Positions 1 through 64,000 of a stretch of DNA of 64,000 nt are shown here, piece by piece. A model generated the notes under the pieces. That model did not search any database and was not told where the DNA came from. It saw only the letters and a list, made by a program, of their open reading frames with translations. Source of the stretch: Gammaproteobacteria bacterium (GTDB lineage: Bacteria > Pseudomonadota > Gammaproteobacteria > JAABTG01); contig JAGNLM010000003.1 in the NCBI GenBank assembly GCA_017999615.1, positions 62,001 to 126,000 of the forward strand. The letters are read 5' to 3'. Made by a program: the position numbers and the translations under genes. How positions within the stretch are numbered: the first letter of the stretch is position 1; the number at the start of each line of letters is the position of its first letter.

Positions 1-540
1 CGCGAACGCCTTGCCGTGGCTGCCCGCGTTGCAGTCCATGATGTCGACGGTGTGGATCTCGTCGAAGTGGTGCTTCTGGGCCCAGGCGCAGTAGATGTTG
101 GTCTGGCCCGGGTCGAAGCCGCAGCCGAGGATCGCGGTGATGCCGGCCTGCTCGAATCTCTTGCGGTACGCCCACTGCCACTTGTACTCGAACTTCGCCT
201 TGTCCGGCGGCTCGTAGTTCGCGGTGTCGAGGTAGTGCACGCCGGTGGCGAGGCAGGCCTCCATGATCGCCAGGTCCTGGTAGGGCAGGGCCACGTTGAT
301 CACCACCTCCGGCTTGAACGACTCGATGAGCGCAATGGTGTTCTTCGGGTCGTCGGCGTCGAGGCTCGCGGTCCTGACGACGCGGCGCTGCAGCTTCTTC
401 ACGTCGCGTGCGATGGCCTCGCACTTGGACTCGGTGCGGCTGGCGAGCAGGATATCGCTGAAGGTGTCCCGGGCCTGGGCGCACTTGTGCGTCACCACGC
501 CGCCCACCCCGCCGGCACCGATGATGAGGACTCGCGACAT
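1..540 (-). CDS. Saccharopine/carboxynorspermidine dehydrogenase family protein (3' end cut by window)
   Basis: The first 180 residues are present and the gene runs off the left edge. The protein opens with a Rossmann NAD(P)-binding motif, IIGAGGVGGVV at residues 6-16. It continues with ASRTESKC, NVALPYQDL, YLDTANYEPP and GCGFDPGQTN, the signature blocks of bacterial carboxynorspermidine synthase/dehydrogenase (LYS1/LYS9-like). That enzyme reductively condenses aspartate semialdehyde with a diamine in spermidine/norspermidine synthesis. The ATG at 540 is preceded by a strong AAGGAG about 8 nt upstream. The decarboxylase partner (NspC) is not in the window. A lysine-pathway saccharopine dehydrogenase is the alternative. 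Confidence 0.85.
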   Translation of the reverse strand, partial: MSRVLIIGAGGVGGVVTHKCAQARDTFSDILLASRTESKCEAIARDVKKLQRRVVRTASLDADDPKNTIALIESFKPEVVINVALPYQDLAIMEACLATGVHYLDTANYEPPDKAKFEYKWQWAYRKRFEQAGITAILGCGFDPGQTNIYCAWAQKHHFDEIHTVDIMDCNAGSHGKAFA

Positions 541-668
541 GTCGATTCTCCTTGCGCAGATGGCGCTTTATAGCACTGTGTCCGCCGCGGGGCGACGCCC
601 GGTCCCCGGGTGTGGCCGGAATGGCTTATCCTTTCCACTCCACCCAGGCGGAAGCGCGAGATAGTCTG

Positions 669-1580
669 ATGAATCCATATGAAATTCTGGGGTCCCTGAT
701 CCAGAACGGGATGGGCGCGTCGTCGGGACGCCTGAATCACTCCCTCGGTAACGAGGGCCTCGGCGGGGGGGGCGGGTTCCCCGGCGCCGGGTCGGGGGCA
801 GGGTACGGTGGCGGCGGGATGCCGGGTGCGGGCGGTGGGTTGTTCGACATCCTCGGCAAGGTGCTCGGCGGCGCGAGCGCCGCACCCTCCGCGGCGCCCT
901 CGCGCCCGAGCTTTCCTGGCGGTGGGTTCCCGGGCGGCTCCGGGGCATCCAGCGGGGGCGGTGCGGGCCCGACGGCGGAGGTCCTGAAACAGGTGGCCGG
1001 GGCCATCCTGGGCGGATCCGGGGGCTCGGGCGCGAACGCGACCGGCGCGGGAGCCATGGCGGTGCTGGCGGGCCTCGCGGCGAAGGCGCTGGCCGCCTCC
1101 CGCGCGAGCAGCGCCGCGGCGCCGCGGTCCCCGGCGCCCCAGGCACAGGCCCAGGCCGAGAGCGAGGACAGCCTCGCCGCGGTGCTGGCGGGCCTGCGCA
1201 AGGCGGCCAACCCCCAGGAGGAGACGCTGGTCCAGGACATCGCCGCGCTCACCGTGCGGGCGATGCTGAACGCCGCGAAGGCCGACGGGCGCATCGACGA
1301 GGGCGAGGCCCAGCGGCTGGTGGGCAAGCTCCAGGAGGACGGACTCACGGCGGAGGACGAGCGCTTCCTGCGGGAAGAGATCCGCAAGCCCATGGAGACC
1401 GACGCGATCGTGCGCGCGGCGCGCACCCCCCAGGTGGCCGCGCAGATCTACGCGGCGTCGGTTGTCGCCATCGAGGCCGACACGGACGTGGAGCGCCGTT
1501 ACCTCCAGGACCTCGCGGCAAGGCTCGGCCTGAACCAGCAGGCCGTGGCGTACGTGCACCGCTCGCTCGGGATGGCCTGA
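669..1580 (+). CDS. DUF533 (YebE-like, TerB-fold) protein with Gly/Pro-rich N-terminus
   Basis: 303 residues. After a short conserved head (NPYEILGSLIQNGM) comes a glycine-rich linker of about 110 residues, then an Ala-rich stretch. From about residue 180 there is a C-terminal all-helical DUF533/TerB-like domain (LTVRAMLNAAKADGRIDEGEAQ). This domain occurs in inner-membrane or envelope-associated proteins of unknown biochemical role; E. coli YebE is one example. The upstream ATG at 552 would add a leader with no family resemblance, so 669 is preferred, although its Shine-Dalgarno is weak. It is divergent from the dehydrogenase. Confidence 0.75.
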   Translation: MNPYEILGSLIQNGMGASSGRLNHSLGNEGLGGGGGFPGAGSGAGYGGGGMPGAGGGLFDILGKVLGGASAAPSAAPSRPSFPGGGFPGGSGASSGGGAGPTAEVLKQVAGAILGGSGGSGANATGAGAMAVLAGLAAKALAASRASSAAAPRSPAPQAQAQAESEDSLAAVLAGLRKAANPQEETLVQDIAALTVRAMLNAAKADGRIDEGEAQRLVGKLQEDGLTAEDERFLREEIRKPMETDAIVRAARTPQVAAQIYAASVVAIEADTDVERRYLQDLAARLGLNQQAVAYVHRSLGMA

Positions 1581-1639
1581 GCGGAGCGCACACACCGCGG
1601 CGGCTCGGGCCCCGGGCCGCGCCGCCGCGGCGCCTCTCA

Positions 1640-1719
1640 GGGCGCCTCTCAGGGCGCCTCGATGGGTGCCTCTCAGGGCGCCTCGATGGGTGCCTCTCAG
1701 GGCGCCTCGATGGGTGCCT
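1640..1719. repeat. 12-bp tandem repeat array between convergent genes
   Basis: About 6.7 consecutive copies of a 12-bp unit (GGGCGCCTCTCA, alternating with GGGCGCCTCGAT and GGGTGCCTCTCA). From 1652 these form a 24-bp higher-order period. The array ends 8 bp before the stop of the TPR gene at 1727 and starts 60 bp after the DUF533 gene. No coding role is evident. Confidence 0.9.
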
Positions 1720-1726
1720 TAACGCC

Positions 1727-2734
1727 TCAACGCACGAAGTACCACGCCACCGCCAGGGCCAGCAGCAGCGCGACCCCCACAAAGTAGGCGATGGGGCGCG
1801 CGCTGCGGCGGGGTGCGTCGCGACCGGCCGGGTGGGGCGCACCGTCGCCGCCCCGGTCCCTGTCCCCAGCCTCTCCCCTGTCCGGGGCCTGCAGGGGTGC
1901 CGCCAGGGCCTCCCGCTGGTCGGCATCGGCCGCCTTCGCTCGGGCCTCCTCGTAGAGCCGGCTCGCCTCTGCGTACACCGGCGCCGACCGGTCTTCCCCC
2001 TCCCGTGACTGTCCGAGGAGCCGTTCCAGGAAGTCGCGCGCCGCGCGGGGCCTGCCGTCCTCGAGGGCGAGCTGGGCGAGGCCGAGATAGGTGTCCGGGT
2101 ACTCGGGGGCGAGCGCGATCGCTTCTTCCCAGAGCCGGTACGCCTCGGCGGGCCGTCGGCGCTTCAACTGCAGCTGCGCGTAGGCGTGGAGGACGGGCCC
2201 CTCACGGGAGCCCGCGCGGTACGCCTGGGCGTAGCCCGCCGCCGCCCGCTCCAGATCGCCCTTGCGGGCGAGGACGTCGCCGAGCAGGACCAGCGTCGCA
2301 GGGTCGCGCGAGGCCAGCAGCAGCGCATCGCGCGCCTGGGCGTAGGCCGCGTCCACCCGGCCCGTCCCGAGGAAGACCCGCGCGAGCTCCCGGCGCGCCG
2401 GGATGTCCGTCGGGTCGAGCGCGAGGACGCGCGTGAGGATCGGGACGGCCTGCGTCGTATCGCCGGCGCGCAGGAGCTCCGCAGCGCGCTCCAGGAGCAG
2501 CTGCACAGCCTCGTCGACGGCGGAGGGCGGGGCCGGCGCGTGGACGCGCACCGCCCGTTCCGCGACCACGGCCCGCGCCTGGGGGTGCAGGAAGTGGTAC
2601 TGCCTCGCGATGGCCGCCTCGAGCTTCTGGCGCGGCAGCTTCTCGAATCCGCCCCACTCGGGCAGCAACGCCGCGAGGTCCACCACCGACACGGTGGTCC
2701 GGAAATAGGTGACGGGAGGAGCTCGGGGTCGCAT
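1727..2734 (-). CDS. TPR-repeat protein with C-terminal transmembrane tail
   Basis: 335 residues. An N-terminal region of about 70 residues (LAALLPEWGGFEKLPRQK) is followed from about residue 78 to 260 by tandem TPR units (ELLRAGDTTQAVPILTRVLALDPTD and similar). An acidic/basic linker leads to a single C-terminal membrane helix (IAYFVGVALLLALAVAWYF). There is no signal peptide, so it looks tail-anchored in the inner membrane with the TPRs in the cytoplasm. No function can be assigned; a scaffold or assembly role would fit TPR proteins in general. The ATG at 2734 lacks a clear Shine-Dalgarno. Confidence 0.65.
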   Translation of the reverse strand: MRPRAPPVTYFRTTVSVVDLAALLPEWGGFEKLPRQKLEAAIARQYHFLHPQARAVVAERAVRVHAPAPPSAVDEAVQLLLERAAELLRAGDTTQAVPILTRVLALDPTDIPARRELARVFLGTGRVDAAYAQARDALLLASRDPATLVLLGDVLARKGDLERAAAGYAQAYRAGSREGPVLHAYAQLQLKRRRPAEAYRLWEEAIALAPEYPDTYLGLAQLALEDGRPRAARDFLERLLGQSREGEDRSAPVYAEASRLYEEARAKAADADQREALAAPLQAPDRGEAGDRDRGGDGAPHPAGRDAPRRSARPIAYFVGVALLLALAVAWYFVR

Positions 2735-2949
2735 TCGGGGGGTGTTGCCTGGGGCGGTGCGCCGGGGCGCGCACCGCGCCTGCGGCGCCGCTCTTATACC
2801 CCAGGAGCGTGGGAAACGGAATCTTGAGGGTGGGGGAGGGGCAGGACCACCGGCAAGACGTCATGTCGACCGGTGGCAGAGCCGCAAGGAATCATCCCGG
2901 CAGCCCGTCCGCGAATCGCGGGAGAAGCCAAGTCCTCAGCTTGCCGAAA

Positions 2950-2966
2950 GTGGTTCATTGAACCAC
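2950..2966. promoter_or_regulatory. Palindromic operator of the toxin-antitoxin operon
   Basis: A perfect 8-bp inverted repeat, GTGGTTCA-T-TGAACCAC, lies 9 bp upstream of the toxin ATG. Its position and symmetry suit autoregulation by the HTH antitoxin encoded second in the operon. The rest of the 2735-2975 gap shows no other feature. Confidence 0.7.
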
Positions 2967-2975
2967 ACTTGAGCC

Positions 2976-3257
2976 ATGAATTTCGAGTGGGATGAGCACA
3001 AGAGCGATGCTTGTTTGTTGGAGCGTGGATTTGACTTCGCGTATGCGGCGTCAGCCTTCGCCGACCCGGACCGGATCATTCGGCAAGACACCCGATACAG
3101 CTATGGGGAAGATCGCTACCAGCTGATCGGTCGCATTGGCAACCGTCTGTTCGTGCTCGTTTATACGCCGCGTCAAGGTGTGGTCCGGGTCATCTCTGCT
3201 CGAAAAGCCAACGCTCGAGAGGTGAAGCGCTATGAAAACCGTTCGCATGAAGATTGA
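2976..3257 (+). CDS. brnT: BrnT family ribonuclease toxin
   Basis: 93 residues with the BrnT pattern. It begins FEWDEHKSDACLLERGFDF, followed by AFADPDRI, the RYQLIGRIGNRLFVLVYT strand pair, and RVISARKANAREVKRYE at the C-terminus. BrnT toxins are RelE-fold RNases that inhibit translation. The gene overlaps the downstream antitoxin by 26 bp. Base composition is visibly more AT-rich than the flanking genes, which suggests acquisition by transfer. The partner is an HTH protein rather than the usual ribbon-helix-helix BrnA. Confidence 0.85.
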   Translation: MNFEWDEHKSDACLLERGFDFAYAASAFADPDRIIRQDTRYSYGEDRYQLIGRIGNRLFVLVYTPRQGVVRVISARKANAREVKRYENRSHED

Positions 3258-3567
3258 TGTCCAGGATCCGAAGGCCAAGCCACTCGGCCGAATTGACCCC
3301 AAGCGGCTCGATGCAACGACTGAAGCAGACATCGCCAGACACAAAGCAGCCGATGACGCTGAAGCCATGCTGGATGTTGCAAAGTTCGCACGCCGTGTGC
3401 GTCGGCGCCTGGGATTCAGTCAGGCAGAGTTTGCTGAGCGCATTGACGTTTCACTGGACACCATCCGCAACTGGGAGCAGGGCAAGCGCAGCCCAACGGG
3501 TGCGGCGAAGGCGCTCTTGAAGGTGCTGGACAAGGCGCCGGAGGCGGCGTTGGCTGCTTTGCTCTGA
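3232..3567 (+). CDS. HTH (XRE-type) antitoxin paired with BrnT
   Basis: 111 residues. The N-terminal 45 residues are likely the toxin-binding part. A C-terminal XRE/HigA-like helix-turn-helix (LGFSQAEFAERIDVSLDTIRNWEQGKRSPTG) lies at about residues 60-92. The ATG at 3232 sits inside the toxin gene, giving tight translational coupling. It likely neutralises the toxin and represses the operon through the palindrome at 2950-2966. Lower GC content is shared with the toxin gene. Confidence 0.85.
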   Translation: MKTVRMKIDVQDPKAKPLGRIDPKRLDATTEADIARHKAADDAEAMLDVAKFARRVRRRLGFSQAEFAERIDVSLDTIRNWEQGKRSPTGAAKALLKVLDKAPEAALAALL

Positions 3568-3591
3568 CGTCTTGGGCCTTTCGACGCTCGC

Positions 3592-3609
3592 ACGCTGCAG
3601 GCGCAGCGT
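3592..3609. terminator. Hairpin between convergent TA and alaA genes
   Basis: Perfect 7-bp stem ACGCTGC/GCAGCGT with a 4-nt AGGC loop, located between the ends of two convergent genes. There is no clear T-tract, so a terminator role is inferred from position. Confidence 0.45.
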
Positions 3610-3646
3610 CAGCCGCTGGGCGTGGCGGCGCTCGATCTCCCGGGGC

Positions 3647-4873
3647 TCAGGTTCCGTGGCGCTTGCGGTAGCGCTGCAGGAAGCGCCCGAAGCGCTCCAT
3701 GGCGTCGGTGAGGTCGTCCTCGTGGGGCAGGAACACGACCCGTACGTGGTCCGGGTCGGGCCAGTTGAACCCGCTGCCCTGCACCAGGAGCACCCGCTCC
3801 TCCGTCAACAGATCCAGCACGAACTGCTGGTCGTCCTTGATGGGGTACATCCGCGGATCGAGGCGCGGGAACATGTACAGCGTGGCCTTCGCCTTCACGC
3901 AGCTCACCCCCGGCAGCTCGCTCAGGAGCTCGTGGGCGAGGTCCCGCTGCTTGCCGAGGCGCCCGCTCGGCAGGACCAGGTCGTTGATGCTCTGGTAGCC
4001 GCCGAGCGCGGTCTGGATCGCGTGCTGCCCCGGCACGTTGGCGCACAGGCGCATGGAGGCCAGGATGGAGAGGCCCTCGATGTAGTCCTGGGCGTGCGAC
4101 TTCTCGCCCGACACGATCACCCAGCCGGAGCGATAGCCGCAGGCGCGGTAGTTCTTCGACAGGCCGTTGAAGGTGAGGAACAGCAGGTCGTCGGCCAGCG
4201 AGGCGATGGAGGTGTGCCGGTTTCCGTCGTAGAGGATCTTGTCGTAGATCTCGTCGGCGTAGACGATGAGCTGGTGTTCCCGGGCGATGTCGACGATCGC
4301 CTGCAGCACCTCGACCGGGTAGAGCGCCCCCGTGGGGTTGTTCGGGTTGATGACGACGATGGCCCGCGTGGCGGGGGTGATCTTGGCGCGGATGTCGTCG
4401 AGGTCCGGCAGCCAGTCGGATCCCTCGTCGCAGCGGTAGTGCCGCGGGGTTCCGCCCGAGAGGCTCACCGCGGCAGTCCACAGCGGGTAGTCGGGGGAGG
4501 GGACCAGGACCTCGTCGCCGTTGTTCAGCAGGCCCTGCAGGACCATCACGATCAGCTCGGACACGCCGTTGCCGATGTAGATGTCCTCCACCTGCACCCC
4601 GCGGATCCCCTTCTGCTGGGTGTAGTGCATCACCGCCTTGCGCGCGGCGAACAGGCCCTTGGAGTCGCTGTAGCCGGAGGAGTCGGGCAGGTTGCGGATC
4701 ACGTCCTGCACCATCTCGTCCGGGGCGAGGAAGCCGAACGCGGCCGGGTTGCCGATGTTCAGCTTCATGATCCTCTGGCCCTCGTCCTCCATCTGCCGGG
4801 CGCGTGCCAGGACCGGTCCGCGGATGTCGTAGCAGACGTTGGCCAGCTTCGCGGACTTCGTGACGGGTTTCAT
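3647..4873 (-). CDS. alaA: Glutamate-pyruvate aminotransferase AlaA
   Basis: 408 residues, the usual length for AlaA (YfbQ), a class I/II PLP aminotransferase that makes alanine from pyruvate and glutamate. Visible features are the N-terminal block KLNIGNPAAFGF, the PDYPLWTAAV block, the cofactor region INPNNPTGALY and YADEIYDKILYD. The Schiff-base lysine K240 lies in NGLSKNYRACGYRSGW. It is a single gene divergent from the acyl-ACP synthetase fusion across a 191-bp gap. Confidence 0.93.
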   Translation of the reverse strand: MKPVTKSAKLANVCYDIRGPVLARARQMEDEGQRIMKLNIGNPAAFGFLAPDEMVQDVIRNLPDSSGYSDSKGLFAARKAVMHYTQQKGIRGVQVEDIYIGNGVSELIVMVLQGLLNNGDEVLVPSPDYPLWTAAVSLSGGTPRHYRCDEGSDWLPDLDDIRAKITPATRAIVVINPNNPTGALYPVEVLQAIVDIAREHQLIVYADEIYDKILYDGNRHTSIASLADDLLFLTFNGLSKNYRACGYRSGWVIVSGEKSHAQDYIEGLSILASMRLCANVPGQHAIQTALGGYQSINDLVLPSGRLGKQRDLAHELLSELPGVSCVKAKATLYMFPRLDPRMYPIKDDQQFVLDLLTEERVLLVQGSGFNWPDPDHVRVVFLPHEDDLTDAMERFGRFLQRYRKRHGT

Positions 4874-5064
4874 GCTCGCAGTCGCCTCAGTCGAAGACGT
4901 CGGTCAGGGGCTTGCCCCCGAGGGGCCGGCGGCGCGTCAAGGCCGGGCTTCTCTCACGGAGGCAGATGCTCAACTATAGCAACTCCTGGCCCGGGGTGGC
5001 TGTGCGCTCGCGCCCCGTTCCACGACCCCAAGGCCTGCGGGAAAGCGGGCGGAGAGACACCGCG

Positions 5065-7587
5065 ATGACCCCCTTGATCGAGCCCCGACCCAAGACCGCG
5101 CTGGCCTGGCAGGACGAGGAGATCGCCTACCCCGACGTGATCCGCCGCGCCCGGGCCCGGGCGGCCTCCATGCCGGAGGCGGGCGAGCGCGTCGTGCTCT
5201 TCGCCGAGAACTGCCCCGACTGGGTCTACTCTGCGTACGGTGCCTGGGTGGCAGGGGCCGTGCTGGTGCCGGTCGACCACCTGTCGACCGCCCCGGAGCT
5301 CGCCTACGTCGTCGACGACTGCCGGCCGGTCCTGGTGGTGTGCTCCGAGCACACCCGGGCCACGGTGGAGGGCGCGCTCGCCATCGCCAGCACCCGGCCC
5401 CGGGTCGCGACGTTCCAGGAGCTGCAGGCAGAGGCCGCGGCGCGCGAGGGCGCGCCCCACGACGCCCAGGCCACCGCCCCCATCACGGTGGACGAGCCCT
5501 CCCTCGCGGCCATCGTCTACACCTCGGGCACCACGGGCTCGCCGAAGGGCGTCATGCTGTCCTTCGGCAACCTCCTCGCGAACATCCGCCCGGTGGCGGA
5601 CGCGGGCTACTACACCCCCGCGGCGCGGGTGCTCCTGCTCCTGCCGCTGCACCACGTGCTGCCGCTCGCCGGCTGCCTGACCGCGCCCCTGTACGCCGGG
5701 TCCACCATCGTGTTCGCCACCTCGCTCGCGGGGCCCGACCTGGTGGGCCTCCTGCGCCGCCACCGCATCACCCTGATCGTCGGCGTGCCGCGCTTCTACG
5801 ACCTCCTGAACCGCGCCCTGCGCGAGCGCATCGACGCCAACCCCGTCGCCCGGGGCCTGTTCGCGCTGGCGCGCCGGGTGCGCTCACCGAAGTTCTCGAA
5901 GCTCCTGTTCGGGTCGGTGCATCGCAAGTTCGGCGGGTCGCTGGAGTACCTGGTGAGCGGCGGCGCCGCGCTCAGCCCGGCCACGGGCGAGACCTTCGAC
6001 GTGCTGGGGTTCAAGGTGTGCGAGGGGTACGGGATGACCGAGTGCGCCCCGATGATCACCTTTCCGCGGCCCGAGGCGATCAAGCTCGGCTCCTGCGGCC
6101 AGGCCCTGACGGGGTGCGAGGTGCGGGTCGACGAGAGCGGCGAGATCCTGGCCCGTGGCCCGAACGTGATGCTGGGCTACTACGGCCACCCGGAGGAGAC
6201 CCGGGCGATCCTGCGCGACGGCTGGCTGCACACCGGCGACCTGGGGCGGCTCGACGAGGAGGGCTACCTCTACGTCACCGGCAGGCTGAAGGACATCCTG
6301 GTCCTGCCGAGCGGCAAGAAGGTCGACCCCGAGGGCGTGGAGACGGTCCTCAGGGCCTCGCCCGGGGTGCGCGAGGTGGGGGTGTTCCTGGACGGGGAGA
6401 CGCTGCACGCCCTGGTGGTCCCCGACTGGGACAGGCTCGCCATCAGCGACCGGGCGACCGCCGAGGCGACGCTGCGCCGGGACGTGATCGACCCCTACAA
6501 CGCGGGCGTGTCGCCCTACCGGCGGGTGGCGCGCCTGACCCTCGTCCACGCGGAGCTGCCGCGCACGCGCCTCGGGAAGTTGCGCCGGCACCTGCTGCCG
6601 GGCATCGCGGAGGAGGTGGCGCGGACCTCCGCCATCCCCGGGTACCTCGACGCCCCGGCGGACAGCGCGCTCGCCCGCCTCGCGGCCTTCCTCTCCGGTG
6701 AGGGCGGCAAGCCCGTGCGGGCCGACAGCCGGCTCGAGGCCGACCTCGGGGTCGACTCCCTGGGTCGGGTGGAGCTGTCGGTCTTCATGGAGCGGGCCTT
6801 CGGGGTCTCCATCCCCGAGAACCGCCTGGCCGAGGTGGAGACCGTCGGCGACCTGGCGCGCTTCGTCGCGGAGTACCGCAAGGAGGAAGGGGCGACGCCG
6901 CCGGAGGCGGTGTCCTGGGCCGAGATCCTGCACCCGAAGACGCCCCCTGCGCTGCCCGGCAGCGGCCTCGCCCACCGCGCGCTCACCCACCTGCTGCGCT
7001 GGGGGGCCCGCACGTTCTTCCGCATCGAGGCACGGGGCCTGGAGCGCCTCCCCGCCGCGCCCTTCGTGCTGGTGCCGAACCACCAGAGCTACCTGGACGG
7101 CCTCTTCGTCGCGGCCCACCTCCCGGCCCCCGTGGTGCTGAACACGGTCTTCTACGCCAAGGAGAAGCACGTGCGGTTGGGCTGGCTGCGCTGGCTCGCG
7201 GCGCACGCCAACACCATCGTGATGGACGAGAAGGCCGGCTTCCTGCCCTCGCTGCAGCAGCTGGCCGAGGCGCTGCGCCAGGGCAGGAACCTGATGATCT
7301 TTCCCGAGGGGACCCGCTCGCGCGACGGCACGCTCGGGGAGTTCAAGGAGAGCTACGCCATCCTCGCCCGGGAGCTGAAGGTCCCGGTGGTGCCCGTGGC
7401 CATCGACGGGGCCACCGGCGTGCTGCCCCCGGGGCGGCACTTCCCGCGCCTGTCCTGTCCCATCACCGTCACCTGCCTGGACCCCGTGCGCCCGGAGGAG
7501 ACGGCCTCGCCCGCGGAGCTCAACGCGACCGTGCGCCAGCGCATCGCCGCCGAGGTCCGGGTGGCCGCGGGGAGCTGCGGGGGCTGA
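5065..7587 (+). CDS. Trifunctional acyl-ACP synthetase / acyl carrier / PlsC acyltransferase fusion
   Basis: 840 residues in three modules. (1) An AMP-binding acyl ligase, with P-loop YTSGTTGSPKGVM near residues 151-163, the EGYGMTE block, and HTGDLGRLDEEGYLYVTGR. (2) An acyl carrier domain, with phosphopantetheine site Ser565 in DLGVDSLGRVEL. (3) A PlsC/LPLAT acyltransferase, with NHQSYLD at 672-678 and FPEGTRSRDG from 746. It probably activates a fatty acid, holds it on its own carrier, and transfers it to a lysophospholipid or glycerophosphate at the membrane. E. coli Aas has the opposite order and no internal ACP. The start at 5065 has GGAGAG 8 nt upstream; the upstream in-frame ATG at 4912 precedes unrelated sequence. 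Confidence 0.88.
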   Translation: MTPLIEPRPKTALAWQDEEIAYPDVIRRARARAASMPEAGERVVLFAENCPDWVYSAYGAWVAGAVLVPVDHLSTAPELAYVVDDCRPVLVVCSEHTRATVEGALAIASTRPRVATFQELQAEAAAREGAPHDAQATAPITVDEPSLAAIVYTSGTTGSPKGVMLSFGNLLANIRPVADAGYYTPAARVLLLLPLHHVLPLAGCLTAPLYAGSTIVFATSLAGPDLVGLLRRHRITLIVGVPRFYDLLNRALRERIDANPVARGLFALARRVRSPKFSKLLFGSVHRKFGGSLEYLVSGGAALSPATGETFDVLGFKVCEGYGMTECAPMITFPRPEAIKLGSCGQALTGCEVRVDESGEILARGPNVMLGYYGHPEETRAILRDGWLHTGDLGRLDEEGYLYVTGRLKDILVLPSGKKVDPEGVETVLRASPGVREVGVFLDGETLHALVVPDWDRLAISDRATAEATLRRDVIDPYNAGVSPYRRVARLTLVHAELPRTRLGKLRRHLLPGIAEEVARTSAIPGYLDAPADSALARLAAFLSGEGGKPVRADSRLEADLGVDSLGRVELSVFMERAFGVSIPENRLAEVETVGDLARFVAEYRKEEGATPPEAVSWAEILHPKTPPALPGSGLAHRALTHLLRWGARTFFRIEARGLERLPAAPFVLVPNHQSYLDGLFVAAHLPAPVVLNTVFYAKEKHVRLGWLRWLAAHANTIVMDEKAGFLPSLQQLAEALRQGRNLMIFPEGTRSRDGTLGEFKESYAILARELKVPVVPVAIDGATGVLPPGRHFPRLSCPITVTCLDPVRPEETASPAELNATVRQRIAAEVRVAAGSCGG

Positions 7588-7665
7588 GACCGACCCGGCG
7601 GGGTCCCCTCCAGGGACCGCCGTTGCGCCCACTTCTGCGAAGCAGGTCCCGAATCTTCCTCTAAA

Positions 7666-7683
7666 GGCCCCCCTCGGGGGGCC
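7666..7683 (+). terminator. GC-rich hairpin after the acyltransferase fusion
   Basis: GGCCCCCC-TC-GGGGGGCC, a near-perfect palindrome 79 bp after the fusion gene and 69 bp before the pilus operon. No T-tract is present. It could be a terminator or an upstream structure of the pilin operon. Confidence 0.4.
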
Positions 7684-7751
7684 GATACCCGGAGCACGTG
7701 AAGTACCCCGCGCGTCGAAGACACGCGCAGGGCGAGTGCTCGGGGTGCGTG

Positions 7752-8051
7752 ATGAAGCAGAGGAAGTTGCAGGCACTGGCCGTCTCCCTGGGCCTGTGCG
7801 GCCTGTGTTCCGCGCTACCGGCCGGGGCGGCGACGGTCGGCCGCGTGGTCGCGGTGGGCGAAGACGGCAACAGCTACTACCAGGTCACCTGTGGCGACGG
7901 CGGCGTCGCGAGCGTGGTGGTATCGGGCTCGCGGCAGGAGGTCTGCATCTACGCGGACCACCTGGGCCGCAGTTGCCGGGCCGACTGGACCGTGGACAAC
8001 GCCGCTGCGTACGCCTGCCGAACCGCGCCGCCGCGGAACCTCGCCCCATGA
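7752..8051 (+). CDS. Small secreted Cys-containing protein heading the minor-pilin operon
   Basis: 99 residues from the ATG at 7752. It has a clear Sec signal peptide (MKQRKLQALAVSLGLCGLCS, cleavage near PAGAA) and a mature part of about 70 residues with four cysteines (YYQVTCGDGG, REVCIYADHL context, GRSCRADW, AYACRT). It ends in an ATGA overlap with fimT, so it is translationally coupled to the pilus operon. I do not recognise a family. Position and export suggest a periplasmic or pilus-associated accessory protein with disulfides. Confidence 0.6.
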   Translation: MKQRKLQALAVSLGLCGLCSALPAGAATVGRVVAVGEDGNSYYQVTCGDGGVASVVVSGSRQEVCIYADHLGRSCRADWTVDNAAAYACRTAPPRNLAP

Positions 8052-8605
8052 CCTCTCGCACGGACCGGCAGTGTGGATTCACTCTGCTGGAGCTCGTCGT
8101 CGTCGTCGCGGTGGCCGGGATCCTGCTGGTCACCGGCGTCCCCGCCCTGCAGGACATGGTGCGCAACAACCGGCTCGTGACCGAGACCAACGACCTGGTG
8201 GCTCACTTGAACCTGGCGCGCAGTGAGGCGATCAAGCGCAGGACACGGGTGGCGATCTGCAGTTCGACCGCCGCTGGCGCGGCCGTCCCGGCCTGCGACG
8301 GGGGCACCGACTGGGACACCGGCTGGGTGGTCTTCGTGGACGCCGACTCCGACGGGGTGGTGGACAGCGCCGCGGACGTCATTCGCCGCAGCGCAGTCGT
8401 CGCGGGCGCGACCCACGTGCGCGCCAGCGGAGGGACTCTCTCCTTCGGCGCGGATGGGAGCGTTGCCGGAGGTGCCGCAACCACCCTGGCCGTGTGCGAC
8501 GACCGGGGAGAGTCGCGCGGACGCCAGATCAGGGTGGCCGGTGTCGGCCGCCCGCAACGGGTCGGTCCGCAGATACCAGACGCGGGCTGTAACCCGGGAG
8601 GGTGA
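8048..8605 (+). CDS. fimT: FimT/GspH family minor pseudopilin
   Basis: 185 residues. The prepilin site QCG|FTLLELVVVVAVAGILLV carries Glu at +5 and the hydrophobic stem helix. The block ARSEAIKRRTRVAICSS is typical of FimT/FimU/GspH. It initiates type IV pilus assembly together with the following minor pilins and is processed by prepilin peptidase at the inner membrane. It is coupled on both sides by 4-bp overlaps (ATGA, GTGA). Confidence 0.9.
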   Translation: MTSRTDRQCGFTLLELVVVVAVAGILLVTGVPALQDMVRNNRLVTETNDLVAHLNLARSEAIKRRTRVAICSSTAAGAAVPACDGGTDWDTGWVVFVDADSDGVVDSAADVIRRSAVVAGATHVRASGGTLSFGADGSVAGGAATTLAVCDDRGESRGRQIRVAGVGRPQRVGPQIPDAGCNPGG

Positions 8606-9114
8606 GTGCGGTGAGACAGGGTCGCGGGTGTGGGCGGTGGCCGAGCTCGGGAAGCCAGGGCTTCAGCCTGATGGAGGTCCTGGTCGCGCTCCTCGTCCTG
8701 GCCATCGGGCTCCTGGGGCTCGCGGCGCTGCAGGCGCGGGGCGTCAAGTTCAACCACGACGCGTACCTGCGCAGCCAGGCGACTTACCTGGCCTACGAGG
8801 TCATTGACCTGATGCGGGCCAACGTGACGAACGCCGGCGACTACGTGGTCGCCACCGACCCGGGTGGCACCTGCGACCCGGGGGCCTCCGGGCACACGAA
8901 CGACCTGGCGTGCTGGTACGACGCCCTGCAGGCGGCGCTGCCCGCCGGTGACGCCATCATCGCCGCCAACGGGGACCAGTTCGACGTCACCATCCGCTGG
9001 CAGGCGCGTGGCGCACGCGAGGCGACCAACCAGGCCGCCTGCTTGGCGGCGCCCTCCCGTGTCTGGGTCGATCCCTTGTGCCTCGTGACGCAATCCTGGA
9101 CTTTCCGCACATGA
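8602..9114 (+). CDS. pilV: Type IV pilus minor pilin PilV
   Basis: 170 residues from a GTG at 8602 (GTGA overlap with fimT). The prepilin site is SQG|FSLMEVLVALLVLAIGLLGLAALQ, the PilV hallmark sequence. The globular part contains TYLAYEVIDLMRANVTNAGDY. Its stop overlaps the pilW ATG. It is a minor pilin of the priming complex at the pilus tip. Confidence 0.93.
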   Translation: MSAVRQGRGCGRWPSSGSQGFSLMEVLVALLVLAIGLLGLAALQARGVKFNHDAYLRSQATYLAYEVIDLMRANVTNAGDYVVATDPGGTCDPGASGHTNDLACWYDALQAALPAGDAIIAANGDQFDVTIRWQARGAREATNQAACLAAPSRVWVDPLCLVTQSWTFRT

Positions 9115-10316
9115 CCTTGCACGCCACGCGCGCACGCCACACCCGCAGCCGTGGCCTGAGCCTGGTGGAGTTGATGGTGGCGCTCGTCGTCGGCCTCCTC
9201 CTGATGGCGGGCACGATCTCGATCTTCCTTTCGAACAAGCGGACCTATGAGATCACGGACGACCTCTCGCGGCTCCAGGAGAACGCGCGCTTCGCGCTGG
9301 AGACCATGCTGCGGGACCTGCGGATGGCGGGGAACCTGGGGTGTGGTCAACGGTCCGTCAACCTGACCACCGAGGTGGCGGTTCCCAGTGACGGCATCCT
9401 CTGGGACCTGACGACCAACCTCGAGGGTCTCGACGATGGCGCCACCGCATGGAGTCCCAGCGGTCGAGCCACCAGTGCGGACAACAATGTCAGCGGGCTG
9501 CGGGACGTGCCGGTCGCGCCGCTGGCAGGAACCGACGCCATCACCCTGCGTTACGGAGCGGGCCCGGGGCTGGTGATGACCGCCGGCCAAAGCGTGTCCG
9601 GCGCGACGATACCCGTCGACACCTCCGACGATGCCGGCGACCGCACGGACGACGACGCCGGCGCGGAGCACGCCGCGCTGCAGCAGGCACAGCTCGCCGT
9701 GCTGACCGATTGCGGCGGCATGAGCCTCTTCCAGTTGAGCGCCGTCCAGGCGGCTGCCGTCGTCAGCAGCGCGGGCTTCTCTCGCCCGTTCGAGCGGTCC
9801 GCCACCGGGCCGATGTACCCGCGGGTCATGCCGGTTCGGGCCGTCCGATACTTCGTGGGCGACGGGGCCATTGCGATTGCAGACGAGGCGACCCGCTGCA
9901 GGGACGACCGGGGCCAGCCCGTGCCCGCCCTCTACCGCACGACGTTGACGACGACGCACCCGGAACCCGTGGTCTGCGGCGTCGAGAACATGCAGATCCT
10001 GTATGGCGTCGACAACGACGGCGATGAGCAGCCGAACCTGTACGCCCGCGCATCCGCAGTGGGCAACACGGTCCAGTGGCGGAATGTCGTGAGCGTGCGA
10101 CTCGGCCTGCTGCTCCGGACCCTGGACGAGTACGGTGCCGACCCCGACCCGCGCCCCGTGAAGAACATCCTGAAGGGCGGCGGGTTCGACACGCTCGAGG
10201 GTTGCGAGACGGACGCGGGCGGCGCCGATCGCGGTTGTGTGACCGTCGCCGACCCGAATCTTCGCGTCCGCCGCAGGGTCTTCTCCACCACGGTCTTCCT
10301 GCGAAACCGCATATGA
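9111..10316 (+). CDS. pilW: Type IV pilus assembly protein PilW
   Basis: 401 residues from the ATG at 9111. The prepilin site is SRG|LSLVELMVALVVGLLLMAGTISIFLSNKRTYE. It is followed by the PilW block LSRLQENARFALETMLRDLRMAGNLGCG. The C-terminal part includes VVCGVENMQILYGVDNDGD. ATGA overlaps link it to pilV and pilX. It is a large minor pilin of the PilVWX-Y1 tip complex. Confidence 0.93.
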   Translation: MTLHATRARHTRSRGLSLVELMVALVVGLLLMAGTISIFLSNKRTYEITDDLSRLQENARFALETMLRDLRMAGNLGCGQRSVNLTTEVAVPSDGILWDLTTNLEGLDDGATAWSPSGRATSADNNVSGLRDVPVAPLAGTDAITLRYGAGPGLVMTAGQSVSGATIPVDTSDDAGDRTDDDAGAEHAALQQAQLAVLTDCGGMSLFQLSAVQAAAVVSSAGFSRPFERSATGPMYPRVMPVRAVRYFVGDGAIAIADEATRCRDDRGQPVPALYRTTLTTTHPEPVVCGVENMQILYGVDNDGDEQPNLYARASAVGNTVQWRNVVSVRLGLLLRTLDEYGADPDPRPVKNILKGGGFDTLEGCETDAGGADRGCVTVADPNLRVRRRVFSTTVFLRNRI

Positions 10317-10804
10317 GTCTCCTGCACCTGCACCATGGTCCTTCCGCGTCTCTGGCCAGGGGGCGCGCAGCGCACCAGCGCGGCGCCGTCCTGATCGTCG
10401 GGCTCATCCTGCTCGCCGTGCTCACCCTGCTCGGCCTCACGGGCATGAGTACCACCTCGCTCGAGGAGAAGATGGCGGCCAACGCGCAGGAGGGCACGCG
10501 CGCCTTTCAAATCGCGGAGACCGGCCTAGCCAGCGCCTTTGCCGAGGAGCTCGCCTGGGACCTGGATGGCTACGACTCCCCCCTTCAAGCAGTGAAGCTG
10601 GCGGACAACACTCAGGTGGGTCAGTTCCAGTACTGGACCCGCTTCAACGGCTGGTCGCCCCCTCGCCAGCCCTACAGCGCCGTGCACTTTCACGCCGCCC
10701 ACTTCGACTTCCGCAGCGAGGGCACGACCTTCGCCGGCGGCGCCGCGAGTGATATCCAGGCGAGACACCACGGCGGTGTCTACCAGATTGCCCCGAAACA
10801 GTAG
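10313..10804 (+). CDS. pilX: Type IV pilus assembly protein PilX
   Basis: 163 residues. The N-terminus HQRG|AVLIVGLILLAVLTLLGLTG followed by STTSLEEKMAANAQEGTRAFQIAETGL is diagnostic of PilX. Glu+5 is replaced, as is common in this family. It overlaps pilW by 4 bp and is followed after 33 bp by pilY1. It bridges the minor-pilin complex to PilY1. Confidence 0.92.
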   Translation: MSLLHLHHGPSASLARGRAAHQRGAVLIVGLILLAVLTLLGLTGMSTTSLEEKMAANAQEGTRAFQIAETGLASAFAEELAWDLDGYDSPLQAVKLADNTQVGQFQYWTRFNGWSPPRQPYSAVHFHAAHFDFRSEGTTFAGGAASDIQARHHGGVYQIAPKQ

Positions 10805-10837
10805 GGCGTGCCCCGGGCGCCCCGAGGAGACGCAGGC

Positions 10838-13800
10838 ATGAAACGCTCCCGCTTCCTGTCCTTCCTCCTCGCCGTCGCGGCCGGGGGAACTGCCGGTTTG
10901 CCCGTTGCCTCCCTGTCGGACGACACCGATGTGTACGTCGGCTCCGAAGAGCTTGCCCAGGTCCAGGGGGTCCGGCCGAACGTACTGATCATTCTCGATA
11001 CCTCCGGCAGCATGAGCACGACCGTTCCCGGGACGGGCAAGAGCCGGATGACCAACATGAAGGAGGCGCTGCAGTCCATCCTCGACGGGCTGAACAACGT
11101 CAACGTCGGCCTGATGCGCTTCAGCAACCCGGGCGGGCCAATCCTCTTCCCCGTCGCCTACATCGACGAAGACGCATCGGAAGCATTCAAGGCCGGCGGT
11201 GCGGACATCACGGCCCGGATCGCTGACGGCACCGACGACGTCGAGGAGCTCAAGTCGACCGGTGCGATGAAGTTCACGAGCACCCGCCTCGAGTTGCTCG
11301 ACACGCCCGCGTTCGGGAGCGAGACCAGCCTCAATGCGGGCCTGGGGGTGGGTGTCAGCGCTGGCGTAGATGACGTCGAGGAGCTGGTGGGCGTTTCGTT
11401 GACCACCTCTGGCGGGGAGATGAGACTGGGGAGCGGGGGCGGAGGGACGCGGGTGAACGGCCTCGTCTTCCGCAATCTCGCGATACCGCAGGGTGCCTAC
11501 GTGCTCGGGGCCGACCTGGTGTTCACGGCCGCTCAGAGCGACTCCGGCGACACCAGCTTGAGGTTCGCCGGTTGGGACATCGACAACGCGGGAACGTTCT
11601 CGAACACCCAGAAACCATCGAGCATCCTGGCATCGAGCGTCCTGTCGACGACCTCCACGCTGGTCATGTCCGGTCTCGCGCCCTGGACCAGCGGCCAGAC
11701 GTATGCGACCGACGACCTGTCCCCGGTCGTGCAGGAGATCCTGGACCGCCCCGGCTGGGCCTCCGGCAATGGCCTGGGCATCCTCGTCTCCGGGACAGGC
11801 CAGCGCCGGGCGAAAACGTACGATAGTTGGCCTCGCCAGCCGGCGAAGCTGCGGGTGACCTACGGGACCGGCAGCCCGGGCGAGCAGCGCGTGGGCCTGC
11901 GCTTCCGCAACCTCGGCATCCCGCAAGGCGCGACCATCGACAGCGCGGTCCTGGAGCTCTCCCCTTCGCGCACCCTGAACGGCCCCGTGACCTTTCGCAT
12001 CTACGGCGAGAAAGTGGCCGACGCCGCGCCCTTCGACACCGCCACGGAGTCCATGGCGAACAAGCTCGCCCGCAAGACATCGGCGCAGGTGGATTGGGCC
12101 GCAGCCACCGAGTGGGTCGCGCGGAGCGCTGAGGGACAGAGCCAGAGCTCCCCGGACCTCGCACCCATCCTGCAGGAGATCGTGAGCCAGGCCGGGTGGT
12201 GTGGCGGCAACGACCTGGCTCTCCTGATCGAGAAGGTCGACGGGGCGGGCTGGCGGGCCGTTCACAGCTACGAGGGGGATCCGGATTTCGCCCCCACGCT
12301 CAAGATCAATTACACCTATAACCCCGCCACGGCGCCGGCGGACACGGGCTGCATGGTGCAAACCCTGCAACGCCAGGTCATCGCAGGTACCGACGACGCG
12401 GAGCAAAGCTCGACGGGCACCATGCGCCTCGTCGATGCGAGCCTGGACATGCCCTACACCGGAGGGGCGGCACAGACCACCGGGATTCGTTTCCAGGACG
12501 TGCGGCTCGACCCTGGGGCCGAGATCCTGGACGCGCGCCTGGTCTTCACGGCCTACGCCACCAATACCGTCTCCGGGGCGTCGATGGTCTTCTTCGGTGA
12601 GGCGGCCGATAACTCGGCCGGCTTCAAGGCCACCGCCAACAATCTGTCCGCCTCCGCCCGGCCCACCACCACCGCGTCGGTGACCTGGGGCTCCGCCTCC
12701 AGCCCTGCGCTGACCGGATGGAACCGCGACGGCACCTACACTTCACCTGCCCTCACGTCGATCGTGCAGGAGGTCGTCAATCGCTCGGGGTGGCAGTCCG
12801 GAAACTCCCTCTCGTTCATCGTCAAGCCCGGCAGCGAACAGCGGCGCGCTCACAGCCACAACAGCAGCCCTGGCAAGGCCCCTGTCCTCAAGATCACCTA
12901 CAAGGGCAGGCTCACAGCGAGCAGCAACTCGTCCGTCACGGTGCGCCAGCTCCTGAAGCAGACGGTCAACACCCTGGAGCCCGGGGGTTGGACCCCCATC
13001 GTGGACACGCTCTATGAGGCGGCCCGGTATTACCGGGGAGAGGGTGTCGTCCACGGAAAGACGCGCGGAACGGACGGTGACACGGTGGAGCGCAACACCA
13101 GGGTCAGTCACCCCGCGTCCTACACGGGCGGGACGGTCTATCGCCAATCCGGGTGCACGGACGCCAATCTGAGCGCCGCCGCCTGCGAGAGCGAGCGCAT
13201 CGACGGCAGCCCGGTCTACGTTTCCCCCGTCGATGAGCTCTGCGGCTCGAACTACGTCATCCTTCTCACCGACGGCGAGGCCAACAACAACCACTCCGCG
13301 AGTCTCATCCGCAGTCTCGCCGGCATCGCAAGCTGCCAGGCGAAGCTCTCCAACAACGCCACCGTGCTCACGGGAGAGCAGTGCGGCATCGATCTCGGGC
13401 GGTTCCTGTACACCAAGGACCAGTTGAGCGCGCTCGCAGGCAGCCAGACGGTGGTGACCTACACCATCGGATTCAACCTGGACGCGAGCGACCCCGAGCA
13501 GGTGCACGCGGTCCAGTTCCTGAAGGACCTGGCCAAGGAGTCCGGGGGGCAATTCCGGCCCGCCACGACGGCGGCGGACCTGGCGGAGACCTTCCAGGCA
13601 TTCTTCCTGGACATCCTGAACCGAAGCACCTCCTTCGCCGCACCCGCCCTTTCGGTGAACGCCTTCAACAAGCTCTATCACCGGGACGACGTGTACTTCT
13701 CGCTGTTTCAGCCGTCGGACCGCATTCGTTGGACCGGGAATGTCAAGAAGTACCGCCTGCGGAGCAAGCCGTCGGAATGCCCGGGCGGGGCGTTTACGGA

Positions 13801-15778
13801 CGATTGCAGTCTCGGTGAGGTACTCAGTCAGGACGGCGAAGAGGCCATCGGTCCGGATGGCCGCATCAAGGATGGCATCAGCAGTTACTGGAGTTTCCAG
13901 GACGGCGACAAGATCCAGAAAGGTGGCGCCGGTAACGCGGGTCCCACACCTGCGAACCGCCGGGTGATCACCTTCACCGGGAGCGCCGACCCTGCGGGCG
14001 ACAACCTGGCCGCTGCCGCTCACGAGGTCAAGGACACCAATTCCTTGCTGACCAACACGATGCTCGGGTTGGAGGGCACGGCGACCGCGGAGGCGCTGAG
14101 CGCGCTCATCTCCTGGGTGCGCGGGGTCGACGTCGACGAGGAGAACGACGATGGCGACACCCGCTACAGCTTCAGTGACCCGCTCCACTCCAGCCCGCAG
14201 GCGGTGACCTACGGGGGGAGCGATGCAGCCCCTGTCACGAAGCTGTTCGTGGGCACGAACGACGGCGGGCTGCGAATGATTGACGCGGAGACCGGCGAGG
14301 AAGAGTGGATCTTCTACCCGCCGGAGACGCTGTCGCTCCAGGCCCGCCTGCGAAGCAATCCCAAAGAGCTGCGGCACGTCTACGGGATGGACGGGACGCC
14401 CACGGTCTGGCTCAAAGACAGTGACGGCGATGGCACCATCGGCGACACCTCCGGCGACTTCGTGCGCGTCATCGTCGGGATGCGCCGGGGCGGGAACCAC
14501 TATTACGCGCTGGACGTGACGCCCGCCACCCCCCTGACCGTGCCCGGGACGATTGCCCCGACCTACCCGAAATACCTCTGGCGGATCGACGGGGGCAGCG
14601 CGGATTATCCCCAGCTCGGCCAGAGCTGGTCCCGTCCGACGGTGGCTACGGTGCGCGTGGGGACCAGCACGGCGGGCCTGAGCGAGGTGCGTGACGTACT
14701 GATCTTCGCGGGTGGCTACGACGAGTCCCAGGACGGTGCCTTCGGGTCGAGCACCAGCGGCAACGCGATCTACATTGCCGACCCGCTGACGGGTGCGCGC
14801 AAGTACTGGATCAGCGGGACGGCCCACTCGGCGGGGGCCGGTGTCCAGGTTCCGGGCATGACCTATCCGATCCCGTCGGACGTCTCCGTCCTGGACGCCA
14901 ACGGCGACGGTGCCATCGATCGAATCTACGTGGGTGACACGGGTGGCCAGCTCTGGCGCATCGACCTGGCGCCTGCGTCGGGTAGCCCCGGCGGCGTGAA
15001 GGCCGTGGTCGGCAAGCTGGCGACGGTCTCCAGCAGCGCGAGCGAGGCCGACAAGCGGAAGTTCTTCTACCCGCCCGACGTCGTCCAGATGTTCGACGGC
15101 AAGTACTCGGACGTCTCTCGGTATGACCTGGTCACGCTCGCGAGCGGCGACCGGGAGCACCCGCTCAGCGAGGCGGTGACCGATCGGCTCTACGCTTTTC
15201 GTGACATCGATTACGACCCGATGGCGGACGCGAATGGGGACGGGCTCGCCGACAGCTACCCGAGCTCCACCGCGGGGGTGGCGCTGCAAGGAGCTCTGGA
15301 CGGACCGCCGGACGTTGCCGGTGACCTGTTCGACGCCACCAACGTCCCCCAGATCGACGTTGACGGGGCGAACCTCACGGCCCTGCGGCAGTCGAAAGGG
15401 TGGTACCTGCGCTTCGAGGGGACCGGCGAGAAGGGTCTCGCCTCGCCCATCGTCCTCGCCGGCAAGCTCTTCATCACGACGTTCGTGCCCCAGGCCCCGG
15501 AGATCGGTGACACCTGCCAGCTCATGGAGGGCGGGGGGCGCCTGTATGGCGTCGACGCGCTGAACGCGGAGCCCAGGTTCAACTGGGACGGTCTCGGCGA
15601 GATTGCGAGCAAGGCCGACCGACGCTATCAGTTGGCCGCGGGCATCCCGTCGGGGGCCGTGCCGATCTTCCAGCAGGAGGGCGTGACGCTGCTCGTCGGC
15701 GTTGGTGGCGGCGCGGAGACGGTCAATCCCGAGATCGCGTTGCCGCGGGCCCATACGTACTGGTTCCAGGGGCAATGA
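10838..15778 (+). CDS. pilY1: PilY1 tip adhesin with repeat modules inserted in the VWA domain
   Basis: 1646 residues; Pseudomonas PilY1 is about 1160. A signal peptide is followed by a von Willebrand A domain with the MIDAS motif DTSGSMS at 54-60. The VWA fold is interrupted by three related beta-rich modules (about 206-344, 350-494, 546-690). Each contains a [15 protein letters not shown]-like start, a VQEIVxRxGWxSGNxL core and a PxLKIxY end. VWA resumes with [10 protein letters not shown] (Asp812). The C-terminal PilY1 beta-propeller has calcium loops [10 protein letters not shown] (1194) and DANGDGAID (1353). The ATG at 10838 follows GAGGAGA. It is an adhesin and pilus-priming factor at the fibre tip. 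Confidence 0.93.
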
Positions 15779-16272
15779 GCATGAGCACTTTCGCGTCCGT
15801 GCGCCGCAGCCATCCTCGGGGCAGGGCGAGGGGGAAGCCCGAGCCGGGTTTCACGCTGATCGAGCTGATGATCGTGGTGGCGATCGTCGGGATCCTCGCG
15901 GCCATCGCCTACCCGTCCTACACGGAGTACGTGCGCCGCGCGGCGCGCGCCGACGCCCAGGGGGCGCTCACCAGCCTCGCGGCGGTGATGGAGCGTTGGT
16001 TCTCGGACAACAACACCTACGTGGGAGACCCCTTCGCGGCAGGCCTGCACCTTGACTGGTCACCCGTGGACGAGCCGGAGGCGAACCGGCGTTACGACTT
16101 GACCATTCCAGCCTCCGGACAGACCGGTTACACCCTGCGCGCGACACCGGTCGCCGGTACCGTGGTGGCCGGCACCGGTATCCTCGAGCTCACCTCCACC
16201 GGTTGGCGGGGCTGGGACCGCAACAACGACGGAGACACCGCGGACGCCGGGGAAGACACCTGGGAGCGCTAG
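15775..16272 (+). CDS. pilE: Type IV pilin PilE-like
   Basis: 165 residues. It has a long basic leader, then [39 protein letters not shown], with the PilE pattern [19 protein letters not shown]. The ATG overlaps the pilY1 stop by 4 bp, completing the fimT-pilV-W-X-Y1-E order. It is probably the minor pilin PilE rather than the major pilin, given operon position and the C-terminal Asp-rich tail. Confidence 0.9.
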
Positions 16273-16362
16273 CCCGAGCCTCCCAGGCGTCCCCGTATCC
16301 ACGCGGGGGCGTCCGCGCACCGGCCGCGGGCGCCCGCTCCTCGACCGTCTGTAAACACGCCG

Positions 16363-18183
16363 TCACTCCCTCGGAGCGCTCACCGCGTAGAAGGCCGCGA
16401 GGTGGGCGATCTCGTCGTCACTCCGGGGCGCCGCCAGCGCGCGCATCAGGCCGTGCGTCCGGGTGCCCTCGCGGTAGGCCTGCAAGGCGCTGGTGAGGTA
16501 GGTCCCCGACAGCGCGGCGAGCTTCGGGGTCCGCGGCGAGGAGCTCACGCCGCGGTTGCCGTGGCAGCCGGCGCAGGAGTGGGTCTCCGCCGCGTTCCGG
16601 TCGCCGGGGAGCTTCTCGGCGTAGCCGACCGGCTTCACCGGCTGCAGGCAGTAGAGTCCCGCCAGCTCCACCACGTCCTGCCCGCCGAGCCCGGACACGA
16701 GGGCCTGCATCGGGGCGTGGGTGCGGCGCCCGTCGCGGTAGCTCTCGATGGCGACGATCAGGTACTCGCGGTGCTGCCCGGCGAGCGTGGGGTTGTCCGG
16801 GGTGGGGCTGTTGCCGTCCGCCCCGTGGCACCCCGCGCACATCACGGCCTTCGGGTGATCGGCCGCCGCCGGTGCCGTGGCCGCCGCCGGCGCCGTGGCC
16901 GTCGCCGGACCTGCGCCCATTGCCGGCGCCGTGGCCGCGGCGTCCGTGGGCGCCGCCAGCGCGGGCGCGACGTGCTGGTAGGTGACGTAGGCGCCGAGCC
17001 CCACCACCACCCCGATCCACGCGACGAGCGAGGCGATGGCGAGGTTGCCAAAGGTGCGCATGCCCGTGCCGGAGAGGTCCACCTCGCCCTCCGCGCGTCC
17101 GGAGCGGTAGGCGACGGTGAGCAGGTAGCCGATGGCGATGAAGCCCCAGAGGAACGTCAGGAAGAAGAGCGCCGTGCTGCCCCAGTCCAGGTTCACGGGG
17201 TAGTCGAAGATGGAGTACCCGAACTGCCCCACGTAGTCCGAGCGCAGGGACTCCCGTGCGGCGGCCATGGCCAGCACGACCACGAGCCCCGCGACGCCCG
17301 CCGGGACGGCGTGGCGCAGCGGGTCCTTGCGCACCGCCCACAGATAGCCCACCAGGGCCACGCCGAGGACGATGGCCACCAGGTAGAACGGGTCGGCGTG
17401 GAAGCCGAGCTTCCCGGGGATCACGGCGGACCACCAGAGGCCGGTCCCCACGCTGATGACCCCGAATCCGAAGGCCAGGTGCAGGCCGAGCTTCGCGACC
17501 CAGGCAAGGTACTCGGGGTCGCGGTCCCCGCGGTTGCGGAAGTACCAGGCCGAGGCCACGAGCAGCAGGCCGGTGAGCACCGGGGAGGCGAGGATCACGT
17601 GCAGGTAGCGCGCCCACTGCCAGGCGTGGAGCGTGGTGCCGCGGGTGTCCGCGCCGCCCTCGGTACTGGCCCACCCGAGCCACGCGTCCGGCAGCAGGGC
17701 CTGGTAATTGAGCGCGTGGATGACGAAGCCCGCGAGCAGGAAGCCGGCCAGGGCGATGAGCCCCCAGAAGGCGGTGCGCGCCGCCCCGCGGTGGTGGCGC
17801 AGGTAGTAGCGGTAGGACGCGGAGTAGGCGGCGATCATCAGGAAGACGAAGCCGACCACCCAGGCTGCGGACAGCAGGTTGGAGGTGTACCAGAAGGGGT
17901 CGTAGATCACCTGCACGAAGAGCAGCGGGGCGACCCCGATCAGGACCGCGAAGCTGACGCTGACGGTGGCGATCCGCGCGGTGGTCGCCGACAGGCGTTG
18001 CCAGCGCTCCGCCCGCCGAAAGCGCCCCCACAGCGAGATCAAGAGCCCCCCGACCACGAAGTTCACGAACAGGATGTGGAGGGCGAAGGTCAGCACCATC
18101 AGGAGCTGGAACACGACGGGGTACAGGGGCACGCCCATGGGGTCGCGCAGGGCGGCGAGGACTTCGTTGACGTGGGATTCCAT
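16363..18183 (-). CDS. bd-like oxidase membrane subunit fused to two cytochrome c domains
   Basis: 606 residues. About ten hydrophobic helices (residues 15-410) begin with LYPVVFQLLMVLTFALHILFVNF and resemble the CydA N-terminal membrane domain. An Ala/Pro/Thr-rich linker leads to two c-type haem domains with CAGCHG at 449-453 and 537-541. Together with the adjacent gene it looks like an OR-C/OR-N-type member of the cytochrome bd superfamily. Such a complex could draw electrons from soluble cytochrome c rather than quinol. The gene starts 16 bp after its partner. Confidence 0.75.
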   Translation of the reverse strand: MESHVNEVLAALRDPMGVPLYPVVFQLLMVLTFALHILFVNFVVGGLLISLWGRFRRAERWQRLSATTARIATVSVSFAVLIGVAPLLFVQVIYDPFWYTSNLLSAAWVVGFVFLMIAAYSASYRYYLRHHRGAARTAFWGLIALAGFLLAGFVIHALNYQALLPDAWLGWASTEGGADTRGTTLHAWQWARYLHVILASPVLTGLLLVASAWYFRNRGDRDPEYLAWVAKLGLHLAFGFGVISVGTGLWWSAVIPGKLGFHADPFYLVAIVLGVALVGYLWAVRKDPLRHAVPAGVAGLVVVLAMAAARESLRSDYVGQFGYSIFDYPVNLDWGSTALFFLTFLWGFIAIGYLLTVAYRSGRAEGEVDLSGTGMRTFGNLAIASLVAWIGVVVGLGAYVTYQHVAPALAAPTDAAATAPAMGAGPATATAPAAATAPAAADHPKAVMCAGCHGADGNSPTPDNPTLAGQHREYLIVAIESYRDGRRTHAPMQALVSGLGGQDVVELAGLYCLQPVKPVGYAEKLPGDRNAAETHSCAGCHGNRGVSSSPRTPKLAALSGTYLTSALQAYREGTRTHGLMRALAAPRSDDEIAHLAAFYAVSAPRE

Positions 18184-18198
18184 GTCTGTCTTCCCCCT

Positions 18199-19542
18199 TC
18201 AGTGCTTCGCGGCGAGGGCGGTGGCGCCCTTGCCGAGCTCGACCAGGTAGGCGGCCAGCGCGTGGCGCTCGGCGTCGTTGCCCACGAAGGACGGCATGAA
18301 GTCGTAGTGCCCGAGGCCCGTCAGGTAGCCGTCGGTGCGCTCGACGTCGGCGAGGCGCAGGCGCCGTACCATGCGCGCGAGCGGGCGCAGGCCCGTGTCC
18401 CCGAGCGCGTGGCAGGCCGAGCACTGCTGCTCGGCGAGGAAGCGCCCCACCGCCACCCGGTTCCCGTCGGAGATGGGCTGCAGCGCCGGCGGCACGAGGG
18501 CCACGTGCTTCAGGAACCCGTCCCGGCTCATCGCCTCGACCTCGGGCTCGACTCCGCGGCTGGCGACGCCGTGTGCGATCACCTGGTTGGAGTACATGTA
18601 CCCGGCGATCACGTAGGGCTTGCGCAGCATCTCGCGGATGCGCTCGCCCCCGAGGATGCCGGTGAAGAGGATGAAGATGGCGAGGACCGCGGTGGCGGTG
18701 GTGATCGCCCCCGGCGTGCGCAGGGCCCAGACGAAGTAGACGAGCATCAGCACGGCGACTGCGACCGAGCCGTAGAGCACCGTGCCCGGCACCAGCCCCG
18801 CGAGACCGGCCTTGTAGGCGGTGGCCGCAGGGAGGGTCGCCGCCCACGGGACCAGCATCACGCTCCCCACGAGCAGGCCCGCGATGCCCCATTTCGCGGC
18901 GAGCCGCGTGATTTCCTCTCGGGTCTCCTCGTCCTTCAGCCGGCTCGCCACCGCCATTGCGAAGGTCGCCGAGATGGCGAACATGAACCCGGTGCGGGTG
19001 AAGAGCTGCGGGAAGTAGGTGGGGTTGAAGAACCCGTCGAAGAAGCTGCCCGTCTCGTTGAATTTCCCCGGGGTCAGCATGAAGGCGAGGATGCCGACGA
19101 TGATGATCATCGTCACCCAGGAGGCGACGGCGAAGACGATGCCGATCCGCAGGTGCGTGCGCCGGTCCACCTTCCCGAAGGTGTAGTAGTAGACGAAGAT
19201 CCCGATCACCTCGATGACGAAGAACACCCACTCCGTCGCCCAGGCCCAGACGTAGGTGTGGATGAGGCCCGAGATCCCGCGCGGGCTCGCGACGGTGGCC
19301 GAGAACCAGATCCCGACGCCGGTGAGGCTGCCGAGGACGTAGGAGAAGATGAGGAGGGTCCTGGTGTACTTCTTGATGTACTCGATGAGCTCCGGGCGGT
19401 TCTGGCGGTAGGCCCGGTTCTCCAGGAACACGTTGAACCACATCGCGCTCACGGAAAGGTGCGAAGGCAGGATGTGGAAGGCCGCGATGAGGCCGATGAC
19501 TCCCCCGGCGGTGAGTGCGGGGACTTCCCAGGTCGGATACAT
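18199..19542 (-). CDS. CydA-like bd-family oxidase subunit I with C-terminal c-type haem
   Basis: 447 residues. Around nine membrane helices carry histidines at the start of helix 1 (AAFHILPSHLSVSAMWFNVFLE), as in bd oxidase subunit I. The C-terminal tail of about 90 residues has one CSACH haem site at residues 374-378. It is the first gene of a two-gene operon. The family is oxygen-reductase-like, but the long quinol-binding Q-loop of canonical CydA is not evident, so the donor may be a c-type cytochrome. The Shine-Dalgarno (GGGAGAGG) lies just upstream of the ATG. Confidence 0.75.
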   Translation of the reverse strand: MYPTWEVPALTAGGVIGLIAAFHILPSHLSVSAMWFNVFLENRAYRQNRPELIEYIKKYTRTLLIFSYVLGSLTGVGIWFSATVASPRGISGLIHTYVWAWATEWVFFVIEVIGIFVYYYTFGKVDRRTHLRIGIVFAVASWVTMIIIVGILAFMLTPGKFNETGSFFDGFFNPTYFPQLFTRTGFMFAISATFAMAVASRLKDEETREEITRLAAKWGIAGLLVGSVMLVPWAATLPAATAYKAGLAGLVPGTVLYGSVAVAVLMLVYFVWALRTPGAITTATAVLAIFILFTGILGGERIREMLRKPYVIAGYMYSNQVIAHGVASRGVEPEVEAMSRDGFLKHVALVPPALQPISDGNRVAVGRFLAEQQCSACHALGDTGLRPLARMVRRLRLADVERTDGYLTGLGHYDFMPSFVGNDAERHALAAYLVELGKGATALAAKH

Positions 19543-19566
19543 GCCTCTCCCCCTCGGTGTCTCTGT

Positions 19567-19620
19567 CCGTGCGTGCCGTGCGGGCCGTGCGTGCGGTGCG
19601 GGCCGTGCGCGCCGTGTCTG
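19567..19620. repeat. 9-bp degenerate tandem repeat
   Basis: Six consecutive copies of a CCGTGCGNG-type unit in the 290-bp divergent gap between the oxidase operon and iorA. No promoter hexamers stand out elsewhere in this gap. Confidence 0.85.
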
Positions 19621-19832
19621 GAGCCCGTGACGCCCCGAGGGCGGACGGGACCGAGGCCGAGGCTACCACCCCGGGAATTTCGTGCAACCCCGTACCTCGT
19701 GCAACCCCTTCCCTCGCGCGCCCCGGGGTCACGAGGCGGCACGCTCCCGCGATATACTGAAGGCCGGCATCGGACACAGGCCCCGGCTGCGCGGGAGCCG
19801 AAAGGGCGGGCGGACCGCCGGGGTTCTGCATC

Positions 19833-21662
19833 GTGGCGACCGAATTCCTGATGGGCAACGAGGCGATCGCGCTCGGCGCGATCGCGGCCGGCGTGGGCGT
19901 GGTGACGGGCTACCCCGGCACACCCTCGAGCGAGATCCTGCAGACCGTCGCCAAACGGAGCCCCGGCGGGATCCACGTCGAGTGGTCCGTCAACGAGAAG
20001 GTCGCCCTCGAGGTGGCGGCGGGCGCGGCCTTCGCCGGCGCGCGGGCCATGGTGACCATGAAGCAGGTCGGTCTGAACGTGGCCTCCGACCCGCTGATGA
20101 GCCTCGCCTACCTCGGGGTGAAGGGCGGGATGGTGGTGGTGGTCGCCGACGACCCGGGGCCGATCTCCTCCCAGACCGAGCAGGACACCCGCACCTTCGG
20201 GCTCTTCTCCAAGCTGCCGGTCTTCGACCCGGCCTCCCCCGAGGAGGCCTACGAGATGATCGGCGACGCGTTCGAGCTCTCCGAGCGCTACGGCACGCCG
20301 GTGCTGTTCCGGCCCACCACCCGCGTGTGTCACGGCAACGCGCCGGTCACGCTGCGCGAGGGGCGCACCGCCGTGGTCCCCGAAGGCTTCGTGAAGGACC
20401 CGCGCTGGGTCATCTTCCCGCGCCTGTCCTACGAGAGCCACCTGCGCATCGAGCAGACCCTGCCCGTCATCGGCGAGGCGTTCTCGGGCTACCGCTTCAA
20501 CACCCTGCGGGGCGAGGGCACGCTCGGTATCGCCACCCAGGGGATCAGCACCGCCTACGTGGGCGAGGCGCTGGCCGCGCTCGGCGCCGGGGTCCCGGCG
20601 CACCGCCTGCTGCGCGTCGCGACCCCGCACCCGTTCCCGAAGGCGCTGGCGCTCGAGTTCCTCGCGGGGCTCGACCGCGTGCTGGTGGTCGAGGAGCTGG
20701 ACCCGGTCATCGAGCGCGAGCTGCAGCGCCTCGCCGGCGAGCGCCACCTGCCGGTGACGGTGCTCGGCAAGGCGAGCGGCGCCGTCGCGTCCGCCGGGGA
20801 GAACAGCGTCGAGTCCGTGACCCGGGCGCTCGCCGGCTTCTTCGGGCTCCCGGACCCGGTGCTGGCCGCCGTCACCCCGCCCGGCGAGGCCCCGGCGCTG
20901 CCCCTGCGCCCGCCGGTGCTCTGCGCGGGGTGCCCACACCGCTTCTCCTACCTCGCCGTGAAGCACGTCATGCGCAAGCGCAAGGCGGTGTTCGGCGGCG
21001 ACATCGGCTGCTACACGCTCGCCAACGCCGACCCGCTGAACATGGTGGACACCTGCCTGTGCATGGGCGCGGGCATCACCATGGCCCAGGGGCTGCACGT
21101 GGTCCAGCCCGACGTGGTGCACTTCGCCTTCATCGGGGACTCGACCTTCTTCCACACCGGGATCCCGGGCGTCATCAACGCCGTCTACAACCAGACGCCC
21201 ATCGTGGTGGTCGTGCTCGACAACTCCACCACCGCGATGACCGGGCTGCAGCCGCACCCGGGGACGGGGGCGACCATGATGGGGTCGGTGGCCGAGAAGG
21301 TCGACATCGCCACGGTGCTGCGCGCGATCGGCGTGAAGCACGTGGAGCAGTGCGACCCGCGCCAGCTCGAGGAGGCCGAGGCCGCCGTCACGCGCGCCGT
21401 GGACGCGGCGGCCGCGGGCGTCTCGGCGGTCATCTTCGAGGCGCCCTGCATCCACCTGGAGCCCGCGGGTCCCATGTACCGGGTCGACCCGGACAAGTGC
21501 CAGTGCAACCTCTGCGTGACGCGCCTCGGGTGCCCGGCCATCCTGAGCGTCGCCGGCAAGGCGGTGATCGACGAGTCGCTCTGCTACGGCTGCGACCTCT
21601 GCGCCCAGGTCTGCCCCTTCGACGCGATCTCGCCCGTCACGGCGGGGGAGGCGGGGAAGTGA
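19833..21662 (+). CDS. iorA: Indolepyruvate:ferredoxin oxidoreductase subunit alpha
   Basis: 609 residues from a GTG. The N-terminal pyrimidine-binding domain has VTGYPGTPSSEIL and the WSVNEKVALE block. The C-terminal TPP domain has CAGCPHRFSYLAV, GDIGCYTL and GDSTFFHTGIPG. The tail carries ferredoxin-like clusters CNLCVTRLGCPA (about 557) and CYGCDLCAQVCP (about 583). It oxidatively decarboxylates indolepyruvate and phenylpyruvate to arylacetyl-CoA, reducing ferredoxin. It is first in a three-gene operon with iorB and a phenylacetate-CoA ligase. The Shine-Dalgarno is weak. Confidence 0.93.
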   Translation: MATEFLMGNEAIALGAIAAGVGVVTGYPGTPSSEILQTVAKRSPGGIHVEWSVNEKVALEVAAGAAFAGARAMVTMKQVGLNVASDPLMSLAYLGVKGGMVVVVADDPGPISSQTEQDTRTFGLFSKLPVFDPASPEEAYEMIGDAFELSERYGTPVLFRPTTRVCHGNAPVTLREGRTAVVPEGFVKDPRWVIFPRLSYESHLRIEQTLPVIGEAFSGYRFNTLRGEGTLGIATQGISTAYVGEALAALGAGVPAHRLLRVATPHPFPKALALEFLAGLDRVLVVEELDPVIERELQRLAGERHLPVTVLGKASGAVASAGENSVESVTRALAGFFGLPDPVLAAVTPPGEAPALPLRPPVLCAGCPHRFSYLAVKHVMRKRKAVFGGDIGCYTLANADPLNMVDTCLCMGAGITMAQGLHVVQPDVVHFAFIGDSTFFHTGIPGVINAVYNQTPIVVVVLDNSTTAMTGLQPHPGTGATMMGSVAEKVDIATVLRAIGVKHVEQCDPRQLEEAEAAVTRAVDAAAAGVSAVIFEAPCIHLEPAGPMYRVDPDKCQCNLCVTRLGCPAILSVAGKAVIDESLCYGCDLCAQVCPFDAISPVTAGEAGK

Positions 21663-22273
21663 GCCGCACCACCAACATCATGATCGCAGGCGTCGGCGGG
21701 CAGGGCACCGTGCTCGCCGCGAAGCTCGTGGCCCGCGCGGCCATGGACGCGGGGCTCGCGGTGCGCAGCTCCGAGACCATCGGCATGGCCCAGCGCGGCG
21801 GGTCCGTGGTGAGCCACGTGCGGGTCTCCGACGGCCCCATCGACTCGCCGCTGATGGCCCGGGGCACGGCGGACGTGCTGCTCGGGCTCGAGCCCGGCGA
21901 GGCCGTGCGCTGCCTGCCCTACCTGCGCCCCGGCGCCACCGTGATCGCCAACGCCCACCCCGTGCCGCCGGTGTCCGCCGCGCTCAAGCGCGCCTCCTAC
22001 AGCGGCGAGGCGATGCTGGAGTACCTCGGGCGCACCGGGGCGCGGCTGGTGGTGGTGGACGGCGACGCGGTGTGCACCGAGGTGGGCTCGCCCCGGGTGC
22101 TGAACGTGGCGCTCCTCGGCGCGGCGCTCGCCACCGGCGCGCTCGGCTTCACCACCGCGCAGCTCGAGGCCGCCATCCGCGAGTCGGTGCGCAAGAAGTT
22201 CGTCGACATGAACATCCAGGCGCTGCACGCGGGCGCCCGCGCGGCGGGCGCGGGACCGGGTGCGGGCGCGTGA
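21659..22273 (+). CDS. iorB: Indolepyruvate:ferredoxin oxidoreductase subunit beta
   Basis: 204 residues starting at a GTG that overlaps the iorA stop (GTGA). It has the gamma-type POR domain motifs NIMIAGVGGQGTVLAAKLVA and SSETIGMAQRGGSVVSHVR, and the C-terminal NVALLGAAL block. It is the CoA-binding partner of IorA. The C-terminus is a short Gly/Ala-rich extension. Confidence 0.93.
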   Translation: MSRTTNIMIAGVGGQGTVLAAKLVARAAMDAGLAVRSSETIGMAQRGGSVVSHVRVSDGPIDSPLMARGTADVLLGLEPGEAVRCLPYLRPGATVIANAHPVPPVSAALKRASYSGEAMLEYLGRTGARLVVVDGDAVCTEVGSPRVLNVALLGAALATGALGFTTAQLEAAIRESVRKKFVDMNIQALHAGARAAGAGPGAGA

Positions 22274-22310
22274 CCACGACCGCCCGGCAAGCGACGAGGG
22301 GGGAGACCCA

Positions 22311-23555
22311 GTGAGCGAGAACCAGTTCAAGAGGCCGGAGCTGCTCGAGTCCCTCCGGGGCCTCCTCGGGCGCATCACCACCCGGAGCCCCTTCTACCGC
22401 AAGAAGTTCGCGGGCATCGACCTCGCCGACGTGCGCACCTGGGAGGACTTCGAGCGGCTGCCCTTCACCGAGAAGGCCGACCTGCGCGAGGCCTACCCGC
22501 TCGGGCTCCAGGCCGTGCCCGACGAGGACATCGTGCGCATCCACTCCTCCTCGGGGACCACCGGCACGCCGGTCATCATCCCCTACACGCGCCAGGACGT
22601 GGAGGACTGGAGCGAGATGTTCGCCCGCTGCTACGCGATGGCGGGCGTCACCCGCACCGACCGCGTGCACGTGACCCCCGGCTACGGCCTGTGGACCGCG
22701 GGCATCGGCTTCCAGGCGGGGGCCGAGCGGCTCGGCGCGATGGTGATCCCCCTCGGCCCCGGCAACACCGACCGCCAGCTGCAGATGATGATGGACCTGA
22801 AGAGCACGGTGCTCTGCGCCACCTCCTCCTACGCGCTGCTGCTCGCCGAGGAGATCGAGCGGCGCGGCATCCGCAGCAAGATCCACCTGCGCAAGGGCAT
22901 CATCGGCTCGGAGCGCTGGGGCGAGAAGATGCGCCGGCGCATCGCCCAGGAGCTGGGGGTGCAGCTCTACGACATCTACGGGCTCACCGAGATCTACGGG
23001 CCCGGGATCGGCATCTCGTGCGAGCACGAGTGCGGCATGCACTGCTGGGACGACTTCCTCTACTTCGAGGTCATCGACCACCACACCGGCCAACAGGTCC
23101 CGAACGGCGAGCTGGGCGAGCTGGTCATCACGACCCTGCGCAAGCAGGGCGCGCCGCTCATCCGCTACCGCACGCACGACCTGACCCGCCTCATCCCCGG
23201 CGAGTGCGCCTGCGGCTCGCCCTATCCGCGCATCGACACCATCATGGGCCGCACCGACGACATGGTGAAGGTGAAGGGTGTCATCATCTACCCCGCGCAG
23301 GTGGACGAGGTCCTGAAGGGCGTCGAGGGCGCGAGCAGCGAGTTCCAGGTGATGATCGACCACCTCGAGGGGCGGGACGTGATGACCGTCTTCTTCGAGA
23401 CCACCGAGGGCGCGCACCGCGAGGGGGTGGAGGCGATGGTGCGCCAGCGCTGCAAGGAGCGCATGGGCATCTCCATCGTGCCCAAGGCGGTCGGCATCGG
23501 GGAGCTGCCCCGCAGCGAGAAGAAGACGCCCCGGATCTTCGACAACCGCTACTGA
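22311..23555 (+). CDS. paaK: Phenylacetate-CoA ligase
   Basis: 414 residues from a GTG preceded by GGGGGGAG. The ATP-binding SSSGTTGTPVIIPYT (79-93), the LYDIYGLTEIYGPG block and the C-terminal MGRTDDMVKVKGV are typical of PaaK (AMP-forming). It converts phenylacetate-type acids to CoA esters. Linkage to iorAB indicates aromatic amino acid breakdown, or assimilation of arylacetates through arylacetyl-CoA in the reverse direction. The last 7 bp overlap the convergent DUF2238 gene. Confidence 0.92.
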   Translation: MSENQFKRPELLESLRGLLGRITTRSPFYRKKFAGIDLADVRTWEDFERLPFTEKADLREAYPLGLQAVPDEDIVRIHSSSGTTGTPVIIPYTRQDVEDWSEMFARCYAMAGVTRTDRVHVTPGYGLWTAGIGFQAGAERLGAMVIPLGPGNTDRQLQMMMDLKSTVLCATSSYALLLAEEIERRGIRSKIHLRKGIIGSERWGEKMRRRIAQELGVQLYDIYGLTEIYGPGIGISCEHECGMHCWDDFLYFEVIDHHTGQQVPNGELGELVITTLRKQGAPLIRYRTHDLTRLIPGECACGSPYPRIDTIMGRTDDMVKVKGVIIYPAQVDEVLKGVEGASSEFQVMIDHLEGRDVMTVFFETTEGAHREGVEAMVRQRCKERMGISIVPKAVGIGELPRSEKKTPRIFDNRY

Positions 23556-24166
23556 CGGCGCCGCTCGCGGACCCAGCTCGCCAGGGCGACGAGCAGCATG
23601 GTGATCGTCGCCCCCTCGGCCGCGAGCAGCATGTCCTTGTGCGCGTCCCAGGGGTCGCCCTGGGCGCCGAGGAAGGCCATCCCGGCTCCAGGGTCCACGT
23701 GGGCGGCCACCCCCCACTCGACGAGCTCGTACATCGCGGAGAAGGCGAGGGTGAGCTCCACCGGCAGCCAGTAGCCCCAGAACCCTCCCGACTTCGCGAC
23801 CCGCAGGAACATCTCGCGCATGGGGTAGGCGAGCAGCAGCCCGAAGGCGAAGTGCACGAGCCGGTCGTACATGTTGCGGTCGGCCCCGAACCAGCGCTGC
23901 AGCGTGTAGCCGAAGGGCGCCTCGGAATAGGTGTAGTGCGAGCCCACGAGGTGCAGCGCCATGAACAACACGATCAGCGTGTAGGAGGCGTTCGAGAGCC
24001 GGAAGTAGCGCCCCGCGAGGACGATGATCGGGACGAAGAGGAAGACCAGCAGGTTCTCGAGCAGCCAGTCCTTGGGGTACTTCGGCTCGACCGCCGCCCA
24101 CACCCAGACCCCGAGGAACGCGAGGAAGAGGAAGAGGTGGTAGCGCGTGAAGTGGGGCTGTCTCAT
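23549..24166 (-). CDS. DUF2238 (YjdF-like) membrane protein
   Basis: 205 residues from the ATG at 24166. Five to six hydrophobic helices are interspersed with conserved polar blocks DRNMYDRLVHFAFGLLLAYPMREM and YELVEWGVAAHVDPGAGMAFLGAQGDPWDAHKDM, the DUF2238 signature. It is an integral membrane protein of unknown function, convergent with paaK and divergent from the MFS gene. Confidence 0.8.
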   Translation of the reverse strand: MRQPHFTRYHLFLFLAFLGVWVWAAVEPKYPKDWLLENLLVFLFVPIIVLAGRYFRLSNASYTLIVLFMALHLVGSHYTYSEAPFGYTLQRWFGADRNMYDRLVHFAFGLLLAYPMREMFLRVAKSGGFWGYWLPVELTLAFSAMYELVEWGVAAHVDPGAGMAFLGAQGDPWDAHKDMLLAAEGATITMLLVALASWVRERRRQ

Positions 24167-24375
24167 CCTCACCAGTCTGGACGAGCGTTTGGCCCCTACG
24201 CAACTCGCCGGGACGCCAGGCCCGCGGGCCGGGTTTGGCGCGGCGGCTTCCATGCTGCGAAGATATCCCCCGAGCGGGAAGTCATCGCCCGATGCGGGAA
24301 GTCCCCCCCGAGCCCGAGGCCGTCATCGCCCGAACCGGGCGGGCTCGGGCCCTCGCCCCACCCGAAGAGGTCCCC

Positions 24376-25770
24376 ATGTCCACGGCAGACCAGACGGAAG
24401 TCCAGCGGGCTCCCCAGGCGGCCCCCGCGAGGCCGGGCGAGCCGGCCCCCGGCACCCCAGCCAACCCCCGCTCCCGGGTGATCCTCGCCACCCTCGGGGG
24501 CACGACGGTGGAGTTCTACGACTTCTACGTCTACTCCACCGCGGCCGTGCTGGTGTTCCCTCACCTCTTCTTCCCGACCGGCAACGAGACGACCTCGCTC
24601 CTGTCCTCTTTCGCGGTCTTCGGCGCCGCGATGATCGCCCGGCCCGTCGGTGCGGTCTTCTTCGGACACCTGGGCGACAAGCACGGGCGCAAGGCGACGC
24701 TGGTGGGGGCGCTCCTCACCATGGGCATCGCGACCTTCCTCATCGGGCTGCTGCCGACCTACGCCTCGGTGGGCTGGCTCGCCCCCCTGCTGCTCGTGGT
24801 CCTGCGCCTGACCCAGGGCTTCGCCCTCGGGGGTGAGTGGAGCGGGGCGGCGCTGGTGGCCACCGAGAACGCCCCCGTTGGCCAGCGCGCCTGGTTCGGC
24901 ACCTTCCCCCAGCTCGGCGCCCCCATCGGCTTCGTCATCGCCAACGGACTCTTCCTCCTCATCGCCGCGCTGCTGCCCTCGACGGAGCCGGGAAAGCCCT
25001 CGGCGGCGTTCCTCGACTGGGGCTGGCGCGTGCCGTTCCTGTTCTCCTTCGTCATGGTGGCCGTGGGGCTCTGGGTGCGGGTGCACCTGGTGGAGAGCCC
25101 GGTGTTCTCGAGAACGGTCCACGCGGGGCGGATCCAGAAGCTCCCGGTCGCCGCGGTGTTCCGGGGGCACTGGCGCGAGCTCGTCCTCGGCACCTTCTTC
25201 ATGCTGGCCACCTACGTCCTGTTCTACCTGATGACCGCGTTCTCCCTGAGCTACGGGCGCGCCCCCACCGACGCCGAGCTGCCGGGGCTCGGCTACGCCT
25301 ACAACACCTTCGTGCTCATGATGATCGGCGGCGTGCTCTTCTTCGGACTCTTCACCATGCTCTCCGGGCCCTGGGCCGACCGCTTCGGGCGGCGCAAGAC
25401 GCTCATCCTGGTGACCCTCGGCATCATCGCGTTCGGTCTCGCCTGGGTGCCCCTCCTGCGCGCGGGCTTCCCCGGGGTCATGGCCTGGCTCGTCATCGGA
25501 TTCTCGCTGATGGGCATGACCTTCGGCCCCATGGGCGCGCTCCTCCCGGAGCTCTTCCCCACCAACGTGCGCTATACCGGCTCCGGGATCTCCTACAACG
25601 TGAGCTCGATCCTCGGCGCGGCGGTCGCCCCGATCATCGCCGTAGCCCTCTGGAAGATCGGCGGGGGCAGCCCGTTCTGGGTCGGCGTCTATCTCTCCTC
25701 CATGGCGACGCTGACCCTGATCGCCCTGGTGCTGAGCCGGGAGACCCGCGACGTGGATATCTGCGCGTGA
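24376..25770 (+). CDS. MFS transporter, metabolite:H+ symporter (MHS) family
   Basis: 464 residues with 12 hydrophobic segments. GGTTVEFYDFYVYSTAA in TM1, the loop 2-3 motif GHLGDKHGRKATL, and RLTQGFALGGEWSGAAL are characteristic of the KgtP/ShiA/ProP branch. This branch takes up dicarboxylates, shikimate, proline or related acids. The ATG at 24376 has GAAGAGG at good spacing. It lies 7 bp before the Kef-type antiporter, a probable operon. Confidence 0.88.
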   Translation: MSTADQTEVQRAPQAAPARPGEPAPGTPANPRSRVILATLGGTTVEFYDFYVYSTAAVLVFPHLFFPTGNETTSLLSSFAVFGAAMIARPVGAVFFGHLGDKHGRKATLVGALLTMGIATFLIGLLPTYASVGWLAPLLLVVLRLTQGFALGGEWSGAALVATENAPVGQRAWFGTFPQLGAPIGFVIANGLFLLIAALLPSTEPGKPSAAFLDWGWRVPFLFSFVMVAVGLWVRVHLVESPVFSRTVHAGRIQKLPVAAVFRGHWRELVLGTFFMLATYVLFYLMTAFSLSYGRAPTDAELPGLGYAYNTFVLMMIGGVLFFGLFTMLSGPWADRFGRRKTLILVTLGIIAFGLAWVPLLRAGFPGVMAWLVIGFSLMGMTFGPMGALLPELFPTNVRYTGSGISYNVSSILGAAVAPIIAVALWKIGGGSPFWVGVYLSSMATLTLIALVLSRETRDVDICA

Positions 25771-25777
25771 GCCGCCG

Positions 25778-27499
25778 ATGATCGAGCAACCGCTCGTGCA
25801 GTTGCTGCTCCTGCTCGGCGCCGCCGTCGGCGCCGTCACCGCGTTCCATCGCCTCAAGATCCCGCCCGTGCTGGGCTACCTGCTCGTCGGGGTGGTGCTC
25901 GGGCCCTACACCCCGGGACCGGTGCTCGAGGGGCACCAGCTCCGGCTGCTCGCCGAGTACGGGATCGTGTTCCTGCTCTTCACCATCGGCTTGAGCTACT
26001 CGCTGCCCCAGCTGCAGGCGCTGCGCCACACGGTGCTGGTGCTCGGCACGGCGCAGGTGATCCTGACGACCGCCGGCGTCGGACTGCTCGCCTGGCTGGC
26101 GGGCCTCTCGCCCGCCGCCTCCTTCGTCGTGGGCGCGGTGTTCGCGCAGTCCTCGACCACGGTCATCAGCCGCCAGCTCGACGACCAGAACGAGGAGCAC
26201 ACCGCGCACGGGCGGCTCGGGCTCGCCATGTCGGTGTTCCAGGACGTCACCACCGTGCCGCTCATCGTCATCATCCCGGTGCTGGGGCAGGCGGCCGACG
26301 CGCGGGCGCTGGCGGCGTCCCTCGGGGGGGCCGTCGGCAAGGCCGCGCTCGCGTTCTTCATCGTCTTCTTCGCCGGGCGTGCGCTGCTGCGGCCGTTCTT
26401 CCACGCCATCGCGGAGCGGCGCTCCTCGGAGCTCTTCACGCTCGCGGCGATCTTCGTCTCGCTCGCTGCGGCATCCATCACCAGCAACTTCGGGCTCTCG
26501 ATGGCCTTCGGGGCCTTCCTGGCCGGGATGATGCTCGGCGAGACGGAGTTCCGGCACCAGATCGAATCGGCCATCCGGCCCTTCCGCGACGCCCTCCTCG
26601 GCCTCTTCTTCATCGGCATCGGCATGCTCTTCCAGCTCTCCGCGTTGCCGGACATCTGGCACCTGGCGCTCGCGGGGGCGGTCGTCCTGCTGGTGGTGAA
26701 GACGTTGATCGTGGCGCCGATCGTGCGCTGGTCGGGGGTCGACCCGGTGACCGCCTGGCGCAGCGCCCTGGTGCTCGCCGTCGGCGGGGAGTTCGGCTTC
26801 GCGCTGCTCGCGATCGCCCACACGGGCGGGGTCATCGGCGGGCGCGCCGAGCAGGCGGTGCTGACCGCGGTGCTGCTGTCCATGGTCCTCGCGCCCTTCC
26901 TCATCCGCTACAACCGCGCCATCGCGATGTGGGTCACCGGGCGCAAGGAGGAGGGGGACCAGCCGGTCCTCCCGGCGGTGGACCCCGCCGTGGTGACGGC
27001 GCTGAAGGACCACGTGATCATCTGTGGCTACGGGCGGGTGGGGCACGCGGTCGCGGCGCTCCTCGCAAACAAGGAGGTCCCGTTCGTCGCCTACGACGGG
27101 GACCTCACGCGGGTGGCGCAGGGCCGGGCCGTGGGTCACCTGGTGCTCTACGGGGACGTCTCCGACCCGGGGCTCTTCGCGGCCGCCCACGCCGAGCGGG
27201 CGGCGCTCGTGGTGGTCACCATCAACCACACGGCGACCGCGGAGCGCATCGTGTCGCTCCTGCGCAGAGAGTATCCGCACCTGCCCATCATCGCCCGTGC
27301 CTGGGACCTGGAAGGCAGCTCCCGGCTCCTGGACGCGGGCGCGACCGAGGCCTACCCGGAGGCGATCGAGGCGAGCCTGCGCCTGGGGGCCGCGGCCCTG
27401 CAGATGATCGGCGCCTCCCCGGAGCACGTGGACCGGCTGGTGCAGAGTGTCCGGGAGGTGGATTACGAGCCGGTGCGAGAGGGGAGCCCCGTCGAATGA
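25778..27499 (+). CDS. Kef-type cation:proton antiporter with TrkA-N domain (YbaL-like)
   Basis: 573 residues. The CPA2 membrane domain (residues 5-385) shows IPPVLGYLLVGVVLGPYTPG, SSTTVISRQLDDQNEE and the AFGAFLAGMMLGET block. A cytosolic RCK/TrkA-N domain begins near 412 (VIICGYGRVGHAVAALL). It likely exports K+ in exchange for protons under electrophilic or pH stress. It overlaps the next gene by 4 bp. Confidence 0.9.
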   Translation: MIEQPLVQLLLLLGAAVGAVTAFHRLKIPPVLGYLLVGVVLGPYTPGPVLEGHQLRLLAEYGIVFLLFTIGLSYSLPQLQALRHTVLVLGTAQVILTTAGVGLLAWLAGLSPAASFVVGAVFAQSSTTVISRQLDDQNEEHTAHGRLGLAMSVFQDVTTVPLIVIIPVLGQAADARALAASLGGAVGKAALAFFIVFFAGRALLRPFFHAIAERRSSELFTLAAIFVSLAAASITSNFGLSMAFGAFLAGMMLGETEFRHQIESAIRPFRDALLGLFFIGIGMLFQLSALPDIWHLALAGAVVLLVVKTLIVAPIVRWSGVDPVTAWRSALVLAVGGEFGFALLAIAHTGGVIGGRAEQAVLTAVLLSMVLAPFLIRYNRAIAMWVTGRKEEGDQPVLPAVDPAVVTALKDHVIICGYGRVGHAVAALLANKEVPFVAYDGDLTRVAQGRAVGHLVLYGDVSDPGLFAAAHAERAALVVVTINHTATAERIVSLLRREYPHLPIIARAWDLEGSSRLLDAGATEAYPEAIEASLRLGAAALQMIGASPEHVDRLVQSVREVDYEPVREGSPVE

Positions 27500-28275
27500 C
27501 ACGTGCCCTTGCCGTTGCCCTCGCCGTCGCCCTGCCGTTGCTGGCCGCGTGGCCGCCCGGGTCGCCGGCTGCGGCGGCCGGTGAGCGCCCGGAGCCTCCG
27601 GAGCCGGTGCACGATCTCCCCACCATCTCCCGGGACTGGACGCCCTTCGGCTGGTTCGGGGACTGGGCCGTATACGACGCGCCGGCGGCCGAGAGCCCCG
27701 GGATGTCCCCCGGGCCCGACGAAGAAGACGCGCCGCTCTCCATCGCCTTCACGGGCAGGGCAGTGCCGGGGCTCGGCGCCTACGTGGAGTGCCGGTCGTG
27801 GATGTGCGGCACGAGCCTGCGCTTCGGTGTCCTGGTGGGGCACGACGTCCTCCGGGTGCGGGGGCGCGCGGACAGCCAGCCGTCCCGGGCGAGGGCCCGG
27901 TTGCTGCTCGAGCCGAACGCCGGCTTCTCCCACGAGACGGAAGCGCTGCTCAGCGTCGCCGACCAGGGCTACCCGCTGCAGCTATCCATGCTGGTCTCCG
28001 CGCTCCTTCCCGACGGGCGCCCGTTCCACCGCCTGATGCGGGAGTTCAGCCCGACGCTGCCCCACGACGCCCTGAGCGAGCTGAGGCGCTCGAGCGGCCT
28101 GCGGGCCCACGTCCTGCACGGCGACGGTACCAAGCGCGTGCACGAGATCTCCCTCTGGGGATTCTCCCAGGCGATGGACCTCATGGAGCTGAAGTGCCGG
28201 CACCTCGCGGAGTCGCGCGGGGCGCTGAGGAAGGATACCTGCCGCCGCCTGCTCGAGAGCGAGCGGCGGCAGTAG
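27496..28275 (+). CDS. Secreted protein of unknown function
   Basis: 259 residues, beginning with a strong signal peptide (MTRALAVALAVALPLLAAWP, cleavage near PAAAA). The mature part has a Trp-rich segment (WTPFGWFGDWAVYD), a likely disulfide pair in ECRSWMCGT, and a C-terminal pair (LKCRHLAE, KDTCRRL). No family recognised. The ATGA overlap with the antiporter gene suggests co-expression. It is predicted periplasmic. Confidence 0.6.
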   Translation: MTRALAVALAVALPLLAAWPPGSPAAAAGERPEPPEPVHDLPTISRDWTPFGWFGDWAVYDAPAAESPGMSPGPDEEDAPLSIAFTGRAVPGLGAYVECRSWMCGTSLRFGVLVGHDVLRVRGRADSQPSRARARLLLEPNAGFSHETEALLSVADQGYPLQLSMLVSALLPDGRPFHRLMREFSPTLPHDALSELRRSSGLRAHVLHGDGTKRVHEISLWGFSQAMDLMELKCRHLAESRGALRKDTCRRLLESERRQ

Positions 28276-28412
28276 CGGGGGCGTCCGTCCCGGCGGGCAA
28301 CCCTGGTGGCGGGTAGCCCCAGCGCCGGGTAGCCCCGGCGGCGGGGCGGCGGGGCGGCGGGGCGGCAGGGAGCGGGGGGGCTGCGCGGCGTCGAGGCCCC
28401 CCCGGGGGGCGC

Positions 28413-28919
28413 TCAGGGGGCCACGATGGGCTGCGCCTCGATGAAGGCCCGCAGGCTCTGCTCCTCGTCCTTGGTGAGCGAGGTCTGCAGGATCTTGCCC
28501 TTGCCCTTGAAGGAGGTCAGCTTCTCCATGAGCTTGTCCGGGGTCGCCTTCTTCACCAGGATGAAGATGGCGGCGCAGCCGGGCTTGAAGTTCTCGGCCA
28601 GCTCCTTCATGAACTTGTCGTCGATCCCCATGTCGGTGAGCGCACCGGAGATCGCGCCGGCGCCGGCGCCGAGGGCCGCGCCGAGCAGCGGGTTGAGGAA
28701 CAGGAACCCGATCAGCATTCCCCAGAAGCTGCCGCCGACCGCACCCATGGCGGTCAGGTTCATGGCCTGGTGAAGCGAGACCTTGCCCTGGTCGTCCTTG
28801 GTGACGATGACCACGTCCTCCATCTCGATCAGGTACTCCTTCTGCAGCTTGGAGAGCGCCGCGCGCATCTCGAAGGCCAGTTGCTGCTCGGGGAAAGAGA
28901 TCACGATCAGGCTGCTCAT
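28413..28919 (-). CDS. DUF1269 family protein
   Basis: 168 residues from the ATG at 28919. It begins SSLIVISFPEQQLAFEMRAAL and contains a central Gly-rich hydrophobic hairpin (MLIGFLFLNPLLGAALGAG, about residues 70-100), as in DUF1269 proteins. These are membrane-associated proteins of unknown role, common near stress genes. The 137-bp gap downstream holds only G-rich low-complexity sequence (GGGGCGGC copies). Confidence 0.8.
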   Translation of the reverse strand: MSSLIVISFPEQQLAFEMRAALSKLQKEYLIEMEDVVIVTKDDQGKVSLHQAMNLTAMGAVGGSFWGMLIGFLFLNPLLGAALGAGAGAISGALTDMGIDDKFMKELAENFKPGCAAIFILVKKATPDKLMEKLTSFKGKGKILQTSLTKDEEQSLRAFIEAQPIVAP

Positions 28920-29031
28920 GGGCGACTCCTCTTCGGGTTGGGGGGCCCGGGCGCCGGAGGGCGGTGCGCCCGGACGGCGGTGCCCCAGGTCCCCGGGGAC
29001 CCCTATGGTAGCCGACCCCGGGGACGGGGGG

Positions 29032-29223
29032 TCACGCGGGGGCCGGCACGAGGCTCGAGACGGCGCGGTGCACCCGCTCCATCTCGCCCTGGATGATCCC
29101 GAGGAGGGTTGCCAGGTCACCCCCGGTCACGGGTAGCCGCTCCCGGTCGCAGATCAGGGTCGCCAGACAGGCGATGGAGCGGGTGAGCTCGCGCAGCCTG
29201 TCGATGATGTCCAGCACGTCCAT
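29032..29223 (-). CDS. Small hypothetical protein
   Basis: 63 residues, predicted mostly helical (VLDIIDRLRELTRSIACLA, LGIIQGEMERVHRAVSSL). The ATG at 29223 is preceded on its strand by GAGAGGAG. No family recognised. It is divergent from the XRE regulator at 29352. Confidence 0.5.
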   Translation of the reverse strand: MDVLDIIDRLRELTRSIACLATLICDRERLPVTGGDLATLLGIIQGEMERVHRAVSSLVPAPA

Positions 29224-29287
29224 GGTGAGGCTCCTCTCTTCGCTCAGGGACTGGGAAGAGGATGGGCGAAGGTATCTGAATAGTAAA

Positions 29288-29316
29288 CTGCGACCTTCCG
29301 GGTGGCCGTCTATAAT
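29288..29316 (+). promoter_or_regulatory. Candidate sigma-70 promoter of the XRE regulator
   Basis: A consensus -10 TATAAT at 29311-29316 sits 35 bp before the GTG start. A weak -35 (CTGCGA at 29288) is spaced 17 bp upstream. The surrounding 60 bp are unusually AT-rich for this genome. Confidence 0.55.
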
Positions 29317-29323
29317 GCGTCCA

Positions 29324-29340
29324 GTATCACCTGGAGATAC
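29324..29340. promoter_or_regulatory. Inverted repeat between -10 and start of the XRE gene
   Basis: GTATC-ACCTGGA-GATAC, with 5-bp perfect arms and a CC/GG inner pair. It is placed over the transcription start region and could be an autoregulatory operator of the downstream HTH protein. Confidence 0.45.
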
Positions 29341-29351
29341 GATAGGCCCCC

Positions 29352-30116
29352 GTGAGCCCCGTCCAGAGCCTGGTGGACGCCCTGAAGCGGGCCCTGCGCG
29401 CCGGTGGGGTCACCTATGCCGACGTGGCCCGCGACCTCGGCCTGAGCGAGGCGAGCGTCAAGCGGATGTTCTCGCGCGGGGCGTTCACCCTGGAGCGCTT
29501 CGAGGCGGTGTGCCGGATGGTCGACCTCGGCATCACGGACCTGGTGCGCCTGCAGGAAGAGGGTGAGCACCGCATCTCCCACCTCACCCGGGCCCAGGAG
29601 GAGGAGCTGGTCGCCGACACGCGCCTGCTCCTGGTGGCGCTCTGCGTGCGCAACCGCTGGGGGCTCGAGGACATCGTGCGCGAGTACGAGATCTCGGTGC
29701 CCGAGTGCGTGCGCCTGCTCGCTCGTCTCGACCGCCTGCGGCTCATCGCGCTGCAGCCGGACAACCGGGTGCGGGCGCTGGTGGCGCGCGACTTCCGCTG
29801 GCTCGCCGGCGGGCCGATCGAGCGTTTCTTCGAGCGCCACGTGCAGGACGAGTTCCTGGACGCGGCGTTCGCCCAACCGGAGGAGCGGCGTCTGTACCTG
29901 AGCGGGGCGATCTCCCCGGGCTCCGCCGAGGCCCTCGCGCGCAAGCTCGATCACCTGGCCGCGGAGTTCGCGGAGCTGCAGGCGGCGGACGCCCCGCTGC
30001 CGCTCGCCCAGAAGCGCAACGTCGGCCTCGTGCTCGCCACGCGGGCCTGGGAGCTGGCGGTCTTCGCCGCCCTGCGCCGCAGACGCGGGGACGGGGGAAC
30101 GGTCCAGGACCGCTGA
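29352..30116 (+). CDS. XRE-family transcriptional regulator
   Basis: 254 residues from a GTG. The N-terminal Cro/CI-type helix-turn-helix is VTYADVARDLGLSEASVKRMFSRGAFTLERFEAV (residues 20-55). A C-terminal region of about 180 residues includes a winged-helix-like ISVPECVRLLARLDRLRLI, and is probably for sensing or dimerisation. The family is common in proteobacteria, but its ligand is unknown to me. It lies upstream of the acyl-CoA synthetase across 196 bp and may regulate it. Confidence 0.8.
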   Translation: MSPVQSLVDALKRALRAGGVTYADVARDLGLSEASVKRMFSRGAFTLERFEAVCRMVDLGITDLVRLQEEGEHRISHLTRAQEEELVADTRLLLVALCVRNRWGLEDIVREYEISVPECVRLLARLDRLRLIALQPDNRVRALVARDFRWLAGGPIERFFERHVQDEFLDAAFAQPEERRLYLSGAISPGSAEALARKLDHLAAEFAELQAADAPLPLAQKRNVGLVLATRAWELAVFAALRRRRGDGGTVQDR

Positions 30117-30142
30117 GCCCTGGGGCGGCCGCGGGCCGCGGG

Positions 30143-30177
30143 CCGCGTTGCCGCTGCGGCCCGCGTTGCCGCTGCGG
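30143..30177. repeat. 17-bp direct repeat, two copies
   Basis: CCGCGTTGCCGCTGCGG occurs at 30143-30159 and again at 30161-30177, an 18-bp period. It lies in the 196-bp gap between the XRE regulator and the acyl-CoA synthetase. It could be a duplicated binding site or slippage. Confidence 0.8.
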
Positions 30178-30312
30178 GTGGCCTCCTCTATGCTCCTTCG
30201 CAGCTCCTTCGCGCTCCCCTGCCGGCAGGCCGCTCGCCCCGCAGGGGCCCCGCGGCCTCGCGTCCCGGGCCGCCCCGTCTCCACCCCGTCATCGAGCATC
30301 AGGGAGAGCAGC

Positions 30313-31971
30313 ATGCCGGTAAGAATCGTTCCCTCGACGCCCTCCGCCTACCGGTTCCCGCTCCTCATCAAGCACCTGCTGCACACACCGCTCGCCACCG
30401 CCCCGGAGCGGGAGATCACCTACCAGGGCAAGGTCCGCTACGACTACCGCACGCTGGCCGAGCGCATCGCCCGGCTCGCGAACGCGCTGCAGTCGCTCGG
30501 GGTCGAGGCGGGGCACACGGTGGCGATGATGGACTGGGACAGCCACCGCTATCTCGAGTGCTTCTTCGCGGTGCCGATGATGGGCGCCATCCTGCAGACG
30601 GTGAACGTGCGCCTCAGCCCGGAGCAGATCCTCTACACGCTCAATCACGCCGGGGCCGACGTGCTGATCGTGAACAGCGATTTCTTCCCGCTCCTCGAGC
30701 AGCTCGCGCCGCGCCTGGAGACGGTGAAGACCTTCGTGCACTTCTCGGACGAGGGCCACGCGCCGCCCGCCTCGCTCCCGATGCACGCCGAGTACGAATC
30801 GATGCTGGCCGCCGCGGCGACGGCCTTCGAGTTCCCCGACTTCGACGAGAACGCCCAGGCGACGGCGTTCTACACGACGGGGACGACCGGTGAGCCGAAG
30901 GGTGTGTACTTCAGCCACCGCCAGCTCGTGCTGCACACGCTGTCCTGCGCCGCGGTGGTGGGCGGGTCGGACCGGGAGGGCCACGTCCACCGGGAAGACG
31001 TCTACATGCCCATCACGCCGATGTTCCACGTGCACGCCTGGGGCTTCCCGTACCTAGCGACGATGCTCGGGATGAAGCAGGTCTACCCGGGCCGCTACCA
31101 GCCCGACCTCATCTGCCGGCTCATCGCCGAGGAGGGCGTGACCTTCTCGCACTGCGTGCCGACGATCCTGCACATGATCATGAGCCACCCCCAGGCGAGT
31201 CGCACCGACTTCTCCGGCTGGAAGGTGGTGATCGGCGGCTCCGCACTGCCCGAGGCGATGGCCGTCGCGATGCAGAAGCGCGGCATCGACATCTTCACCG
31301 GGTACGGCCTGTCGGAGACCTGCCCGGTGCTCACGATCTCTCAGCTCGAGAACGCGGACCTGGCGCTGCCCCTCGAGGGGCAGGCGGTGATCCGGGCGAA
31401 GACCGGACGCCCGATGCCGCTGGTGGACCTGCGCATCGTCGACGCCAACCTGCGCGAGGTGGAGCACGACGGGAAGGCGACCGGCGAGGTCGTCGTACGC
31501 GCGCCCTGGCTCACGCAGGGCTACATCCGCGCGCCCGAGGCCTCCGAGGCGCTCTGGGTGGGCGGCTATCTGCATACCGGCGACATCGGCCACATCGACC
31601 CGGCCGGCTACCTGAAGATCACCGACCGCATCAAGGACGTGATCAAGACGGGCGGCGAGTGGGTCTCCTCCCTGCAGTTGGAGGACATCATTGCGCGCCA
31701 CGAGGCGGTCAAGGAGGTCGCGGTCATCGGCGTCCCGGACGAGAAGTGGGGCGAGCGTCCCCTCGCGCTGGTGCTGCTCAAGCCCGGGCACGCGGGCGAG
31801 GTCACCGAGCACGCCCTGCGCGGCTTCGCCGCCCAGGTGGTCGAGGCGGAGGGCATCTCCCGCTACGGCGTCCTGCTGCAGGTCCGCTTCGTGAAGACCC
31901 TGGTCAAGACGAGCGTCGGCAAGATGAACAAGCGCCTGATGCGGGCGGACCCGGAAGCGCTCTGCATGTGA
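30313..31971 (+). CDS. Long-chain fatty acid-CoA ligase / AMP-dependent acyl-CoA synthetase
   Basis: 552 residues. P-loop YTTGTTGEPKG lies at about 187-197. Also visible are the TGYGLSETCP block, HTGDIGHIDPAGYLKITDRIKDVIKTGGEWVSS, and the C-terminal catalytic lysine in SVGKMNKRLMR. The sequence resembles medium/long-chain fatty-acid or cinnamate-type CoA ligases (AlkK-like). The ATG at 30313 has GGGAGAG at good spacing. Substrate not assignable. Confidence 0.88.
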   Translation: MPVRIVPSTPSAYRFPLLIKHLLHTPLATAPEREITYQGKVRYDYRTLAERIARLANALQSLGVEAGHTVAMMDWDSHRYLECFFAVPMMGAILQTVNVRLSPEQILYTLNHAGADVLIVNSDFFPLLEQLAPRLETVKTFVHFSDEGHAPPASLPMHAEYESMLAAAATAFEFPDFDENAQATAFYTTGTTGEPKGVYFSHRQLVLHTLSCAAVVGGSDREGHVHREDVYMPITPMFHVHAWGFPYLATMLGMKQVYPGRYQPDLICRLIAEEGVTFSHCVPTILHMIMSHPQASRTDFSGWKVVIGGSALPEAMAVAMQKRGIDIFTGYGLSETCPVLTISQLENADLALPLEGQAVIRAKTGRPMPLVDLRIVDANLREVEHDGKATGEVVVRAPWLTQGYIRAPEASEALWVGGYLHTGDIGHIDPAGYLKITDRIKDVIKTGGEWVSSLQLEDIIARHEAVKEVAVIGVPDEKWGERPLALVLLKPGHAGEVTEHALRGFAAQVVEAEGISRYGVLLQVRFVKTLVKTSVGKMNKRLMRADPEALCM

Positions 31972-32127
31972 CCCCGCTGGGCCCCGGGGCGCGTCCGGGA
32001 CCCCCTGGCGCGAGCCAGGGCCCCGCGAGCCCGAGCAGGAGCCAGGGGCCTGCAAGCCCCAGGGCGGCCACCAGCCAGAACGCCGCGAGCCGCCGGCTGG
32101 CGGGCCGTCCCGCCGGGGCGGACGGCG

Positions 32128-33261
32128 TCAGGGGGGACAGGGTGCCTCCCCCCCGGCGCAACCGGCACCCGTCCACCGGCCGAGCGACTCCGGCAGCGCG
32201 GGCCGCCCGGCGGGCGGCAGGGCAACCTCCGGCACCGCCACCCCCGGGGCGTGGCGCACCTGGGCAACGAGGTCGACCTCGCGCAGAGGGGTCTCGCCGA
32301 GGGCTGCCACGCGGTCCGCGCCGGCATAGGCCAGGGTGACCCGGTCGCCGGAGACGGCGACGGTGGGCGGGTCGCCGCGGGCGCCGGGCGCGGTGAAGGT
32401 GCCGAGGAGGTACACCCGGCCCAGGGGCTCGAGGGGTGCGAGGGCCTGCACCAGCGCCCGGGCGCCGATGCGGGGGGTCTTCAGCGCGAGGGAGGTGGTC
32501 TCTTCCGCATCCCCCGGGACCAGGACGGCCCGCTCCGGGTGCCAGTCGGCGGAGGACGCGGGTCCCACCGAGCGCGGGCCGAGCGGGGTGGCGACCAGGA
32601 AGCCGCCCTCGGCGAACGGCCCCAGCACCGGGTAGCAGCCCGAGACGTCGGCGTGGGTGCGCCGGTCGCGCCCGCGCAGGGACAGGGTGAAGGCGCGCGA
32701 CCCCATCCCCGCGTCGTAGGCGCGCCGGGCGGAGCCGATCTCCCCGAGCCCCGCGCGGATGAGCCCCTTCGCCCCGAGCCCGCTCGCGGCGAGCGGCATC
32801 GCGAGCGCGCCGAGGAGCGCCACGACCACGAGGAACGCGAGCTCGCCCCCGCCCCCGGACTCGATGCGGTAGCGGGGGTTCCCCGGGACCACGCAGCGCA
32901 CGCGGCTCGGCCACAGCCAGGCGACCCCCGCGGGCGTCGTCATGTCGGCGAGGCTGTGGCTCGCCCAGCCGGCGAGGAGCGCGAGGGCGTGGCCCGGCGG
33001 CAGGAGGGCCCAGGCGGCGAGGCCGGCGCCTGCCTGCAGGAGCAGGGAGTGGGTCAGCGTGCGGTGGCCGAAGCGGTCCTCCAGCCAGCCGCTCGCGCCC
33101 GGCAGCAGCCTGCCGGCCCAGGACTGGCGCAGGTCGAGATCGGGGAGCACCGCGCCCAGCAGGGCGCTGGCCGCCTCGGCGAGCGCGGGCACCCGCCCGG
33201 AGACGACGCAGGCGAGGAGGTAGGCGCTCTGGCCGGTGACCAGGTGCGTGGGCGTCATCAC
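32128..33261 (-). CDS. YdjM-type membrane-bound metal-dependent hydrolase
   Basis: 377 residues from GTG 33261 (ATG 33258 is the next codon). The first 190 residues show the YdjM pattern: THLVTGQ, GAVLPDLDL, HRTLTHSLLL and HSLADMTTPAGV. These give a set of His/Asp candidate metal ligands between membrane helices. The C-terminal half is a predicted soluble region unlike short YdjM proteins. The family often travels with plasmids, prophages and conjugative elements. It is last gene of the leftward accessory block. The 156-bp gap to the acyl-CoA synthetase contains imperfect GC-rich inverted repeats. Confidence 0.75.
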   Translation of the reverse strand: MMTPTHLVTGQSAYLLACVVSGRVPALAEAASALLGAVLPDLDLRQSWAGRLLPGASGWLEDRFGHRTLTHSLLLQAGAGLAAWALLPPGHALALLAGWASHSLADMTTPAGVAWLWPSRVRCVVPGNPRYRIESGGGGELAFLVVVALLGALAMPLAASGLGAKGLIRAGLGEIGSARRAYDAGMGSRAFTLSLRGRDRRTHADVSGCYPVLGPFAEGGFLVATPLGPRSVGPASSADWHPERAVLVPGDAEETTSLALKTPRIGARALVQALAPLEPLGRVYLLGTFTAPGARGDPPTVAVSGDRVTLAYAGADRVAALGETPLREVDLVAQVRHAPGVAVPEVALPPAGRPALPESLGRWTGAGCAGGEAPCPP

Positions 33262-33316
33262 CGGGGCCGCCTCCCGCCCGGGCCCCGCCTGCCACTCGGG
33301 CCCCGCGCGGGCCCCC

Positions 33317-34246
33317 TCACCGGAACCGCCCGAGGAGCATGCGCAGGCCCACCAGGAGCGAGGTCACCACGCCGGACAGCACGAACAGCTCCACGTCGTT
33401 CGCGCCCCGGGCGATGTAGCGCAGGGCGACGAAGGCGACGAGGGCCACGAGCAGCAGTGGGGTCATGTCGAAGTACCTCGCCCCCGCCTCGTGGCGGTAG
33501 GCGCGCACCCCGGCGAGGGTGACCAGAGCGTCGTGGGCGGCGGCGCCGACCATCCCCTCGATCGCCGCCGGCACCCCCCCGCTCTCGTGCTCCACCGCGC
33601 GCAGGAAAGCCTCGCGCACCCGCGGGCTGGCGAAGGCGACCGGCCTCTCGGCGAGCCAGCGCTCGGCCAGGGCCCGGGTCGCGGCCCGCGGCAGGGGGCC
33701 GAGGTCCACCACCCGGTGGAAGCGCCAGAGGAGCTCCTCCAGGTGGGGGCGGCGCCGGCCGGCGTCACTCGCCGCGGCGAGGGGCGCCACGCTGGCGAGG
33801 GCGAGGAGGAGCTCGGCGCGGGCGGGCGGGAGGTCGATGGACTCCACGAACACGACGGCGCCCCGGTCCCGGACGGACTCCACGACGAGTGCCACCACCT
33901 CCCGGGACGGGGCCCGGGCCAGGGCGCCGCGCACCCACTCCCAGCGCAGCTTCCCCGCCCGGTAGGCCGCCGCCCGGTGGCGCTGGGGGACCAGATGCTC
34001 CGGCACCTGCAGCCCCACGGCCCGGTGCGCCTGCTCGGCCAGCTCGCCGGCCATCGCCCGGGTGTCGGTGTCCCGGACCCAGAGGCAGGGCCGGTCGGCC
34101 GAGATCCGCCGGCGGGCCTCGGCGAGCAGCGCCGACTTGCCGATCCCGGGACGCCCCCGCACGAGGACCGAGTGCCCGGCCGCCAGGGCCGCGCACACTT
34201 CGGCTACCTCGTGATCGCGGCCAACAAGGCCTGCAGGCGGCTCCAC
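33317..34246 (-). CDS. P-loop ATPase with C-terminal membrane anchor
   Basis: 309 residues. Walker A GRPGIGKSAL lies at 31-40, with a Walker-B-like AVVFVESID near 130. The C-terminal 60 residues hold two membrane helices (LLLVALVAFVALRYIARG, ELFVLSGVVTSLLVG). It resembles STAND/ORC-type AAA ATPases. The start GTG overlaps the upstream TolC-like gene by 43 bp. Role unknown; it may be part of the accessory element. Confidence 0.65.
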   Translation of the reverse strand: MEPPAGLVGRDHEVAEVCAALAAGHSVLVRGRPGIGKSALLAEARRRISADRPCLWVRDTDTRAMAGELAEQAHRAVGLQVPEHLVPQRHRAAAYRAGKLRWEWVRGALARAPSREVVALVVESVRDRGAVVFVESIDLPPARAELLLALASVAPLAAASDAGRRRPHLEELLWRFHRVVDLGPLPRAATRALAERWLAERPVAFASPRVREAFLRAVEHESGGVPAAIEGMVGAAAHDALVTLAGVRAYRHEAGARYFDMTPLLLVALVAFVALRYIARGANDVELFVLSGVVTSLLVGLRMLLGRFR

Positions 34247-34857
34247 TCGTTTCCCCCGTGCCGGCGCGCGGCGGCGAGCAGGGCGGTTTCGAGATCGGCC
34301 CGCGTACGCTGGGCGCGTTGCTCGTCCTCCTGCACCCGCTCGGCGTCCGCCCAGAGGGAGGCCGCCTCCGCCAGACCCTCTGCCACCTGCTGGCGGCGGT
34401 AGTCCAGGCGGTCCCGGTGGAAGCGGCGCAGGGTCTCGAGCTCACGGAGCTCCCCGGCGCGGGTGCAGAGGCGCTCGAGGTCGGCGAGGAACGCCTCGGT
34501 GGCGGCCCGCTCCTCGCGCCGCCACGCGGTGCGGGCCCGGGTCGCCTCGAGCTCCTGCCTGCGGTCGAAGAGCGGGATGCGCAGGCGCAGGGCGGCGTTG
34601 GCGCCCGCGGCGTCGAGGTCGGTCGTCTTCTGGGCGTAGCCGAGCACGAGGTCCGCCGACCAGCCGTGCTGGTGGGCCTGGGCGGCCTGCTCCTCGCGCC
34701 CGGCGACGAGCACCGGGTGGGCCGAGAGTACCAGCCGGACCGCCTCCTCGAGCGCGTCCGCGTCCCCGCAAGCCCTTGCAGCGGGAGCGGCAGCCAGAGC
34801 CAGGGCGAGCAGGGCCACGGCGGGCAGGACCAGGCCGCCCCTCGGTCGCCCGCTCAC
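34204..34857 (-). CDS. TolC/outer-membrane-efflux-like exported coiled-coil protein
   Basis: 217 residues from a GTG. The signal peptide LVLPAVALLALALAAAPAARA is followed by one TolC-type repeat pattern (VLSAHPVLVAGREE, AALRLRIPLFDRRQELEATRAR) and a long helical hairpin. It is half the size of true TolC proteins, so it probably does not form a channel by itself. It overlaps the upstream gene by GTGA. Confidence 0.6.
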   Translation of the reverse strand: MSGRPRGGLVLPAVALLALALAAAPAARACGDADALEEAVRLVLSAHPVLVAGREEQAAQAHQHGWSADLVLGYAQKTTDLDAAGANAALRLRIPLFDRRQELEATRARTAWRREERAATEAFLADLERLCTRAGELRELETLRRFHRDRLDYRRQQVAEGLAEAASLWADAERVQEDEQRAQRTRADLETALLAAARRHGGNEWSRLQALLAAITR

Positions 34858-35138
34858 AGCGGCAGCGACCCCTGCTCGGGCGTGAAGTCCACGAACACCC
34901 GGCCCTGCATCACCGCAAGCAGGTCCCGCACCTTGGCCAGGTCCTCGCCCCGCACCGCCTCGCCGAGCAGCACCACCTGGAGCCGTCCGTCGCCGGTGAT
35001 CTTCACGAAGTCCACCCGCACGGGGAGGGCGCGTACCTCCCCCGCCTCCTCCGTCCCGAGGGGACCCTCGCGCCCGGCCGCGCCCCCGGTCCGGAACACC
35101 CGCTCCGCGCTCTCCAACACGGCCAGCCTGCTGTTCAT
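34854..35138 (-). CDS. Small hypothetical protein of the accessory block
   Basis: 94 residues from the ATG at 35138, with AGGAGAT immediately upstream on its strand. It has an alternating beta/alpha pattern (VRVDFVKITGDGRLQVVLLGE, LAKVRDLLAVMQGRVFVDF). No family recognised. The GTGA overlap with the TolC-like gene places both in one operon. Confidence 0.55.
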   Translation of the reverse strand: MNSRLAVLESAERVFRTGGAAGREGPLGTEEAGEVRALPVRVDFVKITGDGRLQVVLLGEAVRGEDLAKVRDLLAVMQGRVFVDFTPEQGSLPL

Positions 35139-35154
35139 GCGGTCATCTCCTGTC

Positions 35155-35210
35155 ACGGTTCGCATCGCACGGTTCGCATCGCACGGTTCGCATCGCACGG
35201 TTCGCATCGC
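35155..35210. repeat. Four perfect 14-bp tandem repeats
   Basis: ACGGTTCGCATCGC is repeated four times without a mismatch. The array fills most of the 100-bp gap between the phage-O-like gene and the next gene of the accessory block. It could be iterons, a regulator binding array, or a recent slippage expansion. Confidence 0.95.
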
Positions 35211-35238
35211 AACCCCTCACGGCAAGCTTGAGGAGCAC

Positions 35239-36180
35239 TCACCCAAGGCACGCCCGGGCGGCTGCGGCCCGCTCCGGGCCTGCCAGAGGGGAACCGCCGC
35301 CAATCGCGCGGCGCAGTCCGTCCACCCGGGCCCGCGCCTCCCCGGGCGCGAGCCGGGGCGGCGCCACCGCACGCAACCCCTGTCTCGCCCCCGGCTCGCG
35401 CAGACGCTCCATGGCCTCGAGCGCCCGGGCCCTCTGGCGGGCCTCGGCGACCCGCAGCCCCGGTGTCGGGTCGAAGGTCCCCGCCTGCCAGCGGCGCACC
35501 AGCGCCGCCAGCACCGCGAGCGGGGACTTGCGCACCTGACCGGCCTGGATGGCCGCAGCCACCACGTCCAGCAGCGCCTGGTCCTCGGCGCCGACCGGAG
35601 CCACGAGCTCGGTGGCCTGCCGGCGCTCACCGTCGCTGAGGGAGCGGTGAAAGGCGAGATCGGGACGACCACCACCACGCAGGGGGACCGGCAGGCGAAC
35701 CACGTGCGCGCCCGATCCCCGTGGTGGTGGTATTTCTTGTCTTTCTCCTGATCCAGGGACTACCTCCTGGGATCCAGGAGGTACTCCTCCGCGCGCGTGG
35801 GGAGCCGTCCCGCAACAGGGACAGCGGGCGTCCCGATTCGGGGACGGGGGACGCCCCGTTTCGGGACGGGTGTCCCGTTGCGGTACGCCGCAGGGCTCGA
35901 GGTCGACCGCAAGCAGCTTGCCCCGGGCCCCGGGGCGCGAGCGCAGGACGCCGAGGTGCTCGAGCTCCAGCACCGTCTCGCGGCAGTGCGCGGGGGTGAT
36001 GCCGGTGAGCCGGGAGAGCTCGGTGGAGGAGACCTCGACGGCGGCGAGGGCCGTGCCGGGGAGGCCGCCGGGGAGGGCGCCGCCGAGGGAGAGGGAGAGG
36101 ACGGCGAGGAGGACCTTGTACTGGCGCTTGCCGAAGGGCTGGCGGGCGAGCGCGGCGAGGAGGGTGTCGAGGGCGGTCAT
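35239..36180 (-). CDS. Phage replication-protein-O-like winged-helix protein
   Basis: 313 residues. The N-terminal 90 residues resemble the phage O/Rep_O winged helix: GKRQYKVLLAVLSLSLGG, SSTELSRLTGITPAHCRETVLELEHLGVLR. A low-complexity Pro/Arg/Gly middle (105-175) is encoded by the iteron-like repeats at 35807-35886, and the C-terminus is helical. It could instead be a plain HTH regulator. It is divergent from the XRE gene across a 126-bp AT-richer region, as in phage or ICE immunity and replication modules. The ATG at 36180 has GGAG upstream. Confidence 0.5.
   Translation of the reverse strand: MTALDTLLAALARQPFGKRQYKVLLAVLSLSLGGALPGGLPGTALAAVEVSSTELSRLTGITPAHCRETVLELEHLGVLRSRPGARGKLLAVDLEPCGVPQRDTRPETGRPPSPNRDARCPCCGTAPHARGGVPPGSQEVVPGSGERQEIPPPRGSGAHVVRLPVPLRGGGRPDLAFHRSLSDGERRQATELVAPVGAEDQALLDVVAAAIQAGQVRKSPLAVLAALVRRWQAGTFDPTPGLRVAEARQRARALEAMERLREPGARQGLRAVAPPRLAPGEARARVDGLRRAIGGGSPLAGPERAAAARACLG
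35761..35783. repeat. Perfect 10-bp inverted repeat inside the O-like gene
   Basis: Arms TACCTCCTGG and CCAGGAGGTA are separated by GAT. It lies between the iteron-like array and a locally T-rich stretch (35721-35755). In an origin it could be a cruciform or initiator site. Confidence 0.7.
35807..35886. other. Four iteron-like dyad repeats (candidate lambda-type origin)
   Basis: Four related units with internal dyad symmetry begin at 35807, 35830, 35853 and 35872: GTCCCGCAACAGGGAC, GTCCCGATTCGGGGAC, GCCCCGTTTCGGGAC, GTCCCGTTGCGGTAC. The spacing is 23, 23 and 19 bp. The lambda origin is likewise an array of four dyad iterons inside the O gene next to an AT-rich segment. The repeats are seen directly; origin function is inference. 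Confidence 0.5.
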
Positions 36181-36243
36181 GAGGCATCTCCATGAGCAAA
36201 TGACATTACACAAATGAGAGTAGATGCCATATACGCATTGCGC

Positions 36244-36264
36244 AAGGCGTCCTCATGACGCCTT
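36244..36264. promoter_or_regulatory. Inverted repeat operator candidate in the divergent control region
   Basis: 8-bp perfect arms AAGGCGTC and GACGCCTT have a 5-nt spacer. It lies midway between the divergent O-like and XRE genes, so it could control both. A second dyad (GCATAG/CTATGC, 36293-36310) lies next to the XRE start. Confidence 0.5.
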
Positions 36265-36306
36265 CACATGAGCTCGTGAGCATGATCTGTTGGCATAGGG
36301 CCTGCT

Positions 36307-36798
36307 ATGCTTGATGCCATGGAGACATTTTCGGCCCAGCTCGGCGCCCGCATGCGGGCCGCACGCAAGGCGGCGCGGCTCAGTCAACACCAGTTGGGCG
36401 AGGAGGTGGGGCTCGACCAGGCCTTCATCAGCCGGCTCGAGACCGGCGTTGCGGAGGGCACCCCCGCGCAGATGATGGCGATCGCCCGGGCCCTCGGCGT
36501 CTCCGTCTCCGGGCTGATGGGGGTGGAGCCGGTCCTGGAGCCGGTCCGGCCCCGGGCCGTGCGCAGCCGGAAGGACGTCCTCGACGACCCCGGCGCCCCG
36601 GCCGGTCTGCGGGCACTCGCGGAGGACCGGGCGCTCACGACGAGCCTGCGCGTCGGGGAGCTGGAGTGGCGGGCGCTCGCGTCCATCGAGCTGCCCGCCC
36701 CGGCCACCAAGGAGGGGTACGTCGCGGTGCTGATGGCGGTGCGGGGGGCCTCGGGCGCGGCCGGCCCGGGCGCGGCCGATCCGGAGGAAAAAGGCTAG
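36307..36798 (+). CDS. XRE/CI-like repressor of the accessory block
   Basis: 163 residues from ATG 36307; ATG 36319 is an equally possible start, and neither has a good Shine-Dalgarno. The Cro/CI helix-turn-helix is at about residues 10-60 ([32 protein letters not shown]). A less conserved C-terminal half ends in an Ala/Gly tail. Divergent placement against the O-like gene suggests a repressor controlling the leftward block. It is the last gene before the selenoprotein. Confidence 0.75.
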
Positions 36799-36835
36799 GG
36801 CCGGGAGCAGCCCGCCGCGACACGACATGGATCAC

Positions 36836-36865
36836 TTGTTGGCCCACGCGCGCGTCCGGTATGTT
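36836..36865 (+). promoter_or_regulatory. Candidate promoter of the peroxiredoxin gene
   Basis: TTGTTG at 36836-36841 and TATGTT at 36860-36865 with 18-bp spacing, 43 bp before the ATG. A GGGCGA/TCGCCC hairpin (36872-36891) lies in the predicted leader. Confidence 0.45.
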
Positions 36866-36908
36866 GCGGGTGGGCGAGACCGTAGTCGCCCCCAGGAAAG
36901 GAGGCAGC

Positions 36909-37622
36909 ATGGCAGAACAACCCCAGGGATGCGCCCGGGTGTCGGGGTCGGTCGAAGGGGCCCTGCCGGACACGCAACCCCCCCAGGAACTCATGAAGCC
37001 ACAGGAGTCGAATCGAATGGTCGCACGCGTCGGGCAGAAAGCCCCTGACTTCACCGCTCCCGCGTATTACCGGGGCGGTTTCACCAGCGTCAAGCTGTCG
37101 GATTTCGCCGGCAAGTGGGTGCTGCTCTGTTTCTACCCAGGCGATTTCACGTTCGTTTGAGCGACGGAAGTGTCGGCGGTCGCCGCACAATACCGTAAGC
37201 TGCAGGAGCTCGGTGCCGAAGTCATTTCTTTCAGCGTGGACAGCCACTTCGTCCACAAGATGTGGAACGACCACGAGCTGAGCAAGATGGTGGACGGCGG
37301 CGTGCCGTTCCACATGGCCTCGGACCAGGCAGGAAACGTCGGCCGGGCGTACGGTGTCTACGACGAGAGTCAGGGCATCGAGCTGCGCGGCCGTTTCATC
37401 ATCGACCCGGACGGCGTGATCCAGGCGATGGAGGTGCTCACGCCTCCCGTCGGCCGCAAGTTCGCCGAGTCGATCCGCCAGATCCAGGCCTTCCAGCTGG
37501 TGCGTGCCTCGGGCGGCAAAGAGGCGACCCCCGCGGGCTGGGAGCCCGGCAAGATCACCCTGAAGCCGGGTCCCGGCCTGGTGGGTAAGGTCTGGGAGGT
37601 CTGGAAGCCGTCGATGGAGTAG
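36909..37622 (+). CDS. Selenocysteine-containing peroxiredoxin (in-frame TGA = Sec84)
   Basis: 237 residues if the TGA at 37158-37160 is read as selenocysteine. The protein is an AhpC/Prx1-type peroxiredoxin: [72 protein letters not shown]. The TGA falls exactly at the peroxidatic cysteine of the FVC(P/A)TE motif, and the same frame continues with full conservation for 154 codons. The usual C-terminal resolving Cys (VCPAGW) is replaced (EATPAGW), implying reduction by an external thiol. AAAGGAGG precedes ATG 36909; the internal ATG 37017 with AGGAG would give Sec48. It reduces H2O2 or organic peroxides in the cytoplasm. No selA/B/C/D genes are in the window. Confidence 0.9.
37161..37200 (+). 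promoter_or_regulatory. Bacterial SECIS element
   Basis: Directly after the TGA, nt 37170-37188 fold as GUG-U-CGGC-GGUC-GCCG-CAC: a 7-bp stem with one bulged U and a GGUC apical loop starting 17 nt after the UGA. The bulged U plus GGUC loop matches the SelB-binding hairpin of E. coli fdhF. A lower stem ACGG (37164-37167) with CCGU (37193-37196), plus GC/GC closing pairs, extends the hairpin to the UGA. It is inside the coding sequence, as in known bacterial SECIS. Confidence 0.88.
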
Positions 37623-37668
37623 ACGAACCGGGGATCTGCGGGTCCCCGGCCTTGCGAAGGGCCTCACC

Positions 37669-37699
37669 GGCTGGCGCGTCAGGGACCGACGCGCCAGCC
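37669..37699. terminator. Strong bidirectional terminator-like hairpin
   Basis: A perfect 12-bp stem (GGCTGGCGCGTC / GACGCGCCAGCC) with a 7-nt loop. It lies between the convergent peroxiredoxin and DUF3597 genes and is followed by TTCACC rather than a long T-tract. Confidence 0.7.
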
Positions 37700-37714
37700 T
37701 TCACCCGACCCCTG

Positions 37715-38215
37715 TCAGTCCAGAAGCTCCTGCGGGATGTTGCCGCCGTTTTCGGCGAGCCTGCGCAGGACCGTCTTGTGCAGCCACACGTTCATGCTGG
37801 CGGAATCGCCCATCAGGTTCGCGGGGCATCCGAGCTCCGTGGCGAGCTCCTTGCGGGCCGCGAGGCTGCTGTCGAGCTCCAGGAGCTTCAGCAGGTCCAC
37901 GATGGAGGTCTTCCAGTTCAGTTTCTGCGGGTTGGCCTTGGCGAGACCTTCCAGCCTGGCGACCACGTCCACGGTGGAGATCGGGGCGGGCGAGGCCTTG
38001 GCCGGGGCCGCTGGCGCAGCCGCAGCCGCTGGAGCAGCCGCCGGGGCCACCGCCGCAGGTGCACTTGCGGGGGCCGCCGCGAGTCCGGCCTGACTCCCGG
38101 CCGGGGCGGCCTGGGTCACGGGTGCAGCGCCAGCCGGCGCCGCCGCCTCGCTCGCGGGCTCTGCCCGGGCGCCGGAGAGCCCGACCTTTTCCAGTAGCTT
38201 GCTGAAGAAGCCCAT
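37715..38215 (-). CDS. DUF3597 domain protein
   Basis: 166 residues from ATG 38215, preceded by AAAGGAGGAGG on its strand. MGFFSKLLEKVGL is followed by an Ala/Pro linker of about 60 residues. The DUF3597 domain comes next (VDVVARLEGLAKANPQKLNWKTSIVDLLKLLELDSS, then SASMNVWLHKTVLRRLAENGGNIP). Small cytoplasmic protein of unknown function. The longer frame upstream to 38374 lacks family support. Confidence 0.85.
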   Translation of the reverse strand: MGFFSKLLEKVGLSGARAEPASEAAAPAGAAPVTQAAPAGSQAGLAAAPASAPAAVAPAAAPAAAAAPAAPAKASPAPISTVDVVARLEGLAKANPQKLNWKTSIVDLLKLLELDSSLAARKELATELGCPANLMGDSASMNVWLHKTVLRRLAENGGNIPQELLD

Positions 38216-38379
38216 GTGCGTATCCTCCTCCTTTGATTTGGTGGTTTGGCCGGGAGATGGTAACACCGGGGGATCCGCGGGTGGGCCGGGCCCCGGCCGT
38301 GATGCCGCCAGCGGGTGACGGGGCCGGGAGGCCGTTCCGGCCCTCGGGGGCGGCGACGCAACGAGGGAGGGCACGCACC

Positions 38380-39063
38380 GTGAAGCGCTTTCGCCGGGTC
38401 TACTACGACCTGTTTTCCCGCTGGTACGACCGCGTCATCGCGATGCACTCGGGCGACGCGAGTGCGCGGGCGCGGGATTTCCTGGTGGAGCGTGCGGGGG
38501 TCAGCGCGGGCGGCCGCGTCCTCGACCTGTGCACCGGCACGGGCGCCGTGGCCCTGCGGGCGAGGCGCGCGACGGGGCCCGGCGGGCTCGTGGTGGGGCT
38601 CGACTTCTCCACCGGGATGATCGGCAGGGCGCGGGCGAAGGCGGGGGCTGGGCAGCCGCCGGCCTCACCGGAGGCGGAAGAGAATCGGGCGCCAGTCCCC
38701 CCGGGGCTCGGGTTCGTCGTGGGCGACGCCTCCCGGCTGCCCTTCGGCGACGGCAGTTTCGACGTGGTCACCTGCTCGCACGCGATGTACGAGCTCAGCC
38801 CCGAGGTGCGCGACGGCGCCCTCGCGGAGGCGCGCCGGGTGCTTCGCCCGGGCGGCCGTTTCGTGATGATGGAGCACACCGAGCCGAGCCACCCGGTGAC
38901 GCGCTTCCTCTACGGCGTGCGCCTCGCGGCGATGGGCTCCGCGAAGAACCGGGACTTCGCACGGGACGAGAGGCCGTTCCTCGGCCGGCACTTCGCCGAC
39001 GTCACGCTCGAGCTCTCGTCCACGGCCCGCTCGAAGCTCGTGCGCGGGGTGAAGAGGGTGTGA
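38380..39063 (+). CDS. UbiE-like class I SAM-dependent methyltransferase
   Basis: 227 residues from a GTG preceded by GAGGGAGGG. SAM-binding motif I is VLDLCTGTGAVAL near residue 47, then GLDFSTGMIGRARAKA, FVVGDASRLPFGDGSFDVVTCSHAMYEL and EARRVLRPGGRFVMMEH. This is the Methyltransf_11/UbiE pattern, and the N-terminal YYDLFSRWYDRV block fits small-molecule methyltransferases. Substrate unknown; it is not the housekeeping UbiE by context. Confidence 0.85.
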   Translation: MKRFRRVYYDLFSRWYDRVIAMHSGDASARARDFLVERAGVSAGGRVLDLCTGTGAVALRARRATGPGGLVVGLDFSTGMIGRARAKAGAGQPPASPEAEENRAPVPPGLGFVVGDASRLPFGDGSFDVVTCSHAMYELSPEVRDGALAEARRVLRPGGRFVMMEHTEPSHPVTRFLYGVRLAAMGSAKNRDFARDERPFLGRHFADVTLELSSTARSKLVRGVKRV

Positions 39064-39234
39064 AGGCGGGCGAGAAGGCGGCGTGAACAGGGCGCGAAGG
39101 GGGTAGAGAGAGGGGAGGGCAGGGCAGGGCAGGGGGGATGGGAGCGGGTGCCCGCCGGATGGTCTCCGCCCCCCCCGGTCCGGTAAGCTCAGGGCTACAG
39201 TCTCGTTTCCTCACGTTCCCAAGGAGAACTGCCC

Positions 39235-39501
39235 ATGCCTGTCTGGTCTCTGCTCGTCTGGATCCTGGTCGGCGCCGTCGCCGGCTTCGTGGCCCGCAAG
39301 CTCGTCGGCGGTACGCCGCCCTTCGGCACGATCGGCGACGTCATCCTGGGGATGGCCGGTGGCGTGGTCGGCGGCTTCCTGCTCGCGGTCGCGGGCATCC
39401 AGGGCACCGTCGGCGGCCTGCTCGGCACGGTCGTCACGTCCATCATCGGCGCGGTGGTGCTCGTCTGGCTGTCCAACCGCATCAAGATCAAGTCCAGCTA
39501 G
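39235..39501 (+). CDS. GlsB/YeaQ/YmgE family stress membrane protein
   Basis: 88 residues, three hydrophobic segments with the transglycosylase-associated protein pattern (GAVAGFVARKLVGG, GTIGDVILGMAGGVVGGFLL, SIIGAVVLVWLSNRIK). Small inner-membrane protein induced by general stress in relatives. AAGGAG lies close upstream of ATG 39235. The 171-bp gap before it is G-rich and low-complexity. Confidence 0.88.
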   Translation: MPVWSLLVWILVGAVAGFVARKLVGGTPPFGTIGDVILGMAGGVVGGFLLAVAGIQGTVGGLLGTVVTSIIGAVVLVWLSNRIKIKSS

Positions 39502-39578
39502 ACCGGTCTCCCCTCTGCCGCAGGCCCGGCGCAGGCCGGGCCGCCACCGCACGCCCCTTCGCAAACTGGAGCTACACC

Positions 39579-40325
39579 ATGGCCGAAACCGACGACAAGG
39601 GACTCCTGGACCGCCTGGGCGAGATCCTGAACGCCCCCCTGCCGGGGACCCGCAAGCCCGGTGAGGGCAGCGCCCCCGCCGAACCGTCCGGGTCTCCGGA
39701 GGATGACGAGGGCCGCAGCCTGGTCGACCGTATCCGCGACATCCTGAGCGCCCCGCTGCCCGGAACCGAGACCGCCGAGGCGCCCGCGGGGTCGGCCCCC
39801 GCCGCGGCGCCCTCCGCTCCGGCGGGTGCGCCCGCTGCCGGCGCCGGGGCCCCTGCGGCTGCGGGCCCTGCCGGGACCCCGGCCCCGACACCCGCGGGCC
39901 TCGCCGAGGACACCCTGGCCGAGGACTGGTGGCGGCGCGACTGGCAGGCCTTCCGATCGCACCAGGACCAGGAGAACCGGGGGCTCGGGATGAAGCAAGA
40001 GCAGGACCGGGCGAAGCTCACGGCGGTGCAGGAGCAGGAGCGCCAGCGCTTCGCCGCTCACCAGCAGCTGGAGGCGGCCCAGTTCTACCAGTACCAGCAG
40101 TGGAAGCTCGACACCTGGCGGCAGTACCAGGCGGCCGTCCAGGCAGGGCGGCAGGTGCCCCCGCCGGCGTTCGCGCTGCCCCCGGGTGCGGGCATGCCTC
40201 CGGGGATGCCCACCGGGCCGGGGATGCCCCCCGGAATGATGCCGCCGGGTGGCCCGATGGGCGGTCCGCCCGGAATGATGCCACCCCCGTGGATGATGGG
40301 CCCCCGGGGCCGCGGGCCCAGGTGA
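39579..40325 (+). CDS. Pro/Met/Gly-rich protein with duplicated N-terminal motif
   Basis: 248 residues. Two near-identical motifs, LLDRLGEILNAPLPGT (9-24) and LVDRIRDILSAPLPGT (47-62), precede an Ala/Pro linker. A charged Gln/Trp-rich helix follows (WWRRDWQAFRSHQDQENRG, QFYQYQQWKLDTWRQYQ), then a C-terminal PGMPPGMM tail. No family recognised; predicted cytosolic, partly disordered. It follows the GlsB gene by 77 bp. Confidence 0.6.
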   Translation: MAETDDKGLLDRLGEILNAPLPGTRKPGEGSAPAEPSGSPEDDEGRSLVDRIRDILSAPLPGTETAEAPAGSAPAAAPSAPAGAPAAGAGAPAAAGPAGTPAPTPAGLAEDTLAEDWWRRDWQAFRSHQDQENRGLGMKQEQDRAKLTAVQEQERQRFAAHQQLEAAQFYQYQQWKLDTWRQYQAAVQAGRQVPPPAFALPPGAGMPPGMPTGPGMPPGMMPPGGPMGGPPGMMPPPWMMGPRGRGPR

Positions 40326-40340
40326 TCGGCCTCGCGTGAC

Positions 40341-40366
40341 GGCGGAGGGCCCTGCGCGCCTCCGCC
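40341..40366. terminator. Hairpin between convergent genes
   Basis: 8-bp perfect stem GGCGGAGG/CCTCCGCC with a 10-nt loop, located in the 54-bp gap between convergent genes. Confidence 0.5.
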
Positions 40367-40379
40367 GCGCGCTCCGGGC

Positions 40380-41840
40380 CTAGAATCCCCCGCCCGTGCG
40401 GAAGCCCCCGCTGCGGCCCCCGCCTCCGAGGCCTCCGAGGCCGCCGAGACCGCCTCCGCCGCCCCAGGTCCATCCCCCTCCGCGTGTGGTGCCGCGCCCC
40501 CAGACCGAGCCCCGGCCGAAGGCCCCGGACCCGAACGTCGGGTCGGCGCGCTGGGGACGGTAGCGCTGCTGCTGCTCGAACACCCGCCAGAGACTGTCGC
40601 GGTCCAGGAGCCCGTTCAGGAAGCTGCTCAGCATGACACCGAGCAGCGACCCGTCGGAGAACACCGAGTCCCCCCGGTCGTACTGGCGGCGTTTGAAGTC
40701 CACTCGCAGCGACTCGATCTGCTGGAGCCGCGCCAGGTGCTGCTGGGTCGCCTGCTTCAGCTCGGCGAGCGTCGCCCGCAGCGCCTCTTCCTGGCGCTCG
40801 CGGTCGAGCAGGCGGGCGATGACCACGTCGTCCTCGGGGAAGGGCGTTGCCTGGGCGTCCCGCCGGAGCTCCTGGAGGTCCTCGCGCTGGAGCTCCGAGG
40901 CGAGGTACTCCACTGCCTTGCGGTAGGCCGGGTCCTCGCCGGCGGCGAACGCCGCCTGCTCGTCCAGCAGCCGCCGGTGGTCGGCGGCCGCCTGCTCGAT
41001 GCGGGAGTCGAGGGTCTCGAGCACGGCCCGCTCCTGCTCCCGTACCCGCACCAGCGCGGGGATGCCGTCGGCCTTGCGGCCCGCCTCGTCGAGCCCCCGG
41101 AGGGCCTCGATCTCCACGTCCGCACGCTGGCGAGTGGCGTTGGCGTGCTCGCGCAGGCGCACCGGGATCTCCTGGAGGCGCGCGAAGTTGGCGCGCGCCC
41201 CGGCGTACCCGATGAGACTTGCCACCTTGCCGTCGAGCCAGCGTACGAGCGGTGAGGCCTGGTAGGCCGCCAGCCCGTAGCCACGCTCCCAGAGATAGGA
41301 GAAGAGGGGGTCGTCCCGGTAGGACCGGCCCTTCTGGTCGAGCTCCTGCTCGCTGTACCTCGCCTTGTCTTCCGCGTGCTGCGCGATCCGCTCGGCGTCG
41401 CGCGTGCGGTTCTGCTGCGCCTGGTAGTCGGGCTGCGCCGCCAGGCGGGCCTGGGTCCTCGCCTCGGCGGCGTCCACCGCGTCCGAGGCGGCCTCCAGCG
41501 CGTCGGCCTGGGTCCGACGCTCGGCCTCGAGCGCAGACTGCTGGTGCTGGTTGGCGCGGATGCGCTCCGCGAGCGCCGCCTGGGCGGCGGGCCGCGAGGC
41601 GAGCAGGGCCGCGACCTGCCGGTCGGCCTCGTCGAGCCCCGAGACCAGGCCCCCCGCGGCGATCAGCCCCACGCGCAGCCGGGCCAGGTCCCGGAGGTCC
41701 TCCACCCGCGCCCTGCCGAGCTGCAGCAGCTGGCCGCTCACCTCCTCGATGCGCCGGTGGACCTCCTCCATCCGGTGCTGCTCTTCGCCGAGGGCGTCGT
41801 CGATCCGGGTCAGCGCGTCCCTACCGGTCAGCATGGGCAT
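40380..41840 (-). CDS. Long coiled-coil protein with Gly-rich C-terminus (third gene of a three-gene operon)
   Basis: 486 residues, almost wholly predicted coiled coil from 10 to 400 (EEQHRMEEVHRRIEEVSGQLLQLG, and further heptads). A break occurs around YRDDPLFSYLWERGYG. The segment VFSDGSLLGVMLSSFLNGLLDRDSLWRVF is short and hydrophobic, and the tail is Gly/Trp-rich. No signal peptide. Lies 4 bp after the DUF6384-like gene. Function unknown. Confidence 0.7.
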   Translation of the reverse strand: MPMLTGRDALTRIDDALGEEQHRMEEVHRRIEEVSGQLLQLGRARVEDLRDLARLRVGLIAAGGLVSGLDEADRQVAALLASRPAAQAALAERIRANQHQQSALEAERRTQADALEAASDAVDAAEARTQARLAAQPDYQAQQNRTRDAERIAQHAEDKARYSEQELDQKGRSYRDDPLFSYLWERGYGLAAYQASPLVRWLDGKVASLIGYAGARANFARLQEIPVRLREHANATRQRADVEIEALRGLDEAGRKADGIPALVRVREQERAVLETLDSRIEQAAADHRRLLDEQAAFAAGEDPAYRKAVEYLASELQREDLQELRRDAQATPFPEDDVVIARLLDRERQEEALRATLAELKQATQQHLARLQQIESLRVDFKRRQYDRGDSVFSDGSLLGVMLSSFLNGLLDRDSLWRVFEQQQRYRPQRADPTFGSGAFGRGSVWGRGTTRGGGWTWGGGGGLGGLGGLGGGGRSGGFRTGGGF

Positions 41841-41844
41841 GAGG

Positions 41845-42759
41845 TCACCACTCGGTCAGGGCGCCGCCGGCGGTCGGGACCTCGTACTCCGGGTCGAGGA
41901 AGCCGCGACGCTTCACGCCGAAACGGTTGTTCTGGATGATCCCGTCGTCCTGCTTGTCGGCGGCCACCCGGCGGAAGTCCGCCTCGGAGACCCGCAAGCC
42001 CCATTGGGACACCCGCTTGCGCTTGCCGGTTTCCTCGCTCGTGACCTCCACGGGGACGGCGTTCCCGCGGGCGTCCACGGCCTCGACGATGAGGTAGTAG
42101 TTCTTCGCGTCGGGATTGTCGTCGGGCACTCGCCACACGCCCGAGTGCTCGCCCGGGCGCGAGACGATGCGCAGGGTATATTCCTGTTCCAGGGTCTCGC
42201 GCAGGGCCTTCATGGCCACGAGCATCTCCCGGGCGGCCTTCTCGTTGCCCCCCTTCAGGGCGCTCTCGGCCGCGGCGCGGTAGCTGCCGGCGAGCCCGCG
42301 CGCGGGATCGGACTCGGCCAGCGCCAGGACCTGACCGTGCAGCGCGTTGACCTCGTTGGGAAGGGCGGAGCGCGGGGCGACGACGGTCGCGTAGTAGGCG
42401 CTAACGGCGAGGACGAGTGCGGCGACGCCGCCGACCAGCCAGCGGCCCCAGACGCGCCGGCGGACGTAGAGGTGGGCGAGCCGGGTCGCGAGGCTCGGCT
42501 CCGGCGGCCGGTAGACGAAGCGGTCCTCGCGCAGCGCGGCCACTCCCTCCTCGAGGACGTGGTCCGGGACCGCGATGCCCTGGGCCGCGTAGATCTTGCG
42601 CAGCCGCTCCTTCAGGTCGAGCGCCCGCCCTTCCTCGTCGAGCTCGCGCTCCACGAGCTGCTGGCGCCGGCGCAGCGTGTCGACGACGTCCATGGCCAGC
42701 ATGACGTCGTCGAGCGGCGGCCGCTCGGCCGCCGCTGCCTGGGGCATCCCCGCGCTCAC
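41845..42759 (-). CDS. DUF6384-like single-pass membrane protein (second gene of the operon)
   Basis: 304 residues. The N-terminal helical region (LDDVMLAMDVVDTLRRRQQLVERELDEE) is probably cytosolic. One membrane helix lies near 110 (GRWLVGGVAALVLAVSAYYATVV). A C-terminal domain with conserved-looking blocks (YYLIVEAVDARGNAVPV, WGLRVSEADFRRVAADKQDDGIIQNNRFG) is probably outside the membrane. I recall the family as DUF6384, unsure. It overlaps the first gene by 4 bp. Confidence 0.7.
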   Translation of the reverse strand: MSAGMPQAAAAERPPLDDVMLAMDVVDTLRRRQQLVERELDEEGRALDLKERLRKIYAAQGIAVPDHVLEEGVAALREDRFVYRPPEPSLATRLAHLYVRRRVWGRWLVGGVAALVLAVSAYYATVVAPRSALPNEVNALHGQVLALAESDPARGLAGSYRAAAESALKGGNEKAAREMLVAMKALRETLEQEYTLRIVSRPGEHSGVWRVPDDNPDAKNYYLIVEAVDARGNAVPVEVTSEETGKRKRVSQWGLRVSEADFRRVAADKQDDGIIQNNRFGVKRRGFLDPEYEVPTAGGALTEW

Positions 42760-43934
42760 GAGGCCGGAGCCGCCAGGGCCTTACCCTCCTGGGCGAGGTG
42801 GGCCATGCGCCGCTTGGCGTCCTCGACGGCGTTGCGGATCTCCTGGGCGTTGGCGGTGCTCTGCCGGCGCATCTCCTCGATGATCTCGCGCGAGCGCGTC
42901 TGCCAGGTCACCACCGACTCCACCAGCTTCTTCACCGCGTCGGCGCGGATGGTCGGGCCGTAGCCGGCCTTGACCGCTGCCTCCTGGACCTTGCCGCCGA
43001 TCTCGGCCAGGTCCTCGAGGGAGCGGCTCACGCCCTCCTTCATGGCCTCGACCGTCTGGGTGCTCTCGTGCAGGCCGAACATCCCGGTGTAGGAGGCGGA
43101 GAGCGCGGTCAGCACCACCTCGTTGGTGCCGAAGAAGCTCACCGCCTGGGAGTACACGCGCTCCTTGGCGTTGGTGGTCTGGAGCAGGCGCGCCATGACC
43201 ACCTCGGAGGTGTTGTAGCTCACGGTCAGGTTGTCGGAGAGGTCTTTCGCCACCTGGTAGCGCTTCTCCGTGTCCTGCAGCGAGCGCACCTTCTCGTCGC
43301 GCGCGAGCTCGAGGCGGGCCCGCTCGGCCCCGGCCTCCCCCTGGAACGCGGCGAGGGCCTGCATCGCGGACTGCACCTCGGCGCGGGCCGCCTCCACCTT
43401 GCCCTCGGCCTTCTTCAGCACTTCGAGGGCCAGCACCTCGGACTGCTTCAGCGCGCCGCGGAAGTCCTGGTAGGCGTCGAGGATGGTCTGCTCGCGCCCG
43501 ATCTGGTCCCGGGTCGCGCGGGTGACGTCGAGGTAGGTGTCCTTGATCTTGTCGAAGCGCTGGGCGATGTCGCCGCGGGTGACCTTCATCCAGACGTTGC
43601 TCAGCCGCTCGAAGGTGTCCAGGCGCCCGTCCTCGATCTGCTTCACCATCGACTTGGCGTCGTCGCGGATGCTGTTGAAGGCCTCGACGATGGTCTCGTA
43701 GCGCTCCCCGACCTCCATGGCCTGGACCTGCTCGCGCACCACCTCGTTGAAGAGGGAGGCCTGACTCAGCGTCCGGGCGATGGCGACGACCCGCTCCTCG
43801 TCGAGGCCCGTGATCTGGTTGAGGAGGGCGACGACCGGCGCCTCCTCCGGCTTGCCTTCCGGGACGAGGCCGAGGCTGTGCAGTCCGCTCATGGCCTTTT
43901 CGAGGTATTTCATGGGAGAGGCGGTGACGTTCAT
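42756..43934 (-). CDS. Coiled-coil protein, first gene of the three-gene operon (distant TelA-like)
   Basis: 392 residues from ATG 43934, with GGAGG 7 nt upstream. Mostly long helices: FERLSNVWMKVTRGDIAQRFDKIKD, ALEVLKKAEGKVEAARAEVQSAM, and TSEVVMARLLQTTNAKERVYSQAVSFFGTNEVVLTALSASYTGMFGLHESTQ. The overall helical layout recalls toxic-anion-resistance TelA proteins, but I see no specific motif. No signal peptide. It is co-transcribed with the membrane and coiled-coil genes that follow, so the three probably form one complex. Confidence 0.65.
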   Translation of the reverse strand: MNVTASPMKYLEKAMSGLHSLGLVPEGKPEEAPVVALLNQITGLDEERVVAIARTLSQASLFNEVVREQVQAMEVGERYETIVEAFNSIRDDAKSMVKQIEDGRLDTFERLSNVWMKVTRGDIAQRFDKIKDTYLDVTRATRDQIGREQTILDAYQDFRGALKQSEVLALEVLKKAEGKVEAARAEVQSAMQALAAFQGEAGAERARLELARDEKVRSLQDTEKRYQVAKDLSDNLTVSYNTSEVVMARLLQTTNAKERVYSQAVSFFGTNEVVLTALSASYTGMFGLHESTQTVEAMKEGVSRSLEDLAEIGGKVQEAAVKAGYGPTIRADAVKKLVESVVTWQTRSREIIEEMRRQSTANAQEIRNAVEDAKRRMAHLAQEGKALAAPAS

Positions 43935-44057
43935 CGGAGGTCCTCCATGCGGGGCTTGTGGGCGACGGTCTCGCCTCGGGCCCGAGGGCCGGTCGGCGCG
44001 TCGCGCGATTTGTTCTGTGGATCCTGAAAGCAAAATTGACCCGTGCGCGCCCGGATG

Positions 44058-45398
44058 TCAACGCGGTGGGGCACGGCGGGCCAGGCCGGGGTGGCCGAGG
44101 AGCAGCGAGCCGAGGGCGCCGAGGAGCGCGACGCCGGTGGCCAGCAGCATCGCGGGGGCGAGCGAGCCGGCCGCGTCCGCGATGAGGCCGGCGGCGCTGG
44201 GGGCGAGCGCCTGGCCGACGCCGAAGAACAGGGTGATGAAGCCGAGGCCCGCGGGGGCGAGGCGCGGGCCGAGGAGGTCGCCGCAGACCGCAGCCATGAT
44301 GGCCGGGATGCTCCACGCCGAGAGTCCGAAGAGGACGGCGGACAGCAGGAGGCCCGGGGGCGCCGGCCAGAGCGCGAAGAGTCCGAAGGCGAGGGTGTGG
44401 ATGAGGTAGACGATGACCAGGGCCGGCTTGCGGCCGATGTGGTCCGAGACCCACCCCCAGAGCAGGCCGCACGCGAGGCTCAGCCAGCCCAGGGTCATGA
44501 AGAGCCCGCCCGCCTCGGCCTGGGTGTAGCCGCCCTCGGCGATCAGGTACTTGGTGAAGAAGGTCACGTAGATGATGTAGGAGAAGCCGAAGGCGACGTA
44601 GATGAGGCCCACGTGCCAGACGACGGGCGAGCGGTAGACGCTCGACCAGTGGGGCAGGGTGCCGCCCTCGGGTGCGGGGCCCTGCGGGGCTGAGGTCGGC
44701 GCCTCCTCGGGCCCGGCCGCCAGGGGGGCCAGGCCGAGCTCGGCCGGCCGGTCCCGGAGCAGGGCGAGGGCCAGGACCGCGAGGAGGAGCGTCACGCCCC
44801 CGAACCCGAGCCAGCAGGCCCGCCACCCGTCGGCGCCGTACGCCTCCAGCAGGCGCGGCACCAGGGGCCCCAGCAGGATGACCGCGAACGAGGACCCGGT
44901 GACCGCGACGCCGGCGGCGAGCCCCCGGCGCCGGCGCCCGAACCAGGCCGAGAGGAGCGCCATGACCGGGACGTTGCTCGCGCCGCTGCCGAGGCCCGTG
45001 AGTGCGCGCCAGCCCATGGCCGCGGTGAAGCCCCCGGCGAGCCCGGTGAGCAGCATCCCGAGGGCCGCCAGGGCCAGCCCGGCGGCGATCACGACACGGG
45101 GCCCGAAGTGCGAGGCGAGTGCCCCGCCGAGCACCGCCAGGGCGAGGTAGCCCGCGAGATTCGCTGTCGCGAGGGCCCCGGCCTGGGCGTTGTCGAGCCC
45201 CAGGTCCGCCTGCATCGAGGGCAGCAGCATCGTGTAGCCGAAGCGGGCGAGCCCGAGGGAGGCGAAGACCACCAGCGTGGCCACCGCGAGCACCACCCAC
45301 GCGTAGTGCACGCGGGAGGGTGCAGCGCCCTGGGCGGAGGCGGTGAGTGGGGGCACGGGCTCGAATGATACGCGCCTGCGCCCGGCGGGGGCGGCCAC
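44058..45398 (-). CDS. MFS transporter (YbfB/YjiJ-like)
   Basis: 446 residues with 12 membrane segments. It shows LGLARFGYTMLLPSMQADLGL in TM1, the loop motif GWVSDHIGRKPALVIVYL between the two halves, and YIIYVTFFTKYLIAEGGYTQ. Substrate unknown. It is a single gene; 123 bp separate it from the first gene of the three-gene operon. Confidence 0.82.
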   Translation of the reverse strand: MAAPAGRRRVSFEPVPPLTASAQGAAPSRVHYAWVVLAVATLVVFASLGLARFGYTMLLPSMQADLGLDNAQAGALATANLAGYLALAVLGGALASHFGPRVVIAAGLALAALGMLLTGLAGGFTAAMGWRALTGLGSGASNVPVMALLSAWFGRRRRGLAAGVAVTGSSFAVILLGPLVPRLLEAYGADGWRACWLGFGGVTLLLAVLALALLRDRPAELGLAPLAAGPEEAPTSAPQGPAPEGGTLPHWSSVYRSPVVWHVGLIYVAFGFSYIIYVTFFTKYLIAEGGYTQAEAGGLFMTLGWLSLACGLLWGWVSDHIGRKPALVIVYLIHTLAFGLFALWPAPPGLLLSAVLFGLSAWSIPAIMAAVCGDLLGPRLAPAGLGFITLFFGVGQALAPSAAGLIADAAGSLAPAMLLATGVALLGALGSLLLGHPGLARRAPPR

Positions 45399-45462
45399 CG
45401 CTCGAGGGGTGGGACGGCGGGGCCGGCCCTGGGGCGGCCCCGCCGAGTCGACCGAGGCCGGC

Positions 45463-45744
45463 TTACTTCGCGAAGATCTTCTTGACCAGGCCGATGATGG
45501 CCATCAGCACGCCGCCGCCCACACCGCCGCTGGCGATGCTGCCGATGATGCCCGCGAGGTCCATCCCGCCGCCCGTGGCGAGCCCAGCCATGCTCTGCAG
45601 CTGTCCACCGAGACCGCCGCCCAGGATGCCGGCGATGGAATTCCCGACGCTGCCGAGAGACAGGTTCTTGAACAGCGAGCCGGTGATGTTGCCGCCGACG
45701 GCGCCACTGATGAGCTGAATGATCAACGGAATCAAGCTTTCCAT
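45463..45744 (-). CDS. Small Gly-rich hydrophobic protein
   Basis: 93 residues. Repeated Gly/Ile/Leu segments (LIIQLISGAVGGNITGSLFKNLSLG, SIAGILGGGLGGQLQSM, GIIGSIASGGVGGG) precede a C-terminal hydrophobic/basic helix (AIIGLVKKIFAK). AGGAGGAGAGG precedes the ATG. Similar short proteins are widespread in proteobacteria without known function. It resembles Gly-zipper membrane peptides. Confidence 0.65.
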   Translation of the reverse strand: MESLIPLIIQLISGAVGGNITGSLFKNLSLGSVGNSIAGILGGGLGGQLQSMAGLATGGGMDLAGIIGSIASGGVGGGVLMAIIGLVKKIFAK

Positions 45745-45774
45745 GGGATCCTCTCCTCCTGATGGTGAATGACG

Positions 45775-45791
45775 CGCGGCCTTCGGCCGCG
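45775..45791. terminator. Hairpin downstream of the OmpA-family gene
   Basis: CGCGGCC-TTC-GGCCGCG, 7-bp perfect stem, 53 bp beyond the OmpA-family stop and just upstream of the small Gly-rich gene. No T-tract. Confidence 0.45.
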
Positions 45792-45843
45792 TGACCCGGC
45801 GGCGACCTGGTCATGCGGCCCAGCCGCCGCCCTGCGGGTAGCG

Positions 45844-46485
45844 CTACTTCTGGATCACGACGTCCACGCGGCGGTTCTCCGCGCGGCCCTGGGGGGTGTC
45901 GTTCGATGCGGCGGGCTTCGCCTCGCCGACGCTCGCCGCGGTGAGCCGGTCCGCAGCGATGCCGCGGCCCACGAGGTAGTCCCGCACCGCGGCCGCACGC
46001 CGCTGGCCGAGGGCCTGGTTGTAGGCGTCACCGCCCCGCGCGTCGGTGCTGCCCACCAGCGAGAACTTGTAGCTCGGGTTGTCCTTCAGCACCTTCGCCG
46101 CCTGCTCCAGGGTGGCCTGGGCCTTCGGGCCGAGCGTCGCCTGGGCGGTGTCGAAGTAGACCGGATGGACGCCCACCGACGAGCCCGCGCACTTCTCGGC
46201 GGCTGCCGCCGTATCGCGCGCCTCGCTCGCCAGCTTCTCGGCCTCACCGTCGCGGCAGGACCAGTAGACCTCGACCGCCTTCTTGCCCAGGTCCTTCGCC
46301 TTCGCGACCTTATCCGGGCAGGCGCGGGCGCCCGCCGAGGCCTCGGCCCTGGCGACGGCGGCCTCGGTGTCCAGGACCCACTGGGGCACGCGCTCCGCCT
46401 TGTTCGGGACGTTGAAGTGAGTGCCCGCGGCGCAGCCGGCCAGCACCTACGGAGAGACCAGCAACAACCCCCACAGCTTCTTCAT
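45844..46485 (-). pseudogene. OmpA-family lipoprotein with amber codon in the signal peptide
   Basis: From ATG 46485 (GGGAGG 8 nt upstream) the frame reads MKKLWGLLLVSP, then TAG at 46449-46447, then VLAGCAAGTHF. This is a complete lipoprotein signal peptide with lipobox VLAGC, broken one codon before the lipobox. Downstream the frame is intact to a C-terminal OmpA peptidoglycan-binding domain (PVYFDTAQATLGPKAQ, LVGSTDARGGDAYNQALGQRRAAAVRDYL, ENRRVDVVI). Starting at GTG 46446 would yield 200 residues with no signal peptide. A single base change (TCG, TTG, CAG) would restore it. It is either a recent pseudogene, a read-through case or a sequence error. Confidence 0.8.
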
Positions 46486-46565
46486 GAGCTTCCACCTCCC
46501 ACCAATCGCTGCGGGGACGTCCGCCCGGGATTGGGACCGGCCGCCTGCGCAGCAGAAAACCAGGG

Positions 46566-47093
46566 CTACCTCCGCGTCCTCGACCGGCTCTCCGTGGCCC
46601 GCAGGATCCCCCTCAGCAGGGCCTCGGGGGTCGGGGGGCAGCCGGGCACGGTGACGTCGACGGGGATGACGTTCGCGACGGCACCGCAACTCGCGTACGA
46701 CACCCCGAACTCCCCCCCGTCGCAGGCGCAGGTACCGGCCGCGATCACGAGACGGGGGGCGGGCGTGGCCTCATAGGTGCGGCGCAGGGCGGCCTCCATG
46801 TGCCGGGACACCGGACCGGTGACGAGCAGGGCGTCCGCGTGCCGGGGCGAGGCCACGAAGTGGACCCCGAAGCGCTCCACGTCGTAGAAGGCGTTGTTGA
46901 GCGCGTGGATCTCGAGCTCGCAGGCGTTGCAGGAGCCGGCGTCCACCTGGCGGATCGCCAGGGCGCCGGCGAAGCGCTCGGTGAGCACCCGCCGCACCCG
47001 GATGCCGAGGGCCTCGACGACGGTGTCGTCGCAGCGAGGCGGGGCCTCGGTGACGAGGCCGACGCGCAGGGAGCGGGTGAGGATGCGGAGCAT
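46566..47093 (-). CDS. hyfI: Hydrogenase-4 / complex I small subunit HyfI (NuoB-like)
   Basis: 175 residues. Cysteines of the proximal [4Fe-4S] cluster are present: SCNACE, GTCACDGGEFG, VPGCPP. It is the electron-transfer subunit beside the large subunit in Hyf/Nuo complexes. It is last gene of the six-gene operon, 9 bp after hyfG. The OmpA-family gene starts 80 bp further. Confidence 0.88.
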   Translation of the reverse strand: MLRILTRSLRVGLVTEAPPRCDDTVVEALGIRVRRVLTERFAGALAIRQVDAGSCNACELEIHALNNAFYDVERFGVHFVASPRHADALLVTGPVSRHMEAALRRTYEATPAPRLVIAAGTCACDGGEFGVSYASCGAVANVIPVDVTVPGCPPTPEALLRGILRATESRSRTRR

Positions 47094-47102
47094 GGCGGCG
47101 GG

Positions 47103-48737
47103 CTACAGGTCCTGTCCGGAGTATGAGCCGTTGACGGATTTGTTGCACACCGGGAAGTCCGGGACGATGTTGCCGAGGATGAGCTGCTCCAGGGCCGGCC
47201 AGGTGAGCCAGGAGGGGTCGCGCGGGAAGAAGCGCGCGACCCGCCCCGTCGCGTCGAGGCGCACGTAGGTCAGGACCTCGCCGCGCCAGCCCTCGACGAC
47301 GCCGAGGCCTTCCCCGCCCGCGCCGACCGGCCAGGGCGCCCGGGTGGCGCCCGGGGGCAGGGTCTCGAGGAGCTCGTCCATCAGGTCGAGGGAGACCCGG
47401 ACCTCCTCCATGCGCACCCGCATCCGCGCCGCCACGTCGCCCTCGGAGAAGACGGGCACGCGGACCTGGAGCCCGTCGTAGGGCGGGTAGGGGCTGTCCC
47501 GGCGCGCGTCGAAGGCCTGACCCGAGGCCCGGCCGACGTACCCCACCGCCCCCATCCGGCCCGCCGTCTCCGGGTCGAGCCGCCCGGTGGTCACCAGGCG
47601 GTCCATGAGGGAGGGGTTGTCCTCCAGCAGGTCGAAGAGGACCTCGACCTCCTCGCGCAGGCTCCGGTGGTCGGCCCGCAGGTTCCCCTGGCCGCCGACG
47701 CCGATGTCGCCCCTTACGCCGCCGGGGACGACCACGTCCATCAACATCCGGTGGCCGAAGCACTGATGGTTGCGCCGCTGCCAGACCTCGCGCAGGCGCC
47801 CGAGTTGGGCGAGCGCGAAGGCGAAGGCGACGTCGTTGCAGATGGCGCCGATGTCCCCGAGGTGGTTCGCGACTCGCTCGCGCTCGGCGAGGAGCGCGCG
47901 CAGGTGCAGCGCCCGGGGCGGGACCGCGCAGCCCACCGCCCGCTCGAGCGCCTGGCAGGCCGCCCAGGTGTGGGCGACGGTGGAATCCCCGGAGACGCGG
48001 CCGGCGAGCCGGGCGAGTCCCTCGGCGTCGCGGCCGACCGCCAGCTTCTCGATGCCCTTGTGGACGTAGCCGAGGCGCTCCTCGAGCCGCAGGACCTCCT
48101 CGCCGACCGCGTGGAAGCGGAAGTGCCCGGGCTCGATGATGCCGGCGTGCACCGGCCCCACGGGGATCTCGAAGACCCCGCTGCCGTCCACCCGCGCGAA
48201 GGGGTAGTCGGGGTCGGGGGGCGTGGCGCCAGGGGGCTTCTCGCTCGGCGGGAAGTCGTCGGGGCGCAGGGGATAGCGGGTCTCGGGCCAGGCCTGGTGG
48301 CGCGTCCAGCGGTGGGGCTGGGGGTGGTCCACGAGCTCGAGACCGAGCAGGTCGTGGGCGTGGCGCTCGGGGCGGTCCGCGGCCGGGAACTGCGGGGTGA
48401 GGGAGGCCAGGCGAGGGCTGGTGAGGGGCACCCGGGTCTCGAGCACCAGGTGGCAGCCGCCCTTCTCGAGGGCGCTGCGCACGAGCAGCGTGTCCCCCTG
48501 GAGGTCGGCCCAGAAGGCGGCCCACCGGCAGCCGAAGGCCGCGGCGACGGCCCCCGCCCGCGCCCAGTCCTCCGGGTCGACCGCGAGCACCTGGGCGGGG
48601 GCGAGCACGCTCGCCGAGCGCCGCCGGACCCCCACCAGCTCCTCGCGTAGCCGCGCCGAATACTCCTCGACCCACGCGAGGCGCCGGTCCGCGGCCGGTG
48701 CGGCGGCTGCTGCGGCGGTGGACGCGGACTCGCTCAC
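47103..48737 (-). CDS. hyfG: HyfG-like large subunit (NuoC-NuoD fusion) lacking NiFe ligands
   Basis: 544 residues from a GTG overlapping hyfF (GTGA). The N-terminal 170 residues are NuoC-like (PERHAHDLLGLELVDHPQPHR), the rest NuoD/hydrogenase large-subunit-like (GPVHAGIIEPGHFRFH, LGYVHKGIEKLA). At the N-terminal metal site RxCGxC is RVSGDS. At the C-terminus DPCxxC is DPSWLTW, ending CNKSVNGSYSGQDL. With both CxxC pairs lost it cannot bind nickel-iron, so it is an Ehr-type protein whose site must do something else. Confidence 0.88.
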   Translation of the reverse strand: MSESASTAAAAAAPAADRRLAWVEEYSARLREELVGVRRRSASVLAPAQVLAVDPEDWARAGAVAAAFGCRWAAFWADLQGDTLLVRSALEKGGCHLVLETRVPLTSPRLASLTPQFPAADRPERHAHDLLGLELVDHPQPHRWTRHQAWPETRYPLRPDDFPPSEKPPGATPPDPDYPFARVDGSGVFEIPVGPVHAGIIEPGHFRFHAVGEEVLRLEERLGYVHKGIEKLAVGRDAEGLARLAGRVSGDSTVAHTWAACQALERAVGCAVPPRALHLRALLAERERVANHLGDIGAICNDVAFAFALAQLGRLREVWQRRNHQCFGHRMLMDVVVPGGVRGDIGVGGQGNLRADHRSLREEVEVLFDLLEDNPSLMDRLVTTGRLDPETAGRMGAVGYVGRASGQAFDARRDSPYPPYDGLQVRVPVFSEGDVAARMRVRMEEVRVSLDLMDELLETLPPGATRAPWPVGAGGEGLGVVEGWRGEVLTYVRLDATGRVARFFPRDPSWLTWPALEQLILGNIVPDFPVCNKSVNGSYSGQDL

Positions 48738-50206
48738 AGCAGCCGGCTGCCCGTGATGAGGTGCGTCGCCTGGTCGAGCCAGCCCGCCAGGAAGCTCGGG
48801 ATCGCGAGGCCGAGCCAGAGCACGAGAAGGAGGTGCAGGGCCACCGGGGCCATGTTCGCGGGCACCGGCTGCTGGCCCTCGGGCGCGACCCCGAAGACCA
48901 TGGGGTGCAGGTGCCGGAAGAGCCCCGCGAAGGCGATGACGAGGCCGGTGAGCAGCGTCAAGGTGAGCCAGGGCCAGCTCTCCATGGTCGCGGTGAGGAG
49001 CAGGAACTCGCTCGTGAACACCCCGAAGGGCGGGAACCCCGCGATGGCGAGCACGCCCACGGTGAGGCCCCAGCCGACCACGGGCTGGGTGCGGATGAGC
49101 CCGCGGATATGGTCGATGGTCTGGGTCCCGGCGATGTGCGCCGCGTGGCCCACGGTGACGAAGATCGCCGACTTGGTCAGGGAGTGCACCAGCATGTGCA
49201 GCAGCCCGCCGAAGGTCGCGAGCGGTCCGCCGATGCCGAAGGCGAAGGTCATCAGGCCCATGTGCTCGATGGACGAGTAGCTGAACATGCGCTTCACGTC
49301 GCGCTGGCGGTGCAGGAAGAGTCCGGCCACCAGGAACGAGACGAGCCCGAAGGCCATCAGCAGGTGGCCTGCGGTGTGGGGCTCGGCGGTCCCCGCGAGG
49401 GCGCCGTCGGTCAGCATCTTCAGGCGGACGAGGGCGTACAGGGCCACGTTGAGGAGGAGCCCCGAGAGCACCGCCGACATGGGCGTCGGGCCCTCCGAGT
49501 GGGCGTCGGGCAGCCAGCTGTGCAGGGGGACCAGCCCCACCTTCGTGCCGTAGCCGACCAGCAGGAACACGAAGGCGATGCTCATCACCGTCGGGTCGAG
49601 CTGGTCGGAGATCGCGTAGAGCACGGTCCAGCTCAGGCCGCGGGTGGGGTCGGTGAGCGCGAGTTGGGCGGCGAAGTACACGAGGATGGTGCCGAACAGG
49701 GCCTGGGCGAGGCCGACGCCGCAGAGGATGAAGTACTTCCAGGCCGCCTCCACCGCCTCGGGGGTGCGGTACAGCGAGACCAGCAGCACCGTCGCGAGGG
49801 TGGCCCCCTCCACCGAGACCCACAGGATACCCAGGTTGTCGGTGGTGAGCGCGAGCAGCATGGTGAACATGAAGCCCTGGAACATGGCGTGGTAGAGGCG
49901 CATGTGCCGACGGGGCAGGTGGCGGGAGTCGCAGACGTAGCGCATGTAGGGGCGCGAGAAGATGCTCGTCGTGAAGCCGACGAAGGCGGTGAGCACCACC
50001 AGGTAGACGTTGAAGGCGTCCACGTGGAAGCCGCTGCCGTTGAGGGGCCCGTCCGCGAGGACCTGCCAGGCGAGGGTGACGGCCCCGGCGAGGCTCACCG
50101 ACGAGAGCCCCACGTTCAGCCAGCCCGCGAGGGCGAGGCTGGGCACGAGCCCCAGGAGGAGCAGGCCGACGGCCGGCGTGAACACCGCGACGAGGAGGGC
50201 GTTCAT
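48734..50206 (-). CDS. hyfF: HyfF-like antiporter-type membrane subunit
   Basis: 490 residues, around 14 helices, proton-conducting membrane transporter family (NuoL/M/N-like). Visible: GYGTKVGLVPLHSWLPDAHSEGPTPMSAVLSG with the key Lys and His in the mid-membrane, and RMFSYSSIEHMGLM. ATGA overlap with hyfE. It carries out proton or sodium translocation in Hyf-type complexes. Confidence 0.9.
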   Translation of the reverse strand: MNALLVAVFTPAVGLLLLGLVPSLALAGWLNVGLSSVSLAGAVTLAWQVLADGPLNGSGFHVDAFNVYLVVLTAFVGFTTSIFSRPYMRYVCDSRHLPRRHMRLYHAMFQGFMFTMLLALTTDNLGILWVSVEGATLATVLLVSLYRTPEAVEAAWKYFILCGVGLAQALFGTILVYFAAQLALTDPTRGLSWTVLYAISDQLDPTVMSIAFVFLLVGYGTKVGLVPLHSWLPDAHSEGPTPMSAVLSGLLLNVALYALVRLKMLTDGALAGTAEPHTAGHLLMAFGLVSFLVAGLFLHRQRDVKRMFSYSSIEHMGLMTFAFGIGGPLATFGGLLHMLVHSLTKSAIFVTVGHAAHIAGTQTIDHIRGLIRTQPVVGWGLTVGVLAIAGFPPFGVFTSEFLLLTATMESWPWLTLTLLTGLVIAFAGLFRHLHPMVFGVAPEGQQPVPANMAPVALHLLLVLWLGLAIPSFLAGWLDQATHLITGSRLL

Positions 50207-50880
50207 TCCTGCTCCATGCCCTCGGCCAGCCGGTTCAACCGGTCCACGTCGAGCGAGTCGATGGCGTCGCGGATCTGCAGGAAGAACACGCCGAAGAGCA
50301 CCGCGGCCACCAGCACGTCGAAGGCGACGCCGAGCTCCACCACCAGGGGCATCCCGCTGGTGGCGGTCACGGCGGCGAGGAACAGGCCGTTCTCCATCGC
50401 CATGAAGCCCACCACCTGGCTCACCGCCTGGCGCCGGGTCACCATCATCAGCAGGCCGAGCACCACCACCGCCAGACTTACCGCGATGACGTTGCGGGTG
50501 GCCGCGAGCTCCATGCGCTCGATGGGCAGCACGACCCAGTAGCAGAAGATCACCAGGCCGACGCCGGCGAGCGTGACCGCGGGCGGCGAGGCGAGGCTCT
50601 CCACGTGGCGGTCGAGGCCGAGGCGCCGGACCCAGCGGTGCAGCATCCAGGGGATCACGCCCGCCTTCAGGACGAGGGTCAGCGCGGCCGTGACGTAGAG
50701 GTGCGGCTCGCGGTGCGCCGCGGCCATCAGCGCGGTCACCGCGGCCACCAGCCCGCCCTGCCAGGCGAAGGTGCGCAGGGTGGCGACCAGCCGGGCCTGG
50801 GTGAGCAGCGCGAAGCAGGTGAAGAGCACCACCGCCGCGAGGACGAAGACCGCCTGGTCGAGGAGCGTGAGATGGGTCAC
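50203..50880 (-). CDS. hyfE: HyfE-like membrane subunit
   Basis: 225 residues, seven or more helices. VVGFMAMENGLFLAAVTATSGMPLVVELGVAFDVLVAAVLFG is the NuoK-like core with the membrane glutamates. Stop overlaps hyfF ATG; start is 3 bp from the hyfC stop. Confidence 0.9.
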   Translation of the reverse strand: MTHLTLLDQAVFVLAAVVLFTCFALLTQARLVATLRTFAWQGGLVAAVTALMAAAHREPHLYVTAALTLVLKAGVIPWMLHRWVRRLGLDRHVESLASPPAVTLAGVGLVIFCYWVVLPIERMELAATRNVIAVSLAVVVLGLLMMVTRRQAVSQVVGFMAMENGLFLAAVTATSGMPLVVELGVAFDVLVAAVLFGVFFLQIRDAIDSLDVDRLNRLAEGMEQE

Positions 50881-50883
50881 GGG

Positions 50884-51849
50884 CTAGGCCCCCACCTCGA
50901 GGATCACGTGGCTGAACATGCCGAGCAGGGCCAGCAGGAAGGCGAGGTTGAGGAACAGCGGGGCGCGGAAGAGCCGCATCTTGGCGAGCGTGGTCTCGGC
51001 GAGGGCGAGCAGGGCCCCGAGGACGGCGAGCTTGCCGGCGAGGGCCAGCGCCGCGAAGGCGAGCGTGGAGGGCTTCAGCGCGGTGGCGACGCCCCAGGGG
51101 AAGAAGACGTTCGCGATCAGGGTGCCGTAGAGCAGGAGCTTCAGCTGGGCGGCCCACTCCATGAGCGCCAGGTGGCGCCCGCTGTACTCGAGGATCATGG
51201 CCTCGTGGACCATCGTGAGCTCGAGGTGGGTCGCGGGGTTGTCGATGGGGATGCGGCCGGTCTCCGCGATGGCCACCAGCGCGAGCGCCCCGAGGGCGAA
51301 GAGGATCGAGGGCCGCAGGGCGAGCGGCGCGCCGAGCAGCTGCTCCATGACCCCCGAGAGGTTGGTCGTGTGCGCCGTCATGGTGATGGTGAAGACGGCG
51401 GTCAGCATGGCGGGCTCGGCGAGCGCCGCGATCATCATCTCCCGCGAGGAGCCCATGCCGCCGAAGGCGGTGCCCACGTCGAGCCCCGCGAGCGCCAGGA
51501 AGAACCGCGCCAGGGCGAGGAAGCCGGCCAGCACCACCACGTCGGCCACCGCCGCGCTCGGCAGGCCGGTGGCGAGCGAGGGCAGCGTGGCGGCGGCGAT
51601 CCAGGTTGCCCCGAACACGATGTAGGGCGCGGCCCGGAACACGGGCGACGCCGTGTGGGCGACCAGGGCCTCCTTCGTGAGCAGTTTCGCGAGCTCCCGG
51701 TAGGGCTGCGTCAGCGGGGGACCCTTGCGGTTCTGCAGGCGCGCCTTCACCCGCCGCACCCAGCCGACGAGGAGCGGGGCCGCCGCGAGCACCAGGAGCG
51801 CCTGCAGCACCGCGAGCGACCAGGCCCAGACGCTCAGGAGATGATCCAC
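50884..51849 (-). CDS. hyfC: HyfC-like (NuoH-type) membrane subunit
   Basis: 321 residues from GTG 51849, which overlaps the hyfB end by 16 bp. NuoH signatures: RLQNRKGPPLTQPYRELAKLL, AETGRIPIDNPATHLELTMVHEAMILEYSGRHLALMEW. It links the hydrophilic arm to the proton channels. The start codon is chosen for coupling; no other in-frame start gives a better fit. Confidence 0.9.
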   Translation of the reverse strand: MDHLLSVWAWSLAVLQALLVLAAAPLLVGWVRRVKARLQNRKGPPLTQPYRELAKLLTKEALVAHTASPVFRAAPYIVFGATWIAAATLPSLATGLPSAAVADVVVLAGFLALARFFLALAGLDVGTAFGGMGSSREMMIAALAEPAMLTAVFTITMTAHTTNLSGVMEQLLGAPLALRPSILFALGALALVAIAETGRIPIDNPATHLELTMVHEAMILEYSGRHLALMEWAAQLKLLLYGTLIANVFFPWGVATALKPSTLAFAALALAGKLAVLGALLALAETTLAKMRLFRAPLFLNLAFLLALLGMFSHVILEVGA

Positions 51850-53843
51850 AGCAGCACCAGGAGGGTTGCGAGCGACCACGCGAGGTAGGTGCGCACCTGC
51901 CCCGTCTGCAGGCGCACGACGCGGCTCGCCGAGCGCTCCACGAGGCGCGCCACCGGGGCGTAGAGCAGGTCCCAGACCCGGTCTTCCACGTGCAGGAGGT
52001 GGCGCTGGCGCCCCCCCTCGGTCTCGACCCGCTCGTCGATCCGGAACAGCGGGCCGAACACCCGGCGGATGGGTTGGGCGAAGGAGGTGGCCGTGTACTG
52101 CATGTGGGCGTTCGGGGGCGAGAAGCCGCAGTCCCACGCGTCGCAGCGGCGCACTGCGGCCCGGGGCCCGCGGGCGAGGAGCCAGCGCCCGCCCCACCAG
52201 AGCACGGCGAGGGAGAGCAGCACCAGCGGGGCACCGTAGCTCGCGCCCTCGGCCGGCACCGGGGTGAGCCACAGCCAGCTCTGCGTCGAGACCGGGTCGA
52301 GGCCCTGGCCGAGGAGCAGCTGCGAGACCGGGTTCAGCAGGCCCACCACCGTGGTGGGCAGCACCCCCAGGAGCAGGCAGAGCGCGGCGAGCAGCGCCTG
52401 GCCGGCGCGCATGCCGAGGCTCACCTCGCGGGCCCGGCGCACGTGCCGGGAGCGGGCCTGGCCGAGGAAGGCGACCCCGTAGACCTTGACGAAGCAGGCG
52501 GCGGCGAGCGCCCCGGTCACCGCGAGCATGGCCGCGGTGATGGGGAGCAGGCTGCGCAGCACGCCGCTCTTCAGGCTCCAGGCCTGCAGCGCCGCCTGGA
52601 AGGTGAGCCACTCGGAGACGAATCCGTTGAAGGGCGGCAGGGCCGAGATGCTGATGCAGCCCACCAGGAAGAAGAGTCCCGTCCAGGGCATCCGGCGCAG
52701 CAGCCCGCCCATGCGGTCGATGTCGCGCTCGTGGGTCGCGTGCAGCACCGCGCCCGCTCCGAAGAAGAGCAGGCTCTTGAAGAGGGCGTGGTTCAGGGTG
52801 TGATAGAGCGCCGCGATGAGCGCGACGACCCCCGCGACGGTCAGCCCCGCGGAGAGGAAGACGAGCGACAGGCCGAGGCCGATGAAGATGATCCCGATGT
52901 TCTCGACCGAGTGGTAGGCGAGCAGGCGCTTGAGGTCGTGCTGCATCAGGGCGTAGAGCACTCCCATCAGAGCGGAGACGCTGCCCACCAGCAGCACCGT
53001 CACCCCCCAGCCGAGCCGCGCGTCGCCGAGGAGGTCGAAGGTGAAGCGGATGAAGCCGTACACGGCGACCTTCAGCATCACCCCGGACATGAGCGCCGAG
53101 ACGTGGGAGGGGGCGGCGGGGTGCGCCTCGGGCAGCCACGCGTGCAGCGGCACGAGCCCGGCCTTGGTCCCGAAGCCGAGGAAGGCGAGCCCGAAGGCCA
53201 CGCTCGCCCACATCGGCTGCAGCTCCCCGGCGCGCATCGCCTCGAAGGTGAAGCCGTGGCCGAAGGCGGCGAGCACGCCGTAGCCGAGCAGGATGCTGAG
53301 ACCGCCCACGTGGGCCATGAGCAGGTAGAGGAAGGCGGCCCGGCGGTTGGCCGAGTGCTCGTGCTGGAACACCACGAGGAAGTAGGAGCTGACCGACATC
53401 AGCTCCCACGCCACCATGAACAGGAAGGCGTCGTCGGCGAGCACCACCAGCAGCATGCCGGTGAGGAAGAGCCCGGTGAGGCCGCCGAGCAGCCACAGGG
53501 GGTCGCGGCTGTGGGCGAACTCCCGCACGTAGCCGGGCCCGAAGAGCGCGACCGCGACGGTGACGAGCCCGATCAGGACGAGGAAGAAGCCGGACAGGGC
53601 GTCGAGGCGGACCCGCCAGGGCAGCCAGGGCAGGCCGAGGGGCAGCTGAGCGGTGGCCACGGCGCCGTCGCCCGTGAGAGCGCCCATCCCGGCGGCGACC
53701 GCAAGCACGCCCGTGAGGCCGAGGAGCAGGAAGTACAGGCGCCCGACCCGCTCGGCCCAGGCGCAGGTCGAGACGGCGAGCGAGCTCGCCGCGAGCGCGA
53801 CGACGACCGCCCCGAGGGCGAGGACGAGCGTGGGGTCGGTCAC
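51834..53843 (-). CDS. hyfB: HyfB-like antiporter-type membrane subunit
   Basis: 669 residues, about 16 helices. MVAWELMSVSSYFLVVF, GFGTKAGLVPLHAWLPEAHPAAPSHVSALMSG and RLLAYHSVENIGII are typical of NuoL/HyfB. The C-terminal CDAWDCGFSPPNAHMQYTATSFAQPIRRVFG segment is typical of HyfB/HycC. First gene of the operon; the upstream neighbour livF ends 12 bp before it, so transcription may continue from the liv genes. Confidence 0.9.
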   Translation of the reverse strand: MTDPTLVLALGAVVVALAASSLAVSTCAWAERVGRLYFLLLGLTGVLAVAAGMGALTGDGAVATAQLPLGLPWLPWRVRLDALSGFFLVLIGLVTVAVALFGPGYVREFAHSRDPLWLLGGLTGLFLTGMLLVVLADDAFLFMVAWELMSVSSYFLVVFQHEHSANRRAAFLYLLMAHVGGLSILLGYGVLAAFGHGFTFEAMRAGELQPMWASVAFGLAFLGFGTKAGLVPLHAWLPEAHPAAPSHVSALMSGVMLKVAVYGFIRFTFDLLGDARLGWGVTVLLVGSVSALMGVLYALMQHDLKRLLAYHSVENIGIIFIGLGLSLVFLSAGLTVAGVVALIAALYHTLNHALFKSLLFFGAGAVLHATHERDIDRMGGLLRRMPWTGLFFLVGCISISALPPFNGFVSEWLTFQAALQAWSLKSGVLRSLLPITAAMLAVTGALAAACFVKVYGVAFLGQARSRHVRRAREVSLGMRAGQALLAALCLLLGVLPTTVVGLLNPVSQLLLGQGLDPVSTQSWLWLTPVPAEGASYGAPLVLLSLAVLWWGGRWLLARGPRAAVRRCDAWDCGFSPPNAHMQYTATSFAQPIRRVFGPLFRIDERVETEGGRQRHLLHVEDRVWDLLYAPVARLVERSASRVVRLQTGQVRTYLAWSLATLLVLLWIIS

Positions 53844-53855
53844 GGGCGGGGGGGC

Positions 53856-54590
53856 TCAGGCACCGAGGTACGCCTCTCTCACCCGGGGATCGCCCCGGAG
53901 CTCGGGGCCCGTGCCGGTGAGGGTGACGGCGCCGGTCTCGAGGACGTAGGCGCGGGAGGCGATGTGCAGAGCCATGTTCGCATTTTGCTCCACCAGGAGC
54001 ACGGTGACACCGCCGCGATTGATCTCCTCGACCACCCGGAAGATCTCCTGCACCAGCCGCGGCGAGAGACCCATGGACGGCTCGTCGAGGAGCAGCAGGC
54101 GCGCCCGGCTCATCAGCGCCCGGCCCACCGCCAGCATCTGCTGCTCCCCGCCCGAGAGGGTGCCCGCGGCCTGGCGCAGCCGCTCGCGCAGGCGGGGGAA
54201 GGTCCCGAGGACCCGCTCCAGGTCGGCCTCGATCCGGGCCCGGTCGCGCCGCTGCCAGGTGGCGAGGCGCAGGTTCTCGTCGACCGTGAGGTTGCCGAAG
54301 ACCCCGCGCCCCTCGGGGACGTGGGCGATGCCGAGCCCGACGATGCGGTGCGCCGGGACGCGCCGGAGGTCCTGGCCCTCGAAGCGGATGCTCCCCCCGA
54401 AGGGCGCGAGGCCCGAGATCGCCCTGAGCACCGAGGTCTTGCCGGCGCCGTTCGCGCCGACCAGGGTGACGATCTCGCCCGCCCTCACCGTGAAGGACAC
54501 GCCGTGGAGCGCGCGGATGCCGTCGTAGCTCAGGGTGAGGTCGCGGACCTCGAGCTGTGCCTCGCCGGCCGGTGCGAGCGGGGCGCTCAC
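53856..54590 (-). CDS. livF: Branched-chain amino acid-type ABC transporter ATPase LivF
   Basis: 244 residues from a GTG overlapping livG. Walker A GANGAGKTS, signature LSGGEQQMLAVGRAL, Walker B LLLLDEPSMGL, H-loop VEQNANMAL. One of two ATPases of a HAAT importer whose five genes are all here. Confidence 0.93.
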   Translation of the reverse strand: MSAPLAPAGEAQLEVRDLTLSYDGIRALHGVSFTVRAGEIVTLVGANGAGKTSVLRAISGLAPFGGSIRFEGQDLRRVPAHRIVGLGIAHVPEGRGVFGNLTVDENLRLATWQRRDRARIEADLERVLGTFPRLRERLRQAAGTLSGGEQQMLAVGRALMSRARLLLLDEPSMGLSPRLVQEIFRVVEEINRGGVTVLLVEQNANMALHIASRAYVLETGAVTLTGTGPELRGDPRVREAYLGA

Positions 54591-55357
54591 GCGACCGGGG
54601 CCTCGCCGAGATAGGCCTCGAGCACCCGCGGGTCGCTGCGGATGACCTCCGGCGGCCCCTCGGCCAGGGTCTCGCCGAAGTCGAGGACCTGGATGCGCTC
54701 GCAGATCCCCATCACCAGCTTCATCTGGTGCTCGATGAGCAGGATGGTCAGCCGGAACTCGCGCCGCACCCACTGGATGAACTCCATCAGCTGGTCGATC
54801 TCGTTCGGGTTCATGCCGGCCGCCGGCTCGTCGAGCAGGAGGAGCTCCGGGCCGATGGCGAGGGCGCGCGCGATCTCGAGCCGGCGCTGCATGCCGTAGG
54901 GCAGGTTCTTCGCGGTCTCCCCGGCGAGGCGCTCGAGCTTGAAGATCGAGAGCAGGCGGCGGGAATCGTCCACGATGCGGCGCTCCTCGCGGCGGTAGCG
55001 CCCCAGGTGCAGCAGCGCCTCGACGGGCGTGTAGCGCGCCTGGGCGTAGTGGGCGATGCGCACGTTGTCGAGGACCGAGAGGTCGCGGAACAGGCGGATG
55101 TTCTGGAACGTCCGCCCGATGCGCAGGGCCGTGATCTGGTGCGGGGTCTTGCCCACGAGCTCCGTGCCCTTGAAGCGGATGCTGCCCGAGCTCGCGCGGT
55201 ACACCCCCGTGATCAGGTTGAAGACCGTCGTCTTGCCCGCGCCGTTGGGGCCGATGAGCCCCATGAGCTCGCCTTGCTCGAGCGTGAGGTTGAAGCCGGC
55301 GAGGGCGCACAGCCCGCCGAAGTAGTGCCGCACGTCAGTCGCGCTGAGCAGCGCCAT
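54587..55357 (-). CDS. livG: ABC transporter ATPase LivG
   Basis: 256 residues. Walker A GPNGAGKTT, a long LivG-type helical insertion, LPYGMQRRLEIARAL signature, Walker B LLLLDEPAAGMNPNE. Overlaps livM by 23 bp and livF by 4 bp. Confidence 0.94.
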   Translation of the reverse strand: MALLSATDVRHYFGGLCALAGFNLTLEQGELMGLIGPNGAGKTTVFNLITGVYRASSGSIRFKGTELVGKTPHQITALRIGRTFQNIRLFRDLSVLDNVRIAHYAQARYTPVEALLHLGRYRREERRIVDDSRRLLSIFKLERLAGETAKNLPYGMQRRLEIARALAIGPELLLLDEPAAGMNPNEIDQLMEFIQWVRREFRLTILLIEHQMKLVMGICERIQVLDFGETLAEGPPEVIRSDPRVLEAYLGEAPVA

Positions 55358-56441
55358 CGCGGCGGCCTCCCTGGGGGTCGGCGCGGCGGTGGGCCTCGCG
55401 GTCGAGGCGGGGGATGAATCCCCGGTACTCGCGCAGGCCCATGATCCCGCGCGGCCAGTAGAGCATCACCAGTACCAGGGCGAGCGGCATGATGACCATG
55501 CGCCACACGCCCAGGTGGCGGATGAAGTGCTCGTTCAGCGGGTCGAAGACCACCGCCGGCAGCCAGGAGAGCAGCGCCGCCACCGTGGACGGGCGCAGGA
55601 TCTCCAGGAGCACGGTGTAGAGCGTCGCCCCGAGGATCGACCCGCCGATGGAGGCGATGCCCCCGAGATACACCATGATCAGGATGTCAGTGGTCTTGAT
55701 CACGTCGAACACGCGCGGGCTGATGAACTGCAGCAGGTGCGCGAAGAGCGCGCCCGCCACACCGGCGCCGAACGAGGACAGCGTGAAGGCGAGGAACTTC
55801 ACCCGGCGGGTGTGCACGCTCATCAGTTCGCTCGCGATCTCGTCCTCGCGCACCGCGAGCACGCCGCGCCCGTAGCGCGAATAGACGAAATTGCGCACGA
55901 GCCACACGACGGCGACGGCCCAGAAGAACACCCAGGGCAGGGTGGTCAGCTTGCCGATGCCGGGGATCCCGCGTGGCCCGCCCACGGCGTCGATGTTCTC
56001 GATGACCGACTTCACGATCATCAGGAAGGCGAGGGTGATGATCGCGAGGTAGTCCCCCCGCACCTTGAACGAGGGGACGGCCACCACGAGCCCGAGGAGC
56101 GCGGCGGCGAGCCCGCCGGCCAGCACCGCGACCGGGAAGAGCGCGGGAGACTCCGCGACCGGCAGCACCTTCATGGTGAGGAGTGCCGCGGTGTACGCCC
56201 CCACCGCCATGAACCCGGCGTGGGCGAGGGAGAACTCGCCCATGAAGCCGTTCACCAGGTTCAGGCTGACGGCGAGGATGATGTTGATCCCCACGTACAT
56301 CAGGACCATCTGGACGTACTTGTTCAGCAGTCCGTACTCGGGGATTGCGAAGGAGAGCACGAGGCCGGCGGCGAGCAGCACGGGCAGCAGCCAGCGTTGC
56401 TCGAGCAGCCAGTCCCAGCGCCGGCGCAGCGGGTGGCTCAT
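55335..56441 (-). CDS. livM: ABC transporter permease LivM
   Basis: 368 residues, nine to ten helices, NLVNGFMGEFSLAHAGFMAVGAY and the EAA-like loop RHRVVREDEIASELMS-like region (VLAVREDEIASELMSVHTRRVKFLAFTLS). C-terminal cytosolic tail EYRGFIPRLDREAH. Coupled to livH by 4-bp overlap. Confidence 0.92.
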   Translation of the reverse strand: MSHPLRRRWDWLLEQRWLLPVLLAAGLVLSFAIPEYGLLNKYVQMVLMYVGINIILAVSLNLVNGFMGEFSLAHAGFMAVGAYTAALLTMKVLPVAESPALFPVAVLAGGLAAALLGLVVAVPSFKVRGDYLAIITLAFLMIVKSVIENIDAVGGPRGIPGIGKLTTLPWVFFWAVAVVWLVRNFVYSRYGRGVLAVREDEIASELMSVHTRRVKFLAFTLSSFGAGVAGALFAHLLQFISPRVFDVIKTTDILIMVYLGGIASIGGSILGATLYTVLLEILRPSTVAALLSWLPAVVFDPLNEHFIRHLGVWRMVIMPLALVLVMLYWPRGIMGLREYRGFIPRLDREAHRRADPQGGRRDGAAQRD

Positions 56442-57325
56442 ACCTTCTGGGTGCGCGGCTGGCCGAGGATCCCGTACGGGCGCACGAGGATCAGGAGCAG
56501 CAGGAGCGTGAACGCGACGAAGTCACGGTAGGTGGACGGGAAGAAGGCAGTCACCATGATCTCCACCCCGCCCAGCAGGAACGCGCCGATCATCGCCCCC
56601 CGGATGTTGCCGATGCCGCCGACCACGGCGGAGATGAAGGCCTTCCAGCCCACCATGATCCCCATGTACGGGTCGATCACCGGGTAGGCGAGGGCGTACA
56701 TGGTGCCCGCCGCGCCCGCGAGCCCGGCGCCGATGGCGAAGGTGATGGAGATGATCGTGTTGACCGGAACGCCCATCAGCGGGACGAAGGTCCGGTCCCA
56801 GGAGATCGCCCTCATCGCCATGCCGACCGGGGTGCGGTGCACCACGTGATCGAGGACCAGCATCAGCCCGAGGGAGAGGAAGATGATGATGACCTGCAGC
56901 GAGGAGAGCGACACGCCCCCCAGGTCCCAGGTCACGTTGTCCAGGAGTGCGGGCACGTTCTTCGGGTAGGGCGCGAGAGCGAGCGTGAAGTTCTCCAGGA
57001 ACAGCCCCACCCCGAGCGCGGTGATGACCGCGGAGACGCGTGGCGCGTGGCGCAGCGGCTTGTAGGCGAGGCGCTCGATCAGCACCCCGAGGAGCGCGGT
57101 GCCGAGGATGGTGAGCAGGAGCGTCGGAACGAAGGGCAGCCCCAGGTACACCGCGGACAGGAAGCAGAAGAAGGCCCCCACCATGAACACGTCGCCGTGG
57201 GCGAAGTTGATCATGGTGAGGATCCCGTAGACCAGGGTGTAGCCGAGCGCGATCAGGGCATAGATGCTGCCGAGCTGCAGGGCGTTCAGGACCTGCTGCA
57301 GCCAGTAGACGAGGGCCTCGCTCAC
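56438..57325 (-). CDS. livH: ABC transporter permease LivH
   Basis: 295 residues, eight helices, LQLGSIYALIALGYTLVYGILTMINFAHGDVFMVGAF is the family signature. MAMRAISWDRTFVPLMGVPVN is the ATPase-contact loop. Overlaps livK by 4 bp. Confidence 0.93.
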   Translation of the reverse strand: MSEALVYWLQQVLNALQLGSIYALIALGYTLVYGILTMINFAHGDVFMVGAFFCFLSAVYLGLPFVPTLLLTILGTALLGVLIERLAYKPLRHAPRVSAVITALGVGLFLENFTLALAPYPKNVPALLDNVTWDLGGVSLSSLQVIIIFLSLGLMLVLDHVVHRTPVGMAMRAISWDRTFVPLMGVPVNTIISITFAIGAGLAGAAGTMYALAYPVIDPYMGIMVGWKAFISAVVGGIGNIRGAMIGAFLLGGVEIMVTAFFPSTYRDFVAFTLLLLLILVRPYGILGQPRTQKV

Positions 57326-58479
57326 GGGCTCGCGTTCGTGAAGTAGTGGAAGCGGCCCTCCCGGATCTGCAGGATGACGGCGCTCTTGACGGGGTCGCGC
57401 GAGTCGGCGCGGAACTGCAGGTCGCCGGTGACGCCGCGGTACTCCGCCAGCGTGGAGAGCGCGGCGCGCACCGCATCGCGGTCGGCCTTGCCTGCGGTGC
57501 GGATCGCGCCGAAGAGCAGGCCGAAGGCGTCGTAGGTGAGCGCGGCCACGTCGTCCGGCTTCGCGCCGTAGGTCGCCTCGTAGTCCTGCAGGAACTTCTT
57601 CGCCGCCGGCGCGGCGTTGTCCGCCGAGTAGTGCGTGCTGAAGAAGTAGCCGTTCATGTCCGCGCCACCGAGCTTCAGCAGCTCGTCACTGCCCCAGGAG
57701 TCGCTGCCGATGAAGGGCACGTCGATCCCGAGGCGCTTGGCCTGCTGCACCTGCAGCGGGACCTCGCTGTAGTAGTTCGGGAGGAAGACGACCTGCGGCC
57801 TGGCGTCCTTGATCTTGGTGAGCTGCGCGGAGAAGTCCTTGTCGCCGGTGGTGTAGGTCTCGTACGCGACAACCTTGCCCCCGAGGCGCTCGAAGCTCTC
57901 CCGGAAGACCTCGGCGATGCCCTTGTTGTAGTCGGAGGCGACATCGTAGAGCAGCGCCGCGCGCTCGGCCTTCAGGTTCTCGAGGGCGAACCGGGCGAGC
58001 ACGCCACCCTGGAACGGGTCGACGAAGCAGGCGCGGAACACGTACTTCTTCGGCTTGCCGGTGACCCCGTCCACCGTCGTCTTGGGGTTGGTGGACCAGG
58101 GCGTGACCAGCACCGTGCCCGCGCTCTCGGCCACCTCGGCGGCCGGGATGGCGTAGCGGCTGGCGTTGGGGCCGACGATCGCGAGCACCTCGTCCTGGGT
58201 GATGAGCTTCTGGGCGGCGACCGCGGACTGGTCCGCCTTGCCGGCGTTGTCCTCCACCACCAGCTTGAGCTTGACCCGCTCGGCGCCGATCTCCAGGCCA
58301 CCGGCGGCGTTGACCTCCTCGACGGCCATCTGGGCGGCGTTGCGGCAGGAGGTGCCCACCGCGGGCATGTCGCCGGTCAGCTCGGCGATGACCCCCAGCT
58401 TGAGCGAGCGGTCGGTGTCGCAGGACGCCGTGCCGAGGGCGGCCAGCAGGGCGAGCAGCAGCGAAAAGGTCCTGGTCAT
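57322..58479 (-). CDS. livK: Substrate-binding protein LivK-type (lipoprotein)
   Basis: 385 residues from ATG 58479, which has GAGGAGAG upstream; the ATG at 58500 has none. Signal FSLLLALLAALGTASC fits a lipoprotein with Cys near residue 20. Mature Peripla_BP_6 fold: LKLGVIAELTGDMPAVG, VGPNASRYAIPAAEVAE, PNYYSEVPLQVQQAKRLG, and ALTYDAFGLLFGAI. Binds branched-chain amino acids or other small amides or acids; specificity not readable from sequence. Confidence 0.92.
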   Translation of the reverse strand: MTRTFSLLLALLAALGTASCDTDRSLKLGVIAELTGDMPAVGTSCRNAAQMAVEEVNAAGGLEIGAERVKLKLVVEDNAGKADQSAVAAQKLITQDEVLAIVGPNASRYAIPAAEVAESAGTVLVTPWSTNPKTTVDGVTGKPKKYVFRACFVDPFQGGVLARFALENLKAERAALLYDVASDYNKGIAEVFRESFERLGGKVVAYETYTTGDKDFSAQLTKIKDARPQVVFLPNYYSEVPLQVQQAKRLGIDVPFIGSDSWGSDELLKLGGADMNGYFFSTHYSADNAAPAAKKFLQDYEATYGAKPDDVAALTYDAFGLLFGAIRTAGKADRDAVRAALSTLAEYRGVTGDLQFRADSRDPVKSAVILQIREGRFHYFTNASP

Positions 58480-58503
58480 CGGGTCGGCTCTCCTCGACAT
58501 CGC

Positions 58504-58531
58504 TGGGGTTTCAACATTGGGGTTTCAACAT
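58504..58531. repeat. 14-bp direct repeat, two copies
   Basis: TGGGGTTTCAACAT at 58504-58517 and 58518-58531. The second copy contains the stop codon of the upstream gene. It lies in the leader region of livK and could be a regulator half-site or duplication. Confidence 0.85.
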
Positions 58532-59043
58532 TGCCCGGGCTTCGGGTGGCGCGCCTTCACCTCCGCGATGCGCACGTCGATGGCGGCGAGCTCGCTCGCG
58601 TCGCCCTGGCGCTCCTTGTAGAGCGCGTCGAGCTGGTCGCCGATGGAAGGGTACTCCGCTTCGCGCGCCTCGCGGTACGCCTCCGTGCGCTGCTCCTGGC
58701 GGTAGTCGGCCATCGCCTGGTCCAGCTCCTCGGCGGTTGGTACCGGGGTCGGCAGCAGCCACTCGGCGATGGCGAACCCCTTGCCTTCCTTCTTCACCAG
58801 GAAGTCGAGGCCGACCCGGGCGTTCGGGTACAGGCGGTGAATCGCGCCGCAGAACTCGCGGTGGGCGCGGCTCACCGCGAGCGAGCGGGCAGCCCCGGGC
58901 TCTCCCTCCGTCCCGGCGGGCTCCGGGGTCTCGCCGGGCGCAGGGTGGTGGGGGCGCGCGGCCATGGCGGTCACCACGACCAGCAGGAAGCCAAGCAGCA
59001 CGACGATGCTGACGGCGCTCAGGGTGAAGGCGTCAAAGGACAT
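58525..59043 (-). CDS. Membrane-anchored protein with phage-tail-like C-terminal domain
   Basis: 172 residues from ATG 59043. One N-terminal membrane helix (LSAVSIVVLLGFLLVVVTAMA) and a Pro/Glu linker. The middle domain (CGAIHRLYPNARVGLDFLVKKEGKGFAIAEWLLP) is followed by a C-terminus (YREAREAEYPSIGDQLDALYKER, IAEVKARHPKP). That C-terminal pattern occurs in small phage tail or XkdW-like proteins. Function unknown. Upstream ATG at 59136 would disrupt the membrane-start layout. Confidence 0.6.
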   Translation of the reverse strand: MSFDAFTLSAVSIVVLLGFLLVVVTAMAARPHHPAPGETPEPAGTEGEPGAARSLAVSRAHREFCGAIHRLYPNARVGLDFLVKKEGKGFAIAEWLLPTPVPTAEELDQAMADYRQEQRTEAYREAREAEYPSIGDQLDALYKERQGDASELAAIDVRIAEVKARHPKPGQC

Positions 59044-59146
59044 GGGGAGGCCCTCCTCGGCTTCGTCCGGGCCCTTCCGGTCGTTGCCGGGAGGCGCGGA
59101 CGCGCAAGCTTTGCCGACGGCGGGGCGAGCCGTCAATGAGCGCTTG

Positions 59147-59566
59147 CTAGAAGCTCACCAGGACGATGGCGACCAGCGCCAGCGCGATGCCGACGCCCTG
59201 GCGCAGGGTCAGGGGCTCGTGCAGGTAGAGAGTGGCGAGCGCGATGCTCAGCACGGGGTAGAGGGCGGTGACGGTGGCGATCACCCCAACCGGGCCGCGG
59301 GTCACGGCGTAGAGGTAGGCGAGGGCCCCCCCGACCCCGAGCATGCCCGTCACCAGCGCGAGGCCCACCCCCCGGGGGTCCGTGGCCGGCCGGAAGCCGA
59401 GCACCGCGAGGACCACCAGGGCGACGGCGAGGCCGCCCAGGGCGTGATAGACCACGGCGCTGGCGGCGTCGACGTAGCGGGTCGTGAGCTTCGGCAGGAA
59501 CGCGTAGACCCCCCAGAGGAGGAACGCGAGCGCGGCGGGCACCACCCAGGGAGGCATCGGTCCCAC
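59147..59566 (-). CDS. EamA-type single-domain membrane transporter
   Basis: 139 residues, five hydrophobic helices. WVVPAALAFLLWGVYAFLPK, and the tail VTALYPVLSIALATLYLHEPLTLRQGVGIALALVAIVLV, match one half of DMT/EamA carriers. Probably works as a dimer, as in other half-size EamA proteins. Start is 3 bp after the stop of the next gene. Confidence 0.8.
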   Translation of the reverse strand: MGPMPPWVVPAALAFLLWGVYAFLPKLTTRYVDAASAVVYHALGGLAVALVVLAVLGFRPATDPRGVGLALVTGMLGVGGALAYLYAVTRGPVGVIATVTALYPVLSIALATLYLHEPLTLRQGVGIALALVAIVLVSF

Positions 59567-59569
59567 CCG

Positions 59570-59884
59570 TCATCCGTCCTTCGGGGGGATCCCGAAGAGG
59601 CGCTCGAGGGCCGCGCGGGCAGCGGCGGCCTCGTCCGCGGCGGCCGCGCCGGCGCTGCGCCGGGCCTGGAACCAGTCGCAGAAGTTCGCCCGATCCTTCT
59701 CCTTCACCTCTCCGGCCACCGGCTCCCGGCAGGCCCGGGAGACGCGCGGGTCGTAGTGCCGGCACATGCGGCAGACGTGCAGGTCGGCGCGGCAGGCCGG
59801 GCACTCGTCGCGCCGGCCGAAGGGCCGGGGCAGGTCCTCCAGGCTAGCGCCGCACTTCCAGCAGGCCCAGGTCTCGGGTGTCAC
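59570..59884 (-). CDS. Small zinc-ribbon-like protein
   Basis: 104 residues with paired cysteines: WACWKCG, ECPACRADLHVCRMC, SRACREP, ANFCDWF. Two CxxC pairs at the N-terminus suggest a zinc ribbon; the rest is conserved-looking with an acidic/Ala tail. Seen in proteobacteria without known function. Probably co-transcribed with the EamA gene. Confidence 0.7.
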   Translation of the reverse strand: MTPETWACWKCGASLEDLPRPFGRRDECPACRADLHVCRMCRHYDPRVSRACREPVAGEVKEKDRANFCDWFQARRSAGAAAADEAAAARAALERLFGIPPKDG

Positions 59885-59975
59885 GCGTGCGCACCTCCCA
59901 GGGGGATCCTACCAGGGCCAGGGGGCCTGCGCCGGTGTGCCGGCGGTCCCGGGCGACCCCGGGATGTCGGGGAGG

Positions 59976-60584
59976 CTAACCGGCCGCGGGGGTGACCGGG
60001 GCGACGGCGAAGATGACCGCGCTCCAGAGCGAGTGGGAGACGATGAGGGCGGTCACGTCCTGGCGCCAGAGGTACTGCGCGCCCCACCAGGCGCCCGCCA
60101 CCAGGGCGGCCAGGATCAGCATCAGGTTGCCGGAGAAGGCGTGGACCCCGCCGTAGACGAGGGTTGCGGCCACGTAGCCCCCCAGCGGGCCGAGCCGCCC
60201 CATCAGGCGTTTCTGCAGGAAGCCGCGCCAGAAGATCTCCTCGGCCGGTCCGGTCACGACGAGGAGCAGGAAAAACACCGCGACCCGCGAGGCCCCCACG
60301 CCGAGGTCGTAGATCCCGCCCACCTGGGAGCCGGCCCCGGGGACGACGTAGGGGGCGAGCGCGTTGCCGAGGTAGAACACGGCGTAGAGCAGCGCCGCGG
60401 AGACCACCCCGAGGGCGACGGACGCGGCAGAGAAGCGCAGGCGCGGGCGCTCGAAGGCGAGCGCGTACAGGGCGACTGTGGTCGCGGTCAGCCCGAGCTT
60501 GACCCAGAAGCTGCCCCAGGCCAGACCGAAGATGAACGCCCAGCCGACGAGGGCGAGCGCGACGGCGCCGGCGATCACGCCCAT
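59976..60584 (-). CDS. CPBP family intramembrane metalloprotease
   Basis: 202 residues, about seven helices. Motif 1 EEIFWRGFLQ has Glu115, Glu116 and Arg120; motif 2 VYGGVHAFSGN; motif 3 VSHSLWSAVIF. These are the Abi/CPBP (Rce1-like) metal-binding residues. Start overlaps the prenyltransferase gene by 10 bp. The frequent pairing with prenyl chemistry may be only positional. Confidence 0.88.
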   Translation of the reverse strand: MGVIAGAVALALVGWAFIFGLAWGSFWVKLGLTATTVALYALAFERPRLRFSAASVALGVVSAALLYAVFYLGNALAPYVVPGAGSQVGGIYDLGVGASRVAVFFLLLVVTGPAEEIFWRGFLQKRLMGRLGPLGGYVAATLVYGGVHAFSGNLMLILAALVAGAWWGAQYLWRQDVTALIVSHSLWSAVIFAVAPVTPAAG

Positions 60585-61471
60585 GGCGTGACCTGCGCCG
60601 CGAAGAGCCCGCCGAGGAAGAGCAGGCCGAAGACGGTGTCGAGCTGGGCGGTCATGGCGTCGGCCATGGCCGGGATCTCCCCGTGGAACCGGTCGAGGAG
60701 GTTGAAGGCCATGGGCAGGGAGAGGAAGACGGCGAGCACCCAGGGGCTCAGCCCGCCGGTGAGCACCGCGCCGAGCGTGTAGGCGTAGGCCGAGAACATC
60801 AGACCGCTGAAGAGGTAGAGTCCCTGCTCGCGGCCGAAGGCGGTGCCGAGGGTCTGGATCCCCGTGCGGCCGTCGTGGTCGATGTCACGCAGGTTGTTCG
60901 CCAGCAGGACCAGCGCGACCAGGGCGCCGAAGGGCACCGAGACCCCGAAGGCGTCGAGCGAGAGGGCGTCGCGCTGCACGGCGTAGGCCCCCTCGACCAT
61001 GAGCGGTCCCCAGATGAGGAACACGGCCGCCTCGCCGAGGGCGCGGTACTTCAGGCTGATCGGACGCGCGGTGTAGAAGACGGTGAGCGCGAGGCCCGCC
61101 AGCGAGACCCAGAGGACGTGGGCCGAGCGATGCCAGGCCAGGGTGACCCCGATGACCGAGGCCAGGGCGAGGAGCACCAGGCCCTCGACGAGCAGGGTGC
61201 CGGGACTCATCAGCCCCCCCACCAGGGGGTGGGGGCGATAGTGGACGGTGGGCGAATCGCTCTGGTCGACGCCGTTCCGGGTGTCGAAGTAGTCGTTCAT
61301 GACGTTGCCCGCCGCGTGGACCAGAACCGCGCCGAGGGCGGTGAGCAGGAGCCAGTCCCAGGCGATGGGCCCATCGGCCGCGGCGACCGCCGTCCCGAGG
61401 CCCACCGACAGAAGGGTCATGGTGAACGACCAGGGCCGGGTGGCGAGGAAGTAATTGCGAACCGTGGGCAT
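60575..61471 (-). CDS. UbiA/MenA-family prenyltransferase
   Basis: 298 residues from ATG 61471, around eight helices. Asp motif 1 GNVMNDYFDTRNGVDQ (59-66), motif 2 LANNLRDIDHDGRTG, and TARPISLKYRALGEA between. Matches MenA-like (1,4-dihydroxy-2-naphthoate) prenyltransferases, but no other menaquinone genes are in the window, so another aromatic acceptor is possible. Confidence 0.85.
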   Translation of the reverse strand: MPTVRNYFLATRPWSFTMTLLSVGLGTAVAAADGPIAWDWLLLTALGAVLVHAAGNVMNDYFDTRNGVDQSDSPTVHYRPHPLVGGLMSPGTLLVEGLVLLALASVIGVTLAWHRSAHVLWVSLAGLALTVFYTARPISLKYRALGEAAVFLIWGPLMVEGAYAVQRDALSLDAFGVSVPFGALVALVLLANNLRDIDHDGRTGIQTLGTAFGREQGLYLFSGLMFSAYAYTLGAVLTGGLSPWVLAVFLSLPMAFNLLDRFHGEIPAMADAMTAQLDTVFGLLFLGGLFAAQVTPWA

Positions 61472-61533
61472 GGGGGACCGAACCGTACGGGCGTGAGCGG
61501 CAAGGCGGCCCAATATCCTACCACGAACCTCCG

Positions 61534-62415
61534 TTAAAGCTCTTCCGTGGCGAAGGTCTCGCAGGCGGACAACTGGCCTTCCTGCAGGCCACGCTTGAAC
61601 CAGCGCACACGCTGGGCCGAGCTGCCGTGGGTGAAGCTGTCCGGCGTCACGTAGCCCCGGGACTGGCGCTGCATGCGGTCGTCACCGATGGCGCTGGCCG
61701 CGCCAAGGGCCTCCTCCACGTCACCTGCCTCCAGGACCTGCCGGGCCCGGTGGGCGTGGTGGGCCCAGACGCCTGCCAGGCAGTCGGCCTGGAGCTCCTG
61801 ACGCACCGAGATCTGGTTGGCCTCGACCTCGTCGACGCGGCCCTGCAGGCGCCGCACCTGGTCCGAGATGCCGAGGAGGTTCTGGACGTGGTGGCCCACC
61901 TCGTGGGCGATGACGTAGGCCTGGGCGAAGTCCCCGGGGGCCCGGAAGCGGTTGCGCATCTCGTCGTAGAAGGCGAGGTCGATGTACACCTTCTGGTCGG
62001 CCGGACAGTAGAAGGGGCCCATGGCGACCTGGGCGAAGCCGCAGGCGGAGTTCACCGCGCCGCTGAAGAGGACGAGCTTCGGCTCCTCGTACTCGCGGCC
62101 GGCCTGGCGGAACAGCTCCTGCCAGGTGTCCTCGATGTCGCCGAGCACGAAGGAGACGAACTCGGCGAGCTCCTCCTCCTCGGCCGAGCGCGGAGCCCTC
62201 TCGGCCCCCGCCTCGGGAGTCGAGCCGGGCAGCGAGCCCGTGGGGATGCCCTGCAGGAGGATGGTAGGGTCGACCCCCAGCACCAGGGCCAGCAACAGGG
62301 CGGCGACCAGGCCCGCGCCCCCCAGGCGCACGCCGCCGAGGCCCATCGACATGGAGGAGCCCTCGCCCCGCCGGTCCTCCACGTTCTCGCTCCGCCTGCT
62401 GACCCTCCAGCGCAT
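61534..62415 (-). CDS. ypfJ: YpfJ-type neutral zinc metallopeptidase
   Basis: 293 residues from ATG 62415, with GGAGGA just upstream. MRWRVSRRSENVEDRRG and a membrane helix (AGLVAALLLALVLGV, 34-48) precede the peptidase domain. HEVGHH has zinc ligands His171 and His175 with Glu172. GAVNSACGFAQVAMGPFYCPADQKVYIDL and QADCLAGVWAHHA are hallmarks. Predicted inner-membrane-anchored, facing outward. Single gene divergent from 62612. Confidence 0.92.
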   Translation of the reverse strand: MRWRVSRRSENVEDRRGEGSSMSMGLGGVRLGGAGLVAALLLALVLGVDPTILLQGIPTGSLPGSTPEAGAERAPRSAEEEELAEFVSFVLGDIEDTWQELFRQAGREYEEPKLVLFSGAVNSACGFAQVAMGPFYCPADQKVYIDLAFYDEMRNRFRAPGDFAQAYVIAHEVGHHVQNLLGISDQVRRLQGRVDEVEANQISVRQELQADCLAGVWAHHAHRARQVLEAGDVEEALGAASAIGDDRMQRQSRGYVTPDSFTHGSSAQRVRWFKRGLQEGQLSACETFATEEL

Positions 62416-62547
62416 GTGAGTCCTCCTCCCGGTGCTGCCGGCCTCTGGGTACGGATGCGAGGATAAACGTTTGGGCCGCGAAAGCTCCACCCCGCAGGGC
62501 ATCCCGGCGGTCAGCGCCTGCGCTGGCGCGAGCCGGCGGCGTCGTGA

Positions 62548-62575
62548 GAATATTAGTGCATACGTATTGATGACC
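62548..62575. promoter_or_regulatory. AT-rich promoter-like island with ATACGTAT palindrome
   Basis: In the 196-bp divergent gap between ypfJ and the Cys-rich gene the only AT-rich stretch holds TATTAG, a perfect palindrome ATACGTAT (62560-62567) and TTGATG. It is the likely control site for one or both genes. Confidence 0.4.
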
Positions 62576-62611
62576 GCGCGGCCCTGCCGGGCGGGAGGGA
62601 GAAGCGTACTC

Positions 62612-63226
62612 ATGTCGAGCCATTTTCCGTCCAGCCGGATTGCGTACCGGTCGGCCGCAAACTGGGTTTCCCGCGTCAAGGAGGGCCTGCTCCCCGTCAA
62701 ATGGGGTGCAGCGCGCACGGTCTTCATCGGTTACGTGGGCTTCTCGCTCTTCACGGGCGTCGGCGGCTTCCTGACCGCCCCCGTCGCCACGTGGTACTTC
62801 TTCGGCGACTGGCGGTTCTGGCGCCACTGGCGTCCCGGCGTGCGCCTCTACGCGCAGGGCTGGCGCATGCTGGGGCTGCTGCTGAAGGGCGAGAGCGGGT
62901 ACATGCTGGACGTGCCCCTCGGCGCCCCGCCCCACAGCGCCCCGGTCCTCTCGCTCGTGCAATTGAACCCGGCCTGGGCGCACGGGCCCACCTGCGGGCC
63001 GTGCGACCGCTGCTGCTCGCTCATCCACTGCCCCGTGCTGGACCGGGAGACCGGGTTCTGCCGTGGGTACAACTCGTTCTACTGGCGCTACTTCAACTGC
63101 GGGCGCTTCCCTTCGAGCCAGCGGGAGATCGACTACTACGCCTGTCCGAAGTGGCTGATGAAGGAGGCCCCCGCGACCTCGCCCGCCCTGGAGCCCCACC
63201 CCGTCCAGGCGATGGTCTCGGAGTAG
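62612..63226 (+). CDS. Cys-rich protein with N-terminal hydrophobic segment
   Basis: 204 residues from ATG 62612 with GGGAGGGAG about 12 nt upstream. A hydrophobic helix lies near 35-60 (VFIGYVGFSLFTGVGGFL). The C-terminal domain holds eight cysteines (TCGPCDRCCSLIHCPV, GFCRGY, FNCGRF, YACPKW) in a layout that could bind a metal or Fe-S cluster. No family recognised. It is a single gene, convergent with the M48 protease gene. Confidence 0.65.
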   Translation: MSSHFPSSRIAYRSAANWVSRVKEGLLPVKWGAARTVFIGYVGFSLFTGVGGFLTAPVATWYFFGDWRFWRHWRPGVRLYAQGWRMLGLLLKGESGYMLDVPLGAPPHSAPVLSLVQLNPAWAHGPTCGPCDRCCSLIHCPVLDRETGFCRGYNSFYWRYFNCGRFPSSQREIDYYACPKWLMKEAPATSPALEPHPVQAMVSE

Positions 63227-63250
63227 GGCCTCCCCCCTACCGCCTACCGC

Positions 63251-64000
63251 CTACCGCAGATAGCCCCACTTCTGGAGGCGCTGGACGGCGTAGCGGGACT
63301 GGGACCCCTGGGGTACGGCCTTGACGTAACGGGCGTATTCCCGGGCCGCGCCCTGGTGGTTCTGCATCCCCTCGAGGCTCACCCCCTTCAGGAACGCGAT
63401 GTCGGCGTTGCCCGGGAGCAGCCGGTCGTAGGTGTTCAGGTCCTGGTACGCGCGGTCGTAGTCGCGGCGCATCAGTGAGCTGACGGCGCCGACGCGGTGC
63501 CCCTGGGCCTCCCGGGGGTAGACCGACTTGGCCTGGCTCGCGTAGCGCTGGGCCTGGTCGGGGCGCTCCAGGGCGAGCTGGCACTTGGACATCATGACCA
63601 GGGCGGCGTAGTCGTTCGGGGCCTGTTTCAGGGCCTGGCCGAGCTCCTGCTCGGCGCGCGAGTACTCCTTCTTGCGCATGTCCGTGTCGGCCCGCTGCAT
63701 GGCCTGGAGGGCGCCCTTGATCCGGCGCACCCCCGCGGTCTGGTCCTGGTAGCGCTCGCGGTTGAGCGGCAGCGCCCGGTCGCCGGCGTAGCGGCTGCGC
63801 ATGGCCTCGCGGGCATTGGCGACGCGCTCGTCGCTCATGGGGTGCGTGGAGAACATCAGCTCGATGGCGCTCGGGCGCTCCCGGGACTGCCGCTGCAGGA
63901 TCTCGTGCAGCCCCACCATCCCGTCTGGATTCAGGCCCGCGCGGTGCAGGTACTCCATGCCGAGGGCGTCCGCCTCGCGCTCGTTCTCCCGGCTGTAGTG
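63251..64000 (-). CDS. bepA: BepA-like M48 metalloprotease with TPR domain (N-terminus beyond window)
   Basis: The 249 residues visible start with HYSRENEREADALGMEYLHRAGLNPDGMV, the third zinc-ligand glutamate region of M48 peptidases. Next comes MFSTHPMSDERVANAREA, then TPR repeats (EYSRAEQELGQALKQAPNDYAALVMMSKCQLALERPDQAQRYA). This is the BepA/YfgC layout, a periplasmic protease and chaperone for outer-membrane protein assembly. The HEXXH motif lies beyond the right edge. Confidence 0.88.
   Translation of the reverse strand, partial: HYSRENEREADALGMEYLHRAGLNPDGMVGLHEILQRQSRERPSAIELMFSTHPMSDERVANAREAMRSRYAGDRALPLNRERYQDQTAGVRRIKGALQAMQRADTDMRKKEYSRAEQELGQALKQAPNDYAALVMMSKCQLALERPDQAQRYASQAKSVYPREAQGHRVGAVSSLMRRDYDRAYQDLNTYDRLLPGNADIAFLKGVSLEGMQNHQGAAREYARYVKAVPQGSQSRYAVQRLQKWGYLR

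Follow-up and report, generated by a model that had tools for sequence, protein, structure and literature searches.

A putative lambda-type initiator gene with an internal iteron array in a conserved chromosomal cassette of a gammaproteobacterium

Gene content of the locus

The window, i.e., the whole 64,000-nucleotide stretch of DNA that was analysed, contains a gene for an O-like protein that diverges from a regulator gene and heads a run of genes on the same strand. Together they form a six-gene cassette (XRE repressor, O, small protein, TolC-like protein, AAA ATPase with transmembrane segments, and YdjM).

36307..36798, + strand: XRE/HTH_3 regulator, divergent from the O-like gene, in a CI-like position
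36181..36306, no strand: divergent intergenic region, presumed from the sequence to hold the XRE and O-like promoters/operators
35239..36180, - strand: O-like initiator gene, 313 aa
34854..35138, - strand: small 94-aa protein without known family, 54% identity in Sedimenticola
34204..34857, - strand: TolC-like protein, named after the TolC-family label of a Thermus plasmid gene and inspection; no Pfam match
33317..34246, - strand: AAA_16/STAND-like ATPase with probable C-terminal membrane segments
32128..33261, - strand: YdjM-type membrane protein ("metal-dependent hydrolase")

Neither a P-type helicase loader nor a helicase gene lies next to the O-like gene, where the next gene is that for the 94-aa protein, and no integrase, partition or phage structural gene was found in the cassette. 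Cassette order is kept in G001, the source of the only same-genus orthologue, and in a Sedimenticola metagenome genome (L031). The Sedimenticola locus consists of two XRE genes and the O-like gene followed by genes for VRR-NUC, the small protein, the TolC-like protein, AAA and YdjM, and it holds counterparts of five neighbours in the window at 46-54% identity. Helicase-like, HNH and NERD/helicase genes border it (L031:1-5278), which gives the region the look of a defence island.

An O-like protein with a hybrid architecture

The O-like protein comprises a winged-helix domain (aa 1-95), a disordered linker (aa 96-172) encoded by the same DNA as the iteron and A-rich region, and a helical, STY4528-like C-terminal domain (aa 176-295). 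An AlphaFold model has the same succession of winged helix, disorder at aa 96-172 and helical C terminus.

The first-pass annotation had described the gene as phage-O-like with a winged helix, and profile comparisons bear this out. A PHROG search returned two matches, both to "replication initiation O-like" families (PHROG 678 at 0.0024). Direct scores against the curated families were under their cut-offs, at E 0.0068 and 17.3 bits for Pfam Phage_rep_O (PF04492; cut-off, 28.7) and E 0.034 and 14.6 bits for NCBIfam TIGR01610 (cut-off, 45.5); the best single Pfam match, also under cut-off, was the generic winged helix Rrf2 (E 0.0014). The L031 orthologue, with 38% identity to the window protein over aa 5-244 (E 3e-34), is a clear Phage_rep_O (E 2e-26; 92.7 bits in Pfam and 80.2 bits in NCBIfam, both above cut-off), and its N terminus has 40-44% identity to lambdoid O proteins. 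Because the window protein scores under the curated cut-offs and the L031 orthologue above them, the former is, as judged from sequence, O-like, yet not a formal Phage_rep_O member. Against four lambdoid O proteins (lambda, HK97, mEp043 and phiES15), hhalign gave a probability of 92.8% (E 4e-7) with a two-species profile and 98.5% (E 2e-15) with a profile including Sedimenticola, in both cases for the N-terminal domain only; the alignment spans the N-terminal ~100 columns and leaves the C-terminal half outside. Generic winged helices were the only matches in a PDB sequence search, and a structure search, with rows for residues 12-96 only, likewise returned generic winged helices (CRP and LexA among them) and no lambda O structure.

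The C-terminal domain is common to a different set of proteins than the N terminus. It resembles the C terminus of STY4528-family replication proteins (NF040582), which are associated with pathogenicity islands/integrative elements, in four of six relatives (best E, 4e-6). The window protein differs from that family in scoring far below its cut-off (13.6 bits, C terminus only; cut-off, 130) and in having no conjugation genes nearby. The "replication protein" of Thiothrix fructosivorans pTfr153 likewise has an O-like N terminus and a homologous C terminus (28% over most of the length), but a scan of its gene detected no iteron array, and the gene has other neighbours and lies near parAB.

Iterons, A-rich island and inverted repeats

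The middle of the O-like gene contains the following elements.

35872..35886, - strand: iteron 1, GTACCGCAACGGGAC (gene strand)
35853..35867, - strand: iteron 2, GTCCCGAAACGGGGC
35830..35845, - strand: iteron 3, GTCCCCGAATCGGGAC
35807..35822, - strand: iteron 4, GTCCCTGTTGCGGGAC
35761..35783, no strand: 10-bp perfect inverted repeat with a 3-nt loop, TACCTCCTGG-GAT-CCAGGAGGTA, between iterons and island
35722..35790, - strand: A-rich island, candidate unwinding element, codons 131-153, A/T-ending
35668..35731, no strand: larger inverted repeat, ACCACCACCACG...CGTGGTGGTGGT, just beyond the A-rich island

The four dyad units reported in the first-pass annotation, with spacings of 23, 23 and 19 in the middle of the gene, are present as 15-16-mers (spacing in gene order, 19, 23 and 23). 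Under a chain statistic that combined four dyads, a spacing of 17-26 and mutual identity, none of 3,000 synonymous-codon shuffles encoding the same protein reached the array, as was also the case for lambda O (0/3,000). A simpler array score was 38, equal to that of lambda, and was reached by 0/200 synonymous and 0/200 dinucleotide shuffles. Near-perfect dyads elsewhere on the 245-kb contig are single, and four occur together only at the O-like locus. The iteron copies occupy differing reading frames and are therefore not a by-product of a repeated peptide.

Repeats are found in the orthologues as well. The Sedimenticola gene contains five dyad iterons with spacings of 25, 23, 23 and 23. The G001 gene contains several degenerate units, with 1 of 3,000 shuffles reaching the array under the chain statistic and 23 of 200 on the simpler score. 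Compared with the window, G001 has more units and a longer linker, the extra iterons adding residues in frame, a situation that can be likened to that of Stx phages, in which two extra iterons add 13 residues (PMC7466680). Genome G193 has a further Phage_rep_O gene (L039:7272-8315; E 9e-26), which contains five near-perfect dyad iterons, GACACCAAAACGGTGTC, and has two XRE genes upstream. An AAAC-type iteron centre, noticed post hoc, is common to the window, Sedimenticola, G193 and lambda, with differing arms.

The locally T-rich stretch noted in the first-pass annotation is real. On the gene strand it is an A-rich island that comes after the iterons and holds the 40-mer with the highest AT content in the gene (53%; gene mean, 25%). 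Only 4 of the 23 codons at positions 131-153 end in G or C, compared with 256 of 290 elsewhere in this 75% GC gene (Fisher p=5e-13), and the G001 orthologue retains the bias (9/23 versus 293/330; p=1e-7). Protein constraint alone would not be expected to produce this preference for A/T-ending codons. The hexamer AAAGAC lies within the island at 35739-35744 and recurs in the A-rich tracts of G001, Sedimenticola, G193 and lambda, the occurrences falling in two reading frames; this was again a post hoc observation, with a chance by shuffling of 2-9% per sequence.

The 10-bp perfect inverted repeat is present as first described, but it is broken in the G001 orthologue and so is not a conserved part of the region. 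G001 and Sedimenticola share the larger inverted repeat, which folds moderately better than shuffled sequences do (z about -1.6 to -2.9) and overlaps coding sequence rich in Pro/Gly. This repeat, the surrounding cassette and a C-terminal half without demonstrated lambda likeness go beyond what the first-pass annotation had described.

Comparison with lambdoid origins

Lambdoid origins are located centrally within O and consist of iterons, each an inverted repeat, and an AT-rich tract (PMC7466680). The lambda record has four annotated iterons in O at 20-24-bp spacing, followed by an A-rich tract. The proposal that the gene mirrors such an origin is upheld in the main elements: a homologous winged-helix N terminus, a divergent repressor gene upstream, dyad iterons in mid-gene with about 20-24-bp spacing and an AAAC-type centre, and, immediately following the iterons on the gene strand, an A-rich tract. 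Neither of the two findings that the first-pass annotation named as refuting it was made: the protein has O similarity by HMM, and repeats occur in the orthologues. In contrast to lambdoid systems, the locus is chromosomal, has no phage genes around it and no P gene, and has GC-rich iterons; the C-terminal half of its initiator is not aligned to that of lambda O, a conserved inverted repeat is present beyond the A-rich tract, and the whole is set in a plasmid-type gene module.

Distribution of the cassette and its plasmid relatives

Among 369 genomes of the class, the AAA profile matched 6 and the O profile 15, the O matches mostly via the C-terminal domain; the other genera of the family yielded no orthologue. 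Genome G085 keeps the cassette order with another initiator, a winged-helix, HTH_36-like protein (L072:10636-11778), whose gene has eight repeat copies inside its coding sequence. Since this cassette carries a different repeat-bearing initiator, the initiator seems to be exchangeable while in-gene repeats are retained.

The rest of the module has relatives on plasmids. Without this O, TolC-like, AAA and YdjM genes lie near replication genes on Nitrosococcus and Methylobacter plasmids, and plasmids of Allochromatium, Synechocystis and Thermus carry AAA and YdjM homologues side by side or close together (module plasmids NC_007483, NZ_CP091426, NC_013852, NZ_CP007545 and NZ_AP024928, from three phyla). 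These plasmids share with the window homologous, adjacent AAA and YdjM genes in the same order, joined in the gammaproteobacterial plasmids by the TolC-like gene. They differ in that the nearby replication genes are of other types (e.g., RPA in Methylobacter), whereas the module of the window is chromosomal and joined to the O/iteron unit. A literature search found no paper on the cassette or on the TolC-like/AAA/YdjM module. PADLOC gave a weak Avs2-like match to the ATPase only.

Chromosomal location

The window lies on contig C3 (245 kb), whose ORF starts read as core genes, e.g., hisS, der, metK and sucCD. No tRNA genes were found on C3; the core genes outweigh this absence, and the possibility that C3 is a plasmid or chromid was rejected. 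The O-like locus was likewise rejected as the sole chromosomal initiator (a normal dnaA is present on contig C11) and as the skew-defining main origin, oriC. The first-pass annotation had proposed a GC-skew check, which gave no switch at the locus, the sign being unchanged across C3 on both sides. Given the core genes on C3, the lack of a skew switch and a normal dnaA elsewhere, the locus is not the main origin.

The flanking genes, for acyl-CoA synthetase and peroxiredoxin, are alike in the window and G001; a flanking gene was not found in synteny within the same family. No convincing direct repeats or att sites flank the locus. A phage carrier was rejected, as O, AAA and the small protein had no relatives in viral contigs, and the window O and AAA had none in phage records. 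No plasmid copy of the window O was found.

Proposed function and alternatives

Comparative analysis demonstrates homology to lambdoid O proteins, the anatomy of an origin, a signature of non-coding selection, a conserved cassette and chromosomal fixation within the genus. We consider it likely that the locus is an O-type initiator with its own lambda-style origin, a plasmid- or phage-like replicon core that became fixed in the chromosome, and that this core is probably repressed. The earlier suggestion of a domesticated or cryptic replicon is supported by the conserved chromosomal position and the plasmid-type gene company, both read from sequence. By analogy with lambda, O dimers would bind the iterons via the winged helix and form an O-some, the A-rich island would melt, and the C-terminal domain might recruit the host helicase, directly or via a host loader; this last step is a guess, given the absence of a P-like loader. 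During normal growth, the divergent XRE protein would keep the origin repressed. We infer that the origin may still be able to fire. Direct HMM scores under the cut-offs, the dN/dS of the O-like gene, the lack of a skew switch and of a P-like loader, and the degenerate G001 array count against this interpretation.

Selection on the O-like gene bears on whether it is instead a decaying relic, i.e., a trapped former prophage or plasmid replication gene that has lost initiation and whose iterons are slowly eroding. Between the window and G001, dN/dS is 0.65 for the O-like gene and highest in the last 45 residues (0.87), as expected of a relic, and the degenerate G001 iterons, the missing skew signal and the lack of integrase, partition and phage structural genes in the cassette would fit as well. 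However, the reading frame is open and the A/T-codon island is kept in both species, the core of the C-terminal domain is more constrained (dN/dS 0.44), and purifying selection is clear for the remaining cassette genes, whose order recurs in other genera (0.14-0.34 for XRE, small, TolC-like, AAA and YdjM genes). Decay is an unlikely account of the locus. A dN/dS of 0.65 may reflect an initiator that is diverging fast together with its iterons or one that is partly relaxed, and the retained A/T-codon island favours co-divergence.

The protein could also be a winged-helix transcription regulator that controls its own gene via operators inside it and has no role in replication. Its best single Pfam match and its structural matches are to generic winged helices, but O-like families win in PHROGs and NCBIfam and the Sedimenticola orthologue is a clear Phage_rep_O. 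In addition, ordered iterons with an adjacent A-rich island constitute the layout of the lambda origin, and the cassette mates lie near replication initiators on plasmids, so that a purely regulatory function appears quite improbable.

An incompatibility or exclusion device, in which O and the iterons on the chromosome would titrate or silence any incoming plasmid or phage of matching iteron type, has a precedent in lambda, where plasmids with oop and iterons ITN3-4 prevent rep-lambda phages from replicating (PMC3349717). Such a conflict would be consistent with how fast O and the iterons have diverged between the sister species and with the nuclease/helicase genes beside the Sedimenticola copy. 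The collections searched contained no phage or plasmid that matched, however, and we regard exclusion as a distinctly doubtful explanation.

The possibility that a repeated peptide or a GC-rich composition produced the pattern as an artefact, for which the repetitive linker sequence of the G001 protein (RDxRPE) could be cited, is refuted at the level tested by the differing reading frames of the copies, the failure of synonymous shuffles to reach the array score and the A/T-ending codons within a 75% GC gene.

A broader extension of the replicon interpretation is tentative, and we hold it to be improbable as a whole: the locus would be a second, lambda-type chromosomal origin, vertically kept and repressor controlled, that can fire (e.g., after DNA damage), over-replicating its surroundings or escaping as a circle, and that is coupled to a TolC-like/AAA/YdjM envelope module marking an undescribed replicon family on plasmids and chromosomes across phyla.

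Lambda origins inside a gene are familiar from phages; the putative copy described here is chromosomal and vertically inherited and has a hybrid initiator. If the replicon interpretation is true, the locus would point to an uncharacterised replicon family, with the module on plasmids of Gammaproteobacteria, Cyanobacteria and Deinococcota, and would provide natural iteron/initiator pairs for the study of recognition co-evolution. It also raises the question of whether a bacterial chromosome can carry a usable, DnaA-independent and normally silenced origin.

Additional features of the locus and its relatives

In G085, genes for a LexA-like repressor and a Y-family DNA polymerase adjoin the cassette (L072:4203-6135), an arrangement shared with the Methylobacter plasmid that hints at a connection to SOS. 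An array that is missing in G001 (about one copy there) lies between the O-like and small genes of the window at 35154-35211 and consists of four perfect head-to-tail copies of the 14-bp unit CACGGTTCGCATCG.

Follow-up and report, generated by a model that had tools for sequence, protein, structure and literature searches.

A selenocysteine peroxiredoxin gene, prxU, in a gammaproteobacterial genome, with a candidate second translation start

The window, a stretch of 64,000 nucleotides from a gammaproteobacterial assembly (GCA_017999615.1, contig JAGNLM010000003.1, positions 62,001 to 126,000), carries a gene that, judged by profile matches and alignment, is a new member of the known PrxU family, a selenocysteine (Sec) peroxiredoxin of the AhpC/Prx1 fold, and an ortholog of Peptoclostridium acidaminophilum PrxU, with Sec84 in both. 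On the comparative evidence UGA84 is read as Sec, directed by a downstream SECIS hairpin within the coding sequence and by the genome's SelA, SelB, SelD and tRNA-Sec. Comparison across several phyla further suggests that prxU makes two enzyme forms, with and without a Cys-bearing tail, and Cys8 in this N-terminal arm may act as a resolving thiol. The original prediction, made from the window alone, read the gene as a selenoprotein peroxiredoxin, and the TGA found in 81 of 81 aligned genes, the conserved hairpin and the Sec genes of the genome agree with it; it overlooked the Cys8 arm, the internal Shine-Dalgarno (SD) site and the candidate second start. Coordinates are collected in Table 1.

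Table 1. Features of prxU and its surroundings, in window coordinates.
Feature	Position	Strand	Remarks
SD of first (long-form) start	36897..36904	+	AAAGGAGG, 4 nt before ATG 36909
prxU long form	36909..37622	+	237 aa, Sec84; AhpC/Prx1-type peroxiredoxin; NF040737, Pfam AhpC-TSA
N-terminal arm	36909..37016	+	codons 1-36; Cys8 codon 36930-36932, GCAR motif, in 78/81
Internal SD, AGGAG	37003..37007	+	9 nt before ATG 37017; duplex energy -6.9 kcal/mol
Proposed PrxU short form	37017..37622	+	from internal ATG (Met37), 201 aa, Sec at position 48, core domain only
Sec84 codon, in-frame TGA, peroxidatic residue	37158..37160	+	TGA in 81/81 aligned genes
Bacterial SECIS hairpin	37174..37185	+	core CGGC-GGUC-GCCG, 13 nt past TGA, in coding sequence; pairs kept 81/81
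Helix-turn-helix regulator	36307..36798	+	163 aa; Pfam HTH_31, 43.4 bits
DUF3597	37715-38374	-	Pfam
UbiE-like methyltransferase	38233-39063	+	
Transglycosylase-associated protein	39235-39501	+	
Long ORF	40380-41840	-	no Pfam match
DUF6384	41845-42759	-	Pfam
Long ORF	42756-44033	-	no Pfam match

Identity of the gene and its relatives

The gene occupies a single frame whose sole internal stop is the TGA at codon 84, and with this codon taken as Sec the product has 237 residues. One Pfam AhpC-TSA profile (131.7 bits, residues 41-173) runs across U84 into both halves, confirming the earlier statement that the reading frame is intact on either side of the TGA. The NCBIfam PrxU model NF040737 scores the protein at 385 bits (cut-off 270) over residues 6-235, arm included, and the PrxU active-site pattern PxxxTxxU is present as P77...T81-F-V-U84. 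Two other families were rejected: the UxxC motif of the Prx-like thiol:disulfide oxidoreductase selenoproteins is absent from the protein, in which U84 is followed by A-T-E, and the AhpC equivalog TIGR03137 gives 184.1 bits, under its cut-off of 272, with Thr207 in place of the C-terminal resolving Cys. The genome holds ten matches to PF00578, eight of them above the cut-off including prxU, and prxU alone of the ten has an internal TGA.

The solved structures with the best sequence match are AhpC and typical 2-Cys peroxiredoxins. A structure predicted with the 81 aligned sequences as input (mean pLDDT 84.1) resembles Salmonella AhpC (1n8j; target TM-score 0.89) and human Prx2 (7kj1; 0.87) in fold. 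These enzymes have the peroxidatic residue in the same place, and the window protein differs from them in its Sec, in the Thr at the resolving site and in its N-terminal arm. Sec84 is presumably held at the active site by Pro77, Thr81 and Arg160; by analogy with the family, its selenolate would reduce hydroperoxides and thiols would regenerate it.

A scan of genome contigs returned at least 570 relatives, and the window was aligned with the 80 best-scoring of these. A strict expression found TGA at the site in 76 of the 80, and the alignment shows it in the other four, giving 81 of 81 with the window, a count that speaks for the best 80 of at least 570 relatives; Cys versions may exist farther out. 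A chance TGA is excluded by this sharing, and the placement of the TGA at the peroxidatic position, as originally proposed, holds in all 81 genes. By record names and tree labels, the best 80 include Chloroflexota, Pseudomonadota, Acidobacteriota, Actinomycetota, Calditrichota, Spirochaetota and Planctomycetota.

A tblastn search against plasmids led to the annotated prxU of P. (Eubacterium) acidaminophilum, 240 aa, on an 809-kb plasmid. Its product (WP_084481301.1; Soehling et al. 2001) is identical to the window protein in 140 of 227 columns (62%), shares the N-terminal GCAR and the lack of Cys at the usual resolving site, and scores 408 bits with NF040737 against 385 for the window; it differs in coming from a clostridium, in being a plasmid copy and in having Ala at the resolving site where the window has Thr. 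Selenoproteome surveys list "Prx, TxxU" as a known bacterial selenoprotein family (PMC1088965, PMC1794560, PMC9312934, PMC13188914); the window protein shares the TxxU, two of the surveys use COG1225 (Bcp) whereas our protein is AhpC/Prx1-like, and their passages on this family make no mention of an arm or an internal start. In ore-grown Sulfobacillus thermotolerans, a proteomics study found PrxU at raised levels.

Two starts and a Cys-bearing arm

We consider it fairly probable that this Sec-PrxU is made as two isoforms from two in-frame starts, each with its own SD. The evidence comes from a test in which the three armless genes (L099, L110, L113) were taken out of the aligned set and three further loci put in (L127, L128, L129, which also have TGA at the Sec position, L127 being close to the window), again making 81. 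Among these genes, which are related and hence non-independent both here and in the codon counts below, AGGAG or GGAGG lies 3-12 nt before an in-frame start near the core in 73, against 26.4 ± 3.5 expected from synonymous codon permutation within each gene (500 times). Any start codon within eight codons of the core was admitted, a freedom given equally to the permutations and withheld from a control of other downstream in-frame ATG and GTG codons, of which 18 of 1043 have an SD. An SD precedes the first start in 68 of the 81 genes, some of these starts having been chosen by script in the relatives. The internal site, scored by each gene's best candidate, has a mean anti-SD energy of -9.56 kcal/mol, as strong as the first start with -9.54; the permutations average -5.82, with -6.63 as the best of 200 means, and the other codons -3.41. 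The P. acidaminophilum gene likewise has an internal AAGGAGGAG ahead of an in-frame ATG, as the window has its internal SD and start.

Codon choice bears on one alternative, that ATG 36909 is the single start of one 237-aa protein and the internal SD-like string merely reflects Lys-Glu codon use or a pausing site. In 78 genes, Lys-Glu is written AAGGAG in 52 of 53 cases at the site and in 9 of 43 elsewhere (Fisher p 2e-16, relatedness ignored), Glu-Glu is GAGGAG in 12 of 20 versus 3 of 16, and Gln-Glu is CAGGAG in 6 of 10 versus 10 of 29; these counts, and the 26 sites predicted against 73 observed, speak against it. The single start nonetheless draws on the strong SD that the first start has of its own, on the conservation of GCAR as protein, on the NF040737 match that takes in the arm, and on the window's own internal SD (9-nt spacer), which is among the weaker of the 81 when the host anti-SD is assumed, the 16S not having been found. 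On balance we think a single start unlikely.

The opposite alternative, in which the internal start is the main or only functional one and the upstream part a remnant or leader, appears less likely again, indeed improbable. It would account for the size of the founding PrxU, reportedly about 22 kDa and 203 aa with U47, which corresponds exactly to a Met38 start of the 240-aa P. acidaminophilum reading (240-37 = 203, 84-37 = 47). It would also suit the three armless relatives and the comparison with the same-genus genome, whose prxU differs from the window copy at 15 bases: the arm has two non-synonymous and no synonymous codon changes, and the core has 11 synonymous and two non-synonymous. Against this, GCAR or a close variant occurs in 78 of the 81 aligned genes and its codons take all synonymous forms, so the motif is conserved at the protein level; the first-start SD in 68 of 81 genes points the same way. 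The P. acidaminophilum prxU is, moreover, annotated at 240 aa, and a 2010 paper lists the Clostridium sticklandii seleno-peroxiredoxin CLOST_2406, with Sec84 as in the window, at 240 residues (PMC3091704).

Two starts thus remain our preferred reading, with exceptions on both sides. A strict internal SD is missing in 8 of the 81 genes, four of which have GAGGT, and the armless L099, L110 and L113 retain the same SD and ATG, which in these relatives are probably the gene start: in L099 a stop shuts the frame close upstream, and in L110 and L113 the frame is open with no ATG. Since eight genes do without the strict SD and three without the arm, neither element is indispensable. GCAR was not found in any frame just upstream in the three armless relatives, and the aligned Cys of L113 was accordingly rejected as a Cys8, being an alignment artefact.

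The two in-frame starts, as the comparison implies, would yield a long subunit with a flexible Cys8/GCAR arm and a short armless one. With less confidence, we propose that in mixed rings the arm's Cys8 would resolve oxidised Sec84 as a selenenylsulfide, and that short subunits would be 1-Sec enzymes using an outside thiol. The fuller proposal, that prxU is a one-gene, two-enzyme system across many phyla in which Cys8 of the long form is the resolving thiol for Sec84 and the long-to-short ratio selects the reductant of the ring, is tentative and on present sequence comparisons somewhat doubtful. The resolver step is its least certain part, and our confidence in Cys8 is close to that in the whole proposal. 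The predicted structure gives no support to a Cys8-Sec84 contact; the arm is mostly of low confidence in it, residues 1-10 and 18-35 having pLDDT under 50.

These considerations qualify the original description of a 1-Sec enzyme needing an external reductant. The canonical resolving Cys is indeed replaced, residue 207 being Thr in the window (T 60, C 14, M 6 and A 1 across the window and best 80), yet the 1-Sec character is not established because Cys8, conserved in 78 of 81, is a possible resolving thiol. The 14 Sec-PrxU genes with Cys at the canonical position have Cys8 as well and fall in two separate tree clades (L073, L079 and L100; L094-L097, L102-L104, L106-L108 and L126). Cys74, present in all 81 sequences, was considered as a resolving thiol and rejected as not Sec-specific, since L038, one of the 16 Cys controls, and a Cys-type protein of Sulfurovum have it too.

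That protein, from Sulfurovum mangrovi (WP_229937666.1; plasmid locus L131:1498-2205), has an N-terminal arm with Cys3, its gene carries AAAGGA 7 nt ahead of an ATG in frame, and it possibly represents the same two-start layout without selenium; it differs from the window protein in its peroxidatic Cys, its resolving Cys (EVCPAGW) and its NF040737 score of 220 bits, under the cut-off. Long and short forms from one gene are described for yeast Gpx3, one of whose forms is extended at the N-terminus (PMC5368413), and for bacterial AerR (PMC6199135), both apparently outside the peroxiredoxin family of PrxU and not selenoproteins. Among the papers listed by a literature search whose coverage mostly excludes subscription journals, we recognised none describing for PrxU either a second start or an N-terminal Cys. 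Should both starts be used, the family, known since 2001, would have a further product, and the part played by a flexible Cys arm in selenium catalysis could be tested directly in a laboratory strain.

The SECIS hairpin and the selenocysteine machinery

From the TGA onward the 81 sequences align without gaps. The four core pairs of the hairpin (17-28, 18-27, 19-26 and 20-25) are kept in every sequence, and RNAalifold gives the same four. Pair 18-27 links the last bases of the Ser89 and Ala92 codons; 53 sequences have GC there, 19 AU, five UA and four CG, with none broken; two synonymous positions thus take all four Watson-Crick types. Pair 21-24 likewise lies between third codon bases, those of Ala90 and Val91, with GC in 75 and AU in six. 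In both counts the covariation score, the fraction of cells that pair and the tally of cells with double changes exceeded all 500 shuffles, and slid pairings scored at most 0.153 against 0.262 for the actual one. Two other measures are unremarkable: at least as many pairs with double changes occurred in 264 and 184 of 500 shuffles, and at least as many pair types in 172 and 371. The SECIS is in this way established by synonymous covariation from sequence alone.

As controls we used Cys-type AhpC genes of the phylum, 16 of 29 loci (L018-L046) that fit the motif expression, with the remaining 13 excluded. Of these, none forms pair 17-28 or 20-25 and one forms 18-27. Pair 19-26 forms in all 16, pair 21-24 in 12 and pair 15-30 in 10, and since so many Cys controls form them these three are not diagnostic and carry little weight. 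When the window RNA is folded alone, the stem lengthens to 37171-37189, and this RNA is moderately more stable than its shuffles (z-score -1.73; 9 of 200 as good). Rfam at the gathering threshold returned no entries within 30000-45000 of the window.

An ordinary Cys peroxiredoxin whose TGA arose by nonsense mutation or by sequencing error, leaving truncated products or a pseudogene, is scarcely credible: the stop codon itself is all that speaks for it, and it is ruled out, together with a frameshift, by the TGA shared by 81 of 81 genes, by the hairpin covariation, by the same-genus copy with identical TGA and hairpin and by the Sec genes of the genome, in line with the original argument, which excluded a frameshift and held a nonsense mutation to be unlikely.

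The Sec reading, against which the absence of selB and selC would have counted, is borne out in this genome (2.47 Mb, 99% complete), where selA (578.7 bits, cut-off 267.9), selB (491.6, cut-off 242.25), selD (362.4, cut-off 125) and tRNA-Sec (81.3, cut-off 47; called tRNA-SeC (tca) by ARAGORN) are all above their cut-offs. The genes for selA, selB and tRNA-Sec lie within 4 kb on contig 4 and selD is on contig 3, at 36950-37873 (locus L014), about 24 kb ahead of the window. Its frame has one TGA near the N-terminus, between LATCAG and AAKLGP, and the encoded selenophosphate synthetase is probably a selenoprotein likewise. Two genes on contig 1 (153371-154240 and 136889-137758) reach about 190 bits against the profile of SelB, short of its cut-off, and are probably EF-Tu copies, though this is a guess. 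Among the genomes of relatives, 38 of the 80 were submitted for tRNA-Sec and 31 yielded one; the seven misses are weak evidence because just 83 candidates per genome were scored.

Under the bacterial code the gene is split, as foreseen, into an upstream ORF ending at 37160, which as listed begins at GTG 36666 because the first possible start is taken, and a downstream piece of 150 aa (37170-37622). Sec-blind gene callers would split prxU in this way, so that a genome with this gene can be misjudged in its peroxide defence.

Distribution and gene neighbourhood

The original prediction had called such enzymes rare, a description to be qualified: relatives occur in many phyla and the family is already in print, though among 398 sampled genomes of the window's phylum the window's own genome alone passes the PrxU cut-off. 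In the tree the window groups, with support 95/94, with ten rows, nine Pseudomonadota and one labelled Phycisphaerales; the names among them are Thiobacillus, Hydrogenophilaceae, Thauera, Thiocapsa, Marinobacter and the one Phycisphaerales. Of five genomes of the order, the two of the window's genus have both prxU and selB, and neither gene was found in the other three (one 85% complete) at the thresholds used. Phage-borne copies were rejected, as 11 pattern matches among viral contigs included no prxU relative by tblastn.

An operon partner was rejected as well: when ORFs around the 81 loci were clustered, the widest neighbour cluster covered just 8 loci and none of those listed includes the window. 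Beside prxU on the same strand lies the gene of a helix-turn-helix regulator, whose end and the start of prxU are 110 bases apart and over most of which the same-genus genome shows 93% identity.
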